From: Astropecten irregularis
Lineage: Eukaryota > Echinodermata > Asteroidea > Paxillosida > Astropectinidae
DNA: 64,000 nucleotides
Direction: 5' to 3'
Assembly: GCA_963971285.1 (NCBI GenBank)
Contig: OZ020258.1
Coordinates: forward strand, 6,138,001 to 6,202,000
The notes under the pieces: model-generated
The model's input: only the letters and a program-made list of their open reading frames with translations
What the model was told of the DNA's origin: nothing
Database searches by the model: none
Translations under genes and position numbers: made by a program
Shown here: positions 1 through 64,000 of the stretch, in pieces
Layout of the letters: the number at the start of each line of letters is the position of its first letter
Numbering within the stretch: the stretch's first letter is position 1

Positions 1-64
1 GTCCAGACATGGTTGCAGACAGCTGTGATACCCGATCGCTCAAAGAAAGTCTGAGTCAAAGAGC
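1..64 (-). CDS. TMEM214: TMEM214 exon 14, partial (residues 515-535)
   Basis: An acceptor GTCTAG lies just above position 64. The frame reads GSLTQTFFERSGITAVCNHV, matching SLTGRLLRSSGFLPASQQAC. The exon is cut by the window edge. Nearer AG dinucleotides give an early stop or lose the similarity. Confidence 0.8.
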
Positions 65-3000
65 CTAGACGAATAAATAAAATACGAAAACAATATCATT
101 ATTTATTATAACTCCAAAGCCAAAACGAAGGAAGAGTGAAAGCAATTTGAAGAAACTAATAATGGAAGACTTTTGAGAATTGGTCTTGAGTCAACAGCAA
201 ACATGCAAACCATGCTTTCGAAATTGTGAGCATGCGCGCGTTGATTTGCGCGTGTGTGCGCCACAGCCAATGGATCAATCATATTAGTTAATTTGCACCA
301 TGCAGAACTGACAAAGCAAATGTTTCTACAATAAAAGCCAAGTTTGTACAATACCTTGAAAGCCCTTGTGACTGTAGATATCAAAGGCAATGAACGTTAT
401 GACGGCCAGAGCTATCGATGTAAGCACACCCTTCCACGGAAACTCAAACCCGTTCATTCGATCCAGCAATTCCTGTATACAAAATACAAAGCATGAAAAA
501 CCAAATATCATGCCTCACTTTCTTCAATGTTATTTTAATCTTAAACGCATGATCCTATAACGTGCTACATTTACATTGCTCCACTTTTAGATTTTTTATT
601 GCAACTTGCTTCAAGCATTATGCTTTGGGCGACTTTTCATCTTTAGTGATGTTTTCATCAGGTCCCAGAATCAAAGTAAAAAAAAAAAAAAAAGGAAAAA
701 AAAAAAAAAGAACAACACCGCATTACATGGAACAATATAATACAGAGTGAGTCTGACGACTAGGACGAAATATAATTATCCAAAATATATGGTCTAACCT
801 TGCAAGCCAGCTTGCACTGCTCATGCTCCGTCCGGCCAGTCCTCGTTGCGGCCATGTCTTCGTTGGTCAGGTTAAATGCCCTGACCGTTTCCTTCAGAAG
901 TTGCCGTGGTAACTAAATCCCCCCAAACAAAGAAGAATAAGTTGCAATTAATTTCTCATTAGTACTACAGCGTTGAAAGAGGCACTCCCTGGCTGTGTAT
1001 AGAACATGAAAATAGTTTCCTGCAAAACTATACCATGTATCTAGCACTCCCACCATGCATAGCCTCAAGTCTCACAATTCGCTTTGGCTACGGCTTCATC
1101 TTACAAATGCTCTTAGACTTTTATCAGAACTCCATTTCATTTTGGTAGCGGCTCTGACTTTGGCTACAGCTTATGGTCAATTTCTCAAATTCACTCTTGA
1201 GAAAAAATACAGCGGCTTTTGCCTATGGATTCAAGGCAAGATAATTCATTTTTGAACAAGGACGTGGAGCTTCAATTTAATCCGAAAGCCAAAATGGATG
1301 GCAGAGGCAATGTCTGAGCCAAAGCCTGAGCCAAGGCTTTATACATGGCCTATGGGAGTGGCTGCAAGCAAAATCCAATAGACTCCTGTGCATTGTTAAC
1401 TGGTTAAAGGTGCAGTACAGGATTGGTAGCATAAGTTCAAATATTTCCACCTCAAATGGTGTATTTATCTAGAAATCAGTCAAACAAAGGACCGAAAACA
1501 GTTTTGATCTCAGGGTAAGATCAAAATTCCTGTGAATAGATTTGAAAATACGGTGAGCGTTTTTCACTGTTTCCTACAGTTTCAGATGATGACATGAGCT
1601 GAACATTTCACAGGTTTGTTTTTAGACCTATTCCATGACAAATCAAATTATGAACAGACCGCAGCTGTTCTGTCACCTTTACCAATCCTGTATTGTGCCT
1701 TTAATCCAAAAATATTATAATGGTAAAATGTTACCATAAAATGTAAAATGTTTGATTTCTGACCTGTTTCTGGACCTTATCCCATGACGATAGCATGTGT
1801 TGCATGAGTACGCTCGACTGAAGTAGATGAGTGTCGTACATCTGACGCCACTTGCTGAAGCAGTGAATGTCGGTGCTTAGGCAGATCACAAGGGTGTTCA
1901 GCAGCTAAATGACAAATCACGAAAACACGATCAGCAAAACCGTCTCGTTTTGAGAAAATCCTTTGTTTCATTACCACCAATGAAGTAATAATAACCGGGG
2001 TTGGGTACATTAGGGAGACATTCCCATAGGGTAGTGCACAAACTTCACTTATTTCTAAACATCCTCCAAACCAATGAACTTGAAATTGACATTTGTTCAT
2101 ATTGAAAGCTCTCTCTGTTTTGCGTTAAAATATGAAACAATAAAAATAAGTCTTGAAAAGACAACTGATACCTTAGGGAGACAGATGTCTGCCAAATGTT
2201 CACTTTCAGACGCTAACCTGTCTCCTTAATACCCTATTTGTAAAAGTCATTTTTCCAAATTATTTTGTAATTGCAAAAGATATATTGCAGTTGCAGTGAC
2301 AAGCCTTGCGCTAACTTTATTTCCTGACTAGCCTACCGGGCCAGCTTTCTTCAGATTTTACTAGCCTGTTTCTGATTTTTACTAGTCCATACACATATTG
2401 ATCCATACCCTCTAGCCCACTGGGCAACCAAGGAAGTGAGTCTAGCTAACCTAAGGTGACCATATTTTGTTGAGCTGATCCGGGACAGTGATCCGTGTCC
2501 TGGGGGAGGGGTATAATTTCGAAAAAATTTTGAATCCAGATGGTGCCTACATGCAAAATGGTGGCATCTATGGACATCTTGTCAAGTTGACATGAGTGGG
2601 TTACATACTTACATGTCTTAGGCGGTTGTCTTCGCATTCTTCTCTGAAGAATGGATCTTCTTCAGCACAGCATTTGTGTTCTTCAGCTTTTTTATTTAGG
2701 ACAATTATAATTTTCGGGGGCATTTGGTCGAATCGGGGACATTTTCAGGGACAATTTTTCATCGGGGATGGCACTGGCAAATCGGGGACTGTCCCCGAAA
2801 ATCGGGAACGTCTGGTCACCTTAAGCTTACCCAGAGTGGTATTCTCTAGACATTGTAAGCCAGGCTAGTACTATTTCAAGCCCTGAGTGAAGAAATTAAG
2901 TCCACCTGGAATTTGGGATATTGTCCAGTAATATTCAACCATTATGTGCCAGCATTATTTATGCCGAGCTCACTGCACACATGACGCTGCCATACGACCT

Positions 3001-6000
3001 TCACTTGAGCAATGATTGACCCTCAAATCCCCTTGGGTCGATTTCACCAACACTTTGTGATCATCGTGTTACGTGACGGCTGCGAAATAACCGCAGCCGA
3101 CCAAACAGCGATTTAATAAAAGGGAAAAGAGACAAGGACGATGACTTCAAAATGAATGGCAAAGTGAGGCCAAGCAAATGAATTTAACAATAATTTAATT
3201 AACGCAAATCAAAGAGCCATGCACAAAGCATTAGCAAGCACGGTTAACATACATTGCAACTTAGACTATAAAGCGAACTGGAACCACAATATCAAAATAC
3301 ACAAGCAAGCAAGCAAACATGTTAAAGCACATTAAATCTAGCAAAAATACAGCCCAAATCCATCGGCAAACGGAAAATTGCTACGCAAAGTAGTGATCGC
3401 TTTTTCCGCAAAGCATTTAGTGAAATCGGCCCCTGGGCTGAAGGGGTTAAAATGAGACTTCTTTTATAGATGTCCTACCTCAGTCTTCATTTGCTCTGGA
3501 CAGTTGGCCGTGGCTCTGTCTAACAGTGAGGGGAAGAAATGCCTCAGGCTTGTTTCAGGATGAGTTCCAAAGGATATACTCTGTAACAAAAGACCATTGT
3601 TACCAAATTATGTGACTCCATATAGATTCATTTGGTACCTCAGTGATGGACAGAGATAAATTTGTTGAGCTTTATCAAATGTTTCTCTTTATTACAATTT
3701 TAAAAACTATTAACTCAATAACCCACAGTTAAAGGTAATATCATACTTTGGTTTTTGTCACAGAAATGCAGATCCGTTGGCACAAATATCAAGGAAGATA
3801 CAGTAACAGTCATCTGTGCAAATTTCACTTCTATACAGGACCCACTTTTTAAAGGTAATATCATACTTTGGTTTTTATCAAAGAAATGCAAATTCTTGGG
3901 CACAAATATCAAGGAAGATACAATAACAGTCATCTGTACAAATTCAATTTCCATACGTTGCTCACTTTTTAAGAAAACAGTGAAAAACGGCCAAAGTATT
4001 TCTTTAGTCTTTTCACCATTATATTTGATCTTTAAAAGATCAAAATTGTTTTTGTCATTGGTTTTAAACTTTTCTGGCTAAAAACAGCATTTCAGGCAGA
4101 CAAATTACCATCACCATCTTTATACCCTGTAATTTATTGGTAAATCTGTGAACATTTCTTCTTCTGTGAAAATACCTTTAAAGTAAAAACCATTTGAATA
4201 ATAAAGTATTTGGCAAGTCCCAGGACTATTACAAATTTACCGTCAGTCGAAGCATTACTTAAATGCCTACCTTTAGTTTGGAGTAATGCTTTAAGAGTTG
4301 CTTCTGAAGTCTGTGGGCAAACAAACATGAAATGAATGTCAATCATGCTGTCCAATAGCAGTGCAGCAAAGACTGACTGCTAATGAATAATTCATAAACT
4401 CAGCAAGGAGAGTGTTATTTGGTTCTAAGGGTTGTGGGATATGGGAAGGGCAGGGCTGGAAATTAACAGTTATCCAAGAAGGTGTATTAGGAGGGAGGTA
4501 AAGTGATTTTGAAATGTGGGTAGCATAAGAAAAGGAATGTTTGTGGACACACCATGTATAACAACTTCTACTCTTCCCAAATGATATTTTTGACTTCCAG
4601 CCAGCAAATGTTCCAAAGTCCTTTAAATCTTATATTGAAGAAATTTGTGCAACATTTCGGTGTTTAAATAAAATTTTCTTGAAAACAGCCCATCTGTCAT
4701 TTTGTTTGGTCTGGCTAGTCTAGTTCAGTCTGGTACCTACAGTATACACCCAGCATATCAAAAGTCCACACAATGAGAGCAGAAACTAGACTATATTCTC
4801 GCCCGCAGCTGTCCGTGGGAGCGGCTGTGAAAAGTCGCATCTTCGTTTACCATTCTTACCCCATAATTTCCCAAAAAATTCAAAGCCCTGCCCTCTTTCC
4901 TTCAGATAATGCTTATTGGTAAGTGTTTTGGCTAGGTTTAGTGTTGGGGCTTAGGGTAAGTGTTGGGTGTACATTTAGGTACAGGTAAGTTGGCTCAATA
5001 AAGTATGTGGATCGGTTTGCGGAAACACCATGTAATATTCGTTCGTACTTTCCCACTTCTATATCGTTCGCACTTCTCGCAATTATTTCTCAACGTTTCG
5101 ACTAGTCTGCTCTAGTCCTCATCAGGAGACGATGAGGTCTCCCATCACCTGAGGAGGACTAGAGCAGACTAGTTGAAACGTTGAGACCTAATTGCGAGAA
5201 ATGCGAACGATATAGAAGTGCGAACAATATAGAAGTGCGAAAGCACGAACGAATATTACACTGTGTTTCCGCAAACCGATCCACATACCATTTGTCACCA
5301 TGCAAAGCCTCAAATCTTTCTAAATAAAGTAGATAGATGATTTGATGAGCAACGCAGGTCACTGCCTCATCAAAGTCTGATAAACTCACTGTGCGGGGAG
5401 AGCTGTTCCTGGAGTGAAGACGAAGTCCAATATGGGAAAGAAATGATTGGGGCCAAGGACCTTATGAGCCTTCTGCTTGTCCATCTTTTGCCTGAGTTAA
5501 ACAAAAAAATCAAATCATCCCTAGCAATTAAAATCTGAAAAAGAGCAAAACATTATAAAATAGGCAAATTTGTACAAGTAGCCATTTGCGATTTAAATCT
5601 GAAAAGTATCTGTCACACAGACTTCATTGCACATACATGTAAAACCACTCCAGTTTGAATTTCCCAGACTAAAGACACTGTTGCTATATCACGTGATGCG
5701 GTGCAAGCTTTTGCATAGCGATACCCATCTCTGGAATGGACTGGTTCCTTTGTGCCATTCTTATCCATTATGAACAGTGCATTGGTGCAAGACGTCTGTT
5801 ACATAACCAAGCAAAAGCTTGCACTGCATCATGTGATATAGCAACAGTGTCTTGTCTCGGAAGATGTCAAGATAAAACCTGATCAAATTAAAGACGCCTA
5901 GAGCCTAGAGCATTGCTGGCTGAAATGACACCTTCACACTGTCACGTCTTTGCACAACCCAACTCTCTGGATTCATGTGGTTGGCCGTGATCCTATTAGT

Positions 6001-9000
6001 TGCAGGGATTTGTTTGTTTTTCAGGTGTTATGTTTATCGGAATGAAAGTCTTCTTACCGTAGAATCCTGTCCAGGTTGGCCATCGCATAGGCAGAGGCTG
6101 GCTTGACGCCAAGTAGAGGCAGCATCAGACCACACCACACTGGAATCAATAGCAAAAGTCAGTCCATGAGCCTGAACCATCTTATAACTCAACTATAATC
6201 CATACTGAAGATCACAGACTAGAGTTAACCCCTTGTTTCAGACAGTCGTTCCAGCATCATGCCAAACTTAATCGATTAGGAGTGACCCTAGGTCGACCCA
6301 ATTCAGAATTCGGTTTCAGTCTTATAACTTATTACACTGGAGTACAAGTAGGCCTACAAACAAACAAACATACGGCCATAGCAACCACTGTGTGGAAGAC
6401 TTTTGGGGGGTGTCAACATTTCAGATTGTACGTTGTTCAACTAAATAGATGAAGAGCGACCAAAGGTCGACCCAATTCAAATTTTGGTTTCAGACAGGAG
6501 AACTTATTACACTGAAGTACAAATAGACCTACAAAAAAACCGAACATACGGCCATGGGCCAATTTCACGGCGCTGCTTAGCACAAAAATTTGCTAAGCAT
6601 GGCATTTATGTCTTAATAAAAACAGGGTTAACAACCAAATGTTCATGTGTTGTGTATCGCTTGTGATTGTTCTTTGGCTGTTGTTCACTGACCATGAACA
6701 TCAAATGAAATAATTTTTAACAGCGGTTTTTTGGGCAAGACATTTTTGTGCTAAGCAAATGTTTGTGCTTAGCAGCGCCATGAAATTAGCCCCATAGCAA
6801 CCACTTGGTAGAAGACTTTTGGGAGTGATTCACGTTTCAGATCGTAAATTGATGGAACGCTGTTCAGATTGTTGACTTTCTTCTTGCGAAGAGGAAATGG
6901 AGGAAATTTATCCTTATAGAAAACCTACCTTTCAGTCCTATGATGGGGTCACTGTATCCGGCCTGAGCACAGGACCAGAGTACCGACAAGCAGTGGGACT
7001 TGTCATTCTGTTTCCGTCTGACCATGGTCAAATGCTGTTGAGAGGAAGACAGAGTTGAAACCAAGTCAAATTTTCTCAAGTCATACCCCAAGGATCATTT
7101 CACCGATACCCGCAGCAATACTGCAACTTGGGAACAATACATGGGGGATCACTCAAAGAGGATACAGCTTTTTTATCAATATTTAACCATATTATGGTGT
7201 GTGCGGTGTGTGAATTTTTTCATGGATTCTGACTGCCATACGAACAAAGATAATTGACTATTGGGGTCACCACCAACGTAGGGCTGGATTGCTCAGTTGG
7301 TAGAGCGCCTGTACGGTATTCAGGAGGTCACCGGTTCGAATCCCGCTCCAGTCAATTTTTCTTTGTTCACTTTTCAATGACTTCAAATTCAGTCAGTTTC
7401 CCTTGTGGTTATTTGATGATTATATTAATTTTCTTTATAATTAGAGGCCCTCTTTAAGAATGGATGCTTAAAACTCACACTATCCATGGAGCCAGTGATG
7501 AATTCTGGGTGTTTGGATGCAATGAGTTGGATGAACAGTCGGTAGCCGTTCACTGCTGTTTGACCTGAACAAAAAAAATGAAAACAGATCAATTGCAAAT
7601 ACAGTAAAACCTAAATAACTCCAACTCGGATAACTCACAACTCCAATTAACTCAAAGTGATGCTTTGTTCCTGCTGAAAGAATAGGCTTTTGTGTACATA
7701 AATACTTCCGTATGTCAATTCCAAGCGGTCAAAATCCTGTTTAAAGGTAATATCATACTTTGGTTTTTATCAAAGAAATACAGATTAATGGGAACAAATA
7801 TAAAGACAGATACAGTAACAGTCATCTGTGAAAATTTCAGTCCCATATGGTGCCTACTTTTTGAGAAAACAGTGAAAAACAGGCATAGTATTTCTTGAGT
7901 CTTTTCTTTTTTACTTTTGATCTTTTAAAAGATCAATAAGATTTTCGGTCGTTGTTTTACTAATTTCTGGATAAATACACCATTTCATGCAGAAATATTT
8001 TAACGGTATGTTTCTACCACCACCATCTTCATACCCTGTAAGTTATACGTAAATCTGTGAACATTTGTGTTTTGGTTTCTTACCAAAGTATGATACTACC
8101 TTTAAGTCAAAGTTTTTCCTCCGAACAATTAACAAATAACATTTAAAAAATTCCATTTGATATTCACAACAGCTAAAGAACAAGTATGTGCAAATGATCC
8201 ACAGCACATGGACATTTGGTTGGTAATCCTGTTTTTTTTAATAAGACACAAATTTCATGGTTTAGCAAATTTTTGTGCTAAGCAGGGCCGTGAAATTGGC
8301 CCCAGTATAGTGTTTGAACACACTGTTCCATAGCAGATTTGGTGATGTGACTGTGTACCTTTGCTGACGTCTCCAGCCAGTTCCCTGATGCAGTAATCTA
8401 AGAAAGCCTTGAGCATGTCGTTGTTGTAGCTCTTCAGAGTAGCATTCAGAAAGTCCAACAGGTGCTTAGTGGCTTTGCCTAATGGATAATCTGTGCACAG
8501 CAAAACACAATGAAAATAATCCATGACTCCTGTACTGCACATTAAAAGGGAAGGGATAATTGGTTTAGATCAGAGTTAAGGCCGGTGTGGCAGTCTCGGC
8601 TGTCTCCCGGTCTCAGCGGTCCCCTTCAGCAAATATGGTAGAATAGGTCACGCCATCTCTGCACACAACAATGGCACAGTTGTCCCTTACAAGAGTAAAT
8701 TTCTGTGGATCTTGCTGTGTATATAAACCACAAACACTGAATTCAAAATGCTGTAGTGCTGTAGTTTGCTGCAAATTTCGCTCGCTCAGAACCAGAACCG
8801 GGGTGGACTACTAAAGCCCTGTTCGCACTGGACTTATTTGGGGAAAACTAATCGAGCCAATGGTAAACTTATCCATTTCAAGTCCAGTGCGGACAGCCTG
8901 GGTAACTTTCCTGACAGGTAACTTAACCGAGCCGCATGGTTAGTTTAACCGAGCCAAAGGTGCCCAGGAAGAGACTTGAATGCTTGAGACTTTCGTATGG

Positions 9001-12000
9001 CATGGACAATTCGGGAATGGCGTGCGCGATCGATGTTTACATCCAGAGTCACAATGCAAATACTGATTTCAGAAGTACACTTCACGATGTTTCTACTTGG
9101 CCAATTGGACAAAATAACTGAGTGAAATTCAAGTAAGATTTAGCTGATCAGAAAAATGCGATTTAGGGTAGTTTCGAAGGAATATTTTACAGGGATCTCG
9201 CGACCAAATTACAATACATACACATCGGTAGATTGCCAGTGTACACTGGACACGCCAACCATGTTTTCGCATAATGTATTTGATACATCGGATGATTGGA
9301 ATTCTCTCTGTTTTTCTTTTATTTCGTGTCACCAAACTAGCTCATTTTGTTGACCTAGCACTACAAGTAACCAACAGAAGCGAAGAAACTAATAGAGTGC
9401 ATAAACTTCAAGCAGCAACGATGCGTTTTTCGGGGGCAGCTTGGTTAGTTTACCCATCGTCTCGGTAATTCTAACCGGGTCAATAAATCCAAGTGAGGAC
9501 AGTGGGAAGATTAACCCGTTGGAATGTTACCCATCGTCTCAGTTAAATTACCCTAAATGTTTATCCAGTACGAACGGGGCTTGAGACGTATAGCAGCTCC
9601 AACCCCAAGGAGTTTGAAATGAAACAATTGTTTGACTCACTTGGCGGTTGATCACTGAACACTGGGTCGGTCTCCTTGGTGATCAACTTCTTGTTTATGA
9701 AACTGACAATATCCCCCAGCCACAACTGCAAAACAGTAAATCAACATACACAGAAGACTGTTACAAGTCTAGTGTAACAACATACCTGCAACTTTCTGAT
9801 AAATAATCCTGAAGTTAATGTACACTGCATTATAACAAGTTTTTAATTAGCTGCTTGACTGGGCAAGGTAATTATTGCTATGTGCAGGGAACTTCAATTT
9901 AGGAGAATAAAATTGCCATATATGAAACATCCAAGTATAGGGAAAAAAAATTCTTAAAAAAAATGTTTGGAGTTAGGAGGGCCTGATCCTAACAGGATCT
10001 TTATCGAAGGCTTTATCAAAGGCTTTTCTTTAAAAACAAATTGCAGGATCAAACCTGGGGTTGATCTCAACAAAACTCCACTTTTAATATGATTCCTTGA
10101 AATGCATGCAAATATGCTAAAAAAGGACACTAAGTTTATGTTATAAAATTTCCACCAAACCGTGAAAATGCTCAGCTGCAATAATCTTAATAATCATGGA
10201 CGCTTCTAATGTGCCGGTATCAGCCGAGCATGACACTCATGTCGTAAATTAATTATTATCCCATGTCATCGGGCCATAATTTACATTCCTGAAACCATCT
10301 CAATCACATGGGTAGTCCAACTCCCTGGGGAGTATACAGCCCCAGCTGCCGTATTCAGCACACATAGGCTAATCAAACCACAAAGCCATCTCTACCCTCA
10401 CAGGTACCCATTTACACCTGGGTGAAGAGGAGCAATATGTGACAGAGTGTCTTGCCCAAGGATGCAAGTACCACTAACCCATGGCTGGATTCGAACCTAC
10501 AATCTGCAGATTGACCACAAGACTTTGAGTTCAATACGCTAGACCACTAGGCCACAGCACCCCACAATGCATTACCTATACCCCCCCAAAAAAACCACTG
10601 ATTGTAGCTCCTTACAATCTCCATTTTACAGAAATTTTCAAGCAACTGAGCTATGAACATTTATCAGAGAGTTTGTTGTTTTATCATTTTCCCCCCTTTT
10701 TTTTTTAAACCTGCTTCCCCTCGACGTTCACTTCATTGCAGTGTTGTCACAACTTTGACTTACCGATGGCGATTCTGGGCACCTGGTCTGGACGTTATTG
10801 AGTTGGGCCTTCAATTCTCTGGGATCAAGAGCCTTCAGGGCGTCCGCCAGGTTCTCATAACCTTTCTCCCCCTTGCGGGACGTGTCCTTCTCCTTCTTCT
10901 TCTTCTGCTGCTGCTGCTGCTGTCCGCCGCCGCCGCCGCTGGGCTTCTTCTGGGAGTCTCCACTGGATTTCTTTCCCGTGGGACTGTCCGTGACGGCGGA
11001 CTCTGGCGCTGCATTCCGCTTGTTGTTGCTGAAGGCATCGAAGGCAGTCTCCGATTCTTTCAAAGGTGCTTTGATATGAAGCCAAGCAGGGAGAGAGGAA
11101 ACAGAGGTTATTCATTACATGTACTTTCTTCCATTCCTTTACTTTCTACGATGGAATATCGTATGAATGCATATACATCTTTCTTTAAAAACAACATGGT
11201 TGAATATTTTACCTTAAATTTGCTATCCTCTTGCAGGTTAAAAGTTTATTTATCTAAATATGCCATTTATTGCCACTTAATCATCATTTAATCATTTAAT
11301 CATGCACAACTAGTCAGCGAGATTTGCGGAAGTGACTTCGCAGGTTGATGCCATTTTGTTGAAAATGCCTGCATGATCAATCAGAATTTTTGATAAAACC
11401 ATGGATCAAACTTAACAAACCTGGCCCCAACCCCCCACCCTCCCAAAACCCTTAAATCTGCCCCTGTGCCACACCCACCATGACCGAAGTGCATAGAAAA
11501 GACGCGATGCACGGCATCATGGCAAAGCATCTTTGTTTTGTTTTGGTTTATTTCGCATTGAGCGAAATGAATTTCAGCTTGGAATCTTTCTAGGCAGAAA
11601 ATAACTCACTGAATCCATTTATGGCTAAACAAAAGGCGTCCCCTAACATCTTACCCTCTAAAAACCATAAAAACTAGATGAAAATTATCATAATCTGTGA
11701 AACAAAATTTGACGTAAGTTTTCGGAAATTAATCCATCGATTTTCACCGTTCAACCTGCTTTTGTAAACAGAACAACTCTTTAGGTTGACATCTGACCTT
11801 TTAAAACAAGTATAATTTTAATAAAGGTCATTTTAACCGGAAAATATGTCATTTTTTGGACCACCTTCAACCCCCATCTTCCGGGTCATTCAAGTAAAAA
11901 TGGGGACCGCGAGTTTGGCCACGGAAAATCGATGGTGTGAAAAACTCAGCAAAAGTCACTTTAACCTCCGTAATGTCAAAAAATCTAACATTAGGGGCCT

Positions 12001-12465
12001 AACACAATTTAGAGATAATTTCACGTAAGTTTGGAAAGTTTGGGGGCAAAAAACGGGAAGGTAGCCTAGGCCTATAAACGGGGTTTTGAAATTTGAAGCC
12101 TTTTAAAATCTGGCAATTTTATGTGCGACCAGAATAGAAAATGTCATTTTTGCGACCCCGTTGATATAGCTAGGCCTAATTGTTGTTTTCCTGTCCAATA
12201 CAACTTGTCCGGAAAATGGACAACCTGACACTGCTGCAAACATATGGCAGGGCAAAACTGTGTAGTCAGCTTTTTTGCTGCATATCAAAACAAATCCTCA
12301 GTATTTAGACACTCATTAGTCTTAGAAATACTCACACGCCACATCCACTGTTGTAGCAATGTTTGAAAAGTTTTTCCTCGCAGCTTTTTTGTCTGAGGCG
12401 GTTGCTTTCTTCTTTTTGGACACAGTTTCCCACTTGTTCACGTTTTCAACGTTGAAGGTCGCCAT
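1..12465 (-). CDS. TMEM214: TMEM214-like ER membrane protein, 14 coding exons, 3' end outside the window
   Basis: Splicing the minus strand gives a continuous ~535-residue frame that follows vertebrate TMEM214 (about 690 residues) from its N-terminus. Exons: 12465-12336, 11068-10764, 9725-9641, 8490-8359, 7564-7479, 7034-6929, 6139-6058, 5491-5390, 4310-4271, 3580-3479, 1904-1764, 912-799, 472-355 and 64 to beyond 1. All introns are GT-AG and all phases agree. Recognisable blocks include LADALKALDPRELKAQL, PSLWLGDIVSF, AVNGYRLFIQLI, CLSVLWSCAQAGY, LMLPLLGVKPASAYAM, NHFFPILDFVF, HFFPSLLDRATANCP and MLSSWDKVQKQ. The first hydrophobic segment is near residues 491-508. Human TMEM214 is an ER protein reported to act in ER-stress-induced apoptosis; the same role here is inferred from homology. 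The start has a good context (A at -3, G at +4). About 150 C-terminal residues should lie past position 1. Confidence 0.93.
355..472 (-). CDS. TMEM214: TMEM214 exon 13 (residues 476-514), first transmembrane segment
   Basis: The acceptor is ATACAG and the donor GTATTG. It encodes ELLDRMNGFEFPWKG followed by a hydrophobic run VLTSIALAVITFIAFDIY (about residues 491-508). This corresponds to the PW-initiated hydrophobic segment of vertebrate TMEM214. Confidence 0.9.
677..712. repeat. A-rich low-complexity tract in intron 12
   Basis: Runs of A broken by single Gs; no further structure is seen in this intron. Confidence 0.9.
799..912 (-). CDS. TMEM214: TMEM214 exon 12 (residues 438-475)
   Basis: The acceptor is ATTTAG and the donor GTTAGA. 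It encodes LPRQLLKETVRAFNLTNEDM...CKLACK, matching SLQETIQSLKLTNQELL...CDMACK. Phase 0 at both ends. Confidence 0.9.
913..1403. other. Intron 11 left part, no recognised element
   Basis: Single-copy-looking AT-rich sequence. No coding similarity or repeat structure seen. Confidence 0.5.
1404..1704. mobile_element. TTAA-flanked MITE (AGG...CCT termini) in intron 11
   Basis: A 301-bp element with ends TTAAAGGTGCAGTACAGGAT and ATCCTGTATTGTGCCTTTAA, inverted repeats of about 24 bp. TTAA at both edges with AGG/CCT termini fits a Kolobok-type element; piggyBac also uses TTAA. Its interior shares sequence with the elements at 7741 and 53623. No coding capacity. Confidence 0.8.
1764..1904 (-). CDS. 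TMEM214: TMEM214 exon 11 (residues 391-437)
   Basis: The acceptor is CATTTAG and the donor GTCAGAA. It encodes LLNTLVICLSTDIHCFSKWR and then HLLQSSVLMQHMLSSWDKVQ, matching the SSLLLEHLLSSWEQI block. Confidence 0.92.
1905..2451. other. Intron 10 left part, no recognised element
   Basis: No gene, repeat or RNA feature recognised. Confidence 0.5.
2452..2823. mobile_element. Non-autonomous inverted-repeat element in intron 10
   Basis: The ends are TAAGGTGACCA and TGGTCACCTTA, perfect 11-bp inverted repeats bounding ~370 bp. The right half has repeated C/G-rich motifs such as ATCGGGGACA. There is no transposase frame. The superfamily was not assigned. Confidence 0.7.
3035..3433. mobile_element. 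Degenerate PIF/Harbinger-like MITE in intron 10
   Basis: Left end GGGTCGATTTCACC...CTTTG and right end CAAAG...GTGAAATCGGCCC form imperfect inverted repeats of ~22 bp. The GGG/GGCC start with an ATTTCAC core resembles the element at 6556. Confidence 0.6.
3479..3580 (-). CDS. TMEM214: TMEM214 exon 10 (residues 357-390)
   Basis: The acceptor is GTTACAG and the donor GTAGGA. It encodes SISFGTHPETSLRHFFPSLL then DRATANCPEQMKTE, matching AFGAKPDSTLHTYFPSFLSR in human. Confidence 0.92.
3729..4181. mobile_element. TTAA-flanked MITE with internal duplication in intron 9
   Basis: The left end TTAAAGGTAATATCATACTT occurs twice, at 3729 and 3849, so the first ~120 bp are tandemly duplicated. The right end is a diverged ACCTTTAA at 4181. 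The interior matches the copy at 7741-8105. Confidence 0.7.
4271..4310 (-). CDS. TMEM214: TMEM214 exon 9, a 40-nt micro-exon (residues 343-356)
   Basis: The acceptor is CCACAG and the donor GTAGGC. It encodes LQKQLLKHYSKLK, matching LQEQLCQLYPRLK. It is required: exon 8 cannot be joined directly to exon 10 without losing frame, and this 40-nt exon restores the phase exactly. Confidence 0.88.
4311..5003. other. Intron 8 left part, no recognised element
   Basis: Nothing supported in this stretch. Confidence 0.5.
5004..5287. mobile_element. Foldback (long inverted-repeat) element in intron 8
   Basis: The left arm from TATGTGGATCGGTTTGCGG runs to about 5104. It is mirrored by the right arm ending CCGCAAACCGATCCACATA, with only ~45 bp between the arms. 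The right arm has a ~20-bp internal duplication (ATATAGAAGTGCGAA). Nearly the whole element is hairpin. Confidence 0.8.
5390..5491 (-). CDS. TMEM214: TMEM214 exon 8 (residues 309-343)
   Basis: The acceptor is ACTCAG and the donor GTGAGT. It encodes QKMDKQKAHKVLGPNHFFPI then LDFVFTPGTALPA, matching the GPKDFFPLLDFAYMPNNSL block. Confidence 0.92.
5672..5852. mobile_element. Short foldback MITE in intron 7
   Basis: Ends AAGACACTGTTGCTATATCA and TGATATAGCAACAGTGTCTT are inverted over ~40 bp, including a GCAAGCTTTTGC-like inner part, around a ~100-bp centre. Confidence 0.75.
6058..6139 (-). CDS. TMEM214: TMEM214 exon 7 (residues 282-309)
   Basis: The acceptor is TTCCAG and the donor GTAAG. It encodes VWCGLMLPLLGVKPASAY followed by AMANLDRIL, nearly collinear with VWLGIMLPVLGIKSLSPFAI in human. 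This is the best-conserved segment. Confidence 0.92.
6284..6865. repeat. Direct duplication in intron 6, second copy split by a MITE
   Basis: Copy 1 (6284-6457) and copy 2 (6458 to ~6865) share AGGTCGACCCAATTCA, AACTTATTACACTG, ACATACGGCCAT and GGAAGACTTTTGGG at matching offsets. Copy 2 is longer only because of the 237-bp insertion at 6556-6792, so copy 1 shows the empty site. Confidence 0.8.
6556..6792. mobile_element. PIF/Harbinger-like MITE with CAT target duplication
   Basis: The ends GGGCCAATTTCACGGCGCTG and CAGCGCCATGAAATTAGCCC are inverted repeats. CAT flanks both sides (6553-6555 and 6793-6795), whereas the related empty copy at 6284-6457 has it once. A 3-bp duplication and GGG termini fit PIF/Harbinger. 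Confidence 0.8.
6929..7034 (-). CDS. TMEM214: TMEM214 exon 6 (residues 247-281)
   Basis: The acceptor is CAACAG and the donor GTAGG. It encodes HLTMVRRKQ...CLSVLWSCAQAGYSDPIIGLK, matching CLTIMWALGQAGFANLTEGLK in the vertebrate protein. Confidence 0.92.
7282..7354 (+). tRNA. tRNA-like sequence, probably a tRNA pseudogene
   Basis: The acceptor strands GGCTGGA/TCCAGTC pair with one G-U. The D arm GCTC...GAGC, a CCTG...CAGG anticodon stem and a GGTTCGAATCC box B are present. By position the anticodon would be GGT (Thr). Position 33 is C instead of T, the last anticodon-stem pair is T-T and the T stem has two mismatches, so function is doubtful. Confidence 0.55.
7479..7564 (-). CDS. TMEM214: TMEM214 exon 5 (residues 218-246)
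   Basis: The acceptor is GTTCAG and the donor GTGAGT. It encodes QTAVNGYRLFIQLIASKHPE, matching LHGYRICIQAILQDKP. Ends on a codon boundary. Confidence 0.9.
7741..8105. mobile_element. TTAA-flanked MITE in intron 4
   Basis: The ends TTAAAGGTAATATCATACTT and AAGTATGATACTACCTTTAA form ~23-bp inverted repeats around 365 bp. Contains a central TGATCTTTTAAAAGATCA palindrome. Non-coding. Same family as 3729 and 53623. Confidence 0.85.
8130..8303 (-). mobile_element. Truncated, inverted copy of the 6556 MITE family
   Basis: Read on the minus strand from 8303 it starts GGGGCCAATTTCACGG and stays alignable to 6556-6725 for ~170 bp; the other terminus is missing. Confidence 0.7.
8359..8490 (-). CDS. 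TMEM214: TMEM214 exon 4 (residues 174-217)
   Basis: The acceptor is GTGCACAG and the donor GTACAC. It encodes YPLGKATKHLLDFL...FLDYCIRELAGDVSK, matching the DYPYS...FFDHCLFTMLQELDK block of vertebrate TMEM214. Confidence 0.9.
8814..9582. mobile_element. Non-autonomous DNA transposon in intron 3
   Basis: The terminal inverted repeats start AAGCCCTGTTCGCACTGGA on the left and AAGCCCCGTTCGTACTGGA on the right. Imperfect similarity (CGAGCC, AGACGATGGGT motifs) reaches ~60 bp inward. The ~770-bp body has no transposase-like frame. Confidence 0.75.
9641..9725 (-). CDS. TMEM214: TMEM214 exon 3 (residues 146-173)
   Basis: The acceptor is TTTTGCAG and the donor GTGAGT. It encodes LWLGDIVSFINKKL..., aligned to the vertebrate SIWLKDLASYLNYKL region. 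Ends in phase 1. Confidence 0.9.
9726..10317. other. Intron 2 right part, no recognised element
   Basis: AT-rich; nothing recognised. Confidence 0.5.
10318..10563 (-). mobile_element. tRNA-derived SINE
   Basis: On the minus strand it begins TGGGGTGCTGTGGCCTAGTG, with a box A-like TGGCCTAGTGG and a box B GGTTCGAATCC about 70 nt downstream. The tail GGGCAAGACACTCTGTCACA matches the copies near 54450-54812. The 3' limit is approximate. Confidence 0.8.
10764..11068 (-). CDS. TMEM214: TMEM214 exon 2 (residues 44-145)
   Basis: The acceptor is ATCAAAG and the donor is the strong GTAAGT at 10763-10758. A weaker GTG donor upstream was discarded because only GTAAGT keeps PSLWL in frame across the junction. 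Residues 88-104 are low-complexity Gly5-Gln6-Lys4. They are followed by the conserved LADALKALDPRELKAQL block at about 117-133. Confidence 0.9.
11069..12335. other. TMEM214 intron 1, no recognised element
   Basis: Contains no repeat, RNA or coding feature that could be supported. Confidence 0.5.
12336..12465 (-). CDS. TMEM214: TMEM214 exon 1 (residues 1-43)
   Basis: Begins MATFNVENVNKWETVSKKKK. The M-A-T start and the W-E-x-V-x-K-K pattern match the vertebrate N-terminus. The donor is GTGAGT after one extra base (phase 1). A lysine-rich stretch follows the start. Confidence 0.9.
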
Positions 12466-12795
12466 GTTGGATTTTCAGGAGAAGGTTCCCTGGTTGGCGG
12501 CACGTAAAATTGTGTTAGTTCTAACGGGACGGGGAACAGCGATAAAAATCGCACGTATCAATGGCATACATTTTGTGGGCGTAGTCGGTAGTTAGGAGGA
12601 GGAGGAGGATGGAATCATTATGATTAATAATGGAGCTGTATACGTAGGCCTACGCGTGTAGAACATTCACCGTGTCATTTCATGGAGCTCACAAAAATGT
12701 CCGTGTTCAATAAAAGTAGTATCCAAACCACCATTAAACTTGAATTCCATTTGATAGTGCCTATTCAAAAATAAAAGAGAAAACTAATTAATTTA
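12466..12795 (-). promoter_or_regulatory. TMEM214: TMEM214 5' flank / presumptive promoter
   Basis: This ~330-bp stretch is all that separates the TMEM214 start codon from the satellite array. It holds a short GGA microsatellite at about 12595-12610. No TATA box is convincing. Assigned as promoter only from its position. Confidence 0.45.
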
Positions 12796-13260
12796 AAGTT
12801 AAACTTTCTCTTATGTTTCCTCCTCAATATATTTGAATAAAGAGAGTTCTTACTCTTAGAGCTATAAAAATTATGGATTGAAGAAATATGGCACTGGACC
12901 TCCTGTCTGGACTCTGGGTTTCCATTTGTGACCATTTGTGATGCAATTGGGTGAGAAAATGGGTCTATTTCAGCCGCTTTGTACAGGGATGTTTTTTTTT
13001 TTAAATGGCTTCTTTGACTGGAGGGTAGGGGTACATTTTTTGTAGTCTGGCACCAGTCAACATGGCTGTTTTCAGGGTATTTTCCTTTGAATGGATTTTC
13101 CTCAAGAAGTCATTGGTTACCCTAACGAAAATTGAAATGAAAATGAAAATTGAATTTTTCAGCTTCATTTTGGTGTATAGCTTGAGTGTCTGCGAAACTT
13201 CCGAGTATTTTTAATCCTTTTTTTTTAAATTGGCTATTTAGCATGGGAGCCTATGGGAAT

Positions 13261-14850
13261 TTATTTACTGGTCTGCACCCCTGAGTTGTTTTGAATGCTG
13301 GTCAACTCGTACGCCGCCCAACTCGTACCGACTCGTACGCCGACCTACTCGTACGCCACCAGTATATTATATCAAAATAAACAAGCAATGAGTGTGCGGT
13401 GCTCGTCCACGTCGGTGGGGGCAAACCTAATTTGAATATAATCTTGATATTATCTACAATTCCTCGTGCACTGTGTTCATCAGTCTAATCATTAGCTTCG
13501 CTCTGTTTAGCTGCCAAATTCATTTCAATGTACACAAGGCAAAAGCAAGGGAATTATATCCTATGGTTACCGAAAAAGTACAATACACACTGGCATAAGA
13601 ACAGCTTAAAACGGCGTCACATTCATAAGCCAATCAGAGTAGGGAAAGTTCAACTTGTATTATCAAACATTATTAATGGCCAATCACGTTTAATCATTCC
13701 AATTTCCAGGCTCTTCCAACGCCAGCAGAGTTGTAATGTTTCTGGATTAATCAGGAAAGTTAAAATTTCTCTTATGTTTCCTCCTCAATGTATTTGAATT
13801 AAGAGAGTTCTTAGAGCTATAAAAAATATGGATTGAAGAAATATGGCACTGGACCTCCTGTCTGGACTCTGGGTTTCCATTTGTGACCATTTGTGATGCA
13901 ATTGGGTGAGAAAATGGGTCTATTTCAGCCGCTTTGTACAGGGATGTTTTTTTTTTTTAATCGCTTCTTTGACTGGAGGGTAGGGGTACATTTTTTTGTA
14001 TAGTCTGGCACCAGTCAACATGGCTGTTTTCAGGGTATTTTCCTTTGGATGGATTTTCCTCAAAAAGTCATTGGTTACCTTATAGAAAATTGAAATGAAA
14101 ATGAAAATTGAAGTTTTCAGCTTCATTTTGGTGTATAGCTTGAGTGTCTGCGAAACTTCTGAGTATTTTTAATCCTTTTTTTTTTTAAATTGGCTATTTA
14201 GAATGGGAGCCTATGGCAATTTATTTACTGGTCTGCACCCCTGAGTTGTTTTGAATGCTGGTCAACTCGTACGCCGCCCAACTCGTACCGACTCGTACGC
14301 CGACCTACTCGTACGCCACCAGCATAACTTCTGAGTATTTTTAATAATTTTTTGAAATTGGCTATTTAGCATGGGAGCCTATGGGAATTTATTTACTGGT
14401 CTGCACCCCTGAGTTGTTTTGAATGCTGGTCAACTCGTACGCCGCCCAACTCGTACCGACTCATACGCCGACCTACTCGTACGCCACCAGCATAACTTCT
14501 GAGTATTTTAAATAATTTTTTGAAATTGGCTATTTAGCATGGGAGCCCATGGGAATTTATTTACTGGTCTGCACCCCTGCCAGTTGTTTTGAATGCTGGT
14601 CAACTCGTACGCCGCCCAACTCGTACCGACTCGTACGCCGACCTACTCGTACGCCACCAGCATAACTTCTGAGTATTTTTAAGAATTTTTTTTTTAAATT
14701 GGCTATTTAGCATGGGAGCCTATGGGAATTTATTTACTGGTCTGCACCCCTGAGTTGTTTTGAATGTTGGTCAATTCGGACGCCGCCAAACTCGTACGCC
14801 CCAACTCGTACCGACTCGTTCGCCGACCAACTCGCACGCCACCAATAACA
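13261..14850. repeat. Example run of the ~168-bp satellite monomer
   Basis: The monomer is marked by TTATTTACTGGTCTGCACCC (13261, 14221, 14389, 14557, 14730 in this stretch) and by a block of ACTCGTACGCC and ACTCGTACCG micro-repeats. Counts per unit along the array are 1, 4, 4, 2, 3, 2, 3, 2, 3, 2, 2, 3, 5, 2 and 3. Confidence 0.9.
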
Positions 14851-17641
14851 AAATAAACAAGCAATGAGTGTGCGGTGCTCGTCCACGTCGGTGGGGGGCA
14901 AACCTAATTTGAATATAATCTTGATATTATCTACAATTCCTCGTGCACTGTGTTCATCAGTCTAATCATTAGCTTCACTCTGTTTAGCTGGCAAATTCAT
15001 TTCAATGTACACAAGGCAAAAGCAAGGGAATTATATCCTATGGTTACCGAAAAAGTACAATACACACTGGCATAAGAACAGCTTAAAACGGCGTCACATT
15101 CATAAGCCAATCAGAGTAGGGAAAGTTCAACTTGTATTATAAAACATTATTAATGGCCAATCACGTTTAATCATTCCAATTTCCAGGCTCTTCCAACGCC
15201 AGCAGGGTTGTAATGTTTCTGGATTAATCAGGAAAGTTAAACTTTCACTTATGTTTCCTCCTCAATATATTTGAATTAAGAGAGTTTTTAGACCTATAAA
15301 AATTATGGATTGAAGAAATATGGCACTGGACCTCCTGTCTGGACTCTGGGTTTCCATTTGTGACCATTTGTGATGCAATTGGGTGAGAAAATGGGTCTAT
15401 TTCAGCCGCTTTGTACAGGGATGTTTTTTTTTTTTAAATGGCTTCTTTGACTGGAGGGTAGGGGTACATTTTTTTGTAGTCTGGCACCAGTCAACATGGC
15501 TGTTTTCAGGGTATTTTCCTTTGGATGGATTTTCCTCAAAAAGTCATTGGTTACCTTATAGAAAATTGAAATGAAAATGAAAATTGAAGTTTTCAGCTTC
15601 ATTTTGGTGCATAGCTTGAGTGTCTGCGAAACTTTCCGAGTATTTTTAATCCTTTTTTTTTTAAATTGGCTATTTAGCATGGGAGCATATGGGAATTTAT
15701 TTACTGGTCTGCACCCCTGAGTTGTTTTGAATGCTGGTCAACTCGTACGCCGCCCAACTCGTACCGACTCGTACGCCGACCTACTCGTACGCCACCAGCA
15801 TAACTTCTGAGTATTTTAAAGAATTTTTTTGAAATTGGCTATTTAGCATGGGAGCCTATGGGAATTTATTTACTGGTCTGCACCCCTGAGTTGTTTTGAA
15901 TGCTGGTCAACTCGTACGCCGCCCAACTCGTACCGACTCGTACGCCGACCAACTCGTACGCCACCAGCATAACTTCTGAGTATTTTTAATACTTTTTTGA
16001 AATTGGCTATTTAGCATGGGAGCCCATGTGAATTTATTTACTGGTCTGCACCCCTGAGTTGTTTTGAATGCTGGTCAATTAGCACGCCGCCAAACTCGTA
16101 CGCCCAAACTCATACCGACTCGTACGCCGACCTACTCGTACGTCACCAGCATAACTTCTGAGTATTTTTTTTAATACTTTTTTGAAATTCGCTATTTAGC
16201 ATGGGAGCCTATGGGAATTTATTTACTGGTCTGCACCCCTGAGTTGTTTTGAATGCTGGTCAATTCGCACGCCGCCCAACTCGTACCGACTCCTTCGCCG
16301 ACCAACTCGTACGCCACCAGTATAATATAACAAAATAAACAAGCAATGAGTGTGCGGTGCTCGTCCACGTCGGTGGGGGGCAAACCTAATTTGAATATAA
16401 TCTTGATATTATCTACAATTCCTCGTGCACTGTGTTCATCAGTCTAATCATTAGCTTCGCTCTGTTTAGCTGCCAAATTCATTTCAATGTACGCAAGGCA
16501 AAAGCAAGGGAATTATATCCTATGGTTACCGAAAAAGTACAATACACACTGGCATAAGAACAGCTTAAAACGGCGTCACATTCATAAGCCAATCAGAGTA
16601 GGGAAAGTTCAACTTGTATTATCAAACATCATTAATGGCCAATCACGTTTAATCATTCCAATTTCCAGGCTCTTCCAACGCCAGCAGGGTTGTAATGTTT
16701 CTGGATTAATCAGGAAAGTTAAACTTTCTCTTATGTTTCCTCCTCAATATATTTGAATTAAGAGAGTTCTTAGAGCTATAAAAATTATGGATTGAAGAAA
16801 TATGGCACTGGACCTCCTGTCTGGACTCTGGGTTTCCATTTGTGACCATGTGTGATGCAATTGGGTGAGAAAGTGGGTCTATTTCAGCCGCTTTGTACAG
16901 GGATGTTTTGTTTTTGAAAATGGCTTCTTTGACTGGAGGGTAGGGGTACATTTTTTTGTAGTCTGGCACCAGTCAACATGGCTGTTTTCAGGGTATTTTC
17001 CTTTGGATGGATTTTCCTCAAAAAGTCATTGGTTACCCTATAGAAAATTGAAATGAAAATGAAAATTGAAGTTTTCAGCTTCATTTTGGTGTATAGCTTG
17101 AGTGTCTGCGAAACTTCCGAGTATTTTTAATCCTTTTTTTTTTTAAATTGGCTATTTAGCATGGGAGCCTATGGGAATGTATTTACTGGTCTGCACCCCT
17201 GAGTTGTTTTGAATGCTGGTTAATTCGCACGCCGCCCAACTCGTACGCCCCAACTCGTACCGACTCGTACGCCGACCTACTCGTACGCCACCAGCATAAC
17301 TTCTGAGTATTTTTAATAATTTTTTGAAATTGGCTATTTAGCATGGGAGACCATGGGAATTTATTTACTGGTCTGCATCCCTGAGTTGTTTTGAATGCTG
17401 GTCAATTCGCACGCCGCCCAACTCGTACGCCCCAACTCGTACCGACTCGTTCGCCGACCAACTCGTACGCCACCAGTATATTATAACAAAATAAACAAGC
17501 AATGAGTGTGCGGTGCTCGTCCACGTCGGTGGGGGCAAACCTAATTTGAATATAATCTTGATATTATCTACAATTCCACGTGCACTGTGTTCATCAGTCT
17601 AATCATTAGCTTCGCTCTGTTTAGCTGCCAAATTCATTTCA

Positions 17642-20600
17642 ATGTACGCAAGGCAAAAGCAAGGGAATTATATCCTATGGTTACCGAAAAAGTACAGTAC
17701 ACACTGGCCTAAGAACAGCTTAAAACGGCGTCACATTCATAAGCCAATCAGAGTAGGGAAAGTTCAACTTGTATTATCAAACATCATTAATGGCCAATCA
17801 CGTTTAATCATTCCAATTTCCAGGCTCTTCCAACGCCAGCAGGGTTGTAATGTTTCTGGATTAATCAGGAAAGTTAAACTTTCTCTTATGTTTCCTCCTC
17901 AATATATTTGAATTAAGAGAGTTCTTAGAGCTATAAAAATTATGGATTGAAGAAATATGGCACTGGACCTCCTGTCTGGACTCTGGGCTTCCATTTGTGA
18001 CCATTTGTGATGCAATTGGGTGAGAAAGTGGGTCTATTTCAGCCGCTTTGTACAGGGATGTTTTTTTTTTTTAAATGGCTTCTTTGACTGGAGGGTAGGG
18101 GTACATTTTTTTTGTAGTCTGGCACCAGTCAACATGGCTGTTTTCAGTGTATTTTCCTTTGGATGGATTTTACTCAAAAAGTCATTAGTTACCCTAACGA
18201 AAATTGAAATGAAAATGAAAATTGAAGTTTTCAGCTTCATTTTGGTGTATAGCTTGAGTGTCTGCGAAACTTCCGAGTATTTTTAATCCTTTTTTTTTAA
18301 ATTGGCTATTTAGCATGGGAGCCTATGGGAATTTATTTACTGGTCTGCACCCCTGAGTTGTTTTGAATGCTGGTCAACTCGTACGCCGCCCAACTCGTAC
18401 CAACTCGTACGCCGACCTACTCGTACGCCACCAGCATAACTTCTGAATATTTTTTAATAATTTTTTGAAATTGGCTATTTAGCATGGGAGCCCATGGGAA
18501 TTTATTTACTGGTCTGCACCCCTGAGTTGTTTTGAATGCTGGTTAATTCGCACGCCGCCCAACTCGTACGCCCCAACTCGTACCGACTCGTACGCCGACC
18601 TACTCGTACGCCACCAGCATAACTTCTGAGTATTTTTAATAATTTTTTGAAATTGGCTATTTAGCATGGGAGCCTATGGGAATTTATTTACTGGTCTGCA
18701 CCCCTGAGTTGTTTTGAATGCTGGTCAATTCGCACGCCGCCTAACTCGTACGCCCCGACTCGTACCGACTCGTTCGCCGACCAACTCGTACGCCACCAGT
18801 ATATTATAACAAAATAAACAAGCAATGAGTGTGCGGTGCTCGTCCACGTCGGTGGGGGCAAACCTAATTTGAATATAATCTTGATATTATCTACAATTCC
18901 ACGTGCACTGTGTTCATCAGTCTAATCATTAGCTTCGCTCTGTTTAGCTGCCAAATTCATTTCAATGTACGCAAGGCAAAAGCAAGGGAATTATATCCTA
19001 TGGTTACCGAAAAAGTACAATACACACTGGCATAAGAACAGCTTAAAACGGCGTCACATTCATAAGCCAATCAGAGTAGGGAAAGTTCAACTTGTATTAT
19101 CAAACATCATTAATGGCCAATCACGTTTAATCATTCCAATTTCCAGGCTCTTCCAACGCCAGCAGGGTGTAATGTTTCTGGATTAATCAGGAAAGTTAAA
19201 CTTTCTCTTATGTTTCCTCCTCAATATATTTGAATTAAGAGAGTTCTTAGAGCTATAAAAATTATGGATTGAAGAAATATGGCACTGGACCTCCTGTCTG
19301 GACTCTGGGTTTCCATTTGTGACCATTTGTGATGCAATTGGGTGAGAAAGTGGGTCTATTTCAGCCGCTTTGTACAGGGATGTTTTTTTTTTGAAAATGG
19401 CTTCTTTGACTGGAGGGTAGGGGTACATTTTTTTTGTAGTCTGGCACCAGTCAACATGGCTGTTTTCAGTGTATTTTCCTTTGGATGGATTTTACTCAAA
19501 AAGTCATTAGTTACCCTAACAAAAATTGAAATGAAAATGAAAATTGAAGTTTTCAGCTTCATTTTGGTGTATAGCTTGAGTGTCTGCGAAACTTCCGAGT
19601 ATTTTTAATCCTTTTTTTTTAAATTGGCTATTTAGCATGGGAGCCTATGGGAATTTATTTACTGGTCTGCACCCCTGAGTTGTTTTGAATGCTGGTCAAC
19701 TCGTACGCCGCCCAACTCGTACCGACTCGTACGCCGACCTACTCGTACGCCACCAGCATGACTTCTGAATATTTTTTAATAATTTTTTGAAATTGGCTAT
19801 TTAGCATGGGAGCCCATGGGAATTTATTTACTGGTCTGCATCCCTGAGTTGTTTTGAATGCTGGTCAATTCGCACGCCGCCCAACTCGTACGCCCCAACT
19901 CGTACCGACTCGTTCGCCGACCAACTCGTACGCCACCAGTATATTATAACAAAATAAACAAGCAATGAGTGTGCGGTGCTCGTCCACGTCGGTGGGGGCA
20001 AACCTAATTTGAATATAATCTTGATATTATCTACAATTCCACGTGCACTGTGTTCATCAGTCTAATCATTAGCTTCGCTCTGTTTAGCTGCCAAATTCAT
20101 TTCAATGTACGCAAGGCAAAAGCAAGGGAATTATATCCTATGGTTACCGAAAAAGTACAGTACACACTGGCCTAAGAACAGCTTAAAACGGCGTCACATT
20201 CATAAGCCAATCAGAGTAGGGAAAGTTCAACTTGTATTATCAAACATCATTAATGGCCAATCACGTTTAATCATTCCAATTTCCAGGCTCTTCCAACGCC
20301 AGCAGGGTTGTAATGTTTCTGGATTAATCAGGAAAGTTAAACTTTCTCTTATGTTTCCTCCTCAATATATTTGAATTAAGAGAGTTCTTAGAGCTATAAA
20401 AATTATGGATTGAAGAAATATGGCACTGGACCTCCTGTCTGGACTCTGGGCTTCCATTTGTGACCATTTGTGATGCAATTGGGTGAGAAAGTGGGTCTAT
20501 TTCAGCCGCTTTGTACAGGGATGTTTTTTTTTTTTAAATGGCTTCTTTGACTGGAGGGTAGGGGTACATTTTTTTGTAGTCTGGCACCAGTCAACATGGC

Positions 20601-23600
20601 TGTTTTCAGTGTATTTTCCTTTGGATGGATTTTACTCAAAAAGTCATTAGTTACCCTAACGAAAATTGAAATGAAAATGAAAATTGAAGTTTTCAGCTTC
20701 ATTTTGGTGTATAGCTTGAGTGTCTGCGAAACTTCCGAGTATTTTTAATCCTTTTTTTTTAAATTGGCTATTTAGCATGGGAGCCTATGGGAATTTATTT
20801 ACTGGTCTGCACCCCTGAGTTGTTTTGAATGCTGGTCAACTCGTACGCCGCCCAACTCGTACCAACTCGTACGCCGACCTACTCGTACGCCACCAGCATA
20901 ACTTCTGAATATTTTTTAATAATTTTTTGAAATTGGCTATTTAGCATGGGAGCCCATGGGAATTTATTTACTGGTCTGCACCCCTGAGTTGTTTTGAATG
21001 CTGGTTAATTCGCACGCCGCCCAACTCGTACGCCCCAACTCGTACCGACTCGTACGCCGACCTACTCGTACGCCACCAGCATAACTTCTGAGTATTTTTA
21101 ATAATTTTTTGAAATTGGCTATTTAGCATGGGAGCCTATGGGAATTTATTTACTGGTCTGCACCCCTGAGTTGTTTTGAATGCTGGTCAATTCGCACGCC
21201 GCCTAACTCGTACGCCCCGACTCGTACCGACTCGTTCGCCGACCAACTCGTACGCCACCAGTATATTATAACAAAATAAACAAGCAATGAGTGTGCGGTG
21301 CTCGTCCACGTCGGTGGGGGCAAACCTAATTTGAATATAATCTTGATATTATCTACAATTCCACGTGCACTGTGTTCATCAGTCTAATCATTAGCTTCGC
21401 TCTGTTTAGCTGCCAAATTCATTTCAATGTACGCAAGGCAAAAGCAAGGGAAATATATCCTATGGTTACCGAAAAAGTACAATACACACTGGCATAAGAA
21501 CAGCTTAAAACCGCGTCACATTCATAAGCCAATCAGAGTAGGGAAAGTTCAACTTGTATTATCAAACATCATTAATGGCCAATCACGTTTAATCATTCCA
21601 ATTTCCAGGCTCTTCCAACGCCAGCAGGGTGTAATGTTTCTGGATTAATCAGGAAAGTTAAACTTTCTCTTATGTTTCCTCCTCAATATATTTGAATTAA
21701 GAGAGTTCTTAGAGCTATAAAAATTATGGATTGAAGAAATATGGCACTGGACCTCCTGTCTGGACTCTGGGTTTCCATTTGTGACCATTTGTGATGCAAT
21801 TGGGTGAGAAAGTGGGTCTATTTCAGCCGCTTTGTACAGGGATGTTTTTTTTTTGAAAATGGCTTCTTTGACTGGAGGGTAGGGGTACATTTTTTTTGTA
21901 GTCTGGCACCAGTCAACATGGCTGTTTTCAGTGTATTTTCCTTTGGATGGATTTTACTCAAAAAGTCATTAGTTACCCTAACAAAAATTGAAATGAAAAT
22001 GAAAATTGAAGTTTTCAGCTTCATTTTGGTGTATAGCTTGAGTGTCTGCGAAACTTCCGAGTATTTTTAATCCTTTTTTTTTAAATTGGCTATTTAGCAT
22101 GGGAGCCTATGGGAATTTATTTACTGGTCTGCACCCCTGAGTTGTTTTGAATGCTGGTCAACTCGTACGCCGCCCAACTCGTACCGACTCGTACGCCGAC
22201 CTACTCGTACGCCACCAGCATGACTTCTGAATATTTTTTAATAATTTTTTGAAATTGGCTATTTAGCATGGGAGCCCATGGGAATTTATTTACTGGTCTG
22301 CATCCCTGAGTTGTTTTGAATGCTGGTCAATTCGCACGCCGCCCAACTCGTACGCCCCAACTCGTACCGACTCGTTCGCCGACCAACTCGTACGCCACCA
22401 GTATATTATAACAAAATAAACAAGCAATGAGTGTGCGGTGCTCGTCCACGTCGGTGGGGGCAAACCTAATTTGAATATAATCTTGATATTATCTACAATT
22501 CCACGTGCACTGTGTTCATCAGTCTAATCATTAGCTTCGCTCTGTTTAGCTGCCAAATTCATTTCAATGTACGCAAGGCAAAAGCAAGGGAATTATATCC
22601 TATGGTTACCGAAAAAGTACAGTACACACTGGCCTAAGAACAGCTTAAAACGGCGTCACATTCATAAGCCAATCAGAGTAGGGAAAGTTCAACTTGTATT
22701 ATCAAACATCATTAATGGCCAATCACGTTTAATCATTCCAATTTCCAGGCTCTTCCAACGCCAGCAGGGTTGTAATGTTTCTGGATTAATCAGGAAAGTT
22801 AAACTTTCTCTTATGTTTCCTCCTCAATATATTTGAATTAAGAGAGTTCTTAGAGCTATAAAAATTATGGATTGAAGAAATATGGCACTGGACCTCCTGT
22901 CTGGACTCTGGGCTTCCATTTGTGACCATTTGTGATGCAATTGGGTGAGAAAGTGGGTCTATTTCAGCCGCTTTGTACAGGGATGTTTTTTTTTTTTAAA
23001 TGGCTTCTTTGACTGGAGGGTAGGGGTACATTTTTTTGTAGTCTGGCACCAGTCAACATGGCTGTTTTCAGTGTATTTTCCTTTGGATGGATTTTACTCA
23101 AAAAGTCATTAGTTACCCTAACGAAAATTGAAATGAAAATGAAAATTGAAGTTTTCAGCTTCATTTTGGTGTATAGCTTGAGTGTCTGCGAAACTTCCGA
23201 GTATTTTTAATCCTTTTTTTTTAAATTGGCTATTTAGCATGGGAGCCTATGGGAATTTATTTACTGGTCTGCACCCCTGAGTTGTTTTGAATGCTGGTCA
23301 ACTCGTACGCCGCCCAACTCGTACCAACTCGTACGCCGACCTACTCGTACGCCACCAGCATAACTTCTGAATATTTTTTAATAATTTTTTGAAATTGGCT
23401 ATTTAGCATGGGAGCCCATGGGAATTTATTTACTGGTCTGCACCCCTGAGTTGTTTTGAATGCTGGTTAATTCGCACGCCGCCCAACTCGTACGCCCCAA
23501 CTCGTACCGACTCGTACGCCGACCTACTCGTACGCCACCAGCATAACTTCTGAGTATTTTTAATAATTTTTTGAAATTGGCTATTTAGCATGGGAGCCTA

Positions 23601-25028
23601 TGGGAATTTATTTACTGGTCTGCACCCCTGAGTTGTTTTGAATGCTGGTCAATTCGCACGCCGCCTAACTCGTACGCCCCGACTCGTACCGACTCGTTCG
23701 CCGACCAACTCGTACGCCACCAGTATATTATAACAAAATAAACAAGCAATGAGTGTGCGGTGCTCGTCCACGTCGGTGGGGGCAAACCTAATTTGAATAT
23801 AATCTTGATATTATCTACAATTCCACGTGCACTGTGTTCATCAGTCTAATCATTAGCTTCGCTCTGTTTAGCTGCCAAATTCATTTCAATGTACGCAAGG
23901 CAAAAGCAAGGGAAATATATCCTATGGTTACCGAAAAAGTACAATACACACTGGCATAAGAACAGCTTAAAACCGCGTCACATTCATAAGCCAATCAGAG
24001 TAGGGAAAGTTCAACTTGTATTATCAAACATCATTAATGGCCAATCACGTTTAATCATTCCAATTTCCAGGCTCTTCCAACGCCAGCAGGGTGTAATGTT
24101 TCTGGATTAATCAGGAAAGTTAAACTTTCTCTTATGTTTCCTCCTCAATATATTTGAATTAAGAGAGTTCTTAGAGCTATAAAAATTATGGATTGAAGAA
24201 ATATGGCACTGGACCTCCTGTCTGGACTCTGGGTTTCCATTTGTGACCATTTGTGATGCAATTGGGTGAGAAAGTGGGTCTATTTCAGCCGCTTTGTACA
24301 GGGATGTTTTTTTTTTGAAAATGGCTTCTTTGACTGGAGGGTAGGGGTACATTTTTTTTGTAGTCTGGCACCAGTCAACATGGCTGTTTTCAGTGTATTT
24401 TCCTTTGGATGGATTTTACTCAAAAAGTCATTAGTTACCCTAACAAAAATTGAAATGAAAATGAAAATTGAAGTTTTCAGCTTCATTTTGGTGTATAGCT
24501 TGAGTGTCTGCGAAACTTCCGAGTATTTTTAATCCTTTTTTTTTAAATTGGCTATTTAGCATGGGAGCCTATGGGAATTTATTTACTGGTCTGCACCCCT
24601 GAGTTGTTTTGAATGCTGGTCAACTCGTACGCCGCCCAACTCGTACCGACTCGTACGCCGACCTACTCGTACGCCACCAGCATGACTTCTGAATATTTTT
24701 TAATAATTTTTTGAAATTGGCTATTTAGCATGGGAGCCCATGGGAATTTATTTACTGGTCTGCATCCCTGAGTTGTTTTGAATGCTGGTCAATTCGCACG
24801 CCGCCCAACTCGTACGCCCCAACTCGTACCGACTCGTTCGCCGACCAACTCGTACGCCACCAGTATATTATAACAAAATAAACAAGCAATGAGTGTGCGG
24901 TGCTCGTCCACGTCGGTGGGGGCAAACCTAATTTGAATATAATCTTGATATTATCTACAATTCCACGTGCACTGTGTTCATCAGTCTAATCATTAGCTTC
25001 GCTCTGTTTAGCTGCCAAATTCATTTCA
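17642..25028. repeat. Three copies of a 2462-bp higher-order repeat
   Basis: Two-monomer (1140 bp) and three-monomer (1322 bp) units alternate with an exact 2462-2463 bp period (17642, 20105, 22567, 25029 and 18965, 21427, 23889). By eye the blocks differ at only a few bases, e.g. AGGGAATTATA versus AGGGAAATATA and AACGGCG versus AACCGCG. Confidence 0.88.
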
Positions 25029-26231
25029 ATGTACGCAAGGCAAAAGCAAGGGAATTATATCCTATGGTTACCGAAAAAGTACAGTACACACTGGCCTAAG
25101 AACAGCTTAAAACGGCGTCACATTCATAAGCCAATCAGAGTAGGGAAAGTTCAACTTGTATTATCAAACATCATTAATGGCCAATCACGTTTAATCATTC
25201 CAATTTCCAGGCTCTTCCAACGCCAGCAGGGTGTAATGTTTCTGGATTAATCAGGAAAGTTAAACTTTCTCTTATGTTTCCTCCTCAATATATTTGAATT
25301 AAGAGAGTTCTTAGAGCTATAAAAATTATGGATTGAAGAAATATGGCACTGGACCTCCTGTCTGGACTCTGGGTTTCCATTTGTGACCATTTGTGATGCA
25401 ATTGGGTGAGAAAGTGGGTCTATTTCAGCCGCTTTGTACAGGGATGTTTTTTTTTTGAAAATGGCTTCTTTGACTGGAGGGTAGGGGTACATTTTTTTTG
25501 TAGTCTGGCACCAGTCAACATGGCTGTTTTCAGTGTATTTTCCTTTGGATGGATTTTACTCAAAAAGTCATTAGTTACCCTAACAAAAATTGAAATGAAA
25601 ATGAAAATTGAAGTTTTCAGCTTCATTTTGGTGTATAGCTTGAGTGTCTGCGAAACTTCCGAGTATTTTTAATCCTTTTTTTTTAAATTGGCTATTTAGC
25701 ATGGGAGCCTATGGGAATTTATTTACTGGTCTGCACCCCTGAGTTGTTTTGAATGCTGGTCAACTCGTACGCCGCCCAACTCGTACCGACTCGTACGCCG
25801 ACCTACTCGTACGCCACTAGCATGACTTCTGAATATTTTTTAATAATTTTTTGAAATTGGCTATTTAGCATGGGAGCCCATGGGAATTTATTTACTGGTC
25901 TGCATCCCTGAGTTGTTTTGAATGCTGGTCAATTCGCACGCCGCCCAACTCGTACGCCCCAACTCGTACCGACTCGTTCGCCGACCAACTCGTACGCCAC
26001 CAGTATATTATAACAAAATAAACAAGCAATGAGTGTGCGGTGCTCGTCCACGTCGGTGGGGGCAAACCTAATTTGAATATAATCTTGATATTATCTACAA
26101 TTCCACGTGCACTGTGTTCATCAGTCTAATCATTAGCTTCGCTCTGTTTAGCTGCCAAATTCATTTCAATGTACGCAAGGCAAAAGCAAGGGAATTATAT
26201 CCTATGGTTACCGAAAAAGTACAGTACACAC

Positions 26232-27716
26232 TAGGCCTGGGCGATTAACTCGATTAATCGATTAATCGCGATTACATTCCTGTGTCGATTACTCGATTAG
26301 TAAATTCTGAACTACTCGATTAATCGTGCCAGCGCGATCAGTGCCTTCGAGTTGCGATTAATTCCATGAGTAACTACTATTCTCAGTCGATCAATAGCCA
26401 TGCCGTGTGTGTTGCATGGAGCAGCTGCCTAGACTTGATGACAAGTCGTTAGACATTCGTGTTTTGTCCATCCGCCCGTCAAAATTAGGTACAATCATTG
26501 TGCATCATGCATCGTTCGTATAGTGAGGCTACGTAATCTTGATTCAATAGGGGTCGAGGGTGTATATGTACCGCGGTCGCGTCCCCGCATGTTTGACATT
26601 ATGCAGGACGTACACAGTGTAATGTGAACACGCACACCGTACCCCTGGTGTAGCGATAAAATATACCGACTTGATATCAAGTCTGCCTGCTGCACGTGCA
26701 CCGGATGCCCGCCCAATTGTGACAACACCATGACAACATTTTGAGATTACACTGTAATTGGCCAGTAGCCCTTCTAAAAATACTGCCTTATATGGTCAAC
26801 GTGGATGAGGCATGAATGAGGGCTAGGCCTATACCATTTCGCTGTTTATTGAGGTACATTTAGTTATGTTGCATTTTCAATGAATAATATTTATCTCACT
26901 TAGTAATAGAACGAAAGGTTGTCGGGACTTGTCACACACACACATAAGTTATTGGATACATACAGTTTAAAAGTGTCGGGGTGAATTTTTATTCAAGCCT
27001 GACAGCTGACAACGAAGTTTTTCTCAACTTCGTAGGCCCACGTGTTTACAATGGATTCGGCTACCATGGCCGGCCAGCGAGGCCTGGCGCATGGCGCGAT
27101 GGCATTCAACTACTCGAGTACGGACACTACTCGATTAGACGATTACTGTACTGGACTATTGACTTTGTATCGTATCGTATGATTATCGTGAAGTGAACAT
27201 GTGGAGTAATCGTGAAATGTAAAATAATCGCGATGTGTTTAGTAATCGTGAACTGTATAATAATCGTGTTCACTGTTCAGTCTACATGGGGTGTACATAA
27301 TGTGTCATCGTGTACTATCGTTGACCTATACATGCATGTATGGGACTACGTCTGTGTGTACGTACGTGAGGCAGTAACTGCATGCCTTGTCGGCCAACAC
27401 TCCGCGAAATTACCCTACTTTACTGAAGGAATACCAATAAATATGGACGATATTAGCTTCACGAATTTTGCATTATACCTTATCAGAACAAAAAATGGCA
27501 TTGCTCAATGCCTTGGAAATCGGAACTGATCGCTGTTGAAACTTGTAAGAATCAATGCATATTACGCTAGTGCAGTTTACTGCAGTGCCGCTATGATGAA
27601 AACAAGGTACATGCTGCTTGTATAGTCACTTCCGGGTAATCGCGATTAATCGATTAATCGCGATTATTTCCTCCGCGATTAATCGATTAGTGAAAAGCAC
27701 TAATCGCCCAGGCCTA
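26232..27716. mobile_element. hAT-like non-autonomous element inserted in the satellite
   Basis: The ends TAGGCCTGGGCGATTAA and TTAATCGCCCAGGCCTA are perfect 17-bp inverted repeats. The 8-bp target GTACACAC is duplicated at 26224-26231 and 27717-27724. Subterminal CGATTAATCG motifs cluster at both ends. No transposase frame is seen in the 1485 bp. An 8-bp duplication and TAGG-type ends fit hAT. Confidence 0.9.
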
Positions 27717-30700
27717 GTACACACTGGCCTAAGAACAGCTTAAAACGGCGTCACATTCATAAGCCAATCAGAGTAGGGAAAGTTCAACTTGTATTATCAA
27801 ACATCATTAATGGCCAATCACGTTTAATCATTCCAATTTCCAGGCTCTTCCAACGCCAGCAGGGTTGTAATGTTTCTGGATTAATCAGGAAAGTTAAACT
27901 TTCTCTTATGTTTCCTCCTCAATATATTTGAATTAAGAGAGTTCTTAGAGCTATAAAAATTATGGATTGAAGAAATATGGCACTGGACCTCCTGTCTGGA
28001 CTCTGGGCTTCCATTTGTGACCATTTGTGATGCAATTGGGTGAGAAAGTGGGTCTATTTCAGCCGCTTTGTACAGGGATGTTTTTTTTTTTTAAATGGCT
28101 TCTTTGACTGGAGGGTAGGGGTACATTTTTTTTGTAGTCTGGCACCAGTCAACATGGCTGTTTTCAGTGTATTTTCCTTTGGATGGATTTTACTCAAAAA
28201 GTCATTAGTTACCCTAACGAAAATTGAAATGAAAATGAAAATTGAAGTTTTCAGCTTCATTTTGGTGTATAGCTTGAGTGTCTGCGAAACTTCCGAGTAT
28301 TTTTAATCCTTTTTTTTTAAATTGGCTATTTAGCGTGGGAGCCTATGGGAATTTATTTACTGGTCTGCACCCCTGAGTTGTTTTGAATGCTGGTCAACTC
28401 GTACGCCGCCCAACTCGTACCAACTCGTACGCCGACCTACTCGTACGCCACCAGCATAACTTCTGAATATTTTTTAATAATTTTTTGAAATTGGCTATTT
28501 AGCATGGGAGCCCATGGGAATTTATTTACTGGTCTGCACCCCTGAGTTGTTTTGAATGCTGGTTAATTCGCACGCCGCCCAACTCGTACGCCCCAACTCG
28601 TACCGACTCGTACGCCGACCTACTCGTACGCCACCAGCATAACTTTTGAGTATTTTTAATAATTTTTTGAAATTGGCTATTTAGCATGGGAGCCTATGGG
28701 AATTTATTTACTGGTCTGCACCCCTGAGTTGTTTTGAATGCTGGTCAATTCGCACGCCGCCTAACTCGTACGCCCCGACTCGTACCGACTCGTTCGCCGA
28801 CCAACTCGTACGCCACCAGTATATTATAACAAAATAAACAAGCAATGAGTGTGCGGTGCTCGTCCACGTCGGTGGGGGCAAACCTAATTTGAATATAATC
28901 TTGATATTATCTACAATTCCACGTGCACTGTGTTCATCAGTCTAATCATTAGCTTCGCTCTGTTTAGCTGCCAAATTCATTTCAATGTACGCAAGGCAAA
29001 AGCAAGGGAATTATATCCTATGGTTACCGAAAAAGTACAATACACACTGGCATAAGAACAGCTTAAAACCGCGTCACATTCATAAGCCAATCAGAGTAGG
29101 GAAAGTTCAACTTGTATTATCAAACATCATTAATGGCCAATCACGTTTAATCATTCCAATTTCCAGGCTCTTCCAACGCCAGCAGCTCGGGTGTAATGTT
29201 TCTGGATTAATCAGGAAAGTTAAACTTTCTCTTATGTTTCCTCCTCAATATATTTGAATTAAGAGAGTTCTTAGAGCTATAAAAATTATGGATTGAAGAA
29301 ATATGGCACTGGACCTCCTGTCTGGACTCTGGGTTTCCATTTGTGACCATTTGTGATGCAATTGGGTGAGAAAGTGGGTCTATTTCAGCCGCTTTGTACA
29401 GGGATGTTTTTTTTTTGAAAATGGCTTCTTTGACTGGAGGGTAGGGGTACATTTTTTTTGTAGTCTGGCACCAGTCAACATGGCTGTTTTCAGTGTATTT
29501 TCCTTTGGATGGATTTTCCTCAAAAAGTCATTGGTTACCCTAACGAAAATTGAAATGAAAATGAAAATTGAAGTTTTCAGCTTCATTTTGGTGTATAGCT
29601 TGAGTGTCTGCGAAACTTCCGAGTATTTTTAATCCTTTTTTTTTAAATTGGCTATTTAGCATGGGAGCCTATGGGAATTTATTTACTGGTCTGCACCCCT
29701 GAGTTGTTTTGAATGCTGGTCAACTCGTACGCCGCCCGACTCGTACCGACTCGTACGCCGACCTACTCGTACGCCACCAGCACAACTTCTGAATATTTTT
29801 TAAATTTTTTTTGAAATTGGCTATTTAGCATGGGAGCCCATGGGAATTTATTTACTGGTCTGCACCCCTGAGTTGTTTTGAATGCTGGTTAATTCGCACG
29901 CCGCCCAACTCGTACGCCCCAACTCGTACCGACTCGTACGCCGACCTACTCGTACGCCACCAGCATAACTTCTGAGTATTTTTAATAATTTTTTGAAATT
30001 GGCTATTTAGCATGGGAGACTATGGGAATTTATTTACTGGTCTGCACCCCTGAGTTGTTTTGAATGCTGGTCAACTCGTACGCCGCCCAACTCGTACCGA
30101 CTCGTACGCCGACCTACTCTTACGCCACCAGCATAACTTCTGAGTATTTTTAATAATTTTTTTAAATTGGCTATTTAGCATGGGAGCCCATGGGAATTTA
30201 TTTACTGGTCTGCACCCCTGAGTTGTTTTGAATGCTGGTCAATTAGCACGCCACCCAACTCGTACGACCCAACTCGTACCGACTCGTACGCCGACCTACT
30301 CGTACGCCACCAGCATAACTTCTGAGTATTTTTAATAATTTTTTGAAATTGGCTATTTAGCATGGGAGCCCATGGGAATTTATTTACTGGTCTGCATCCC
30401 TGAGTTGTTTTGAATGCTGGTCAATTCGCACGCCGCCCAACTCGTACGCCCCAACTCGTACCGCCTCGTTCGCCGACCAACTCGTACGCCACCAGTATAT
30501 TATAACAAAATAAACAAGCAATGAGTGTGCGGTGCTCGTCCACGTCGGTGGGGGCAAACCTAATTTGAATATAATCTTGATATTATCTGCAATTCCACGT
30601 GCACTGTGTTCATCAGTCTAATCATTAGCTTCGCTCTGTTTAGCTGCCAAATTCATTTCAATGTACGCAAGGCAAAAGCAAGGGAATTATATCCTATGGT

Positions 30701-33028
30701 TACCGAAAAAGTACAGTACACACTGGCCTAAGAACAGCTTAAAACGGCGTCACATTCATAAGCCAATCAGAGTAGGGAAAGTTCAACTTGTATTATCAAA
30801 CATCATTAATGGCCAATCACGTTTGATCATTCCAATTTCCAGGCTCTTCCAACGCCAGCAGGGTTGTAATGTTTCTGGATTAATCAGGAAAGTTAAACTT
30901 TCTCTTATGTTTCCTCCTCAATATATTTGAATTAAGAGAGTTCTTAGAGCTATAAAAATTATGGATTGAAGAAATATGGCACTGGACCTCCTGTCTGGAC
31001 TCTGGGTTTCCATTTGTGACCATTTGTGATGCAATTGGGTGAGAAAGTGGGTCTATTTCAGCCGCTTTGTACAGGGATGTTTTTTTTTTTTAAATGGCTT
31101 CTTTGACTGGAGGGTAGGGGTACATTTTTTTTGTAGTCTGGCACCAGTCAACATGGCTGTTTTCAGTGTATTTTCCTTTGGATGGATTTTCCTCAAAAAG
31201 TCATTGGTTACCCTAACGAAAATTGAAATGAAAATGAAAATTGAAGTTTTCAGCTTCATTTTGGTGTATAGCTTGAGTGTCTGCGAAACTTCCGAGTATT
31301 TTTAATCCTTTTTTTTTAAATTGGCTATTTAGCATGGGAGCCTATGGCAATTTATTTACTGGTCTGCACCCCTGAGTTGTTTTGAATGCTGGTCAACTCG
31401 TACGCCGCCCAACTCGTACCGACTCGTACGCCGACCTACTCGTACGCCACCAGCATGACTTCTGAATATTTTTTAATAATTTTTTGAAATTGGCTATTTA
31501 GCATGGGAGCCCATGGGAATTTATTTACTGGTCTGCATCCCTGAGTTGTTTTGAATGCTGGTCAATTCGCACGCCGCCCAACTCGTACGCCCCAACTCGT
31601 ACCGACTCGTTCGCCGACCAACTCGTACGCCACCAGTATATTATAACAAAATAAACAAGCAATGAGTGTGCGGTGCTCGTCCACGTCGGTGGGGGCAAAC
31701 CTAATTTGAATATAATCTTGATATTATCTACAATTCCACGTGCACTGTGTTCATCAGTCTAATCATTAGCTTCGCTCTGTTTAGCTGCCAAATTCATTTC
31801 AATGTACGCAAGGCAAAAGCAAGGGAATTATATCCTATGGTTACCGAAAAAGTACAGTACACACTGGCCTAAGAACAGCTTAAAACGGCGTCACATTCAT
31901 AAGCCAATCAGAGTAGGGAAAGTTCAACTTGTATTATCAAACATCATTAATGGCCAATCACGTTTAATCATTCCAATTTCCAGGCTCTTCCAACGCCAGC
32001 AGGGTTGTAATGTTTCTGGATTAATCAGGAAAGTTAAACTTTCTCTTATGTTTCCTCCTCAATATATTTGAATTAAGAGAGTTCTTAGAGCTATAAAAAT
32101 TATGGATTGAAGAAATATGGCACTGGACCTCCTGTCTGGACTCTGGGTTTCCATTTGTGACCATTTGTGATGCAATTGGGTGAGAAAGTGGGTCTATTTC
32201 AGCCGCTTTGTACAGGGATGTTTTTTTTTTTTAATGGCTTCTTTGACTGGAGGGTAGGGGTTCATTTTTTTTGTAGTCTGGCACCAGTCAACATGGCTGT
32301 TTTCAGTGTATTTTCCTTTGGATGGATTTTCCTCAAAAAGTCATTGGTTACCCTAACGAAAATTGAAATGAAAATGAAAATTGAAGTTTTCAGCTTCATT
32401 TTGGTGTATAGCTTGAGTGTCTGCGAAACTTCCGAGTATTTTTAATCCTTTTTTTTGAAATTGGCTATTTAGCATGGGAGCCTATGGCAATTTATTTACT
32501 GGTCTGCACCCCTGAGTTGTTTTGAATGCTGGTCAACTCGTACGCCGCCCAACTCGTACCGACTCGTACGCCGACCTACTCGTACGCCACCAGCATAACT
32601 TCTGAATATTTTTTAATAATTTTTTGAAATTGGCTATTTAGCACGGGAGCCCATGGGAATTTATTTACTGGTCTGCACCCCTGAGTTGTTTTGAATGCTG
32701 GTTAATTCGCACGCCGCCCAACTCGTACGCCCCAACTCGTACCGACTCGTACGCCGACCTACTCGTACGCCACCAGCATAACTTCTGAGTATTTTTGATA
32801 ATTTTTTGAAATTGGCTATTTAGCATGGGAGCCTATGGGAATTTATTTACTGGTCTGCACCCCTGAGTTGTTTTGAATGCTGGTCAATTCGCACGCCGCC
32901 TAACTCGTACGCCCCGACTCGTACCGACTCGTTCGCCGACCAACTCGTACGCCACCAGTATATTATAACAAAATAAACAAGCAATGAGTGTGCGGTGCTC
33001 GTCCACGTCGGTGGGGGCAAACCTAATT

Positions 33029-33202
33029 AGCTGTTCCGACATTTCTGATGTCGGAACAGGTTTTGTTTTTCTTCTGATTTTTAGCTGTTCCGACATTTCT
33101 GATGTCGGAACAGGTTTTGTTTTTGTTCTGATTTTTATTATTATTATTAGCTGTTCCGACATTTCTGATGTCGGAACAGGTTTTGTTTTTGTTCTGATTT
33201 TT
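33029..33202 (+). repeat. Stack of three extra Helentron-like 5' heads
   Basis: The 12-bp-stem palindrome CTGTTCCGACAT/ATGTCGGAACAG is repeated at 33029, 33083 and 33149, ahead of the head of the next element (33203). Units are 54 or 66 bp, the longer one carrying a (TTA)n extension. Confidence 0.85.
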
Positions 33203-34243
33203 AGCTGTTCCGACATTTCTGATGTCGGAACAGGTTTTGTTTTTCTTCTGATTTTTATTATTATTATACTTTATCACCCCAAATTTTGTTTATTCCTAAT
33301 CTTTTATAATGTTTGTCTGGTCAGCTTATATGAGGTATCATATGAAAGCTTATAAGCTGAAGTTAATCCTAAGACTGAGTTTGTTAAATTTTTTAATTAA
33401 TTAGGCACGTGACAGCTCATTTGCATATTTAATTAGTCAATTTTGTAACCAGCATATCTCGAGAACGACAAAGGCTATGAATATGATTTTTTTTGCAAAA
33501 GCTTAGTTACATCATGTAGTTGTGCATGCTGCCATAAAATTTACCGTGACGTCATCGTGACATCATGAAAAGGCTGTTTTCGTTAGGAGCAGATATCTTG
33601 ATAACAACATGTGCCACGGTAATGATTATAATTATTGCTTATCTTTTCTTATCGTCTTCTGATTAGCTTAGGAAAGCTTATAAGCTAAGGATCATTCTGA
33701 CACTGAGTTATAAAGATTCTTAATTAATTAGGCATGTGACAGCTCATTTGCATAATTAATTAGTCAATTTTGTAACCAGCATATCTCGAGAACGACAAAG
33801 GCTATGAATATGATTCTTTTTGCAAAAGCTTTGTTACATCATGTAGTTGTGCATGCTGCCGTGAAATTTACCGTGACGTCATCATGACGTCATCTTAAAT
33901 GCTGATTTTATTATTAGCAGTATATCTTGAGAACGGTAAGTGATACGGTAATGGTTCTTTTTGTAAAAGCTTTGTAAGACCCTGTAGGTGTGCATGCTGT
34001 TGTGAAATTAACTGTGACGTCATTATGACGTCATCAAAAGGCATGATTAATGTTTGCAGGATATCTTGAGAATGACAAAAGCTATGGTAATGATTCTTTT
34101 CGCAAAATCTGTGTTATAGCCTTTAGATATGCATGCTGCTTTGGAAATGACCGTGACGTCATCATGACGTCATTGGAGCTTATAAAGCTGATCAAATAAG
34201 TCGGAACAGCTCCGTGTTCGTCCACGAACACTTAAATGTCTAG
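33203..34243 (+). mobile_element. Helentron-like non-autonomous element A (complete)
   Basis: A 5' head palindrome AGCTGTTCCGACAT...CGGAACAGG, then (TTA)n, then a body of ~130-bp repeats with TGACGTCA pairs. The 3' subterminal GTCGGAACAGCT is inverted relative to the head. The 18-nt hairpin GTGTTCGTCCACGAACAC, 8 nt later CTAG, and then host TTATTA complete it. Hairpin + ~10 nt + CTRR is the Helitron 3' signature; the inverted 12-mers are typical of Helentron-type elements. Nearly identical to 40657-41697. Confidence 0.8.
33406..33426. promoter_or_regulatory. E-box plus octamer module at the body start (example in element A)
   Basis: CACGTGAC (33406-33413) and ATTTGCAT (33419-33426) lie between TTAATTAATTA and TTTAATTAG. 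The arrangement recurs in most bodies, e.g. near 40860, 41845, 43725, 48485 and 50350. Binding is inferred only from motif identity. Confidence 0.4.
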
Positions 34244-35635
34244 TTATTATTATACCTTCGCACTTTTTGCTTCCATAGCTTTGTGTGATAAGTTTGTTTA
34301 TTCCTAATCTTTTATAACCTTTTTCTGGTAAGCTTATATGTGGTATCTTATGAAAGCTTATAAGCTGAAGTTAATCCTAAGACTGGGTTTGTTAAAATTC
34401 TTAATTAATTAGTCATGTGACAGTCATTTGAATATTTAATTAGTAAATTTTGTTCGCAGCATATCTCGAGAACGACAAATGCTACGGACATGATTCTTTT
34501 TGCAAAAGCTTGGTTATATCATGCAGTTGTGCATGCTGCCACGAAAATGACCGTGACGTCATTATGAAGTCATCATGACGTCATCGAACTCGAAATGTGT
34601 GTTTCCTATTTAAAGATAAGTAATTTGTTGATTTTTTTCTACGGTTAATTCTAAAATTTACTTAAAATCATTTGTCGGAGAATGGTACATTGAGATTGGA
34701 GTTACTGATGGAATTGCTACGTGAAACATTAACGACTGATTGTTAAAATACACCTTTTAGGCCTTATTCCTCAAAAAGAAAGAATAAACTCCCGCTTTGT
34801 GTAACGTCTCGTGACCATGGCTTGAGATATGAAAATACACGTAGATCGGGGTCGATAGAAGAAGATCAATAGCGCCACCTATAGCATTTTAACTTAAATT
34901 GTGACAAATGACAGAGCTGCATCCGGCCGAATCTGTTGAGGATCGGTCTCTGTTCCATGAAATTGACCGTGACGTCATGAAAAGGCTGAATTTTGTTTGC
35001 ATCATATCTCGAGAACAACAAGTGCTATGGTAATGATTCTTTTTGCAAAAGCTTTGTTAGATCGTGAAGATGTGCATGCGACTGTGAAAATAAGTGTGAT
35101 GTCATAATGATGTCATAAAAAGCTAAAATTGTATTTCATATCGTAAAGAATGTCTGATCGTCATGAAACTTAGTAGGTGTGACGTCTGTGCTACCCCAAG
35201 CATGTTTTAGTGATGACTTTGTTATGACCTAGAAGTAAAGGGTTAAATTCTTAATTAATTAAGCACGTGACAACTCATTTGAATAGCATTTAATCAGTAA
35301 ATTTTGTTTACAGCATATCTCGAGAACGAAAAATGCTATGACAGTGATTCTTTTTGTAAAAAATAGGTTAAATCTTGTAGTTGTACATGCTGCTATGAAA
35401 ATGAACATGACGTCATCATGACGTCATCAAAAGGCTGATTTTTGTCTCTAGCATATCTCGTGAACAACAAAATGCTATGGAGATAATTCTTTTTGCAAAA
35501 GCTTTGTTAAATCCTCTAGATAGCATGTTTTTTTTTAATTGAGCGTGACGTCATCATGACGTCATCAGAGCTTATAAAACTGATCAAATAAGTCGGAACA
35601 GCTCCGTGTTCGTTCACGAACACTGAAATGTCTAG
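34244..35635 (+). mobile_element. Headless Helentron-like body B
   Basis: Starts directly in a TTATTATTA tract without a head and ends GTCGGAACAGCT, hairpin GTGTTCGTtCACGAACAC, CTAG. Contains a diverged copy of the exon-like block also found at 38570 and 47155. Confidence 0.75.
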
Positions 35636-36869
35636 TTATTATTATTATTATTATTATTATTATACTTTATCACCCAAAGTTTGTTTATTCCTGATCTCTT
35701 ACTTAGCTTCTTCTGATCCGCTTAAATGAGGTATCATATGAAAGCTTATAAGCTGAAGTTAATCCTAAGACTGAGTTTGTTAATTAATTATGCACGTGAC
35801 AGCTCATTTGCATATTTAATTAGTCAACTTTGTTAGCAGCGTATCTCGAAAACTACAAATGCTATGAAAATAATTCTTTTTCCAAAAACTTTGTAACATC
35901 ATGTAGTTGTGCATGCTGCCAAGAAATTTATAGTGACGTCATCATGACGTCATCAAAAATGCTGATTTCTATTATTAGCAGCATATCTCGAGAACGGTAA
36001 GTGCTACGGTAATGATTCTTTTTGTAAAAGCTTTATTGCATCATGTAGTTGTGCATGCTGCCCCGAAATTTACAGTGACGTCATCATGAAGTCATCAAAA
36101 AAGGTAATTTTTAATTCTTTAATAATTAAGCACGTGACAGCTCATTTAAATTTTTAATTAGTCAATTTTGTTAGCAGCGTATCTCGAGACCGACAAAGGC
36201 TATGAATATGATTCTTTTTGCAAAGGCTTAGTTACATCATGTAAGTGTGCATGCTGCCAAGAAATTTACCGTGACGTCATCATGACGTCATCAAAAATGC
36301 TGATTTTATTTTTAGCAGCATATCTCGAGAACTGTAAGTGCTACGGTAATGATTCTTTTTGTAAAAGCTTTGTTACATCATGTAGTTGTGCATGCTGCCC
36401 CGAAATTTATAGTGACGTCATCATGACGTCATCAAAAAAGGTTATTTTTAATTCTTTAATAATTAAGCACGTGACAGCTAATTTAAATTTTTAATTAGTC
36501 AATATCTCGAGACCGACAAAGGCTATGAATATGATTCTTTTTGCAAAGGCTTAGTTACATCATGTAAGTGTGCATGCTGCCAAGAAATTTACCATGACGT
36601 CATGACGTCATCAAAAATGCTGATTTTATTTTTAGCAGCATATCTCGAGAACGGTAAGTGCTACGGTAATGATTCTTTTTGTAAAAGCTTTGTTACATCA
36701 TGTAGTTGTGCATGCTGTTTTGAAATTAACTGTGACGTCAATATGACGTCATCAAAAGGCATAATTTATGTTTGCAGCATACATTGAGAATGACAAAAAT
36801 TACATGGTAATGATTCTTTTCACAAAAGCTTTGTTAGAAACTTTAGATGCATGACACACGCACTGCTTT

Positions 36870-37110
36870 GTAAATGAAATTAGGTCGTATATACGTATAA
36901 GCATTTCCACTTTTCCAGCCTCAGCAAGTGTTAGGATGTCGCACACCAATATGGTTTTATAGATGTACTGGTAGCTGTGACTTTGTTGCAGCTGCCGTAA
37001 GAGAATTCCAGGAAGGCGATACATCACGTACGATGGTTTTAGCCATACACGATGGTAAAATCTTTGGCAAAACTTCAACAATTACTGAATTAGGAAAATC
37101 CGTCTGTTGA
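36870..37110 (+). pseudogene. Exon-like fragment carried by element C, function unknown
   Basis: A splice-acceptor-like CACTTTTCCAG is followed by a frame including CRTPIWFYRCTGSCDFVAAA and TMVLAIHDGKIFGKTSTITE, then LGKSVC and a stop (ORF from 36928). The family is not recognised. A second copy at 45541-45765 has an in-frame stop and several replacements, so it behaves as a captured, decaying fragment. Confidence 0.45.
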
Positions 37111-37144
37111 AACCATAATTAGGCTTTTCAGAATGATTCACCAA

Positions 37145-38095
37145 ATGTTTTTTGAGGTGACGAAATGTTTGCGAGTTGACGTAATGTTTGCGAGTTGACG
37201 TAATGTTTGCGAGTTGAGGCAATGTTATAGAGTTGACGTAATGTTTGTGAGTTGACGTAATGTTTGCGAGTTGACGTAATGTTTGCGAGTTGAGGCATTG
37301 TTTTAGAGTTGACGCAATGTTTGCGAGTTGAGGCAATGTTTTCGGGTTGACGCAATGTTTTCGAGTTTACGGAATGTTTTCGAGTTGACGTAATGTTTGC
37401 GAGTTGGCGCAGTGTTTTAGAGTTGACGCAATGTTTTCGAGTTTACGGAATGTTTTCGAGTTGACGTAATGTTTGCGAGTTGAGGTAATGTTTGCGAGTT
37501 GAGGCATTGTTTTAGAGTTGACGTAATGTTTGCGAGCTGAGGCAATGTTTTCGAGTTGACGAAATGTTTGCGACTTGACAAAATGTTTTCGGGTTGACGC
37601 AATTTTTTCGAGTTTACGGAATGTTTTCGAGTTGACGTAATGTTTGCGAGTTGGCGCAGTGTTTTAGAGTTGACGCAATGTTTGCGAGTTGAGGCAATGT
37701 TTTCGACTTGGCGCAATTAATGTTTGCGAGTTGACATAATGTTTGCGAGTTGAGGCAATGTTTTAGAGTTGACGTAATGTTTGCGAGTTGAGGCAATGTT
37801 TTAAAGTTGACGCAATGTTTGCGAGTTGACGCAATGTTTGCGAGTTGACGTAATGTTTGCGAGTTTACGCAATGTGTTTGAGTTGCCACAATGTTTTCAA
37901 GTTTATGTAATGTTTGCGAGTTGACACAAAGTTTTTGAGTTCACAATTGCGAGTTTATGTAATGTTTGCGAGTTTCTACGTAATGTTTGCGAGTTGACGT
38001 AATGTTTTCAAGTTTATGTAATGTTTTCAAATTGACACAATGTTTGCGAGTTGATGCAATGTTTTAGAGGTGACATAACGTTTTTGAGTTGACAA
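37145..38095. repeat. 19-bp minisatellite in element C (~50 units)
   Basis: The consensus is near GACGTAATGTTTGCGAGTT with frequent GAGGCAATG and TTTTAGAGTT variants. The 19-nt period yields 19-residue periodic frames on the minus strand (ASTRKH, NSQTLRQLAN), which are artefacts. Confidence 0.9.
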
Positions 38096-38534
38096 AATGG
38101 TAAAGTCACGGTAAAGGCAAGCATGGGCGCCAAAAAGTGCCAAAGATAGCCCAACGTGTGTGTTCTGGGTCTCAGGAATGTGCTGCTATGTATAAGAGGT
38201 AGGCCAGCAAGTACGTACATATATGACCAGGCACTGTTGCCACGGTAACAATTAGGTACGTGTGCAGTATACAAGGGCATACACATGACGTAGGATGTTG
38301 AAAGTACTGTAAAGTATCCATTATTTTACGTGTGGAGGTTGTGTTATCAGGCTTATTTTCATTACCCCAGTTTCATATACTTGTAAATTTTGAGAGCGAC
38401 AATTAAGTGGTACGAACTTGATTCTTTTATCTGTTATATCATGTAGTTGTGTATATGCTGCCACGAAAATGACTGTGACATCATTACGATATGTCTTGCT
38501 TCAAAATTTGGGTTTCCTATTTAAAGATACGTGA

Positions 38535-38723
38535 TTGGAAGATTTTTTGTCTACGGTTAATTCTAAAATGTCTGTGAATTACTTGAATAAAAATCATTTG
38601 TCGGAGAATGTGACATTGAGACTGAAGTCACTGATAGAATTGCTACGTGAAACATTAAAAACTGGAATACACCATACAGCCCTTATACCTCAAAACAAAA
38701 GAACAATCCTCCGCTTTGTGTGA
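38535..38723 (+). pseudogene. Coding-like block in element C, function unknown
   Basis: The frame contains NHLSENVTLRLK and LLRETLKT, then HHTALIPQNKR. Homologous DNA lies in B (~34650-34800), D (~40020-40190), F (~43025-43200) and H (47121-47309). Only C and H keep the whole frame open, and most C/H differences change amino acids, so selection for a protein is not supported. Possibly a captured exon. Confidence 0.4.
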
Positions 38724-39592
38724 CGTCTCGTGACCATGGCTTACGATACGAAGGTACACGTACGTAGATCGTGGTCGATCGGAGCATAGGATCGGAGGCA
38801 GAGCCATTTACGGCTCTGATCGGAGCACACCTGGCCAATAGCGCCACCAAGCATTTTAACGTTATAAAAAAGCTGATTTTTTGTTTGCAGTATATCTCGA
38901 GAACGACAAATGCTATGGTAATGATTCTTTTTGCAAAAGTTCTGTTAGATACTGAAGATGTGCATGCGGCAGTGAAAGTAAATGTGATGTCACCATGACG
39001 TCATAAAAAGCTGAATTTTATTCCATATCGTTATAAGAATGTCTGATTGTCAGGAAACTTGGTATGTGTGATGTCTGTGCTATATACTCCAGTAATGTTT
39101 TAGTAATGATTTATTATTTAGAATTAAATATTTTTTGGTAAATTGTCGAGATATGCTGGTAAATTTTACATCATGTAGTTGTGCATGCTGCCCCGAAATT
39201 TACAGTGACATCATCATGACGTCATCAAAAAAGGTACTTTTTGGTTAATAGCATTATATCTCGAGAACGGTAAGTGCTACGGTATCGGTTCTTTTTGTAA
39301 AAGCTTTGTTAGACCCTGTAGATTTGCATGATGTTGTGAATTAACTGTGACGTCATTATGACATCATCAAAATGCATAAGTTATGTTTGCAGCATATCTT
39401 GAGAATGACAAAAGCTATGGTAATGATTGTTTTCGCAAAAGCTTTGTTAGAAACTTTGGATGCACGCTGCTTTGTAAATGACCGTGACGTCATCATGACG
39501 TCATCGGAGTTTATAAAGCTGATCAAATAAGTCGGAACAGCTCCGTGTTCGTCCACGAACACTTAAAATGTCTAGTTATTATTATTATTATT

Positions 39593-40545
39593 AGCTGTTC
39601 CGACATTGCCGATGTCGGAACAGGTATTGTTTTCGTTCGAATTTTTCACTATTATTATTCTTTATCGTCCAGATTTTGTTTACAGTTTATCTCTTATAAG
39701 CTTCTTCCGATCAGCTTAGATGAGGTATCTTCTGAAAGCTTATAAGCTAAGGATCATTCTGGAACAGAGTTGTACAAATTCTTAATTAATTAGCCAAGTT
39801 ACAGTCATTTGAATATTTAATTAGTAAACTTTGTTCGCAGCATATCTCGAGAACGACAAATGCTACGGACATGATTTTTTTTGCAAAAGCTTGGTTATAT
39901 CATGTAGTTGTGCATGCTGCCACGAAAATGACCGTGACGTCATCATGAAGTCATCATGACGTCATCGAAATCGAAATTTGTGCTTCTTATTTAAAGATAA
40001 GTAATTTGTTGATTTTTTTTCTACGGTTAATTCAAAAATTTACTAAAAATCATTTGTCGGAGAATGTGACATTGAGATTGGAGTTACTGATGGAATTGCT
40101 ACGTGAAACATTAAAAACTGATTGTAAAAAAAAAAAAATTAGGCCTTATACCTCAAAAAGAATGAATAAACTCCCGCTTTGTGTTTTTGTGGCCATGAAT
40201 TGAGATACGAAGTACGTGCGCACACGTACTGTACACTGTACATGTACACACATGTGCATCCACACTGTACATGTACAGGATGTACATATCATGTACTGTA
40301 TCATGTACGTACACGTATTCGAATTATCCAAATAACTGACCGTAGTCAGAGCCGTTACTCCAAGCGATACGTTATGAATTTGGGGCTTCCAGAGCTTAAG
40401 GCTATGGTCCATATCCGTGGTGTTTCCGTGTTATTTCCAATGGAGCGCATAATTATAGCTCTAGACAACAGATTCGTATGCAGCCGCAGTTAACTTGAAA
40501 GAGTGCTTAAACTAGTCAGTGTACTCGTGGAGGAAGGAAATAATT
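39593..40545 (+). mobile_element. Helentron-like element D, 3' truncated
   Basis: Has a diverged head (CTGTTCCGACATTGCCGATG), a (TTA)n-like tract and body repeats. It lacks the 3' hairpin end and is cut by the head at 40546. A GTAC-rich stretch (TGTACATGTACA type) lies at about 40200-40320. Confidence 0.65.
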
Positions 40546-40656
40546 AGCTGTTCCGACATTTCTGATGTCGGAACAGGTTTTGTTTTTGTTCTGATTTTTA
40601 GCTGTTCCGACATTTCTGATGTCGGAACAGGTTTTGTTTTTCTTCTGATTTTTATT
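40546..40656 (+). repeat. Stack of two extra Helentron-like heads
   Basis: Head palindromes start at 40546 and 40600, immediately before the head of element A' at 40657. Confidence 0.85.
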
Positions 40657-41697
40657 AGCTGTTCCGACATTTCTGATGTCGGAACAGGTTTTGTTTTTCT
40701 TCTGATTTTTATTATTATTATACTTTATCACCCCAAATTTTGTTTATTCCTAATCTTTTATAATGTTTGTCTGGTCAGCTTATATGAGGTATCATATGAA
40801 AGCTTATAAGCTGAAGTTAATCCTAAGACTGAGTTTGTTAAATTTTTTAATTAATTAGGCACGTGACAGCTCATTTGCATATTTAATTAGTCAATTTTGT
40901 AACCAGCATATCTCGAGAACGACAAAGGCTATGAATATGATTTTTTTTGCAAAAGCTTAGTTACATCATGTAGTTGTGCATGCTGCCATAAAATTTACCG
41001 TGACGTCATCGTGACATCATGAAAAGGCTGTTTTCGTTAGGAGCAGATATCTTGATAACAACATGTGCCACGGTAATGATTATAATTATTGCTTATCTTT
41101 TCTTATCGTCTTCTGATTAGCTTAGGAAAGCTTATAAGCTAAGGATCATTCTGACACTGAGTTATAAAGATTCTTAATTAATTAGGCATGTGACAGCTCA
41201 TTTGCATAATTAATTAGTCAATTTTGTAACCAGCATATCTCGAGAACGACAAAGGCTATGAATATGATTCTTTTTGCAAAAGCTTTGTTACATCATGTAG
41301 TTGTGCATGCTGCCGTGAAATTTACCGTGACGTCATCATGACGTCATCTTAAATGCTGATTTTATTATTAGCAGTATATCTTGAGAACGGTAAGTGATAC
41401 GGTAATGGTTCTTTTTGTAAAAGCTTTGTAAGACCCTGTAGGTGTGCATGCTGTTGTGAAATTAACTGTGACGTCATTATGACGTCATCAAAAGGCATGA
41501 TTAATGTTTGCAGGATATCTTGAGAATGACAAAAGCTATGGTAATGATTCTTTTCGCAAAATCTGTGTTATAGCCTTTAGATATGCATGCTGCTTTGGAA
41601 ATGACCGTGACGTCATCATGACGTCATTGGAGCTTATAAAGCTGATCAAATAAGTCGGAACAGCTCCGTGTTCGTCCACGAACACTTAAATGTCTAG
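40657..41697 (+). mobile_element. Helentron-like element A' (complete, twin of A)
   Basis: Head, (TTA)n, body and 3' CTAG end as in element A. By eye the ~1.04 kb sequence is essentially identical to 33203-34243, including the odd ACATGTGCCACGG and CTTATCGTCTTCTG segments. Confidence 0.85.
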
Positions 41698-42642
41698 TTA
41701 TTATTATACTTTATCACCTCAAATTTTGTTTATTCCTAATCTTTTATAATGTTTGTCTGGTCAGCTTATATGAGGTATCATATGAAAGCTTATAATCTGA
41801 AGTTAATCCTAAGACTGAGTTTGATAAATTTATTAATTAATTAGGCACGTGACAGCTCATTTGCATATTTAATTAGTCAATTTTGTTCGCAGCATATCTT
41901 GAGAACGACAAAGGCTATGAATATGATTCTTTTTGCAAAGGCTTAGTAGCATCATGTAGTTGTGCATGCTACCAAGAAATGTACCGTGACGTCATCATGA
42001 CGTCATCAAAAATGCTGATTTTATTATTAGCAGCATATCTCGAGAACGGTAAGTGCTACGGTAATGATTCTTTTTGCAAAGGCTTAGTAGCAACATGTAG
42101 TTGTGCATGCTGCCAAAAAATTTACCGTGACGTCATCATGACGTCATTACAAATGCTGATTTTATTATTAGCAGCATATCTCGAGAACGGTAAGTGCTAC
42201 GGTAATGATTCTTTTTTTAAAAGCTTTGTTACATCATTTAGTTGTGCATGCTGCTCCGAAATTTACAGTGACGTCATCATGACGTCATCAAAAAAGGTAA
42301 TTTTTGGTTTATACCAGTATATCTCGAGAACGGTAAGTGCTACGGTATTGGTTCTTTTTGTAAAAGCTTTGTTAGACCCTGTATATTTGCATGCTGTTGT
42401 GAAATTAACCGTGACGTCATTATGACGTCATCAAAAGGCATAATTTATGTGCAAACAGAGAACATTGAGAATGGCAAAAGCTCCATGGGAACGATTCTTT
42501 TCACAAAAGCTTTGCAAGAAACTTTAGATGAACGCTGCTTTGTAAATGACCGTGACGTCATCATGACGTCATCGAAGCTTATAAAGCTGATCAAATAAGT
42601 CGGAACAGCTCCGTGTTCGTCCACGAACACTTAAATGTCTAG
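41698..42642 (+). mobile_element. Headless Helentron-like body E
   Basis: (TTA)n start, four ~130-bp internal repeats, 3' inverted 12-mer, hairpin and CTAG. The long frame at 41883-42425 is only the internal repeat read through. Confidence 0.75.
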
Positions 42643-43575
42643 TTATTATTATTATTATTATTTTTCTTTATCACCCAATTTTGTTTATTGTTTATCTCTT
42701 CTTATCTTCTTCTGATCAGCTTAGATGAGGTATCAAATGAAAGCTTATAAGCTAAGGATCATTCTGGAACAGAGTTGTACAAATTCTTAATTAATTAGCC
42801 AAGTTACAGTCATTTGAATATTTAATTAGTAAACTTTGTTCGCAGCATATCTCGAGAACGACAAATGCTACGGACATGATTTTTTTTGCAAAAGCTTGGT
42901 TATATCATGTAGTTGTGCATGCTGCCACGAAAATGACCGTGACGTCATCATGAAGTCATCATGACGTCATCGATTTCGAAATTTGTGCTTCTTATTTAAA
43001 GATAGGTAATTTGTTGATTTTTTTTCTACGGTTAATTCAAAAATTTACTAAAAATCATTTGTCGGAGAATGTGACATTGAGATTGGAGTTACTGATGGAA
43101 TTGCTACGTGAAACATTAAAAACCGACTGTAAACAAAAAACATTTTAGGCCTTATACCTAAAAAAGAATGAATAAACTCCCGCTTTGTGTGACGTCTCGT
43201 GACCTTGGCTTGAGATACGAAGGTACAGGGAGATCGGGGTCGATAGAAGCACAGTTATAGCGCCCCCAAGCATTTTAACTTAAATTGTGACAAGTGACAA
43301 AGGCTGCATCCGGCCGAAACTGTTAGAGGAGGTCTCCGTTCCATGAAATTGACTGTGACGTCATCATGACGTCATGAAAAGGCTGAATTTTGTTTGCAGC
43401 ATATCTCGAGAAGGACAAATGATATGGTAATGATTCTTTTTGCAAAAGCTTTATTAGATCCTCTAGATATGCATGGTAATGACAGTGACGTCACCATGAC
43501 GTCATCGGAGCTTATAAAGCTGACCTAATAAGTCGGAACAGCTCTGTGTTCGTCCACGAACACTTAAATGTCTAG
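42643..43575 (+). mobile_element. Headless Helentron-like body F
   Basis: (TTA)n start and standard 3' end (GCTCtGTGTTCG variant). Contains a copy of the coding-like block. Confidence 0.75.
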
Positions 43576-44374
43576 TTATTATTATACTTTATCACCCAAA
43601 GTTTGTTTATTCCTAATCTTCTATAATCTTGTTCTGGTCAGCTTATATGAGGTATCATATGAAAGCTTATAAGCTGAAGTTTATTAAAAGACTGAGTTTG
43701 TTAAAATTTTTAATTAATTAGGCACGTGACAGCTCATTTGCATATTTAATTAGTCAATTTTGTTAGCAGCATATCTTGAGAACGACAAAGGCTATGAATA
43801 TGATTCTTTTTGCAAAGGCTTAGTAGCATCATGCAGTTGTGCATGCTACCAAGAAATTTACCGTGACGTCATCATGACGTCATCAAAAATGCTGATTTTA
43901 TTATTAGCAGCATATCTCGAGAACGGTAAGTGCTACGGTAATGATTCTTTTTGTAAAAGCTTTGTTACATCATGTAGTTGTGCATGCTGCCCCGAAATAT
44001 ACAGTGACGTCATCATGACGTCATCAAAAAAGGTAATTTTTGGTTTATAGCAGTATATCTCGAGAACGGTAAGTGCTACGGTATTGGTTCTTTTTGTAAA
44101 AGCTTTGTTAGACCCTGTAGATTTGCATGCTGTTGTGAAATTTACTGTGACGTCATTATGACGTCATCAAAAGGCATAATTTATGTTTGCAGCATATCTT
44201 GAGAATGACAAAAGCTATGGTAATGATTCTTTTCACAAAAGCTTTGTTAGAAACTTTAGATGCACGCTGCTTTGTAAATGACCGTGACGTCATCATGACG
44301 TCATCGGAGCTTATAAAGCTTATCAAATAAGTCGGAACAGCTCCGTGTTCGTCCACGAACACTTAAATGTCTAG
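43576..44374 (+). mobile_element. Headless Helentron-like body G
   Basis: (TTA)n start, internal repeats and CTAG end; ~800 bp. Very similar to I and K. Confidence 0.75.
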
Positions 44375-45540
44375 TTATTATTAGCTGTTCCGACATTTCT
44401 GATGTCGGAACAGGTTTTGTTTTTGTTCTGATTTTAATTAGCTGTTCCGACATTTCCGATGTCGGAACAGGTATTGTTTTTGCTCATGTTTTCTCGCTCA
44501 ATAGCTTTGTGCACAAAGTTTGTTTATTCGTAATCTTTTATAATCTTTTTCTGGTGAGCTTATATGAGGTATCTTATGAAAGCTTATAAGCTGAAGTTAA
44601 TCCTAAGACTGAGTTTGTTAAAATTCTTAATTAATTAGTCACGTGACAGTCATTTCAATATTTAATTAGTAATTTTTGTTAGCAGCGTATCTCGAGAACG
44701 GCAGGTGGTACGGAATTAATTCTTTTTGCAAAAGCTTAGTAACACCCTGTAGATGTGCATGCTGCCATAAAATTTGTGACGTTACGTCATCATGACGTCA
44801 CCACCGGAAGTTGAATTTTGACTCGAAATAACTCAAAAACGAATGGATTTGGGCATTTAAAACCAACAGTTGAAAAGATAGAGACATGCTAGGGCTTTCA
44901 GAAAATATAAGTGATGACGTCATAAGGGTTACACAGCGCCCTCTACGGTTGATTAAAGATATACAGTGATTACGTAATCCGCAAAAAAACAACGGATTTC
45001 CGTGAAATTTGGTAAGTGTCAAGCACTGGAACACCTCCTTATGTTCGTGAAGTTTGAATGTGATGACGTCATTCTACCGGAAGTTATCTGATTTTAAAGG
45101 AAAAAATGACGTCATTGTTAAAATACTTTTTACTCGGTAACTGCATATGCCAAGAAAATAACTCTTTTTGCAAAAGCTTGTTTACATCCTTTAGTTGTGC
45201 ATGCTGCAATGAAAATGGCTGCGAAGTCATCATGACGTCATAAAACTGGCTGTTTTAAAGCCCGAGATCGAGGGCCCATAATGTATATGTGCATGGCCAT
45301 TATGGTATGTCTGTTTACGGGCTGTACCCTACATGTGGTACTCTTTACAGTGAATCCCCGAGACCCCGAATGAGCTGGGACTCATGGTTTATCTTAACAC
45401 GCCGGCTTCAAAGATCCAAAAATGAACAATGCAGAGTATAGCACAATATTTCTATAATATTTAACGAATGTTTTTGTGAAAAAAAATCAGAAATATGTCG
45501 TGTAATTAAGGTTATAACTCAAAAACACTATAAGGGCAAA

Positions 45541-45765
45541 TTAGGTCGTATACGTATAAGCATTTCCAGCCTCAGCAAGTGTTAGAATGTCGCACACCAA
45601 TATGGTTTTATAGATGTACTGGTAGCTGTGACTTTGTTGCAGCTGCCGTATGAGAATTCGAGGAAGGTGATACATCACGTACGATGGTTTTAGCCATACA
45701 CGATGGTAAAATCTTTGGCAAAACTTTAACAATTACTGAATTAGGAAAATCCGTCTGTTGAAACC
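45541..45765 (+). pseudogene. Second copy of the exon-like fragment, broken
   Basis: Matches 36885-37110 but has an in-frame stop (CGTAAGAG became CGTATGAG, shown as AAV*EF) and changes G to E, Q to E and S to L. Function unknown. Confidence 0.45.
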
Positions 45766-45794
45766 ATAATTAGGCTTTTCAGAATGATTCACAA

Positions 45795-46735
45795 AATGTT
45801 TTTTGAGGTGACGAAATGTTTGCGAGTTGACGTAATGTTTGCGAGTTGAGGCAATGTTTTTGAGTTGACGTAATGTTTGCGAGTTGGCGCAATGTTTTAG
45901 AGTTGACGTAATGTTTGCGAGTTGAGGCAATGTTTTCGAGTTAAAATGTTTGCTACTTGACAAAATGTTTTCGAGTTGGCGCAATGTTTGCGAGTTGGCG
46001 CAATGTTTTCGAGTTGACGTAATGTTTGCGAGTTTGCGCAATGTGTTAGAGTTGACGTAATGTTTGCGAGGGGAGGCAATGTTTCGAGTTGACGAAATGT
46101 TTGCTACTTGACAAAATGTTTTCGGGTTGACGCAATGTTTGTCAGTTTACGGAATGTTTTCGAGTTGACGTAATGTTTGCGAGTTGGCGCAATGTTTTAA
46201 AGTTGACGCAATGTTTGCGAGTTGAGGCAATATTTTCGAGTTAGCGCAATGTTTTCGAGTTGACGTAATGTTTGCGAGTTTGCGCAATGTGTTAGAGTTG
46301 ACGTAATGTTTGCGAGTTGAGGCAATGTTTTCGAGTTGACGAAATGTTTGCTACTTGACAAAATGTTTTCGGGTTGACGCAATGTTTGTGAGTTTACGGA
46401 ATGTTTTCGAGTTGACGTAATGTTTGCGAGTTGGCGCAATGTTTTAGAGTTGACGCAATGTTTGCGAGATGAGGCAATGTTTTTGAGTTGGCACAATGTT
46501 TGGGAGTTTGCCGAATGTTTCAGAGTTGACGCAATGTTTGCGAGTTGAGGCAATGTTTTCGAGTTGGCGCAATGTTTGCGAGCTAGTTGACACAATGTTT
46601 TTGAGTTGGCCCATTTAATGTTTGCGAGTTGACGTAATGTTTGTGATTTGAGGTAATGTTTGGGAGTTGACGTAATGTTTGCGAGTTGAGGCGATGTTTT
46701 AGAGTTGACGCAATGTTTGCGAGTTGACGCAATAG
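45795..46735. repeat. 19-bp minisatellite in element H (~49 units)
   Basis: Same motif and same relative place as in element C. Variants include TTTGCTACTTGACAAAATG. Confidence 0.9.
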
Positions 46736-47120
46736 TAAAGGCAAGCATGCTGGGCACCAAAAAGTGCCCAAAATGCTATGTAACAGGTAGGCCAGCAAGT
46801 ACATGACCAGGCACTGTTACCACGTCGGTAACAATTTAGGTACGTGTGTATACAACGGCATACAGACTAGTAGGATATTGAAAGTACTGCATGTAAAGTC
46901 TCCATTATTTTGCGTGTGGAGGTTGTGTTATCAGGCTTAGTTTCATTACCCCAGTTTCATATACTTGTAAATTTTGAGAGCGACAAGTGCTACGAACTTG
47001 ATTCTTTTATCTGTTATATCATGTAGTTGTAATTGTGTATGCTGGCACGAAAATGACTGTGACATCATAACGATATGTCATTGTCGTCGAAATTTGGGTT
47101 TCTTATTTAAAGATACGTGA

Positions 47121-47309
47121 TTGGAAGATTTTTTTTCTACGGTTAATACTAAGATGTCCGTGAATTACTTGCATAACAATCATTTGTCGGAGAATGTGAC
47201 ATTGAGACTGAAGTCAATGATAGAATTGCTACGTGAAACATTAAAAACTGAAATACACCATACAGCCCTTATACCTCAAAACAAAAGAATAATCTTCCAC
47301 TTTGTGTGA
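47121..47309 (+). pseudogene. Coding-like block in element H, function unknown
   Basis: Frame with MSVNYLHNNHLSENVTLRLK and HHTALIPQNKR, paralogous to 38535-38723. Not recognised as any family. Confidence 0.4.
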
Positions 47310-48314
47310 CGTCTCGTGACCATGGCTTGCGATATGAAGGTACACGTAGATCGTGGTCGATCGTCAGCACACCAATAGCGCCACCAAGCATTTTAACGTT
47401 ATGAAAAAAAGCTGAATTTTTTGTTTGCAGTATATCTCGTGAACGACAAATACTATGGTAATGATTCTTTTTGCAAACGTTCTGTTAGATCATGTAGATG
47501 TGCATGCGGCAGTGAAAATAAATGTGATGTCACCATGACGTCATAAAAAGCTGAATTTTCTTCCGTATCGTTAAGAATGTCTGATTGTCAGGAAACTTGG
47601 TATGTGTGATGTCTGTGCTATATACTCCAATAATGTTTTAGTAATGATTTATAATTTAGAATTAAACATTTGTTGGTAAATTTTTTAGAATTGTCGAGAT
47701 ATGCTGGTAAATTTTACATCATGTAGTTGTGCATGCTGCCCCGAAATTTACCGGGACGTCATCATGAAGTCATCAAAAAGTAATGTTTAATTCTTTAATA
47801 TTTAAACACGTGACAGCTCATTTAAATGTTTAATTAGTCAATTTTTTAGCAGCGTATCTCGAGAACGACAAAGGCTATAGTATGATTCTTTTTGCAAAAG
47901 CTTAGTTACATCATGTATTTGTGCATGTTGCCAAGAAATTTACTGTGACGTCATCATGACGTCATTAAAAAAAGGTTATTTTTGGTAAGCAGTATATCTC
48001 GAGAACGGTAAGTGATACGGTAATGGCTCTTTTTGTAAAAGCTTTGAAAGACCCTGGAGATGTGCATGCTGTTGTGAAATTAACTGTGACGTCATTATGA
48101 CGTAATCAAAAGGCTTAATTCATGTTTGCAGGATATCTTGAGAATGACAAAAGTTATGGTAATGATTCTTTTCGCAAAATCTTTGTTATAGCCTTTAGAT
48201 ATGCATGCTGCTTTGGAAATGACAGTGACGTCATCATGACGTCATCGGAGCTTATAAAGGTTATCAAATAAGTCGGAACAGCTCCGTGTTCGTCCACGAA
48301 CACTTAAATGTCTA

Positions 48315-48315
<1 letters not shown>

Positions 48316-48347
<32 letters not shown>

Positions 48348-49135
48348 CTTTATCACCCAAAGTTTGTTTATTCCTAATCTTCTATAATCTTGTTCTGGTC
48401 AGCTTATATGAGGTATCATATGAAAGCTTATCAGCTGAAGTTTATTATAAGACTGAGTTTGTTAAAATTCTTAATTAATTAGGCACGTGACAGCTCATTT
48501 GCATATTTAATTAGTCAATTTTGTTAGCAGCATATCTTGAGAACGACAAAAGCTATGAATATGATTCTTTTTGCAAAGGCTTAGTAGCATCATGTAGTTG
48601 TGCATGCTACCAAGAAATTTACCGTGACGTCATCATGACGTCATCAAAAATGCTGATTTTATTATTAGCAGCATATCTCAAGAACGGTAAGTGCTACGGT
48701 AATGATTCTTTTTGTAAAAGCTTTGTTACATCATGTAGTTGTGCATGCTGCCCCAAAATTTACAGTGACGTCATCATGACGTCATCAAAAAAGGAAATTT
48801 TTGGTTAATAGCATTATATCTCGAGAACGGTAAGTGCTACGGTATTGGTTCTTTTTGTAAAAGCTTTGTTAGACCCTGGAGATTTGCATGCTGTTGTGAA
48901 ATTGACTGTGACGTCATTATGACGTCATCAAAAGGCATAATTTATGTTTGCAGCATATCTTGAGAATGACAAAAGCTATAGTAATGATTCTTTTCACAAA
49001 AGCTTTGTTAGAAACTTAAGATGCACGCTGCTTTGTAAATGACCGTGACGTCATCATGACGTCATCGGAGCTTATAAAGCTGATCAAATAAGTCGGAACA
49101 GCTCTGTGTTCGTCCACGAACACTTAAATGTCTAG
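48316..49135 (+). mobile_element. Headless Helentron-like body I
   Basis: (TTA)n start, internal repeats with TGACGTCA pairs, 3' hairpin and CTAG. Confidence 0.75.
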
Positions 49136-50129
49136 TTATTATTATACTTTATCACCCAAAGTTTGTTTATTGCTTATCTCTTCTCAGCTTCTTCTGATCA
49201 GCTTAGATGAGGTATCATCTGAAAGCTTATAAGCTAAGGATCATTTCGTAACTGAGTTGTAAAAATTCTTAATAATTAGGCACGTGACAGCTCATTTGCA
49301 TATTTAATTAGTCAATTTTGTAACCAGCGTATCTCAAGAACGGTAAATGCTACGGAAATGATTCTTTTTGCAAAAGCTTAGTTACATCATGTAGATGTGC
49401 ATGCTGCCATTAAAATGGTCGTGACGTCATCATGACGTCATCAAAAGGCTGTTTTTACGAAGCATATATTTTTAAAACGACATGTGCCACGGTAATGATT
49501 CTTATTGCTCATCTTTTCTTATCTTCTTGTGATTAATAGCTTAGATGAAGTATCTTAGGAAAGCGTATATAAGCTAAGGATCATTCCCACACTAACAAAA
49601 ATCCTTCATTAATAAGCCACGTGACAGCTCATTTGCATAGTTAATTAGACTTTTTTGTAACCACCATATCTCGAGAACGACAAAGGCTATGAATATGATT
49701 CTTTTTGCAAAAGCTTAGTAGCATCATGTAGTTGTGCATGCTGCCAAGAAATTTACCATGACGTCATCATGACGTCATCAAAAATGCTGATTTTATTATT
49801 AGCAGCATATCTCGAGAACGGTAAGTGCTACGGTAATGATTTTTTTGTAAAAGCTTTGTTACATCATGTAGTTGTGCATGCTGCCCCGAATTTTACAGTG
49901 ACTTCATCATGACGTCATCAAAAAAGGTAATTTTTGGTTTATAGCAGTATATCTCGAGAACGGTAAGTGCTACGGTATTGGTTCTTTTTGTAAAAGCTTT
50001 GTTGGAAACTTTAGATGCACGCTGCTTTGTAAATGACCGTGACGTCATCATGACGTCATCGGAGCTTATAAAGCTGATCAAATAAGTCGGAACAGCTCCG
50101 TGTTCGTCCACGAACACTTAAATGTCTAG
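49136..50129 (+). mobile_element. Headless Helentron-like body J
   Basis: As above; contains an extra body-start-like module around 49500-49660 and ends in CTAG at 50126-50129. Confidence 0.72.
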
Positions 50130-50131
50130 TT

Positions 50132-50180
50132 AGCTGTTCCGACATTTCTGATGTCGGAACAGGTTTTGTTTTTGTTCTGA

Positions 50181-50211
<31 letters not shown>

Positions 50212-51001
50212 ACTTTATCACCCAAAGTTTGTTTATTCCTAATCTTCTATAATCTTGTTCTGGTCAGCTTATATGAGGTATCATATGAAAGCTTATCAGC
50301 TGAAGTTTATTATAAGACTGAGTTTGTTAAAATTCTTAATTAATTAGGCACGTGACAGCTCATTTGCATATTTAATTAGTCAATTTTGTTAGCAGCATAT
50401 CTTGAGAACGACAAAAGCTATGAATATGATTCTTTTTGCAAAGGCTTAGTAGCATCATGTAGTTGTGCATGCTACCAAGAAATTTACCGTGACGTCATCA
50501 TGACGTCATCAAAAATGCTGATTTTATTATTAGCAGCATATCTCGAGAACGGTAAGTGCTACGGTCATGATTCTTTTTGTAAAAGCTTTGTTACATCATG
50601 TAGTTGTGCATGCTGCCCCGAAATTTACAGTGACGTCATCATGACGTCATCAAAAAAGGTAATTTTTGGTTTATAGCAGTATATCCCGAGAACGGTAAGT
50701 GCTACGGTATTGGTTTTTTTTGTAAAAGCTTTGTTAGACCCTGTAGATTTGCATGCTGTTGTGAAATTTACTTGTGACGTCATTATGACGTCATCAAAAG
50801 ACATAATTTATGTTTGCAGCATATCTTGAGAATGACAAAAGCTATGGTAATGATTCTTTTCACAAAAGCTTTGTTAGAAACTTTAGATGCACGCTGCTTT
50901 GTAAATGACCATGACGTCATGATGACGTCATCGGAGCTTATAAAGCTGATCAAATAAGTCGGAACAGCTCCGTGTTCGTCCACGAACACTTAAATGTCTA
51001 G
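50132..51001 (+). mobile_element. Helentron-like element K (complete)
   Basis: Head palindrome at 50132 only 2 nt (TT) after the CTAG of J, then (TTA)n, body and its own CTAG at 50998-51001. The shortest complete member (~870 bp). Confidence 0.8.
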
Positions 51002-51840
51002 TTATTATTATACTTTATCACCCAAAGTTTGTTTATTCCTGATCTCTTACTTAGCTTCTTCTGTTCAGCTTAAATGAGGTATCTTATGAAAGCTTATAAG
51101 CTGAAGTTAATCCTAAGACTGAGTTTGTTAAAATTCTTAATTAATTAGGCACGTGACAGCTCATTTGCATATTTAATTAGCTGTTTTTGTTAGCAGCGTA
51201 TCTCGAGAACCACAAATGCTATGAAAAAAATTCTTTTTCCAAAAGCTTTGTTACATCCTGTAGTTATGCATGCTGTCATGAAAATGGCCGCTACGTCATC
51301 ATGACGTCATCAAAAGGCTGTTTTTGTTAGGAGCAGAACGACATATGTCATGGTAATGATTCTTTTTGCTTATATTTTCTTATATCGTCTTCTGATTAGC
51401 TTAGATGAGGTATCTTAGGAAAGCTTGTAAGCTAAGGATCATTCTGTCACTGAGTTGTAATAATTCTTCATTAATTAAGCACATGACAGCTCATTAAAAT
51501 GTTTAATTAGTAAATTTTGTTAGCAGCGAATCTTGAAAACCACAAATGCTACGAAAATAATATTTTTTCCAAAAGCTTTGTTATATGCTGTAGTTGTGCA
51601 TGCTGTCATGAAAATGGTTGGTAGGCCTATGTAAGTCATCGTGAATGTGCCAAGACTAGGTATAAAGGCCAGGACGTGCATGGCCAGGCACAGACTGTTG
51701 GCACGGTAAGGTGATACTTTACAAGCGCAATGGCACATAATTCATGCATAATGTAGTACCATGGTAGTAGGCCTACGTTGAAAGAATGTAAAGTCAATCG
51801 TCAGGAGATTGTGATAACAGGGCAAAAACGGTATTAGTTT
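51002..51840 (+). mobile_element. Diverged Helentron-like body L, no 3' end found
   Basis: Begins TTATTATTATACTTTATCACCC and keeps body repeats to ~51610. The part after that (CCAGGCACAGACTGTTGGCACGG, then AGGAGATTGTGATAACAGG) resembles 38180-38360 in element C, so it is an older relative of C and H. The right limit is uncertain; weak similarity may reach ~52330. Confidence 0.6.
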
Positions 51841-52521
51841 AATAATTTCCAAAAGGAAATGGTATTTGAAACGTCATAAACTAATTTTTTAAATATATTG
51901 TTTAAGCTTCAAACTCAGAAACATTAGAAAAATACACATTCCATTAGTGTCATACGCGTTTTCGTAACGATCACGAAAGCGCCACATATCTAGAATCGCT
52001 TTTTACGGATCACTGCAATAGCGCCCTCAAGCGTTACAATTTCCATACAATCCATTTTCTTAAGGGAAATTTTTCTGGCTTGGCCGCGCCGGAGCAAATC
52101 TGGCTAATTATTTTCATTTTTGAAAGAATGCTTGGAGACAGCTTATAAAGCGTTTGAAATATAATCGGCTCTCAATTTCATAGCTCCAGTTACTGCTAAA
52201 ATTGCTTTGTAAAAATATCAAAAATAGATTCTTATAATGACGTGCTTCGTCGAGTTCGTTATGTTGTTCGTAACCACGGCTTGAGAGAGATTGATGAGAT
52301 CGAAGTAACAAGTAAACAACATAATAGCACAGTAACTTGGGCATTAGTTAGTACACCAAACTGGCAACTTTTGTACTATGTACATTATAATGTAAACAAG
52401 TGTCAAGATGGGAGAAAGCCATTACATTTCCTTCTCTAGCATTATTCCATTGCAAATTTGCCTCAAAGATATTAATAGTGCCCCATTATGCGACATATTT
52501 TTTGCCTGAGTGATACTAGTG
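51841..52521. other. Old repeat debris
   Basis: A frame at 52242-52439 (RYVVRNHGLREI) sits where C and H have a CGTGACCATGGCTTG-like sequence; it is too short and too lightly supported to call a gene. Confidence 0.4.
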
Positions 52522-52905
52522 TTAAAGGCATTGCATACGTTTGGTAATGACTCTGAAAATTTATGGCAATAAAAACTTACTTGGTGAGAACTACAGCTGC
52601 TTTGGATAGTATAATGCATATTGAGAAACTTTCAATTCGAAGTACCGCGGTTATGGAAAAATATGTCACTTTTTATCTCCAAAAATTACGAATCTGAGGA
52701 GCGTTATGGCCGTAACGCTTCTCAGCTATTGACTAACTGTTATCTGGCGTGAAATAACCGCTCTAGTTTGTCGCCAAAATCTCAAAAACGCTACCACCTT
52801 TTGAAGTGAAACTTTCACAGGTTAGTTTTATGGTATATATATTCAATTATATTCGTTTGAAACAAACAGTAGGCTCAAATTACCAAACGTATGCAATCCC
52901 TTTAA
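52522..52905. mobile_element. TTAA-flanked MITE, third subfamily
   Basis: The ends TTAAAGGCATTGCATACGTT and AACGTATGCAATCCCTTTAA are ~27-bp inverted repeats around 384 bp. Same TTAA + AGG/CCT architecture as 1404 and 7741. Confidence 0.8.
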
Positions 52906-53544
52906 ATCTGAAATGATTACAAGAGGAGCCAAGCACATAAACCGATTTGCTTAAATTTGGTGACTGTAGTTGCACAACTATAGGGTCATTGTATACAAGG
53001 ATTGCTTTCACAATTACTACGCTATCCAAAAAGCATACAGACACGAAATAAATTGAAACATCTACAAGCATGATCCAAGAATCAACAATTTGTATTAATT
53101 ATTCAAAGAAGAGGATTCCAAGGACAAGAATACATAATATAGGCTCAAAGACTCAAGATTGTAGATCAAGAAATTCATGTTTTAAATGCAACATTCTATA
53201 TGCAAGATTCAAGATTTTAGGTCAGTAACCGCAATACTTTCACTGGTTGGGTTTTCTATCACCCTTAAATAAGTTATTGTTCCATGTTTGCCAGCCAAAC
53301 TCCATGATTTAAACAGATGTTCCAAGAATCAAGTTTCATAATAATTAAATAGTACAGTGATAGGAATTGAAAGCTACAATTAAAAGGAGGTCTTTGTGTT
53401 TCAATTTCTTAATTGAAAGGTGTAATATACATGATTGGTTAGGGTCACAGAACAGCACTCACACTTAGTGTGTTTTAGCATGTACATGAAATATTGAACA
53501 CAATTGGACATCTGAGACCCGAGATAATGGTGAAAACACAACTC
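52906..53544. other. No recognised feature
   Basis: AT-rich sequence with a few loose AAGATTCAAGA-type repeats; nothing supported. Confidence 0.5.
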
Positions 53545-53622
53545 AATAATCTTATTCCGAGATCAAAATTGTTTTTGGTCTTTGTTTTACAAATTTCTGG
53601 ATAAATACACATACCCTGAAAG
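53545..53622. mobile_element. Fragment of the 7741 MITE family
   Basis: GATCAAAATTG...TTCTGGATAAATACAC and CATACCCTG match the internal part of 7741-8105 in direct orientation, abutting an inverted copy. Confidence 0.6.
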
Positions 53623-53997
53623 TTAAAGGTAGTATCATACTTTGGTAAGAAACCAAAACACAAATGTTCACAGATTTACGTATAACTTACAGGGTATGAG
53701 GATGGTGGTGGTAGAAACATACCGTTAAAATTATTCCACCTGAAATGGTGTATTTATCCAGAAATTATTAACACAACGACCGAAAATCTTTTTGATCTTT
53801 TAAAAGATCAAAAATAAAAGAGAAAAGACTTAAGAAATACTGTGGCTGTTTTTCAGTGTTTTCTCAAAAAGTGAGCAACGTACATGTATGGGACTGAAAT
53901 TTCCACTGATGACTGTTACTGTATCTGTCTTGGTATTTTTGCCAATGAATCTTTTTTTCTTCGATAAAAACCAAAGTATGACTATGATACTACCTTA
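53623..53997. mobile_element. TTAA-flanked MITE, inverted copy of the 7741 family
   Basis: The ends TTAAAGGTAGTATCATACTT and GATACTACCTTAA are inverted repeats. The interior is the reverse complement of 7741-8105, and the right end has a small CTATGA insertion. Confidence 0.8.
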
Positions 53998-54434
53998 AAA
54001 TGTAAATTTGCAATCGTTTCTTTTGGGTATGATACTAATCCTGTACAGTTGAGATGTCAAAGAATTTAATTTTAATTAACAGGAAAGTACTCAAAAATGA
54101 CACTGTTTGCATATATTTAGAATGAAATAAGAGCATTTTACTATGAACAAAATGGAAACAGAGAACATCTTTTCATGTCTCTCACTTTTAGGCAATAATA
54201 ATAATCAATTATTACAGCAGTCATGATAGGGAAGGTTCCTTTTGCAAAAGTGCAATATGCTGCCACACATACATTAATAGTGCAAACAAACAAACAACAC
54301 GATGATATATACAGTATAAAATAAATAAAAATGCTATGCTTTGTGTACGATACATGTACTGATAATAGTGTGCATATTGATGCTCACAGTAGCTAATACT
54401 ATTTTCAATGGTCATTGAGCTTCATTTATACCTT
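53998..54434. other. No recognised feature
   Basis: AT-rich; nothing supported. Confidence 0.5.
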
Positions 54435-54642
54435 ACAACTATTTCAACACCCTGGGGACTATACAGCAATGACCACTGTAGGCACATAAAGGCTATAAAT
54501 CAAGCAATGTCAAGGAATATGTGACAAAGCGTCTTGGCCGAGAACTCACCACGTACTAGCCCATGGCTGGATTCGAACCCACAATCTGTAGATTAACCAC
54601 AAGATCTTGAGTACGACATGCCAGATTACAAGGCCACAGCAC
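54435..54642 (-). mobile_element. tRNA-derived SINE, second copy
   Basis: On the minus strand TGTGGCCTTGTAATCTGGCA carries a box A-like start, followed by GGGTTCGAATCCAGCCATGG (box B). Collinear with 10318-10563. Confidence 0.7.
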
Positions 54643-54652
54643 AAGTGCTGCT

Positions 54653-54812
54653 GGTTAACAAGCTTCAGGGTGAAGAGGAGCAGTATGCGACAAAGCTTCT
54701 TGTCCAAGGACACGAGGACCACTAGCCCATGGCTGGATTCATAATCACAATCTGTAGAATGACCACAAGACCTTGATTACGATATGCCAAACTACTGGGC
54801 TACGGAACCCCA
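54653..54812 (-). mobile_element. tRNA-derived SINE, third copy, damaged
   Basis: Minus strand GGGGTTCCGTAGCCCAGTAG, with box B degenerated to GATTATGAATCC. Adjacent to and in the same orientation as the second copy. Confidence 0.65.
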
Positions 54813-55138
54813 CATAAGTTTCCCCAAGTGGTTAACAAAATAGCTCAGATACAGAGAGCCTAATCTCCACACTTTGTAATTTTTAAATTGTTAAAACACT
54901 TCATAAGTTTAGCAAATTAGCAAACATTTAGCAAAGGTTAGTTTTTCTTTGTCCAAAACCATAAACAGTTAAGTAACATTTAAAGAGTGCTGCAATTTAA
55001 TTTAAATAAGCTATTTAATTTTTAACTCAATCACTATTTTTTATGTAAATAGTATGGTTCAAAATAACAAAGCAGATCCATAAGATCTACAAGAGCCCAG
55101 AAGATTATGCACAATAAACAGTTATTTTTTAAGAATTT
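54813..55138. other. No recognised feature
   Basis: AT-rich spacer before the 71-bp minisatellite. Confidence 0.5.
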
Positions 55139-57118
55139 GGGGTCATGATGTCACCCCACTAGAAGCACAAAAGATGGCGTACACATGGGTTACAGTCTTC
55201 AGGTTGGGTGGGGTCAATTTGTCACTCCACTAGATGCACAGAAGACGATTAACACATGGGTTACAGTCTGCCAGTTGGGTGGGGTCATGATGTCACCCCA
55301 CTAGAAGCACAAAAGATGGTGTACACATGGGTTACAGTCTCCAGGTTGGGTGGGGTCATGATGTCACCCCACTTGAAGCACAGAAGATGATGTACACATG
55401 GGTTACAGTCTGCAGGTTGGCAATGGTTGGGTGGGGTCATTATGTCACCCCACTAGAAGCACAGAAGACGGTAAACACATGGGTTACAGTCTCCAGGTTG
55501 GGTGGGGTCATGATGTCACCCCACTTGAAGCACAGAAGATGATGTACACATGGGTTACAGTCTGCAGGTTGGGTGGGGTCATGATGTCACCCCACTAGAA
55601 GCACAGAAGACGGTGTACACATGGGTTACAGTCTGCAGGTTGGCTGGGGTCATTATGTCACCCCACTAGAAGCACAGAAGATGGTGTACACATGGGTTAC
55701 AGTCTGCAGGTTGTGTGGGGTCATTATGTCACCCCACTAGAAGCACAGAAGATGGCGTACACATGGGTTACAGTCTGCAGGTTGGGTGGGGTCATGATGT
55801 CACCCCACTAGAAGCACAGAAGACGGTGAACACATGGGTTACAGCCTGCAGGTTGGGTGGGGTCATTATGTCACCCCACTAGAAGCACAGAAGACGGTGT
55901 ACACATGGGTTACAGTCTGCAGGTTGGGTGGGGTCATTATGTCACCCCACTAGAAGCACAGAAGATGGCGTACACATGGGTTACAGTCTGCAGGTTGGGT
56001 GGGGTCATTATGTCACCCCAGTAGAAGCACAGAAGACATTGTGCACATGGGTTACAGTCTGCAGGTTGGGTGGGGTCATTATGTCACCCCACTAGAAGCA
56101 CAGAAGATGATGTACACATGGGTTACAGCCTGCAGGTTGGGTGGGGTCATTATGTCACCCCACTAGAAGCACAGAAGATGGTGTACACATGGGTTACAGT
56201 CTGCAGGTTGGGTGGGGTCATTATGTCACCCCACTAGAAGCACAGAAGATGGTGTACACATGGGTTACAGCCTGCAGGTTGGGTGGGGTCATTATGTCAC
56301 CCCAGTAGAAGCACAGAAGATTGTGTACACATGGGTTACAGCCTGCAGGTTGGGTGGGGTCATGATGTCCCCCCAGTATAAGCACAGAAGATGGTGTACA
56401 CATGGGTTACAGCCTGCAGGTTGGGTGGGGTCATTATGTCACCCCAGTAGAAGCACAGAAGATGGTGTACACATGGGTTACAGCCTGCAGGTTGGGTGGG
56501 GTCATTATGTCACCCCAGTAGAAGCACAGAAGATGGTGTACACATGGGTTACAGCCTGCAGGTTGGGTGGGGTCATTATGTCACCCCACTAGAAGCACAG
56601 AAGACGGTGAACACATGGGTTACAGTCTGCAGGTTGGGTGGGGTCATGATGTCCCCCACTAGAAGCACAGAAGATGGTGTACACATGGGTTACAGCCTGC
56701 AGGTTGGGTGGGGTCATTATGTCACCCCAGTAGAAGCACAGAAGACGGTGAACACATGGGTTACAGTCTGCAGGTTGGGTGGGGTCATGATGTCCCCCAC
56801 TAGAAGCACAGAAGATGGTGTACACATGGGTTACAGCCTGCAGGTTGGGTGGGGTCATGATGTCACCCCACTAGAAGCACAGAAGATGGTGTACACATGG
56901 GTTACAGTCTGCAGGTTGGGTGGGGTCATTATGTCACCCCACTAGAAGCACAGAAGATGGTGTGCACATGGGTTACAGTCTCCAGGTTGGGTGGGGTCGT
57001 GATGTCACCCCACTAGAAGCACAGAAGATGGCGTACACATGGGTTACAGCCTGCAGGTTGGGTGGGGTCATTATGTCACCCCAGTAGAAGCACAGAAGAC
57101 GGTGTGCACATGGCGTGC
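55139..57118. repeat. 71-bp minisatellite, about 28 units
   Basis: Each unit contains GTTACAGtCTGCAGGTTGGG, TGGGGTCATtATGTCACCCC and CTAGAAGCACAGAAGA. GGGGT/ACCCC can form a hairpin. Variation is mostly a few alternating bases (ATTATG/ATGATG, CTAG/GTAG, AGATG/AGACG). The open frames here follow from the period. Confidence 0.93.
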
Positions 57119-57759
57119 ATGTTAAATTTGTTGCCTTGTGTGTTCAGGTTGTTAATATCACTTCACTTGAGAGAAGCAGTTTTTTTATGTGATGGAGACT
57201 CTCAGTTTGGTCCTGCATTCTGGTATAGATAATAAAAAACAAAATCATATGCCTATTATTTACAATTTCATCTTCAGTGGCCTTTCAATTTTAGTTTTCA
57301 ATTTGCTTATATTCTTAAAATTATTTTTGAAGCCATCATTTTCCTTATTATTTTAATTTGTTAGCATGTTTCAAATTATTTCTGAAAACATAATTGTCCT
57401 TATACTTTCTTCTGCTTGTCTTCTGCTTGTATCTTTAGCTTTTCTATATTCAATATTCATTTTTTTTCTTTCAAAATTTCATACAGGTCATACATTTCTT
57501 TTTATTCACTTCTTTATTATTCGCAAATCCATTTTACATAAAACATGTCAATGTTTGTTTATGATGCATTCCTAAATTCCTAGCCATATCATATTCCTTT
57601 AATTTGACTGATGAGTTCAGTTGATAATATTCTTAGTTGAACACGTTTACTGGTTCATTATTATTCTTGACCTCATCCAACTGAAATGATTAGCAGTATA
57701 TGATCATTTCGATAATACTTTAAGTTGTAAAACATTGTTGGCATAAGGCCTATTGCTAC
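57119..57759. other. AT-rich 3' flank of the Helitron gene with a coding relic
   Basis: Downstream of the Helitron stop. Holds the relic at 57287-57412; no clear Helitron 3' end (hairpin plus CTRR on the minus strand) was found here. Confidence 0.5.
57287..57412 (-). pseudogene. Relic of Helitron N-terminal basic repeats
   Basis: The minus strand reads KYKDNYVFRNNLKHANKLK, then two stops and a frameshift, then YKENDGFKNNFKNISKLK. These match the 18-residue repeats of the Helitron protein (KYKENDGFRNNVKNASK). It lies past the stop codon of that gene, so it comes from another, decayed copy. Confidence 0.65.
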
Positions 57760-60700
57760 TTAGGAAAGATTCTCAATTTGTACTTGAACAGCCTCATGAT
57801 AGCTATAATATGTAGGAATTACATTACACTCAACTGGTTCTATTCCTCTAATGTACACGTGGTCAATCAATGTTCCCTTTTCAGTCGTAGCATCTACAAC
57901 ACACTGCTTGTAACCAGATTCACACATCAGCTTCGCAATACCTGAACTCTTATCATTCATAATGTCTTCATTAAAATCCCCCATTATGACACATCTGTTA
58001 GATACTTTGTGGATTTCATTCAGTAGAATTTGCATATTACACATAAAATCACGTAGGAGATAAGAGGATGGTCGATAGATAACAACAACTGCTAATGACA
58101 CGTTGGCAATTATATGAAATGCAATATACTCAATGTTCTTTACTGACAACATGAGTCTACATATAGTTCTATTTGTTTTACTATATACAGTTACACCTCC
58201 ATGACACTGATTTTGTAGTATGTTAGTAATCTGAGTAGAATTATCATAAGAAAGACATCTTGGTTGATGGTAGCTTCTGTAATTATCAAGTTGGAAATCA
58301 TACTGGAATTGATCTTCAGTCCATGTTTCTGTTAAACATATGATATCTGATTTCATCATTTGATTGTTACACTTCATATCATTATAATGAGCTCTTAATC
58401 CCTGTATGTTATGCATCATAATAGTTATACCATCAGGTGACTCAGTCATATTCAGATCATCTCCATTAATATATGGTGGCATATTATCCAAGGCATCAGC
58501 TACTGCTTCATTACAATATATATACTTCTGGTCAAAACCTTCAATGACAAGACCTTCTAATGATGTAACACGACTCAGACTCACATAAGCTTGACCTGCA
58601 GCAAACGTACGATTAAGACATACCACAGCTTTATCCATTGTCATTCCTTGTACTTTGTGTGCTGTACATGCAAAAGACAGTTTAAGTGGAAACTGATGTC
58701 GTACACATTTATTACCGATACTTTCCTCCTGAATAGCAATAGGTACACTATCGTCATCATTTGAAGATGATGCTGTATTCTTCTTTAGTTTCATTCCAAC
58801 CCTGGCATTATCAAACTTCACTTTGATACACTTTGGCTCATCAGGTTTATCATGTGACATTACTATGTGTGTTACAGTGCCAACAACACCATTGACAAGG
58901 CCATCTGATACATCTATATTCTTGGTTAACATGACTCTAGCACCAACACCAACTAACAGTGATTGCGGTAGGCATCCTGATGAATGTTTCACAGGTTTTC
59001 TTTTACATGTAATATTAGCTTTTCTAGAGTTCATCTCATAATCTTTTGCTTCTATGTATATACATTCAGAACATTTGGCTTGTAGAATCATCATATTCTG
59101 TTCATCTACTTGCTTGTTAATTGGGTAAATATGAAGAGCATCATTCCATTCTTCACCTGTTTCACGTCCTTTTAACATTCTGATATCATCTTCCATCAAC
59201 TTGTCCTGTTTCTTTCTCACTCTTAGTCTATTCAATGTCTCTGCAAACTTTGCATTCTCCTTCTGTCTCATTATCTCATCTAATTCAACAATCTTGAAGT
59301 TATCATTCCACAGGTCACATGATACAGTACTGTGATACAAAGCTTTTGCTTTCACTGGAGGTAACTGATAGAAATCTCCCACAGCAAGTATACTAACATT
59401 ACCAAAGGGATTATGATTCCTACACTGCTTTATCTGTCTTAAACGTCCATGAATGTAATACAGTAGATTCTGACCAACCATTGAAATCTCATCTATGATC
59501 ACAATTTGCAGTTGACTGAGCTGATTACGAAGTGTACTGATCTTTTCTTCACCAAGAGGCTGATAGGGTAAAGTCATATCTGTTGGGATTGATAATGCAC
59601 TGTGAATAGTAGCACCATTAATATGAAATGCAGCCACACCTGTAGGAGCTGTTAATAGCACTGATATATCATCAGGGTATCTCATCATTGATCCAAGTAT
59701 TCTTGTAGCTTCAAAGTCAATACACTTAACAAGTAAAGATTTACCAGTTCCTGCACCACCCGTAACAAATACCTGAAAAGCATCAGGATTTTTACCATTA
59801 GCTTTATCCAAACACCACTGTCTTACTTTATAGAATACATGTTTCTGTTTGTCATTTAATAATCTCATCATTCTCAATGCATCTGACTTGACTATTCTTG
59901 ATGAATGAGTTTCAATGTCACATACTCTGTCCTCTTTCTTATCAGGCTTCAAATCTGGAATATTCAATTCATCTTCACTTTCATTTATGACAGGTTGCCT
60001 TTGATCATTACATTCATCTCTATCCTGTTCAGTTTCTGGACAAATCAATGCCCATGCATCTTCCTGTGGACCAAAGTTCTCAAGGTGAAGTTCTGCATTC
60101 TCCAATGATCCATTATCCAGCTCAAATATTGAACGATTACTTTCCACAATAGACATAACAGACTGTACACTTCCAGCTACACTCACAAAACCATTGTCAT
60201 AGAACTCCTTGTAAGTTTCAAATTGTGGTGGTTTCAACTGAACATCTACACGATATGGGAGATAAAGCTGTAAAATGTTATGATAACATTTCTCTGGAGA
60301 TTTTGTGACTGAAAATCTTGGATATCTTATTATAGCTGGATCTGTTCTGGTGCGCTTTTGTACATGTCCTAAATCATTCTTTAATTTATAGATTGTTGTA
60401 TTTTGTTTTGGTATAGATACATCACCAACTTTGCCTTGATATATTACTCTGTACTCTGAGCAAAATGATGCTAAGCACATTGAATCAAATACATCTATGT
60501 CTGGTCTTGCTTTATATCGGTCAACTTTACTGATCATCCAAACATTATCTTCATCACCGCCTTCATCATCCCCAACATCATCATCATCATCATCATTGTT
60601 ACTACCATTGTTACATGCTTTGGTCTTAATTACACTCAATGGCAAACTCATCCGTATAGGGTTCTCACCCAGAGGTATAAACTCCACCTTTCTTGAACAC

Positions 60701-63700
60701 TCTTGTAGTCTTAGTGAGCAACAACGATACACAGCTTCCTGAGCTGAAATCTCACGATTCTGTAGATATACACTTCCAATCTGTTTCAAACTCTGCTTAG
60801 CATCTTGATTACCCTGTTCAGCTTCATTCTGTGCATGCTTTAACATTTGGCCCATCTCACGTTCAGCTTTACTCATATAACTAATTACATAACTGACACA
60901 TGCATATACATCAGTGATATACTGGATGTCCATATTTGCATTCCAACATCTTAACAAATCACGGTTGTAATGATTTACCCAAGCATCTTGTGGCTCTCTC
61001 TTCATCACGATATTGACCTTTTTTGTTAATACATCATTTGCCTTCTCAAAATCATCTTGTGTAATACCAATCTTAGCAAACAGACCAGCAGTAGTCATGT
61101 GTTGATTTCCCACATCATTGACTGCGGTCCATACTGACTTTAACAATTCCTTAGCATCATCTTCTTCATTAGGTGCATTCTCTGACATCTCATCACAATT
61201 ATCTTCTTCATCAGGTGCATTCTCTGACATCTCATCACAATTATCCTTCTTTATTGGCTCTGGATTAGCAATAAATGTTCTGATTGATGGTGGCCTTGGG
61301 AAATTAAATCGACATGATGTTCCTTTCTTACGACATGATTTAGAATGCCTTTTACTATGTTGCTGAACACTGCTTACAATCTCATTCAATTCTTCATCTT
61401 CATCTTTTGATGGTAATGCACAAGTCACATATTGATCAACGAACTTTGCCACTTCAGCATCATTACCTCTACTCAACTTTGGTGCATCTTCAATCCAAAA
61501 TATACAATGTGTATGTGGGGAACCTCTCTGCTGAAATTCTACTCTATAAAAGTAATCTTTCACTTTACCAATAGGTGCTGCATCTGACAATATCACTTCT
61601 TTCAAGAAGGTATGAAAGCGTTTATCAAACATTCTTGCAACAGTAACAGGATTACTACGCAATAACAGACACTTCTCATTCCAATCCAATTCATCAATAT
61701 TCCTTGAATCACCTTGTTGTCTCAGTAATGTATTGATTAGTTCTGGCCATCTCATATCAGCTGCTGAAAATGAGCAGAACCAAGTAGGTATACCGAGCTG
61801 TCTTACCATGGCTAATATATTTTTCTGACACGCTTGCCAGTAGGGTGGTGTTCCTCTGATAGGTTTTAAGAACTTGTATCCCTGATCAGATTTCAGTAAA
61901 TCTCTCAACTTGTCTTTATCATTAAGCATACCAGCACTGATATTACGACCATCATTTGTTTTGCCTGTTCCTTTCCTTAGTGCAATTGAAACACTAGAAA
62001 TTACTTGCTTGATTTCAGACAGATACTGGGCATAGAAGATGTACTGTGTACTCTTTGCAAACCTGTTATCAACATTCATTAATCTATTGTTGAAATATCT
62101 ATTAAGTGTTATTTTTGCTTGACGTTTATCACTAAACACTGGCCCACCTTTGGGAAACAATTTAGGGAAGCATTTTGCCTCATTACTTTCTTCCATTAAT
62201 ACTCTGATTGGACTATTTCCTTCACAAGGTGCCACACAATACACATCATCAAAATACTGATCCAATACTTCTTGTCCAATATTAGCAGGCTGTAAACATG
62301 TATCTAATGGAATACCTCTTAACCTTTCCTCATCTGTTTCTACATCATCATCCTTCTCATTGTTTTCTTCAACATTCTCAGAGAGGTCATTGCACATTTC
62401 TTCCTCTTCTACTTCTTCTGACAAAGAATTATTCCAGTCTGTATCTATGACAATATCACGATAGTATTTGTTATTCTGATTAAGGTACTCTAATGCAGCT
62501 TTGACATTTCCTTTATTTACAAACTGATACTGAAGGTAACCTTTGTATGACAATTTCCTCTTTAACTTCACACGAATCATCTGATCATCACTTTGAGGTC
62601 GTGGTAAAGATTCCACTGCTTTCGAGACATTTGAGGGTACACATACAACTGGTCCATGTACACCATGTTGTCCACCTTTAGGCAAAGCAATCATTTTCAC
62701 AAATGGAATATTAAGTGAAACAAGATGTTCCTCTAACTCATTCAATCTTGCCAACTCTTCAGGAATATCTTCTAATTGTAAGTTGTTAGAACAGGACTCT
62801 GCTGGGATCTTATTTCCTTTTAATTTACGATGACAAGTGTGACATATCCAGAGACATGATCTGCTTGATTCTGCCAAAGTACATGAGTCTTTACAATTCT
62901 CATTACATGAATGTAAATATCTTTCCTGGATACAATCTGTATTTTGGTATTTACTCTGATTGCATTTAATGACCTGGTTGCGAAACAGAAGTCTCATACA
63001 CACAGCACAAACATACTCTGGTCCATTTGACACTTCATTTCTGAAAAGAGATGTCACATATTTCATGTCTTTCTTCTTTGCTTTCTTCAGCTCTGCTCTT
63101 CTAATGTTCATTTTCTTTATATTTTCTCTGCAACTGGCACTATGCTTGTATTTCTCTTTCATGAATTCAATGCTATTCTTCCTGAACATCTCATTATTAT
63201 GATATTTCATTCTACTTGTTTTCTTTACACCAGTTTTGAAATCATAATTTTGCATGTACTTCATTTTGCTTGCATTTTTCACATTATTTCTGAAACCTTC
63301 ATTTTTCTTATATTTACATTTGCTTGCATTCTTCACATTATTTCTGAAACCATCATTTTCCTTATATTTACATTTGCTTGCATTTTTCACATTACTTCTG
63401 AAACCATCATTTTCCTTATATTTTAATTTGCTTGCATTTTTCACAATATTTCTGAAACCATCACTTTCCTTATATTTTAATTTGCTTGCATTTTTCACAT
63501 TATTTCTGAAATTTTCATTTTCAGTATATTTACATTTGCTTGCATGCTTCACATTATTTCTGAAACCATCATTTTCCTTATACTTTATTCTGCTGGCTTC
63601 TTTCATTTCCTGTTGAAACATAGTATTGGTTCTGTACTTTTGTTTGCTTTGATCAATTTTCTTAACCCTATATTTTTCACTCAAATTATATTTCTTTTTG

Positions 63701-64000
63701 GTAGCATATTTCATGGACTCCTTGACATAATCTCTGTATTTCCCATCATGCCTATATTTCATTTTATGATATTGGTTATTCTTCACTTTCTTTGCCTGTT
63801 TCAACTCATCCAAAATATTATCCTCTCGCTTCCGTTTTCCAGTGTCAGTCACATCATTTTCCATCGTACATTTACTAGCAGTCCGTTTCTCCCTCATTCT
63901 TTCTCTCATTATTCTCCTATGCTTTTGTACATTCATGGGTCTTTTTTTCTTTGGAGTATCTCTTACAGCTGATAGTTTCTTTATTGCAGGTGCTTCTGTC
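57760..64000 (-). CDS. Helitron Rep-helicase-endonuclease protein, 5' partial
   Basis: An intronless frame of 2058 codons from the first ATG (63936). It stays open 21 more codons to the window edge, including a nuclear-signal-like PKKKRP, so the true start is probably outside. Numbering from that ATG: Lys-rich 18-residue repeats (~101-250); Cys-rich region (C309/C312, C365/C368); Helitron-type N-terminal/Rep region with HUH motif H808-T-H810 and tyrosines Y1016/Y1020 before K1023; acidic linkers; PIF1-like helicase with GGAGTGKS (1393-1400), TAPTGVAA (1429), IIDEISMV (1480-1487), GDFYQLPP (1520) and AYVSLSRV (1783-1790); C-terminal exonuclease-endonuclease-phosphatase domain with N1843, E1870, GDFN (1986-1989), D2025-H2026 and H2047. 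This is the rolling-circle transposition protein: Rep nicks and rejoins DNA, the helicase unwinds it. The endonuclease places it with the Helentron/Helitron2 group. No internal stop is seen, so it is young and possibly active. Confidence 0.95.
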   Translation of the reverse strand, partial: TEAPAIKKLSAVRDTPKKKRPMNVQKHRRIMRERMREKRTASKCTMENDVTDTGKRKREDNILDELKQAKKVKNNQYHKMKYRHDGKYRDYVKESMKYATKKKYNLSEKYRVKKIDQSKQKYRTNTMFQQEMKEASRIKYKENDGFRNNVKHASKCKYTENENFRNNVKNASKLKYKESDGFRNIVKNASKLKYKENDGFRSNVKNASKCKYKENDGFRNNVKNASKCKYKKNEGFRNNVKNASKMKYMQNYDFKTGVKKTSRMKYHNNEMFRKNSIEFMKEKYKHSASCRENIKKMNIRRAELKKAKKKDMKYVTSLFRNEVSNGPEYVCAVCMRLLFRNQVIKCNQSKYQNTDCIQERYLHSCNENCKDSCTLAESSRSCLWICHTCHRKLKGNKIPAESCSNNLQLEDIPEELARLNELEEHLVSLNIPFVKMIALPKGGQHGVHGPVVCVPSNVSKAVESLPRPQSDDQMIRVKLKRKLSYKGYLQYQFVNKGNVKAALEYLNQNNKYYRDIVIDTDWNNSLSEEVEEEEMCNDLSENVEENNEKDDDVETDEERLRGIPLDTCLQPANIGQEVLDQYFDDVYCVAPCEGNSPIRVLMEESNEAKCFPKLFPKGGPVFSDKRQAKITLNRYFNNRLMNVDNRFAKSTQYIFYAQYLSEIKQVISSVSIALRKGTGKTNDGRNISAGMLNDKDKLRDLLKSDQGYKFLKPIRGTPPYWQACQKNILAMVRQLGIPTWFCSFSAADMRWPELINTLLRQQGDSRNIDELDWNEKCLLLRSNPVTVARMFDKRFHTFLKEVILSDAAPIGKVKDYFYRVEFQQRGSPHTHCIFWIEDAPKLSRGNDAEVAKFVDQYVTCALPSKDEDEELNEIVSSVQQHSKRHSKSCRKKGTSCRFNFPRPPSIRTFIANPEPIKKDNCDEMSENAPDEEDNCDEMSENAPNEEDDAKELLKSVWTAVNDVGNQHMTTAGLFAKIGITQDDFEKANDVLTKKVNIVMKREPQDAWVNHYNRDLLRCWNANMDIQYITDVYACVSYVISYMSKAEREMGQMLKHAQNEAEQGNQDAKQSLKQIGSVYLQNREISAQEAVYRCCSLRLQECSRKVEFIPLGENPIRMSLPLSVIKTKACNNGSNNDDDDDDVGDDEGGDEDNVWMISKVDRYKARPDIDVFDSMCLASFCSEYRVIYQGKVGDVSIPKQNTTIYKLKNDLGHVQKRTRTDPAIIRYPRFSVTKSPEKCYHNILQLYLPYRVDVQLKPPQFETYKEFYDNGFVSVAGSVQSVMSIVESNRSIFELDNGSLENAELHLENFGPQEDAWALICPETEQDRDECNDQRQPVINESEDELNIPDLKPDKKEDRVCDIETHSSRIVKSDALRMMRLLNDKQKHVFYKVRQWCLDKANGKNPDAFQVFVTGGAGTGKSLLVKCIDFEATRILGSMMRYPDDISVLLTAPTGVAAFHINGATIHSALSIPTDMTLPYQPLGEEKISTLRNQLSQLQIVIIDEISMVGQNLLYYIHGRLRQIKQCRNHNPFGNVSILAVGDFYQLPPVKAKALYHSTVSCDLWNDNFKIVELDEIMRQKENAKFAETLNRLRVRKKQDKLMEDDIRMLKGRETGEEWNDALHIYPINKQVDEQNMMILQAKCSECIYIEAKDYEMNSRKANITCKRKPVKHSSGCLPQSLLVGVGARVMLTKNIDVSDGLVNGVVGTVTHIVMSHDKPDEPKCIKVKFDNARVGMKLKKNTASSSNDDDSVPIAIQEESIGNKCVRHQFPLKLSFACTAHKVQGMTMDKAVVCLNRTFAAGQAYVSLSRVTSLEGLVIEGFDQKYIYCNEAVADALDNMPPYINGDDLNMTESPDGITIMMHNIQGLRAHYNDMKCNNQMMKSDIICLTETWTEDQFQYDFQLDNYRSYHQPRCLSYDNSTQITNILQNQCHGGVTVYSKTNRTICRLMLSVKNIEYIAFHIIANVSLAVVVIYRPSSYLLRDFMCNMQILLNEIHKVSNRCVIMGDFNEDIMNDKSSGIAKLMCESGYKQCVVDATTEKGTLIDHVYIRGIEPVECNVIPTYYSYHEAVQVQIENLS
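61180..61260 (-). repeat. Tandem 14-residue acidic duplication in the Helitron linker
   Basis: NCDEMSENAPDEED is followed directly by NCDEMSENAPNEED (about residues 899-926), a recent in-frame duplication in the linker between the HUH and Y2 motifs. Confidence 0.85.
63187..63636 (-). repeat. 54-bp coding repeats in the Helitron N-terminus
   Basis: About eight 18-residue repeats of the form FRNNVKNASKxKYKENDG, near-identical at DNA level in the middle copies. Strongly basic, so likely DNA- or RNA-contacting; that role is inferred. Confidence 0.85.

Follow-up and report, generated by a model that had tools for sequence, protein, structure and literature searches.

Organization of the cluster and anatomy of its elements

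Within the analyzed stretch of the Astropecten irregularis contig OZ020258.1 (64,000 nt, hereafter the window), a cluster of repeated elements occupies positions 33029..51001. It holds 11 palindromic heads and 11 3′ ends made of a hairpin followed by CTAG, all of them, like every feature of the cluster located below, on the + strand; re-examination of the sequence confirmed the positions of all heads and ends given in the initial annotation. Thirteen bodies were distinguished, two of which, B4 (39593 to about 40212) and B13 (51002 to about 51617), have no 3′ ends. The apparent plan of a unit is TT-AGCTG palindromic head, (TTA)n tract, body of repeats, 3′ subTIR, hairpin, and CTAG.

The region adjoining the cluster is a satellite array. 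The left flank of the first head, H1, consists of 66 bp of a unit of this array (32963..33028), and the H1 site is empty, i.e., uninterrupted, in 14/14 other copies of this flank, which defines the exact 5′ boundary of H1; a search with an exact 22-mer located no right half of this target site in the window outside the array. The flank is followed by a four-head stack, H1-H4 (33029..33256), of 54-bp heads, each with a 5′ subTIR and inverted repeat, separated by 0, 4, and 0 TTA units. The last of them opens an intact element of the alpha subfamily, H4+B1 (33203..34243, 1041 bp), behind which lie the headless bodies B2 (34244..35635) and B3 (35636..39575), the latter long and carrying a 19-bp minisatellite, paired by bracketing with H3 and H2, respectively. 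Next come the divergent head H5 and body B4 (39593..40212), which has lost its 3′ end and is 94% identical to B7 over 568 bp, and then DNA that matches nothing else in the window (40206..40545), possibly transduced host DNA. The three-head stack H6-H8 (40546..40710; 0 and 1 TTA units between heads) leads into a second intact 1041-bp element, H8+B5 (40657..41697), and the headless bodies B6 (41698..42642), B7 (42643..43575), and B8 of the beta subfamily (43576..44374), bracketed with H7, H6, and H1, respectively. Head H9 (44383..44439) is separated from the headless beta body B10 (48316..49135) by H10 and its long body B9 (44440..48315; no TTA tract, 19-bp minisatellite), apparently inserted behind H9. 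The cluster is completed by headless body B11 (49136..50129), the intact 870-bp beta element H11+B12 (50132..51001), and headless body B13 (51002..51617), the element sitting between two bodies for which there is no spare head.

The 31-bp head palindrome is exact in nine of the 11 heads (H5 and H10 are variants) and the 44-bp 3′ end in 7/11 ends. The 12-mer AGCTGTTCCGAC is exact in all 11 heads and its reverse complement in all 11 ends, the subterminal inverted repeats of HINE elements being at least 11 bp long. Folding of three of the 11 heads gave a 12-bp stem in each (−14.1 kcal/mol, with 0/200 shuffles as good), and thus all three have the palindromic 5′ subTIR or adjacent inverted repeat that characterizes HINEs. 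Two of the 11 3′ ends were also folded, giving stems of 6-7 bp (z −2.5 and −2.1; equaled by 3 and 4 of 200 shuffles). A stem-loop near the 3′ terminus is a HINE trait. The 3′ subTIR starts 44 bp before the last base in the end at 34243 and 45 bp before it in the end at 39575, within the 38-60 bp given for mites. As in HINEs, tandem repeats, here of about 141 bp (139-143 bp), occupy the central part, and a microsatellite follows the 5′ region. All heads start with TTAGCTG and the canonical Helitron 5′ TC terminus is absent. CTAG is followed by TTA in 11/11 ends, and, in agreement with HINE insertion at TT, this dinucleotide precedes 11/11 heads and the insertion site is visible in the 14 empty paralogs of the H1 site. 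A (TTA)n tract stands right after H2, H4, H8, and H11, a single unit after H7, and a variant tract after H5; H10 has none, and H1, H3, H6, and H9 are directly followed by the next head.

No Rep/helicase domain was detected in the 17 window ORFs compared with Pfam (12 lie entirely within the cluster; the set includes 11 of the 30 ORFs of at least 60 aa overlapping B3 and B9). Three hits passing the curated cut-off, i.e., DUF2028 (46200-46775, − strand), BIRD-IDD zinc finger (37131-37442, − strand), and SSV1 ORF D-335 (56451-56942, + strand), lie in or across 19-bp or 71-bp repeats and were dismissed as chance, as was a hit to Rota_NSP4 just outside the repeats (36803-37081, − strand; E 0.009) that fell below the cut-off. 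The 31-bp head pattern had 0 matches in IMG/VR, in a search that may omit near records.

Evidence for nested insertion

The elements at 33203-34243 and 40657-41697, each lying innermost in one of the two largest stacks, are identical at 1041/1041 bp, and this identity extends just 2 nt (TT) leftward and TTATTATTATAC rightward. Since it stops at the element ends, the two copies are products of separate transpositions, each placed innermost, and, being identical, they are young. The sequence itself shows co-orientation, exact element boundaries, and an identical element that was inserted twice, independently, as the innermost copy of two stacks. Segmental duplication or unequal crossing over within the locus, an idea that the neighboring satellite array might encourage, leaves unexplained both a 1041-bp pair without identity past the element ends and the tract and the fact that the most similar copies are not adjacent; we regard it as very improbable.

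Removal of the nested units by bracketing gives back family-typical tracts and one complete element. The rejoined H7+B6 has 4 TTA units, i.e., the alpha tract (4 and 4 in the intact copies), while the split beta elements H9+B10 and H1+B8 have 11 and 8 units, respectively, compared with 9 in the intact H11+B12. Tract lengths are labile and the number of cases in agreement is small. In an end-to-end alignment, rejoined H9+B10 (875 bp) is 97.4% identical to H11+B12 (870 bp); the match of rejoined H7+B6 to the intact alpha element is piecewise only (92.0% over 427 bp and 86.3% over 473 bp). For the third pair, the head letter of H1 is C, which is alpha-type, whereas the bracketed body B8 is beta, and the other beta heads, H9 and H11, carry G. 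It should be stressed that a bracketable order is, by itself, weak evidence for nesting, as random shuffling of 11 heads and 13 bodies gives an order without an unmatched head in 21% of cases.

The arrangement might also be explained without nesting, if slippage or rolling-circle amplification had multiplied a short 5′ segment and read-through had produced concatemeric bodies. Helitron arrays with multiple 5′ ends and a single 3′ end are known in plants (Xiong et al., as presented in PMC12628747), and in the cluster H2 equals H3 and H7 equals H8 in sequence, with the remaining close head pairs one letter apart. However, similarity between adjacent bodies does not exceed that between random pairs, with 84.8% identity vs 86.7% for all pairs in the initial 290 bp of all 13 bodies (98% of shuffles at or above the observed value) and 87.8 vs 89.0% over the last 240 bp (11 bodies with a 3′ end; 96% of shuffles), which counts against concatemers. 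Moreover, the identical B1 and B5 are not adjacent, with boundaries exactly at the element ends; the in-stack spacing of heads follows 54+3k (54, 66, and 54 in H1-H4; 54 and 57 in H6-H8; 57 in H9-H10), so the spacers change by whole TTA units; and H9 and H10 differ at 7/54 sites, therefore slippage was rejected as the source of this pair. Such amplification is consequently given little credence. Slippage of heads seems unlikely for the identical neighbors H2-H3 and H7-H8, which may nevertheless have arisen by local duplication of single heads.

The initial annotation had attributed the stacked heads and headless bodies to repeated insertion of each new copy into the tract of an older one. Co-oriented repeated insertion with an identical copy innermost in both large stacks was borne out, but bodies outnumber heads (13 vs 11), and therefore read-through, capture, or loss must join the model. 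The surplus consists of B11 and B13. Because the H1 site is empty in all 14 satellite copies, these two bodies probably came by 3′-end read-through, which would have moved them together with H1-B8. Similarly, the approximately 340 bp of unmatched DNA may have been transduced with the 3′-truncated H5-B4 unit, as far as the end at 43575.

It is also possible, although we lean away from it, that self-insertion took place elsewhere and multi-head/multi-body blocks were then transposed here. This overlaps with nested insertion and is a rival solely with respect to the place of nesting. Multi-5′ Helitrons are reported at various genomic places in Fusarium (PMC5148889), the H5 unit has no 3′ end of its own, and the residue H1-B8-B11-B13, in which a single head goes with three bodies and the left empty site is clean, looks as a single read-through unit should. 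Against this, both alpha copies moved with a single head, at which their identity ends, and the final step, at a minimum, was therefore local in each large stack. Overall, there is good support for nested insertion of the elements into their own (TTA)n, and the cluster probably consists of nested non-autonomous elements of the Helentron type (HINEs), assembled by repeated co-oriented insertion at the (TTA)n of older copies.

Target sites and order of insertion

The elements insert at TTA, the exact nick position within or before TT being ambiguous. HINEs insert without target-site duplication; in the cluster, rejoined tracts stay in phase, but element-borne Ts are indistinguishable from a duplicated TT, and the right side of H1 is lost. 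The (TTA)n behind a head would present the target on one strand only, forcing a newcomer into the same orientation; the old head would stay on the left and the old body end up on the right, headless. With repeated tract insertion, heads would stack and bodies accumulate, transposition presumably being provided in trans by a Helentron Rep/Helicase.

Of the 10 insertions that fall inside the cluster (H2-H11), nine lie at tracts, for which P is 4e-14 with every TT, and 4e-10 with every TTA, taken as equally open. The exception is H6, with which the H6-H8 stack begins; this stack is located at AATT, after about 340 bp unmatched elsewhere in the window, and not behind the tract of an older head. 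Among the nine tract-placed heads, whole TTA units lie to the left of only H3, H5, H8, and H9 (4, 5, 1, and 2, respectively), while H2, H4, H7, H10, and H11 are at the left edge of the tract, with zero whole units on that side. Tracts contain 105/4219 TT, 79/1135 TTA, and 58/88 TTATTA sites of the cluster (the tract set excludes a chance stretch in B9, 45090-45097, and the variant tract of H5 was counted as outside). With TTATTA as the motif, a control picked after inspection of the data, the bias toward tracts is not significant (P 0.095). A preference for TTATTA alone would suffice to produce it and self-recognition is unnecessary; given that 58/88 of these sites lie in tracts, motif preference yields the same pattern, which therefore does not demonstrate the proposed self-targeting.

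Divergence of bodies had been expected to rise with distance from the stack, yet no monotonic rise was observed in the first 290 bp (n=13), the last 240 bp (n=11, omitting B4 and B13, which have no 3′ end), or the three beta copies. The outermost body, B8, differs by about 2% from B10 and B12, and the innermost B9 is 81% identical to B3, its sole long relative, and 95.8% identical to B1/B5 in the last 240 bp. Divergence from a copy that was not the source is, in any case, an invalid clock for the insertion date. The locus records a partial, but not a total, order of insertions.

Relation to known elements and significance

The comparisons below refer to the accessible parts of the cited publications. 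HINE/DINE-1-like Helentrons (PMC4067079; Cg_HINE, PMC7492417) share with the cluster the 5′ subTIR with inverted repeat, the microsatellite after it, central tandem repeats, the 3′ subTIR with hairpin, T-rich/TT targets, and no coding content seen; unlike them, as described there, the cluster elements end with CTAG, the (TTA)n microsatellite is itself a target, and nesting is four or five deep by bracketing. The Proto-Helentron of Phytophthora (PMC4067079) has 5′ TT and 3′ CTAG, as in the cluster if TT belongs to the element, but it is about 14 kb long, protein-coding, and inserts, as canonical Helitrons do, between A and T, whereas in the cluster the base preceding an element that starts with TT would be A in 7/11 cases, T in 3, and G in 1, with T after CTAG in 11/11.

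Three mechanisms have been put forward for Helitron arrays, namely terminator bypass, rolling-circle amplification, and self-insertion (PMC4067079, PMC12628747, PMC5148889). Helitrons of Fusarium and Metarhizium, for which self-insertion was invoked, likewise have several 5′ ends ahead of one 3′ end, and three tandem copies in Metarhizium acridum were read as two 5′-end insertions or rolling-circle replication; the text available describes neither a headless body per extra head nor an element-borne microsatellite site, both of which are found in the cluster (PMC5148889). Clustered co-oriented or nested rolling-circle elements are also shared with the tandem arrays of bat and silkworm, ascribed to terminator bypass (PMC4067079), with plant arrays, and with the shuffled, nested Helitron loci of oyster (PMC12628747). 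In contrast to these arrays, as far as they are described, the neighbors in the cluster come from different subfamilies, with (TTA)n at their junctions. As in tandem Helitron arrays, 3′-end read-through probably contributed to the cluster.

One might speculate, at rather long odds, that the microsatellite found after the 5′ end of many HINEs is a landing pad. It would attract new copies to a position at which both partners survive, since any head together with the first 3′ end downstream would still make a complete element; it would also force co-orientation and build up nests from single elements, with composite units able to spread. Lepidopteran Helitron-like elements reportedly disrupt (GAAA)n microsatellites (Coates 2010), and have in common with the cluster a microsatellite as the insertion site. 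One-strand TTA targets inside an element would give co-oriented arrays of unlike copies, leave a partial record of insertion order, and suggest a possible role for the HINE microsatellite.

Anatomy and order of the elements

In the cluster (33029-51617), numbered from left to right, 11 heads (H1-H11) and 13 bodies (B1-B13) were distinguished. As the initial annotation had reported, heads of the form AGCTGTTCCGACATTTCTGATGTCGGAACAG are located at 33029, 33083, 33149, 33203, 39593, 40546, 40600, 40657, 44383, 44440, and 50132 (nine exact, the others variants), and 3' ends of the form GTCGGAACAGCTCCGTGTTCGTCCACGAACACTTAAATGTCTAG at 34243, 35635, 39575, 41697, 42642, 43575, 44374, 48315, 49135, 50129, and 51001 (seven exact, the others variants). 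All 11 heads and all 11 ends lie on the + strand, and a 3' end is present in 11 of the 13 bodies, being absent from B4 and B13. The evidence base is this single locus in a single window, whose repeats suggest a eukaryotic genome; the order is H1 H2 H3 H4 B1 B2 B3 H5 B4 H6 H7 H8 B5 B6 B7 B8 H9 H10 B9 B10 B11 H11 B12 B13.

Each head comprises a 5' subTIR with its own inverted repeat (a 12-bp stem in the three heads that were folded) and, where no insertion interrupts, is directly followed by a (TTA)n tract, behind which there are ~141-bp repeats, a 3' subTIR, a hairpin, and CTAG, in that order. The 3' subTIR is the exact reverse complement of the first 12 bases of the head. This anatomy is shared with the HINEs (non-autonomous Helentrons) of oyster (PMC7492417) and mite (PMC4067079), and the TT...CTAG termini recall those of the Phytophthora proto-Helentron (PMC4067079), as far as the available parts of these papers describe them. 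The elements look non-autonomous, because no Rep/helicase domain was found in the 11 ORFs scanned out of 30 (at least 60 aa) overlapping the long bodies B3 and B9.

These two bodies each carry ~49 copies of a 19-bp unit, GAGTTGACGCAATGTTTGC (37154-38093 in B3 and 45805-46733 in B9), over which the GC skew in 2-kb bins is ~0.24. The sequence TGACGTCA, which resembles a CRE/ATF site, occurs 98 times in the cluster (33029-51617) and 0 times in the remaining window. The central repeats contain CTGATTTTATTATTAGC (at 33908, 41362, 42021, 42162, 43898, 48659, 49793, and 50524), which resembles the tail of a head fused to the start of a head; no insertion is present at any of the eight sites.

Insertion sites and their bias towards TTA tracts

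Left of H1, positions 13303-33028 are occupied by a satellite-like array with ACTCGTACGCC subrepeats; of the 13 distances between its shared sites, 8 measure 1140-1141 or 1322-1323 bp. The cluster of transposons starts within the last array unit in the window. A minisatellite is located at 55138-57113 (71-bp unit, 27.7 copies, 92% matches). The left flank of H1 is the terminal part of an array unit, and 66 bp of it recurs at 14 further places (11 exact, 3 at 98.5%), with an additional partial match of 20 bp at 3289. In all 14 copies the sequence continues as CTAATTTGAATATAATC, and the 5' boundary of H1 is therefore exact. An exact 22-mer from the other half of the target site has matches in the array only; at the right side of the cluster, B13 ends in unmatched DNA.

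TT directly precedes all 11 heads and TTA directly follows all 11 ends. Judging from these junctions, the nick may fall within T^T, each element end taking one T, or the TT may be duplicated, or the nick may precede the TT, with the element starting TTAGCTG; the preceding base would then be A in 7/11, T in 3/11, and G in 1/11 cases.

Nine heads (H2, H3, H4, H5, H7, H8, H9, H10, and H11) are located where another copy has its tract, immediately after a head tail or CTAG. Whole TTA units remain to the left of four of them (H3, 4; H5, 5; H8, 1; H9, 2), and the remaining five are placed at the tract's left border. The two heads outside tracts are H1, which lies within the array, and H6, which stands in DNA unmatched in the window. 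The right-hand remnant is exactly TTATTATTATAC in five of the nine tract insertions (before B2, B6, B8, B11, and B13), which may reflect either a preferred position or chance in short tracts. TTATTA is found in the cluster 82 times on the + strand vs 6 on the - strand, and the fact that the tract offers TT on one strand only is sufficient by itself to explain the uniform orientation of the elements.

The locus had initially been proposed to be self-targeting. The insertion bias towards tracts stands, with 9 of the 10 insertions within the cluster (H2-H11) located there (P = 4e-14 if insertion were equally likely at every TT of both strands, 105/4219 being in tracts, and P = 4e-10 for any TTA, 79/1135 in tracts). 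Recognition of the element itself is not needed: as P is only 0.095 when any TTATTA is equally open (58/88 in tracts), a TTATTA preference suffices.

Probable nested insertion and departures from it

The two intact copies of the alpha subfamily, H4+B1 (33203-34243) and H8+B5 (40657-41697), are the same 1041-bp element with zero differences, and their identity ends at TT on the left and TTATTATTATAC on the right. By its sequence, this is one element that was inserted on two occasions, both times immediately after the older heads of a stack. Where head and body are split, nested units were removed and heads were bracketed with headless bodies (H1+B8, H2+B3, H3+B2, H6+B7, H7+B6, and H9+B10); the rejoined H7+B6 tract then had 4 TTA units, as in both intact alpha copies, and those of two split elements of the beta subfamily 11 and 8 (intact beta, 9). 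The other rejoined tracts, of H3+B2 (3 units), H2+B3 (13), and H6+B7 (7), have no intact relative for comparison. Rejoined H9+B10 aligns end to end to the intact beta H11+B12 (97.4%), and H7+B6 aligns to alpha only piecewise (92.0% over 427 bp and 86.3% over 473 bp). Had concatemers or unequal crossing over produced the neighbouring bodies, the opposite of the observed pattern would be expected: adjacent bodies resemble each other less than body pairs do overall (mean identity 84.8 vs 86.7% for 13 bodies and 87.8 vs 89.0% for 11, the observed mean being reached by 98 and 96% of shuffles, respectively). Nesting is further supported by the distances between stacked heads, which are 54+3k.

Simple nesting leaves B11 and B13 without heads after bracketing. 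The flank of H1 directly adjoins array sequence, which shows that no further head lies between H1 and the array, unless heads were lost exactly at TT. H1-B8-B11-B13 probably arrived as a single unit via read-through of 3' ends; such bypass is demonstrated for the Helraiser Helitron, not for the family of this cluster, in the available part of the source (PMC4778049). B4 stops at ~40212, the point at which its match to B7 ends; the DNA behind it (40206-40545) matches nothing else in the window. Everything from H5 through the end at 43575 occupies the tract of B8 as a single block, the arrangement expected after a transduction. The head letter of H1 is of the alpha type, yet its bracketed body B8 is beta. 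The expected outward rise of divergence from the stack was not borne out, the outermost B8 being ~2% from B10 and B12, and the innermost B9 (behind H10) being 81% identical to its only long relative, B3, although the last 240 bp of B9 show 95.8% identity to B1/B5.

Comparison with known self-inserting Helitrons

Self-insertion is described for Fusarium Helitrons, where it places multiple 5' ends ahead of a single 3' end, and three tandem copies, possibly from two insertions into a 5' end, are described for Metarhizium acridum (PMC5148889). Arrays with many 5' ends and one 3' end are reported for plants, and nested and shuffled Helitron loci for oyster (PMC12628747). In their available portions, these accounts contain neither stacks keeping headless bodies in line nor an element-internal tract as the site. 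A literature search of incomplete coverage likewise gave no stack with in-line headless bodies or element-borne tract site among the matches listed. Because neither source yielded such a case, we rate self-insertion of Helitrons as known, and as new here the stacks with in-line headless bodies and the apparent use of the element's own tract as the insertion site.
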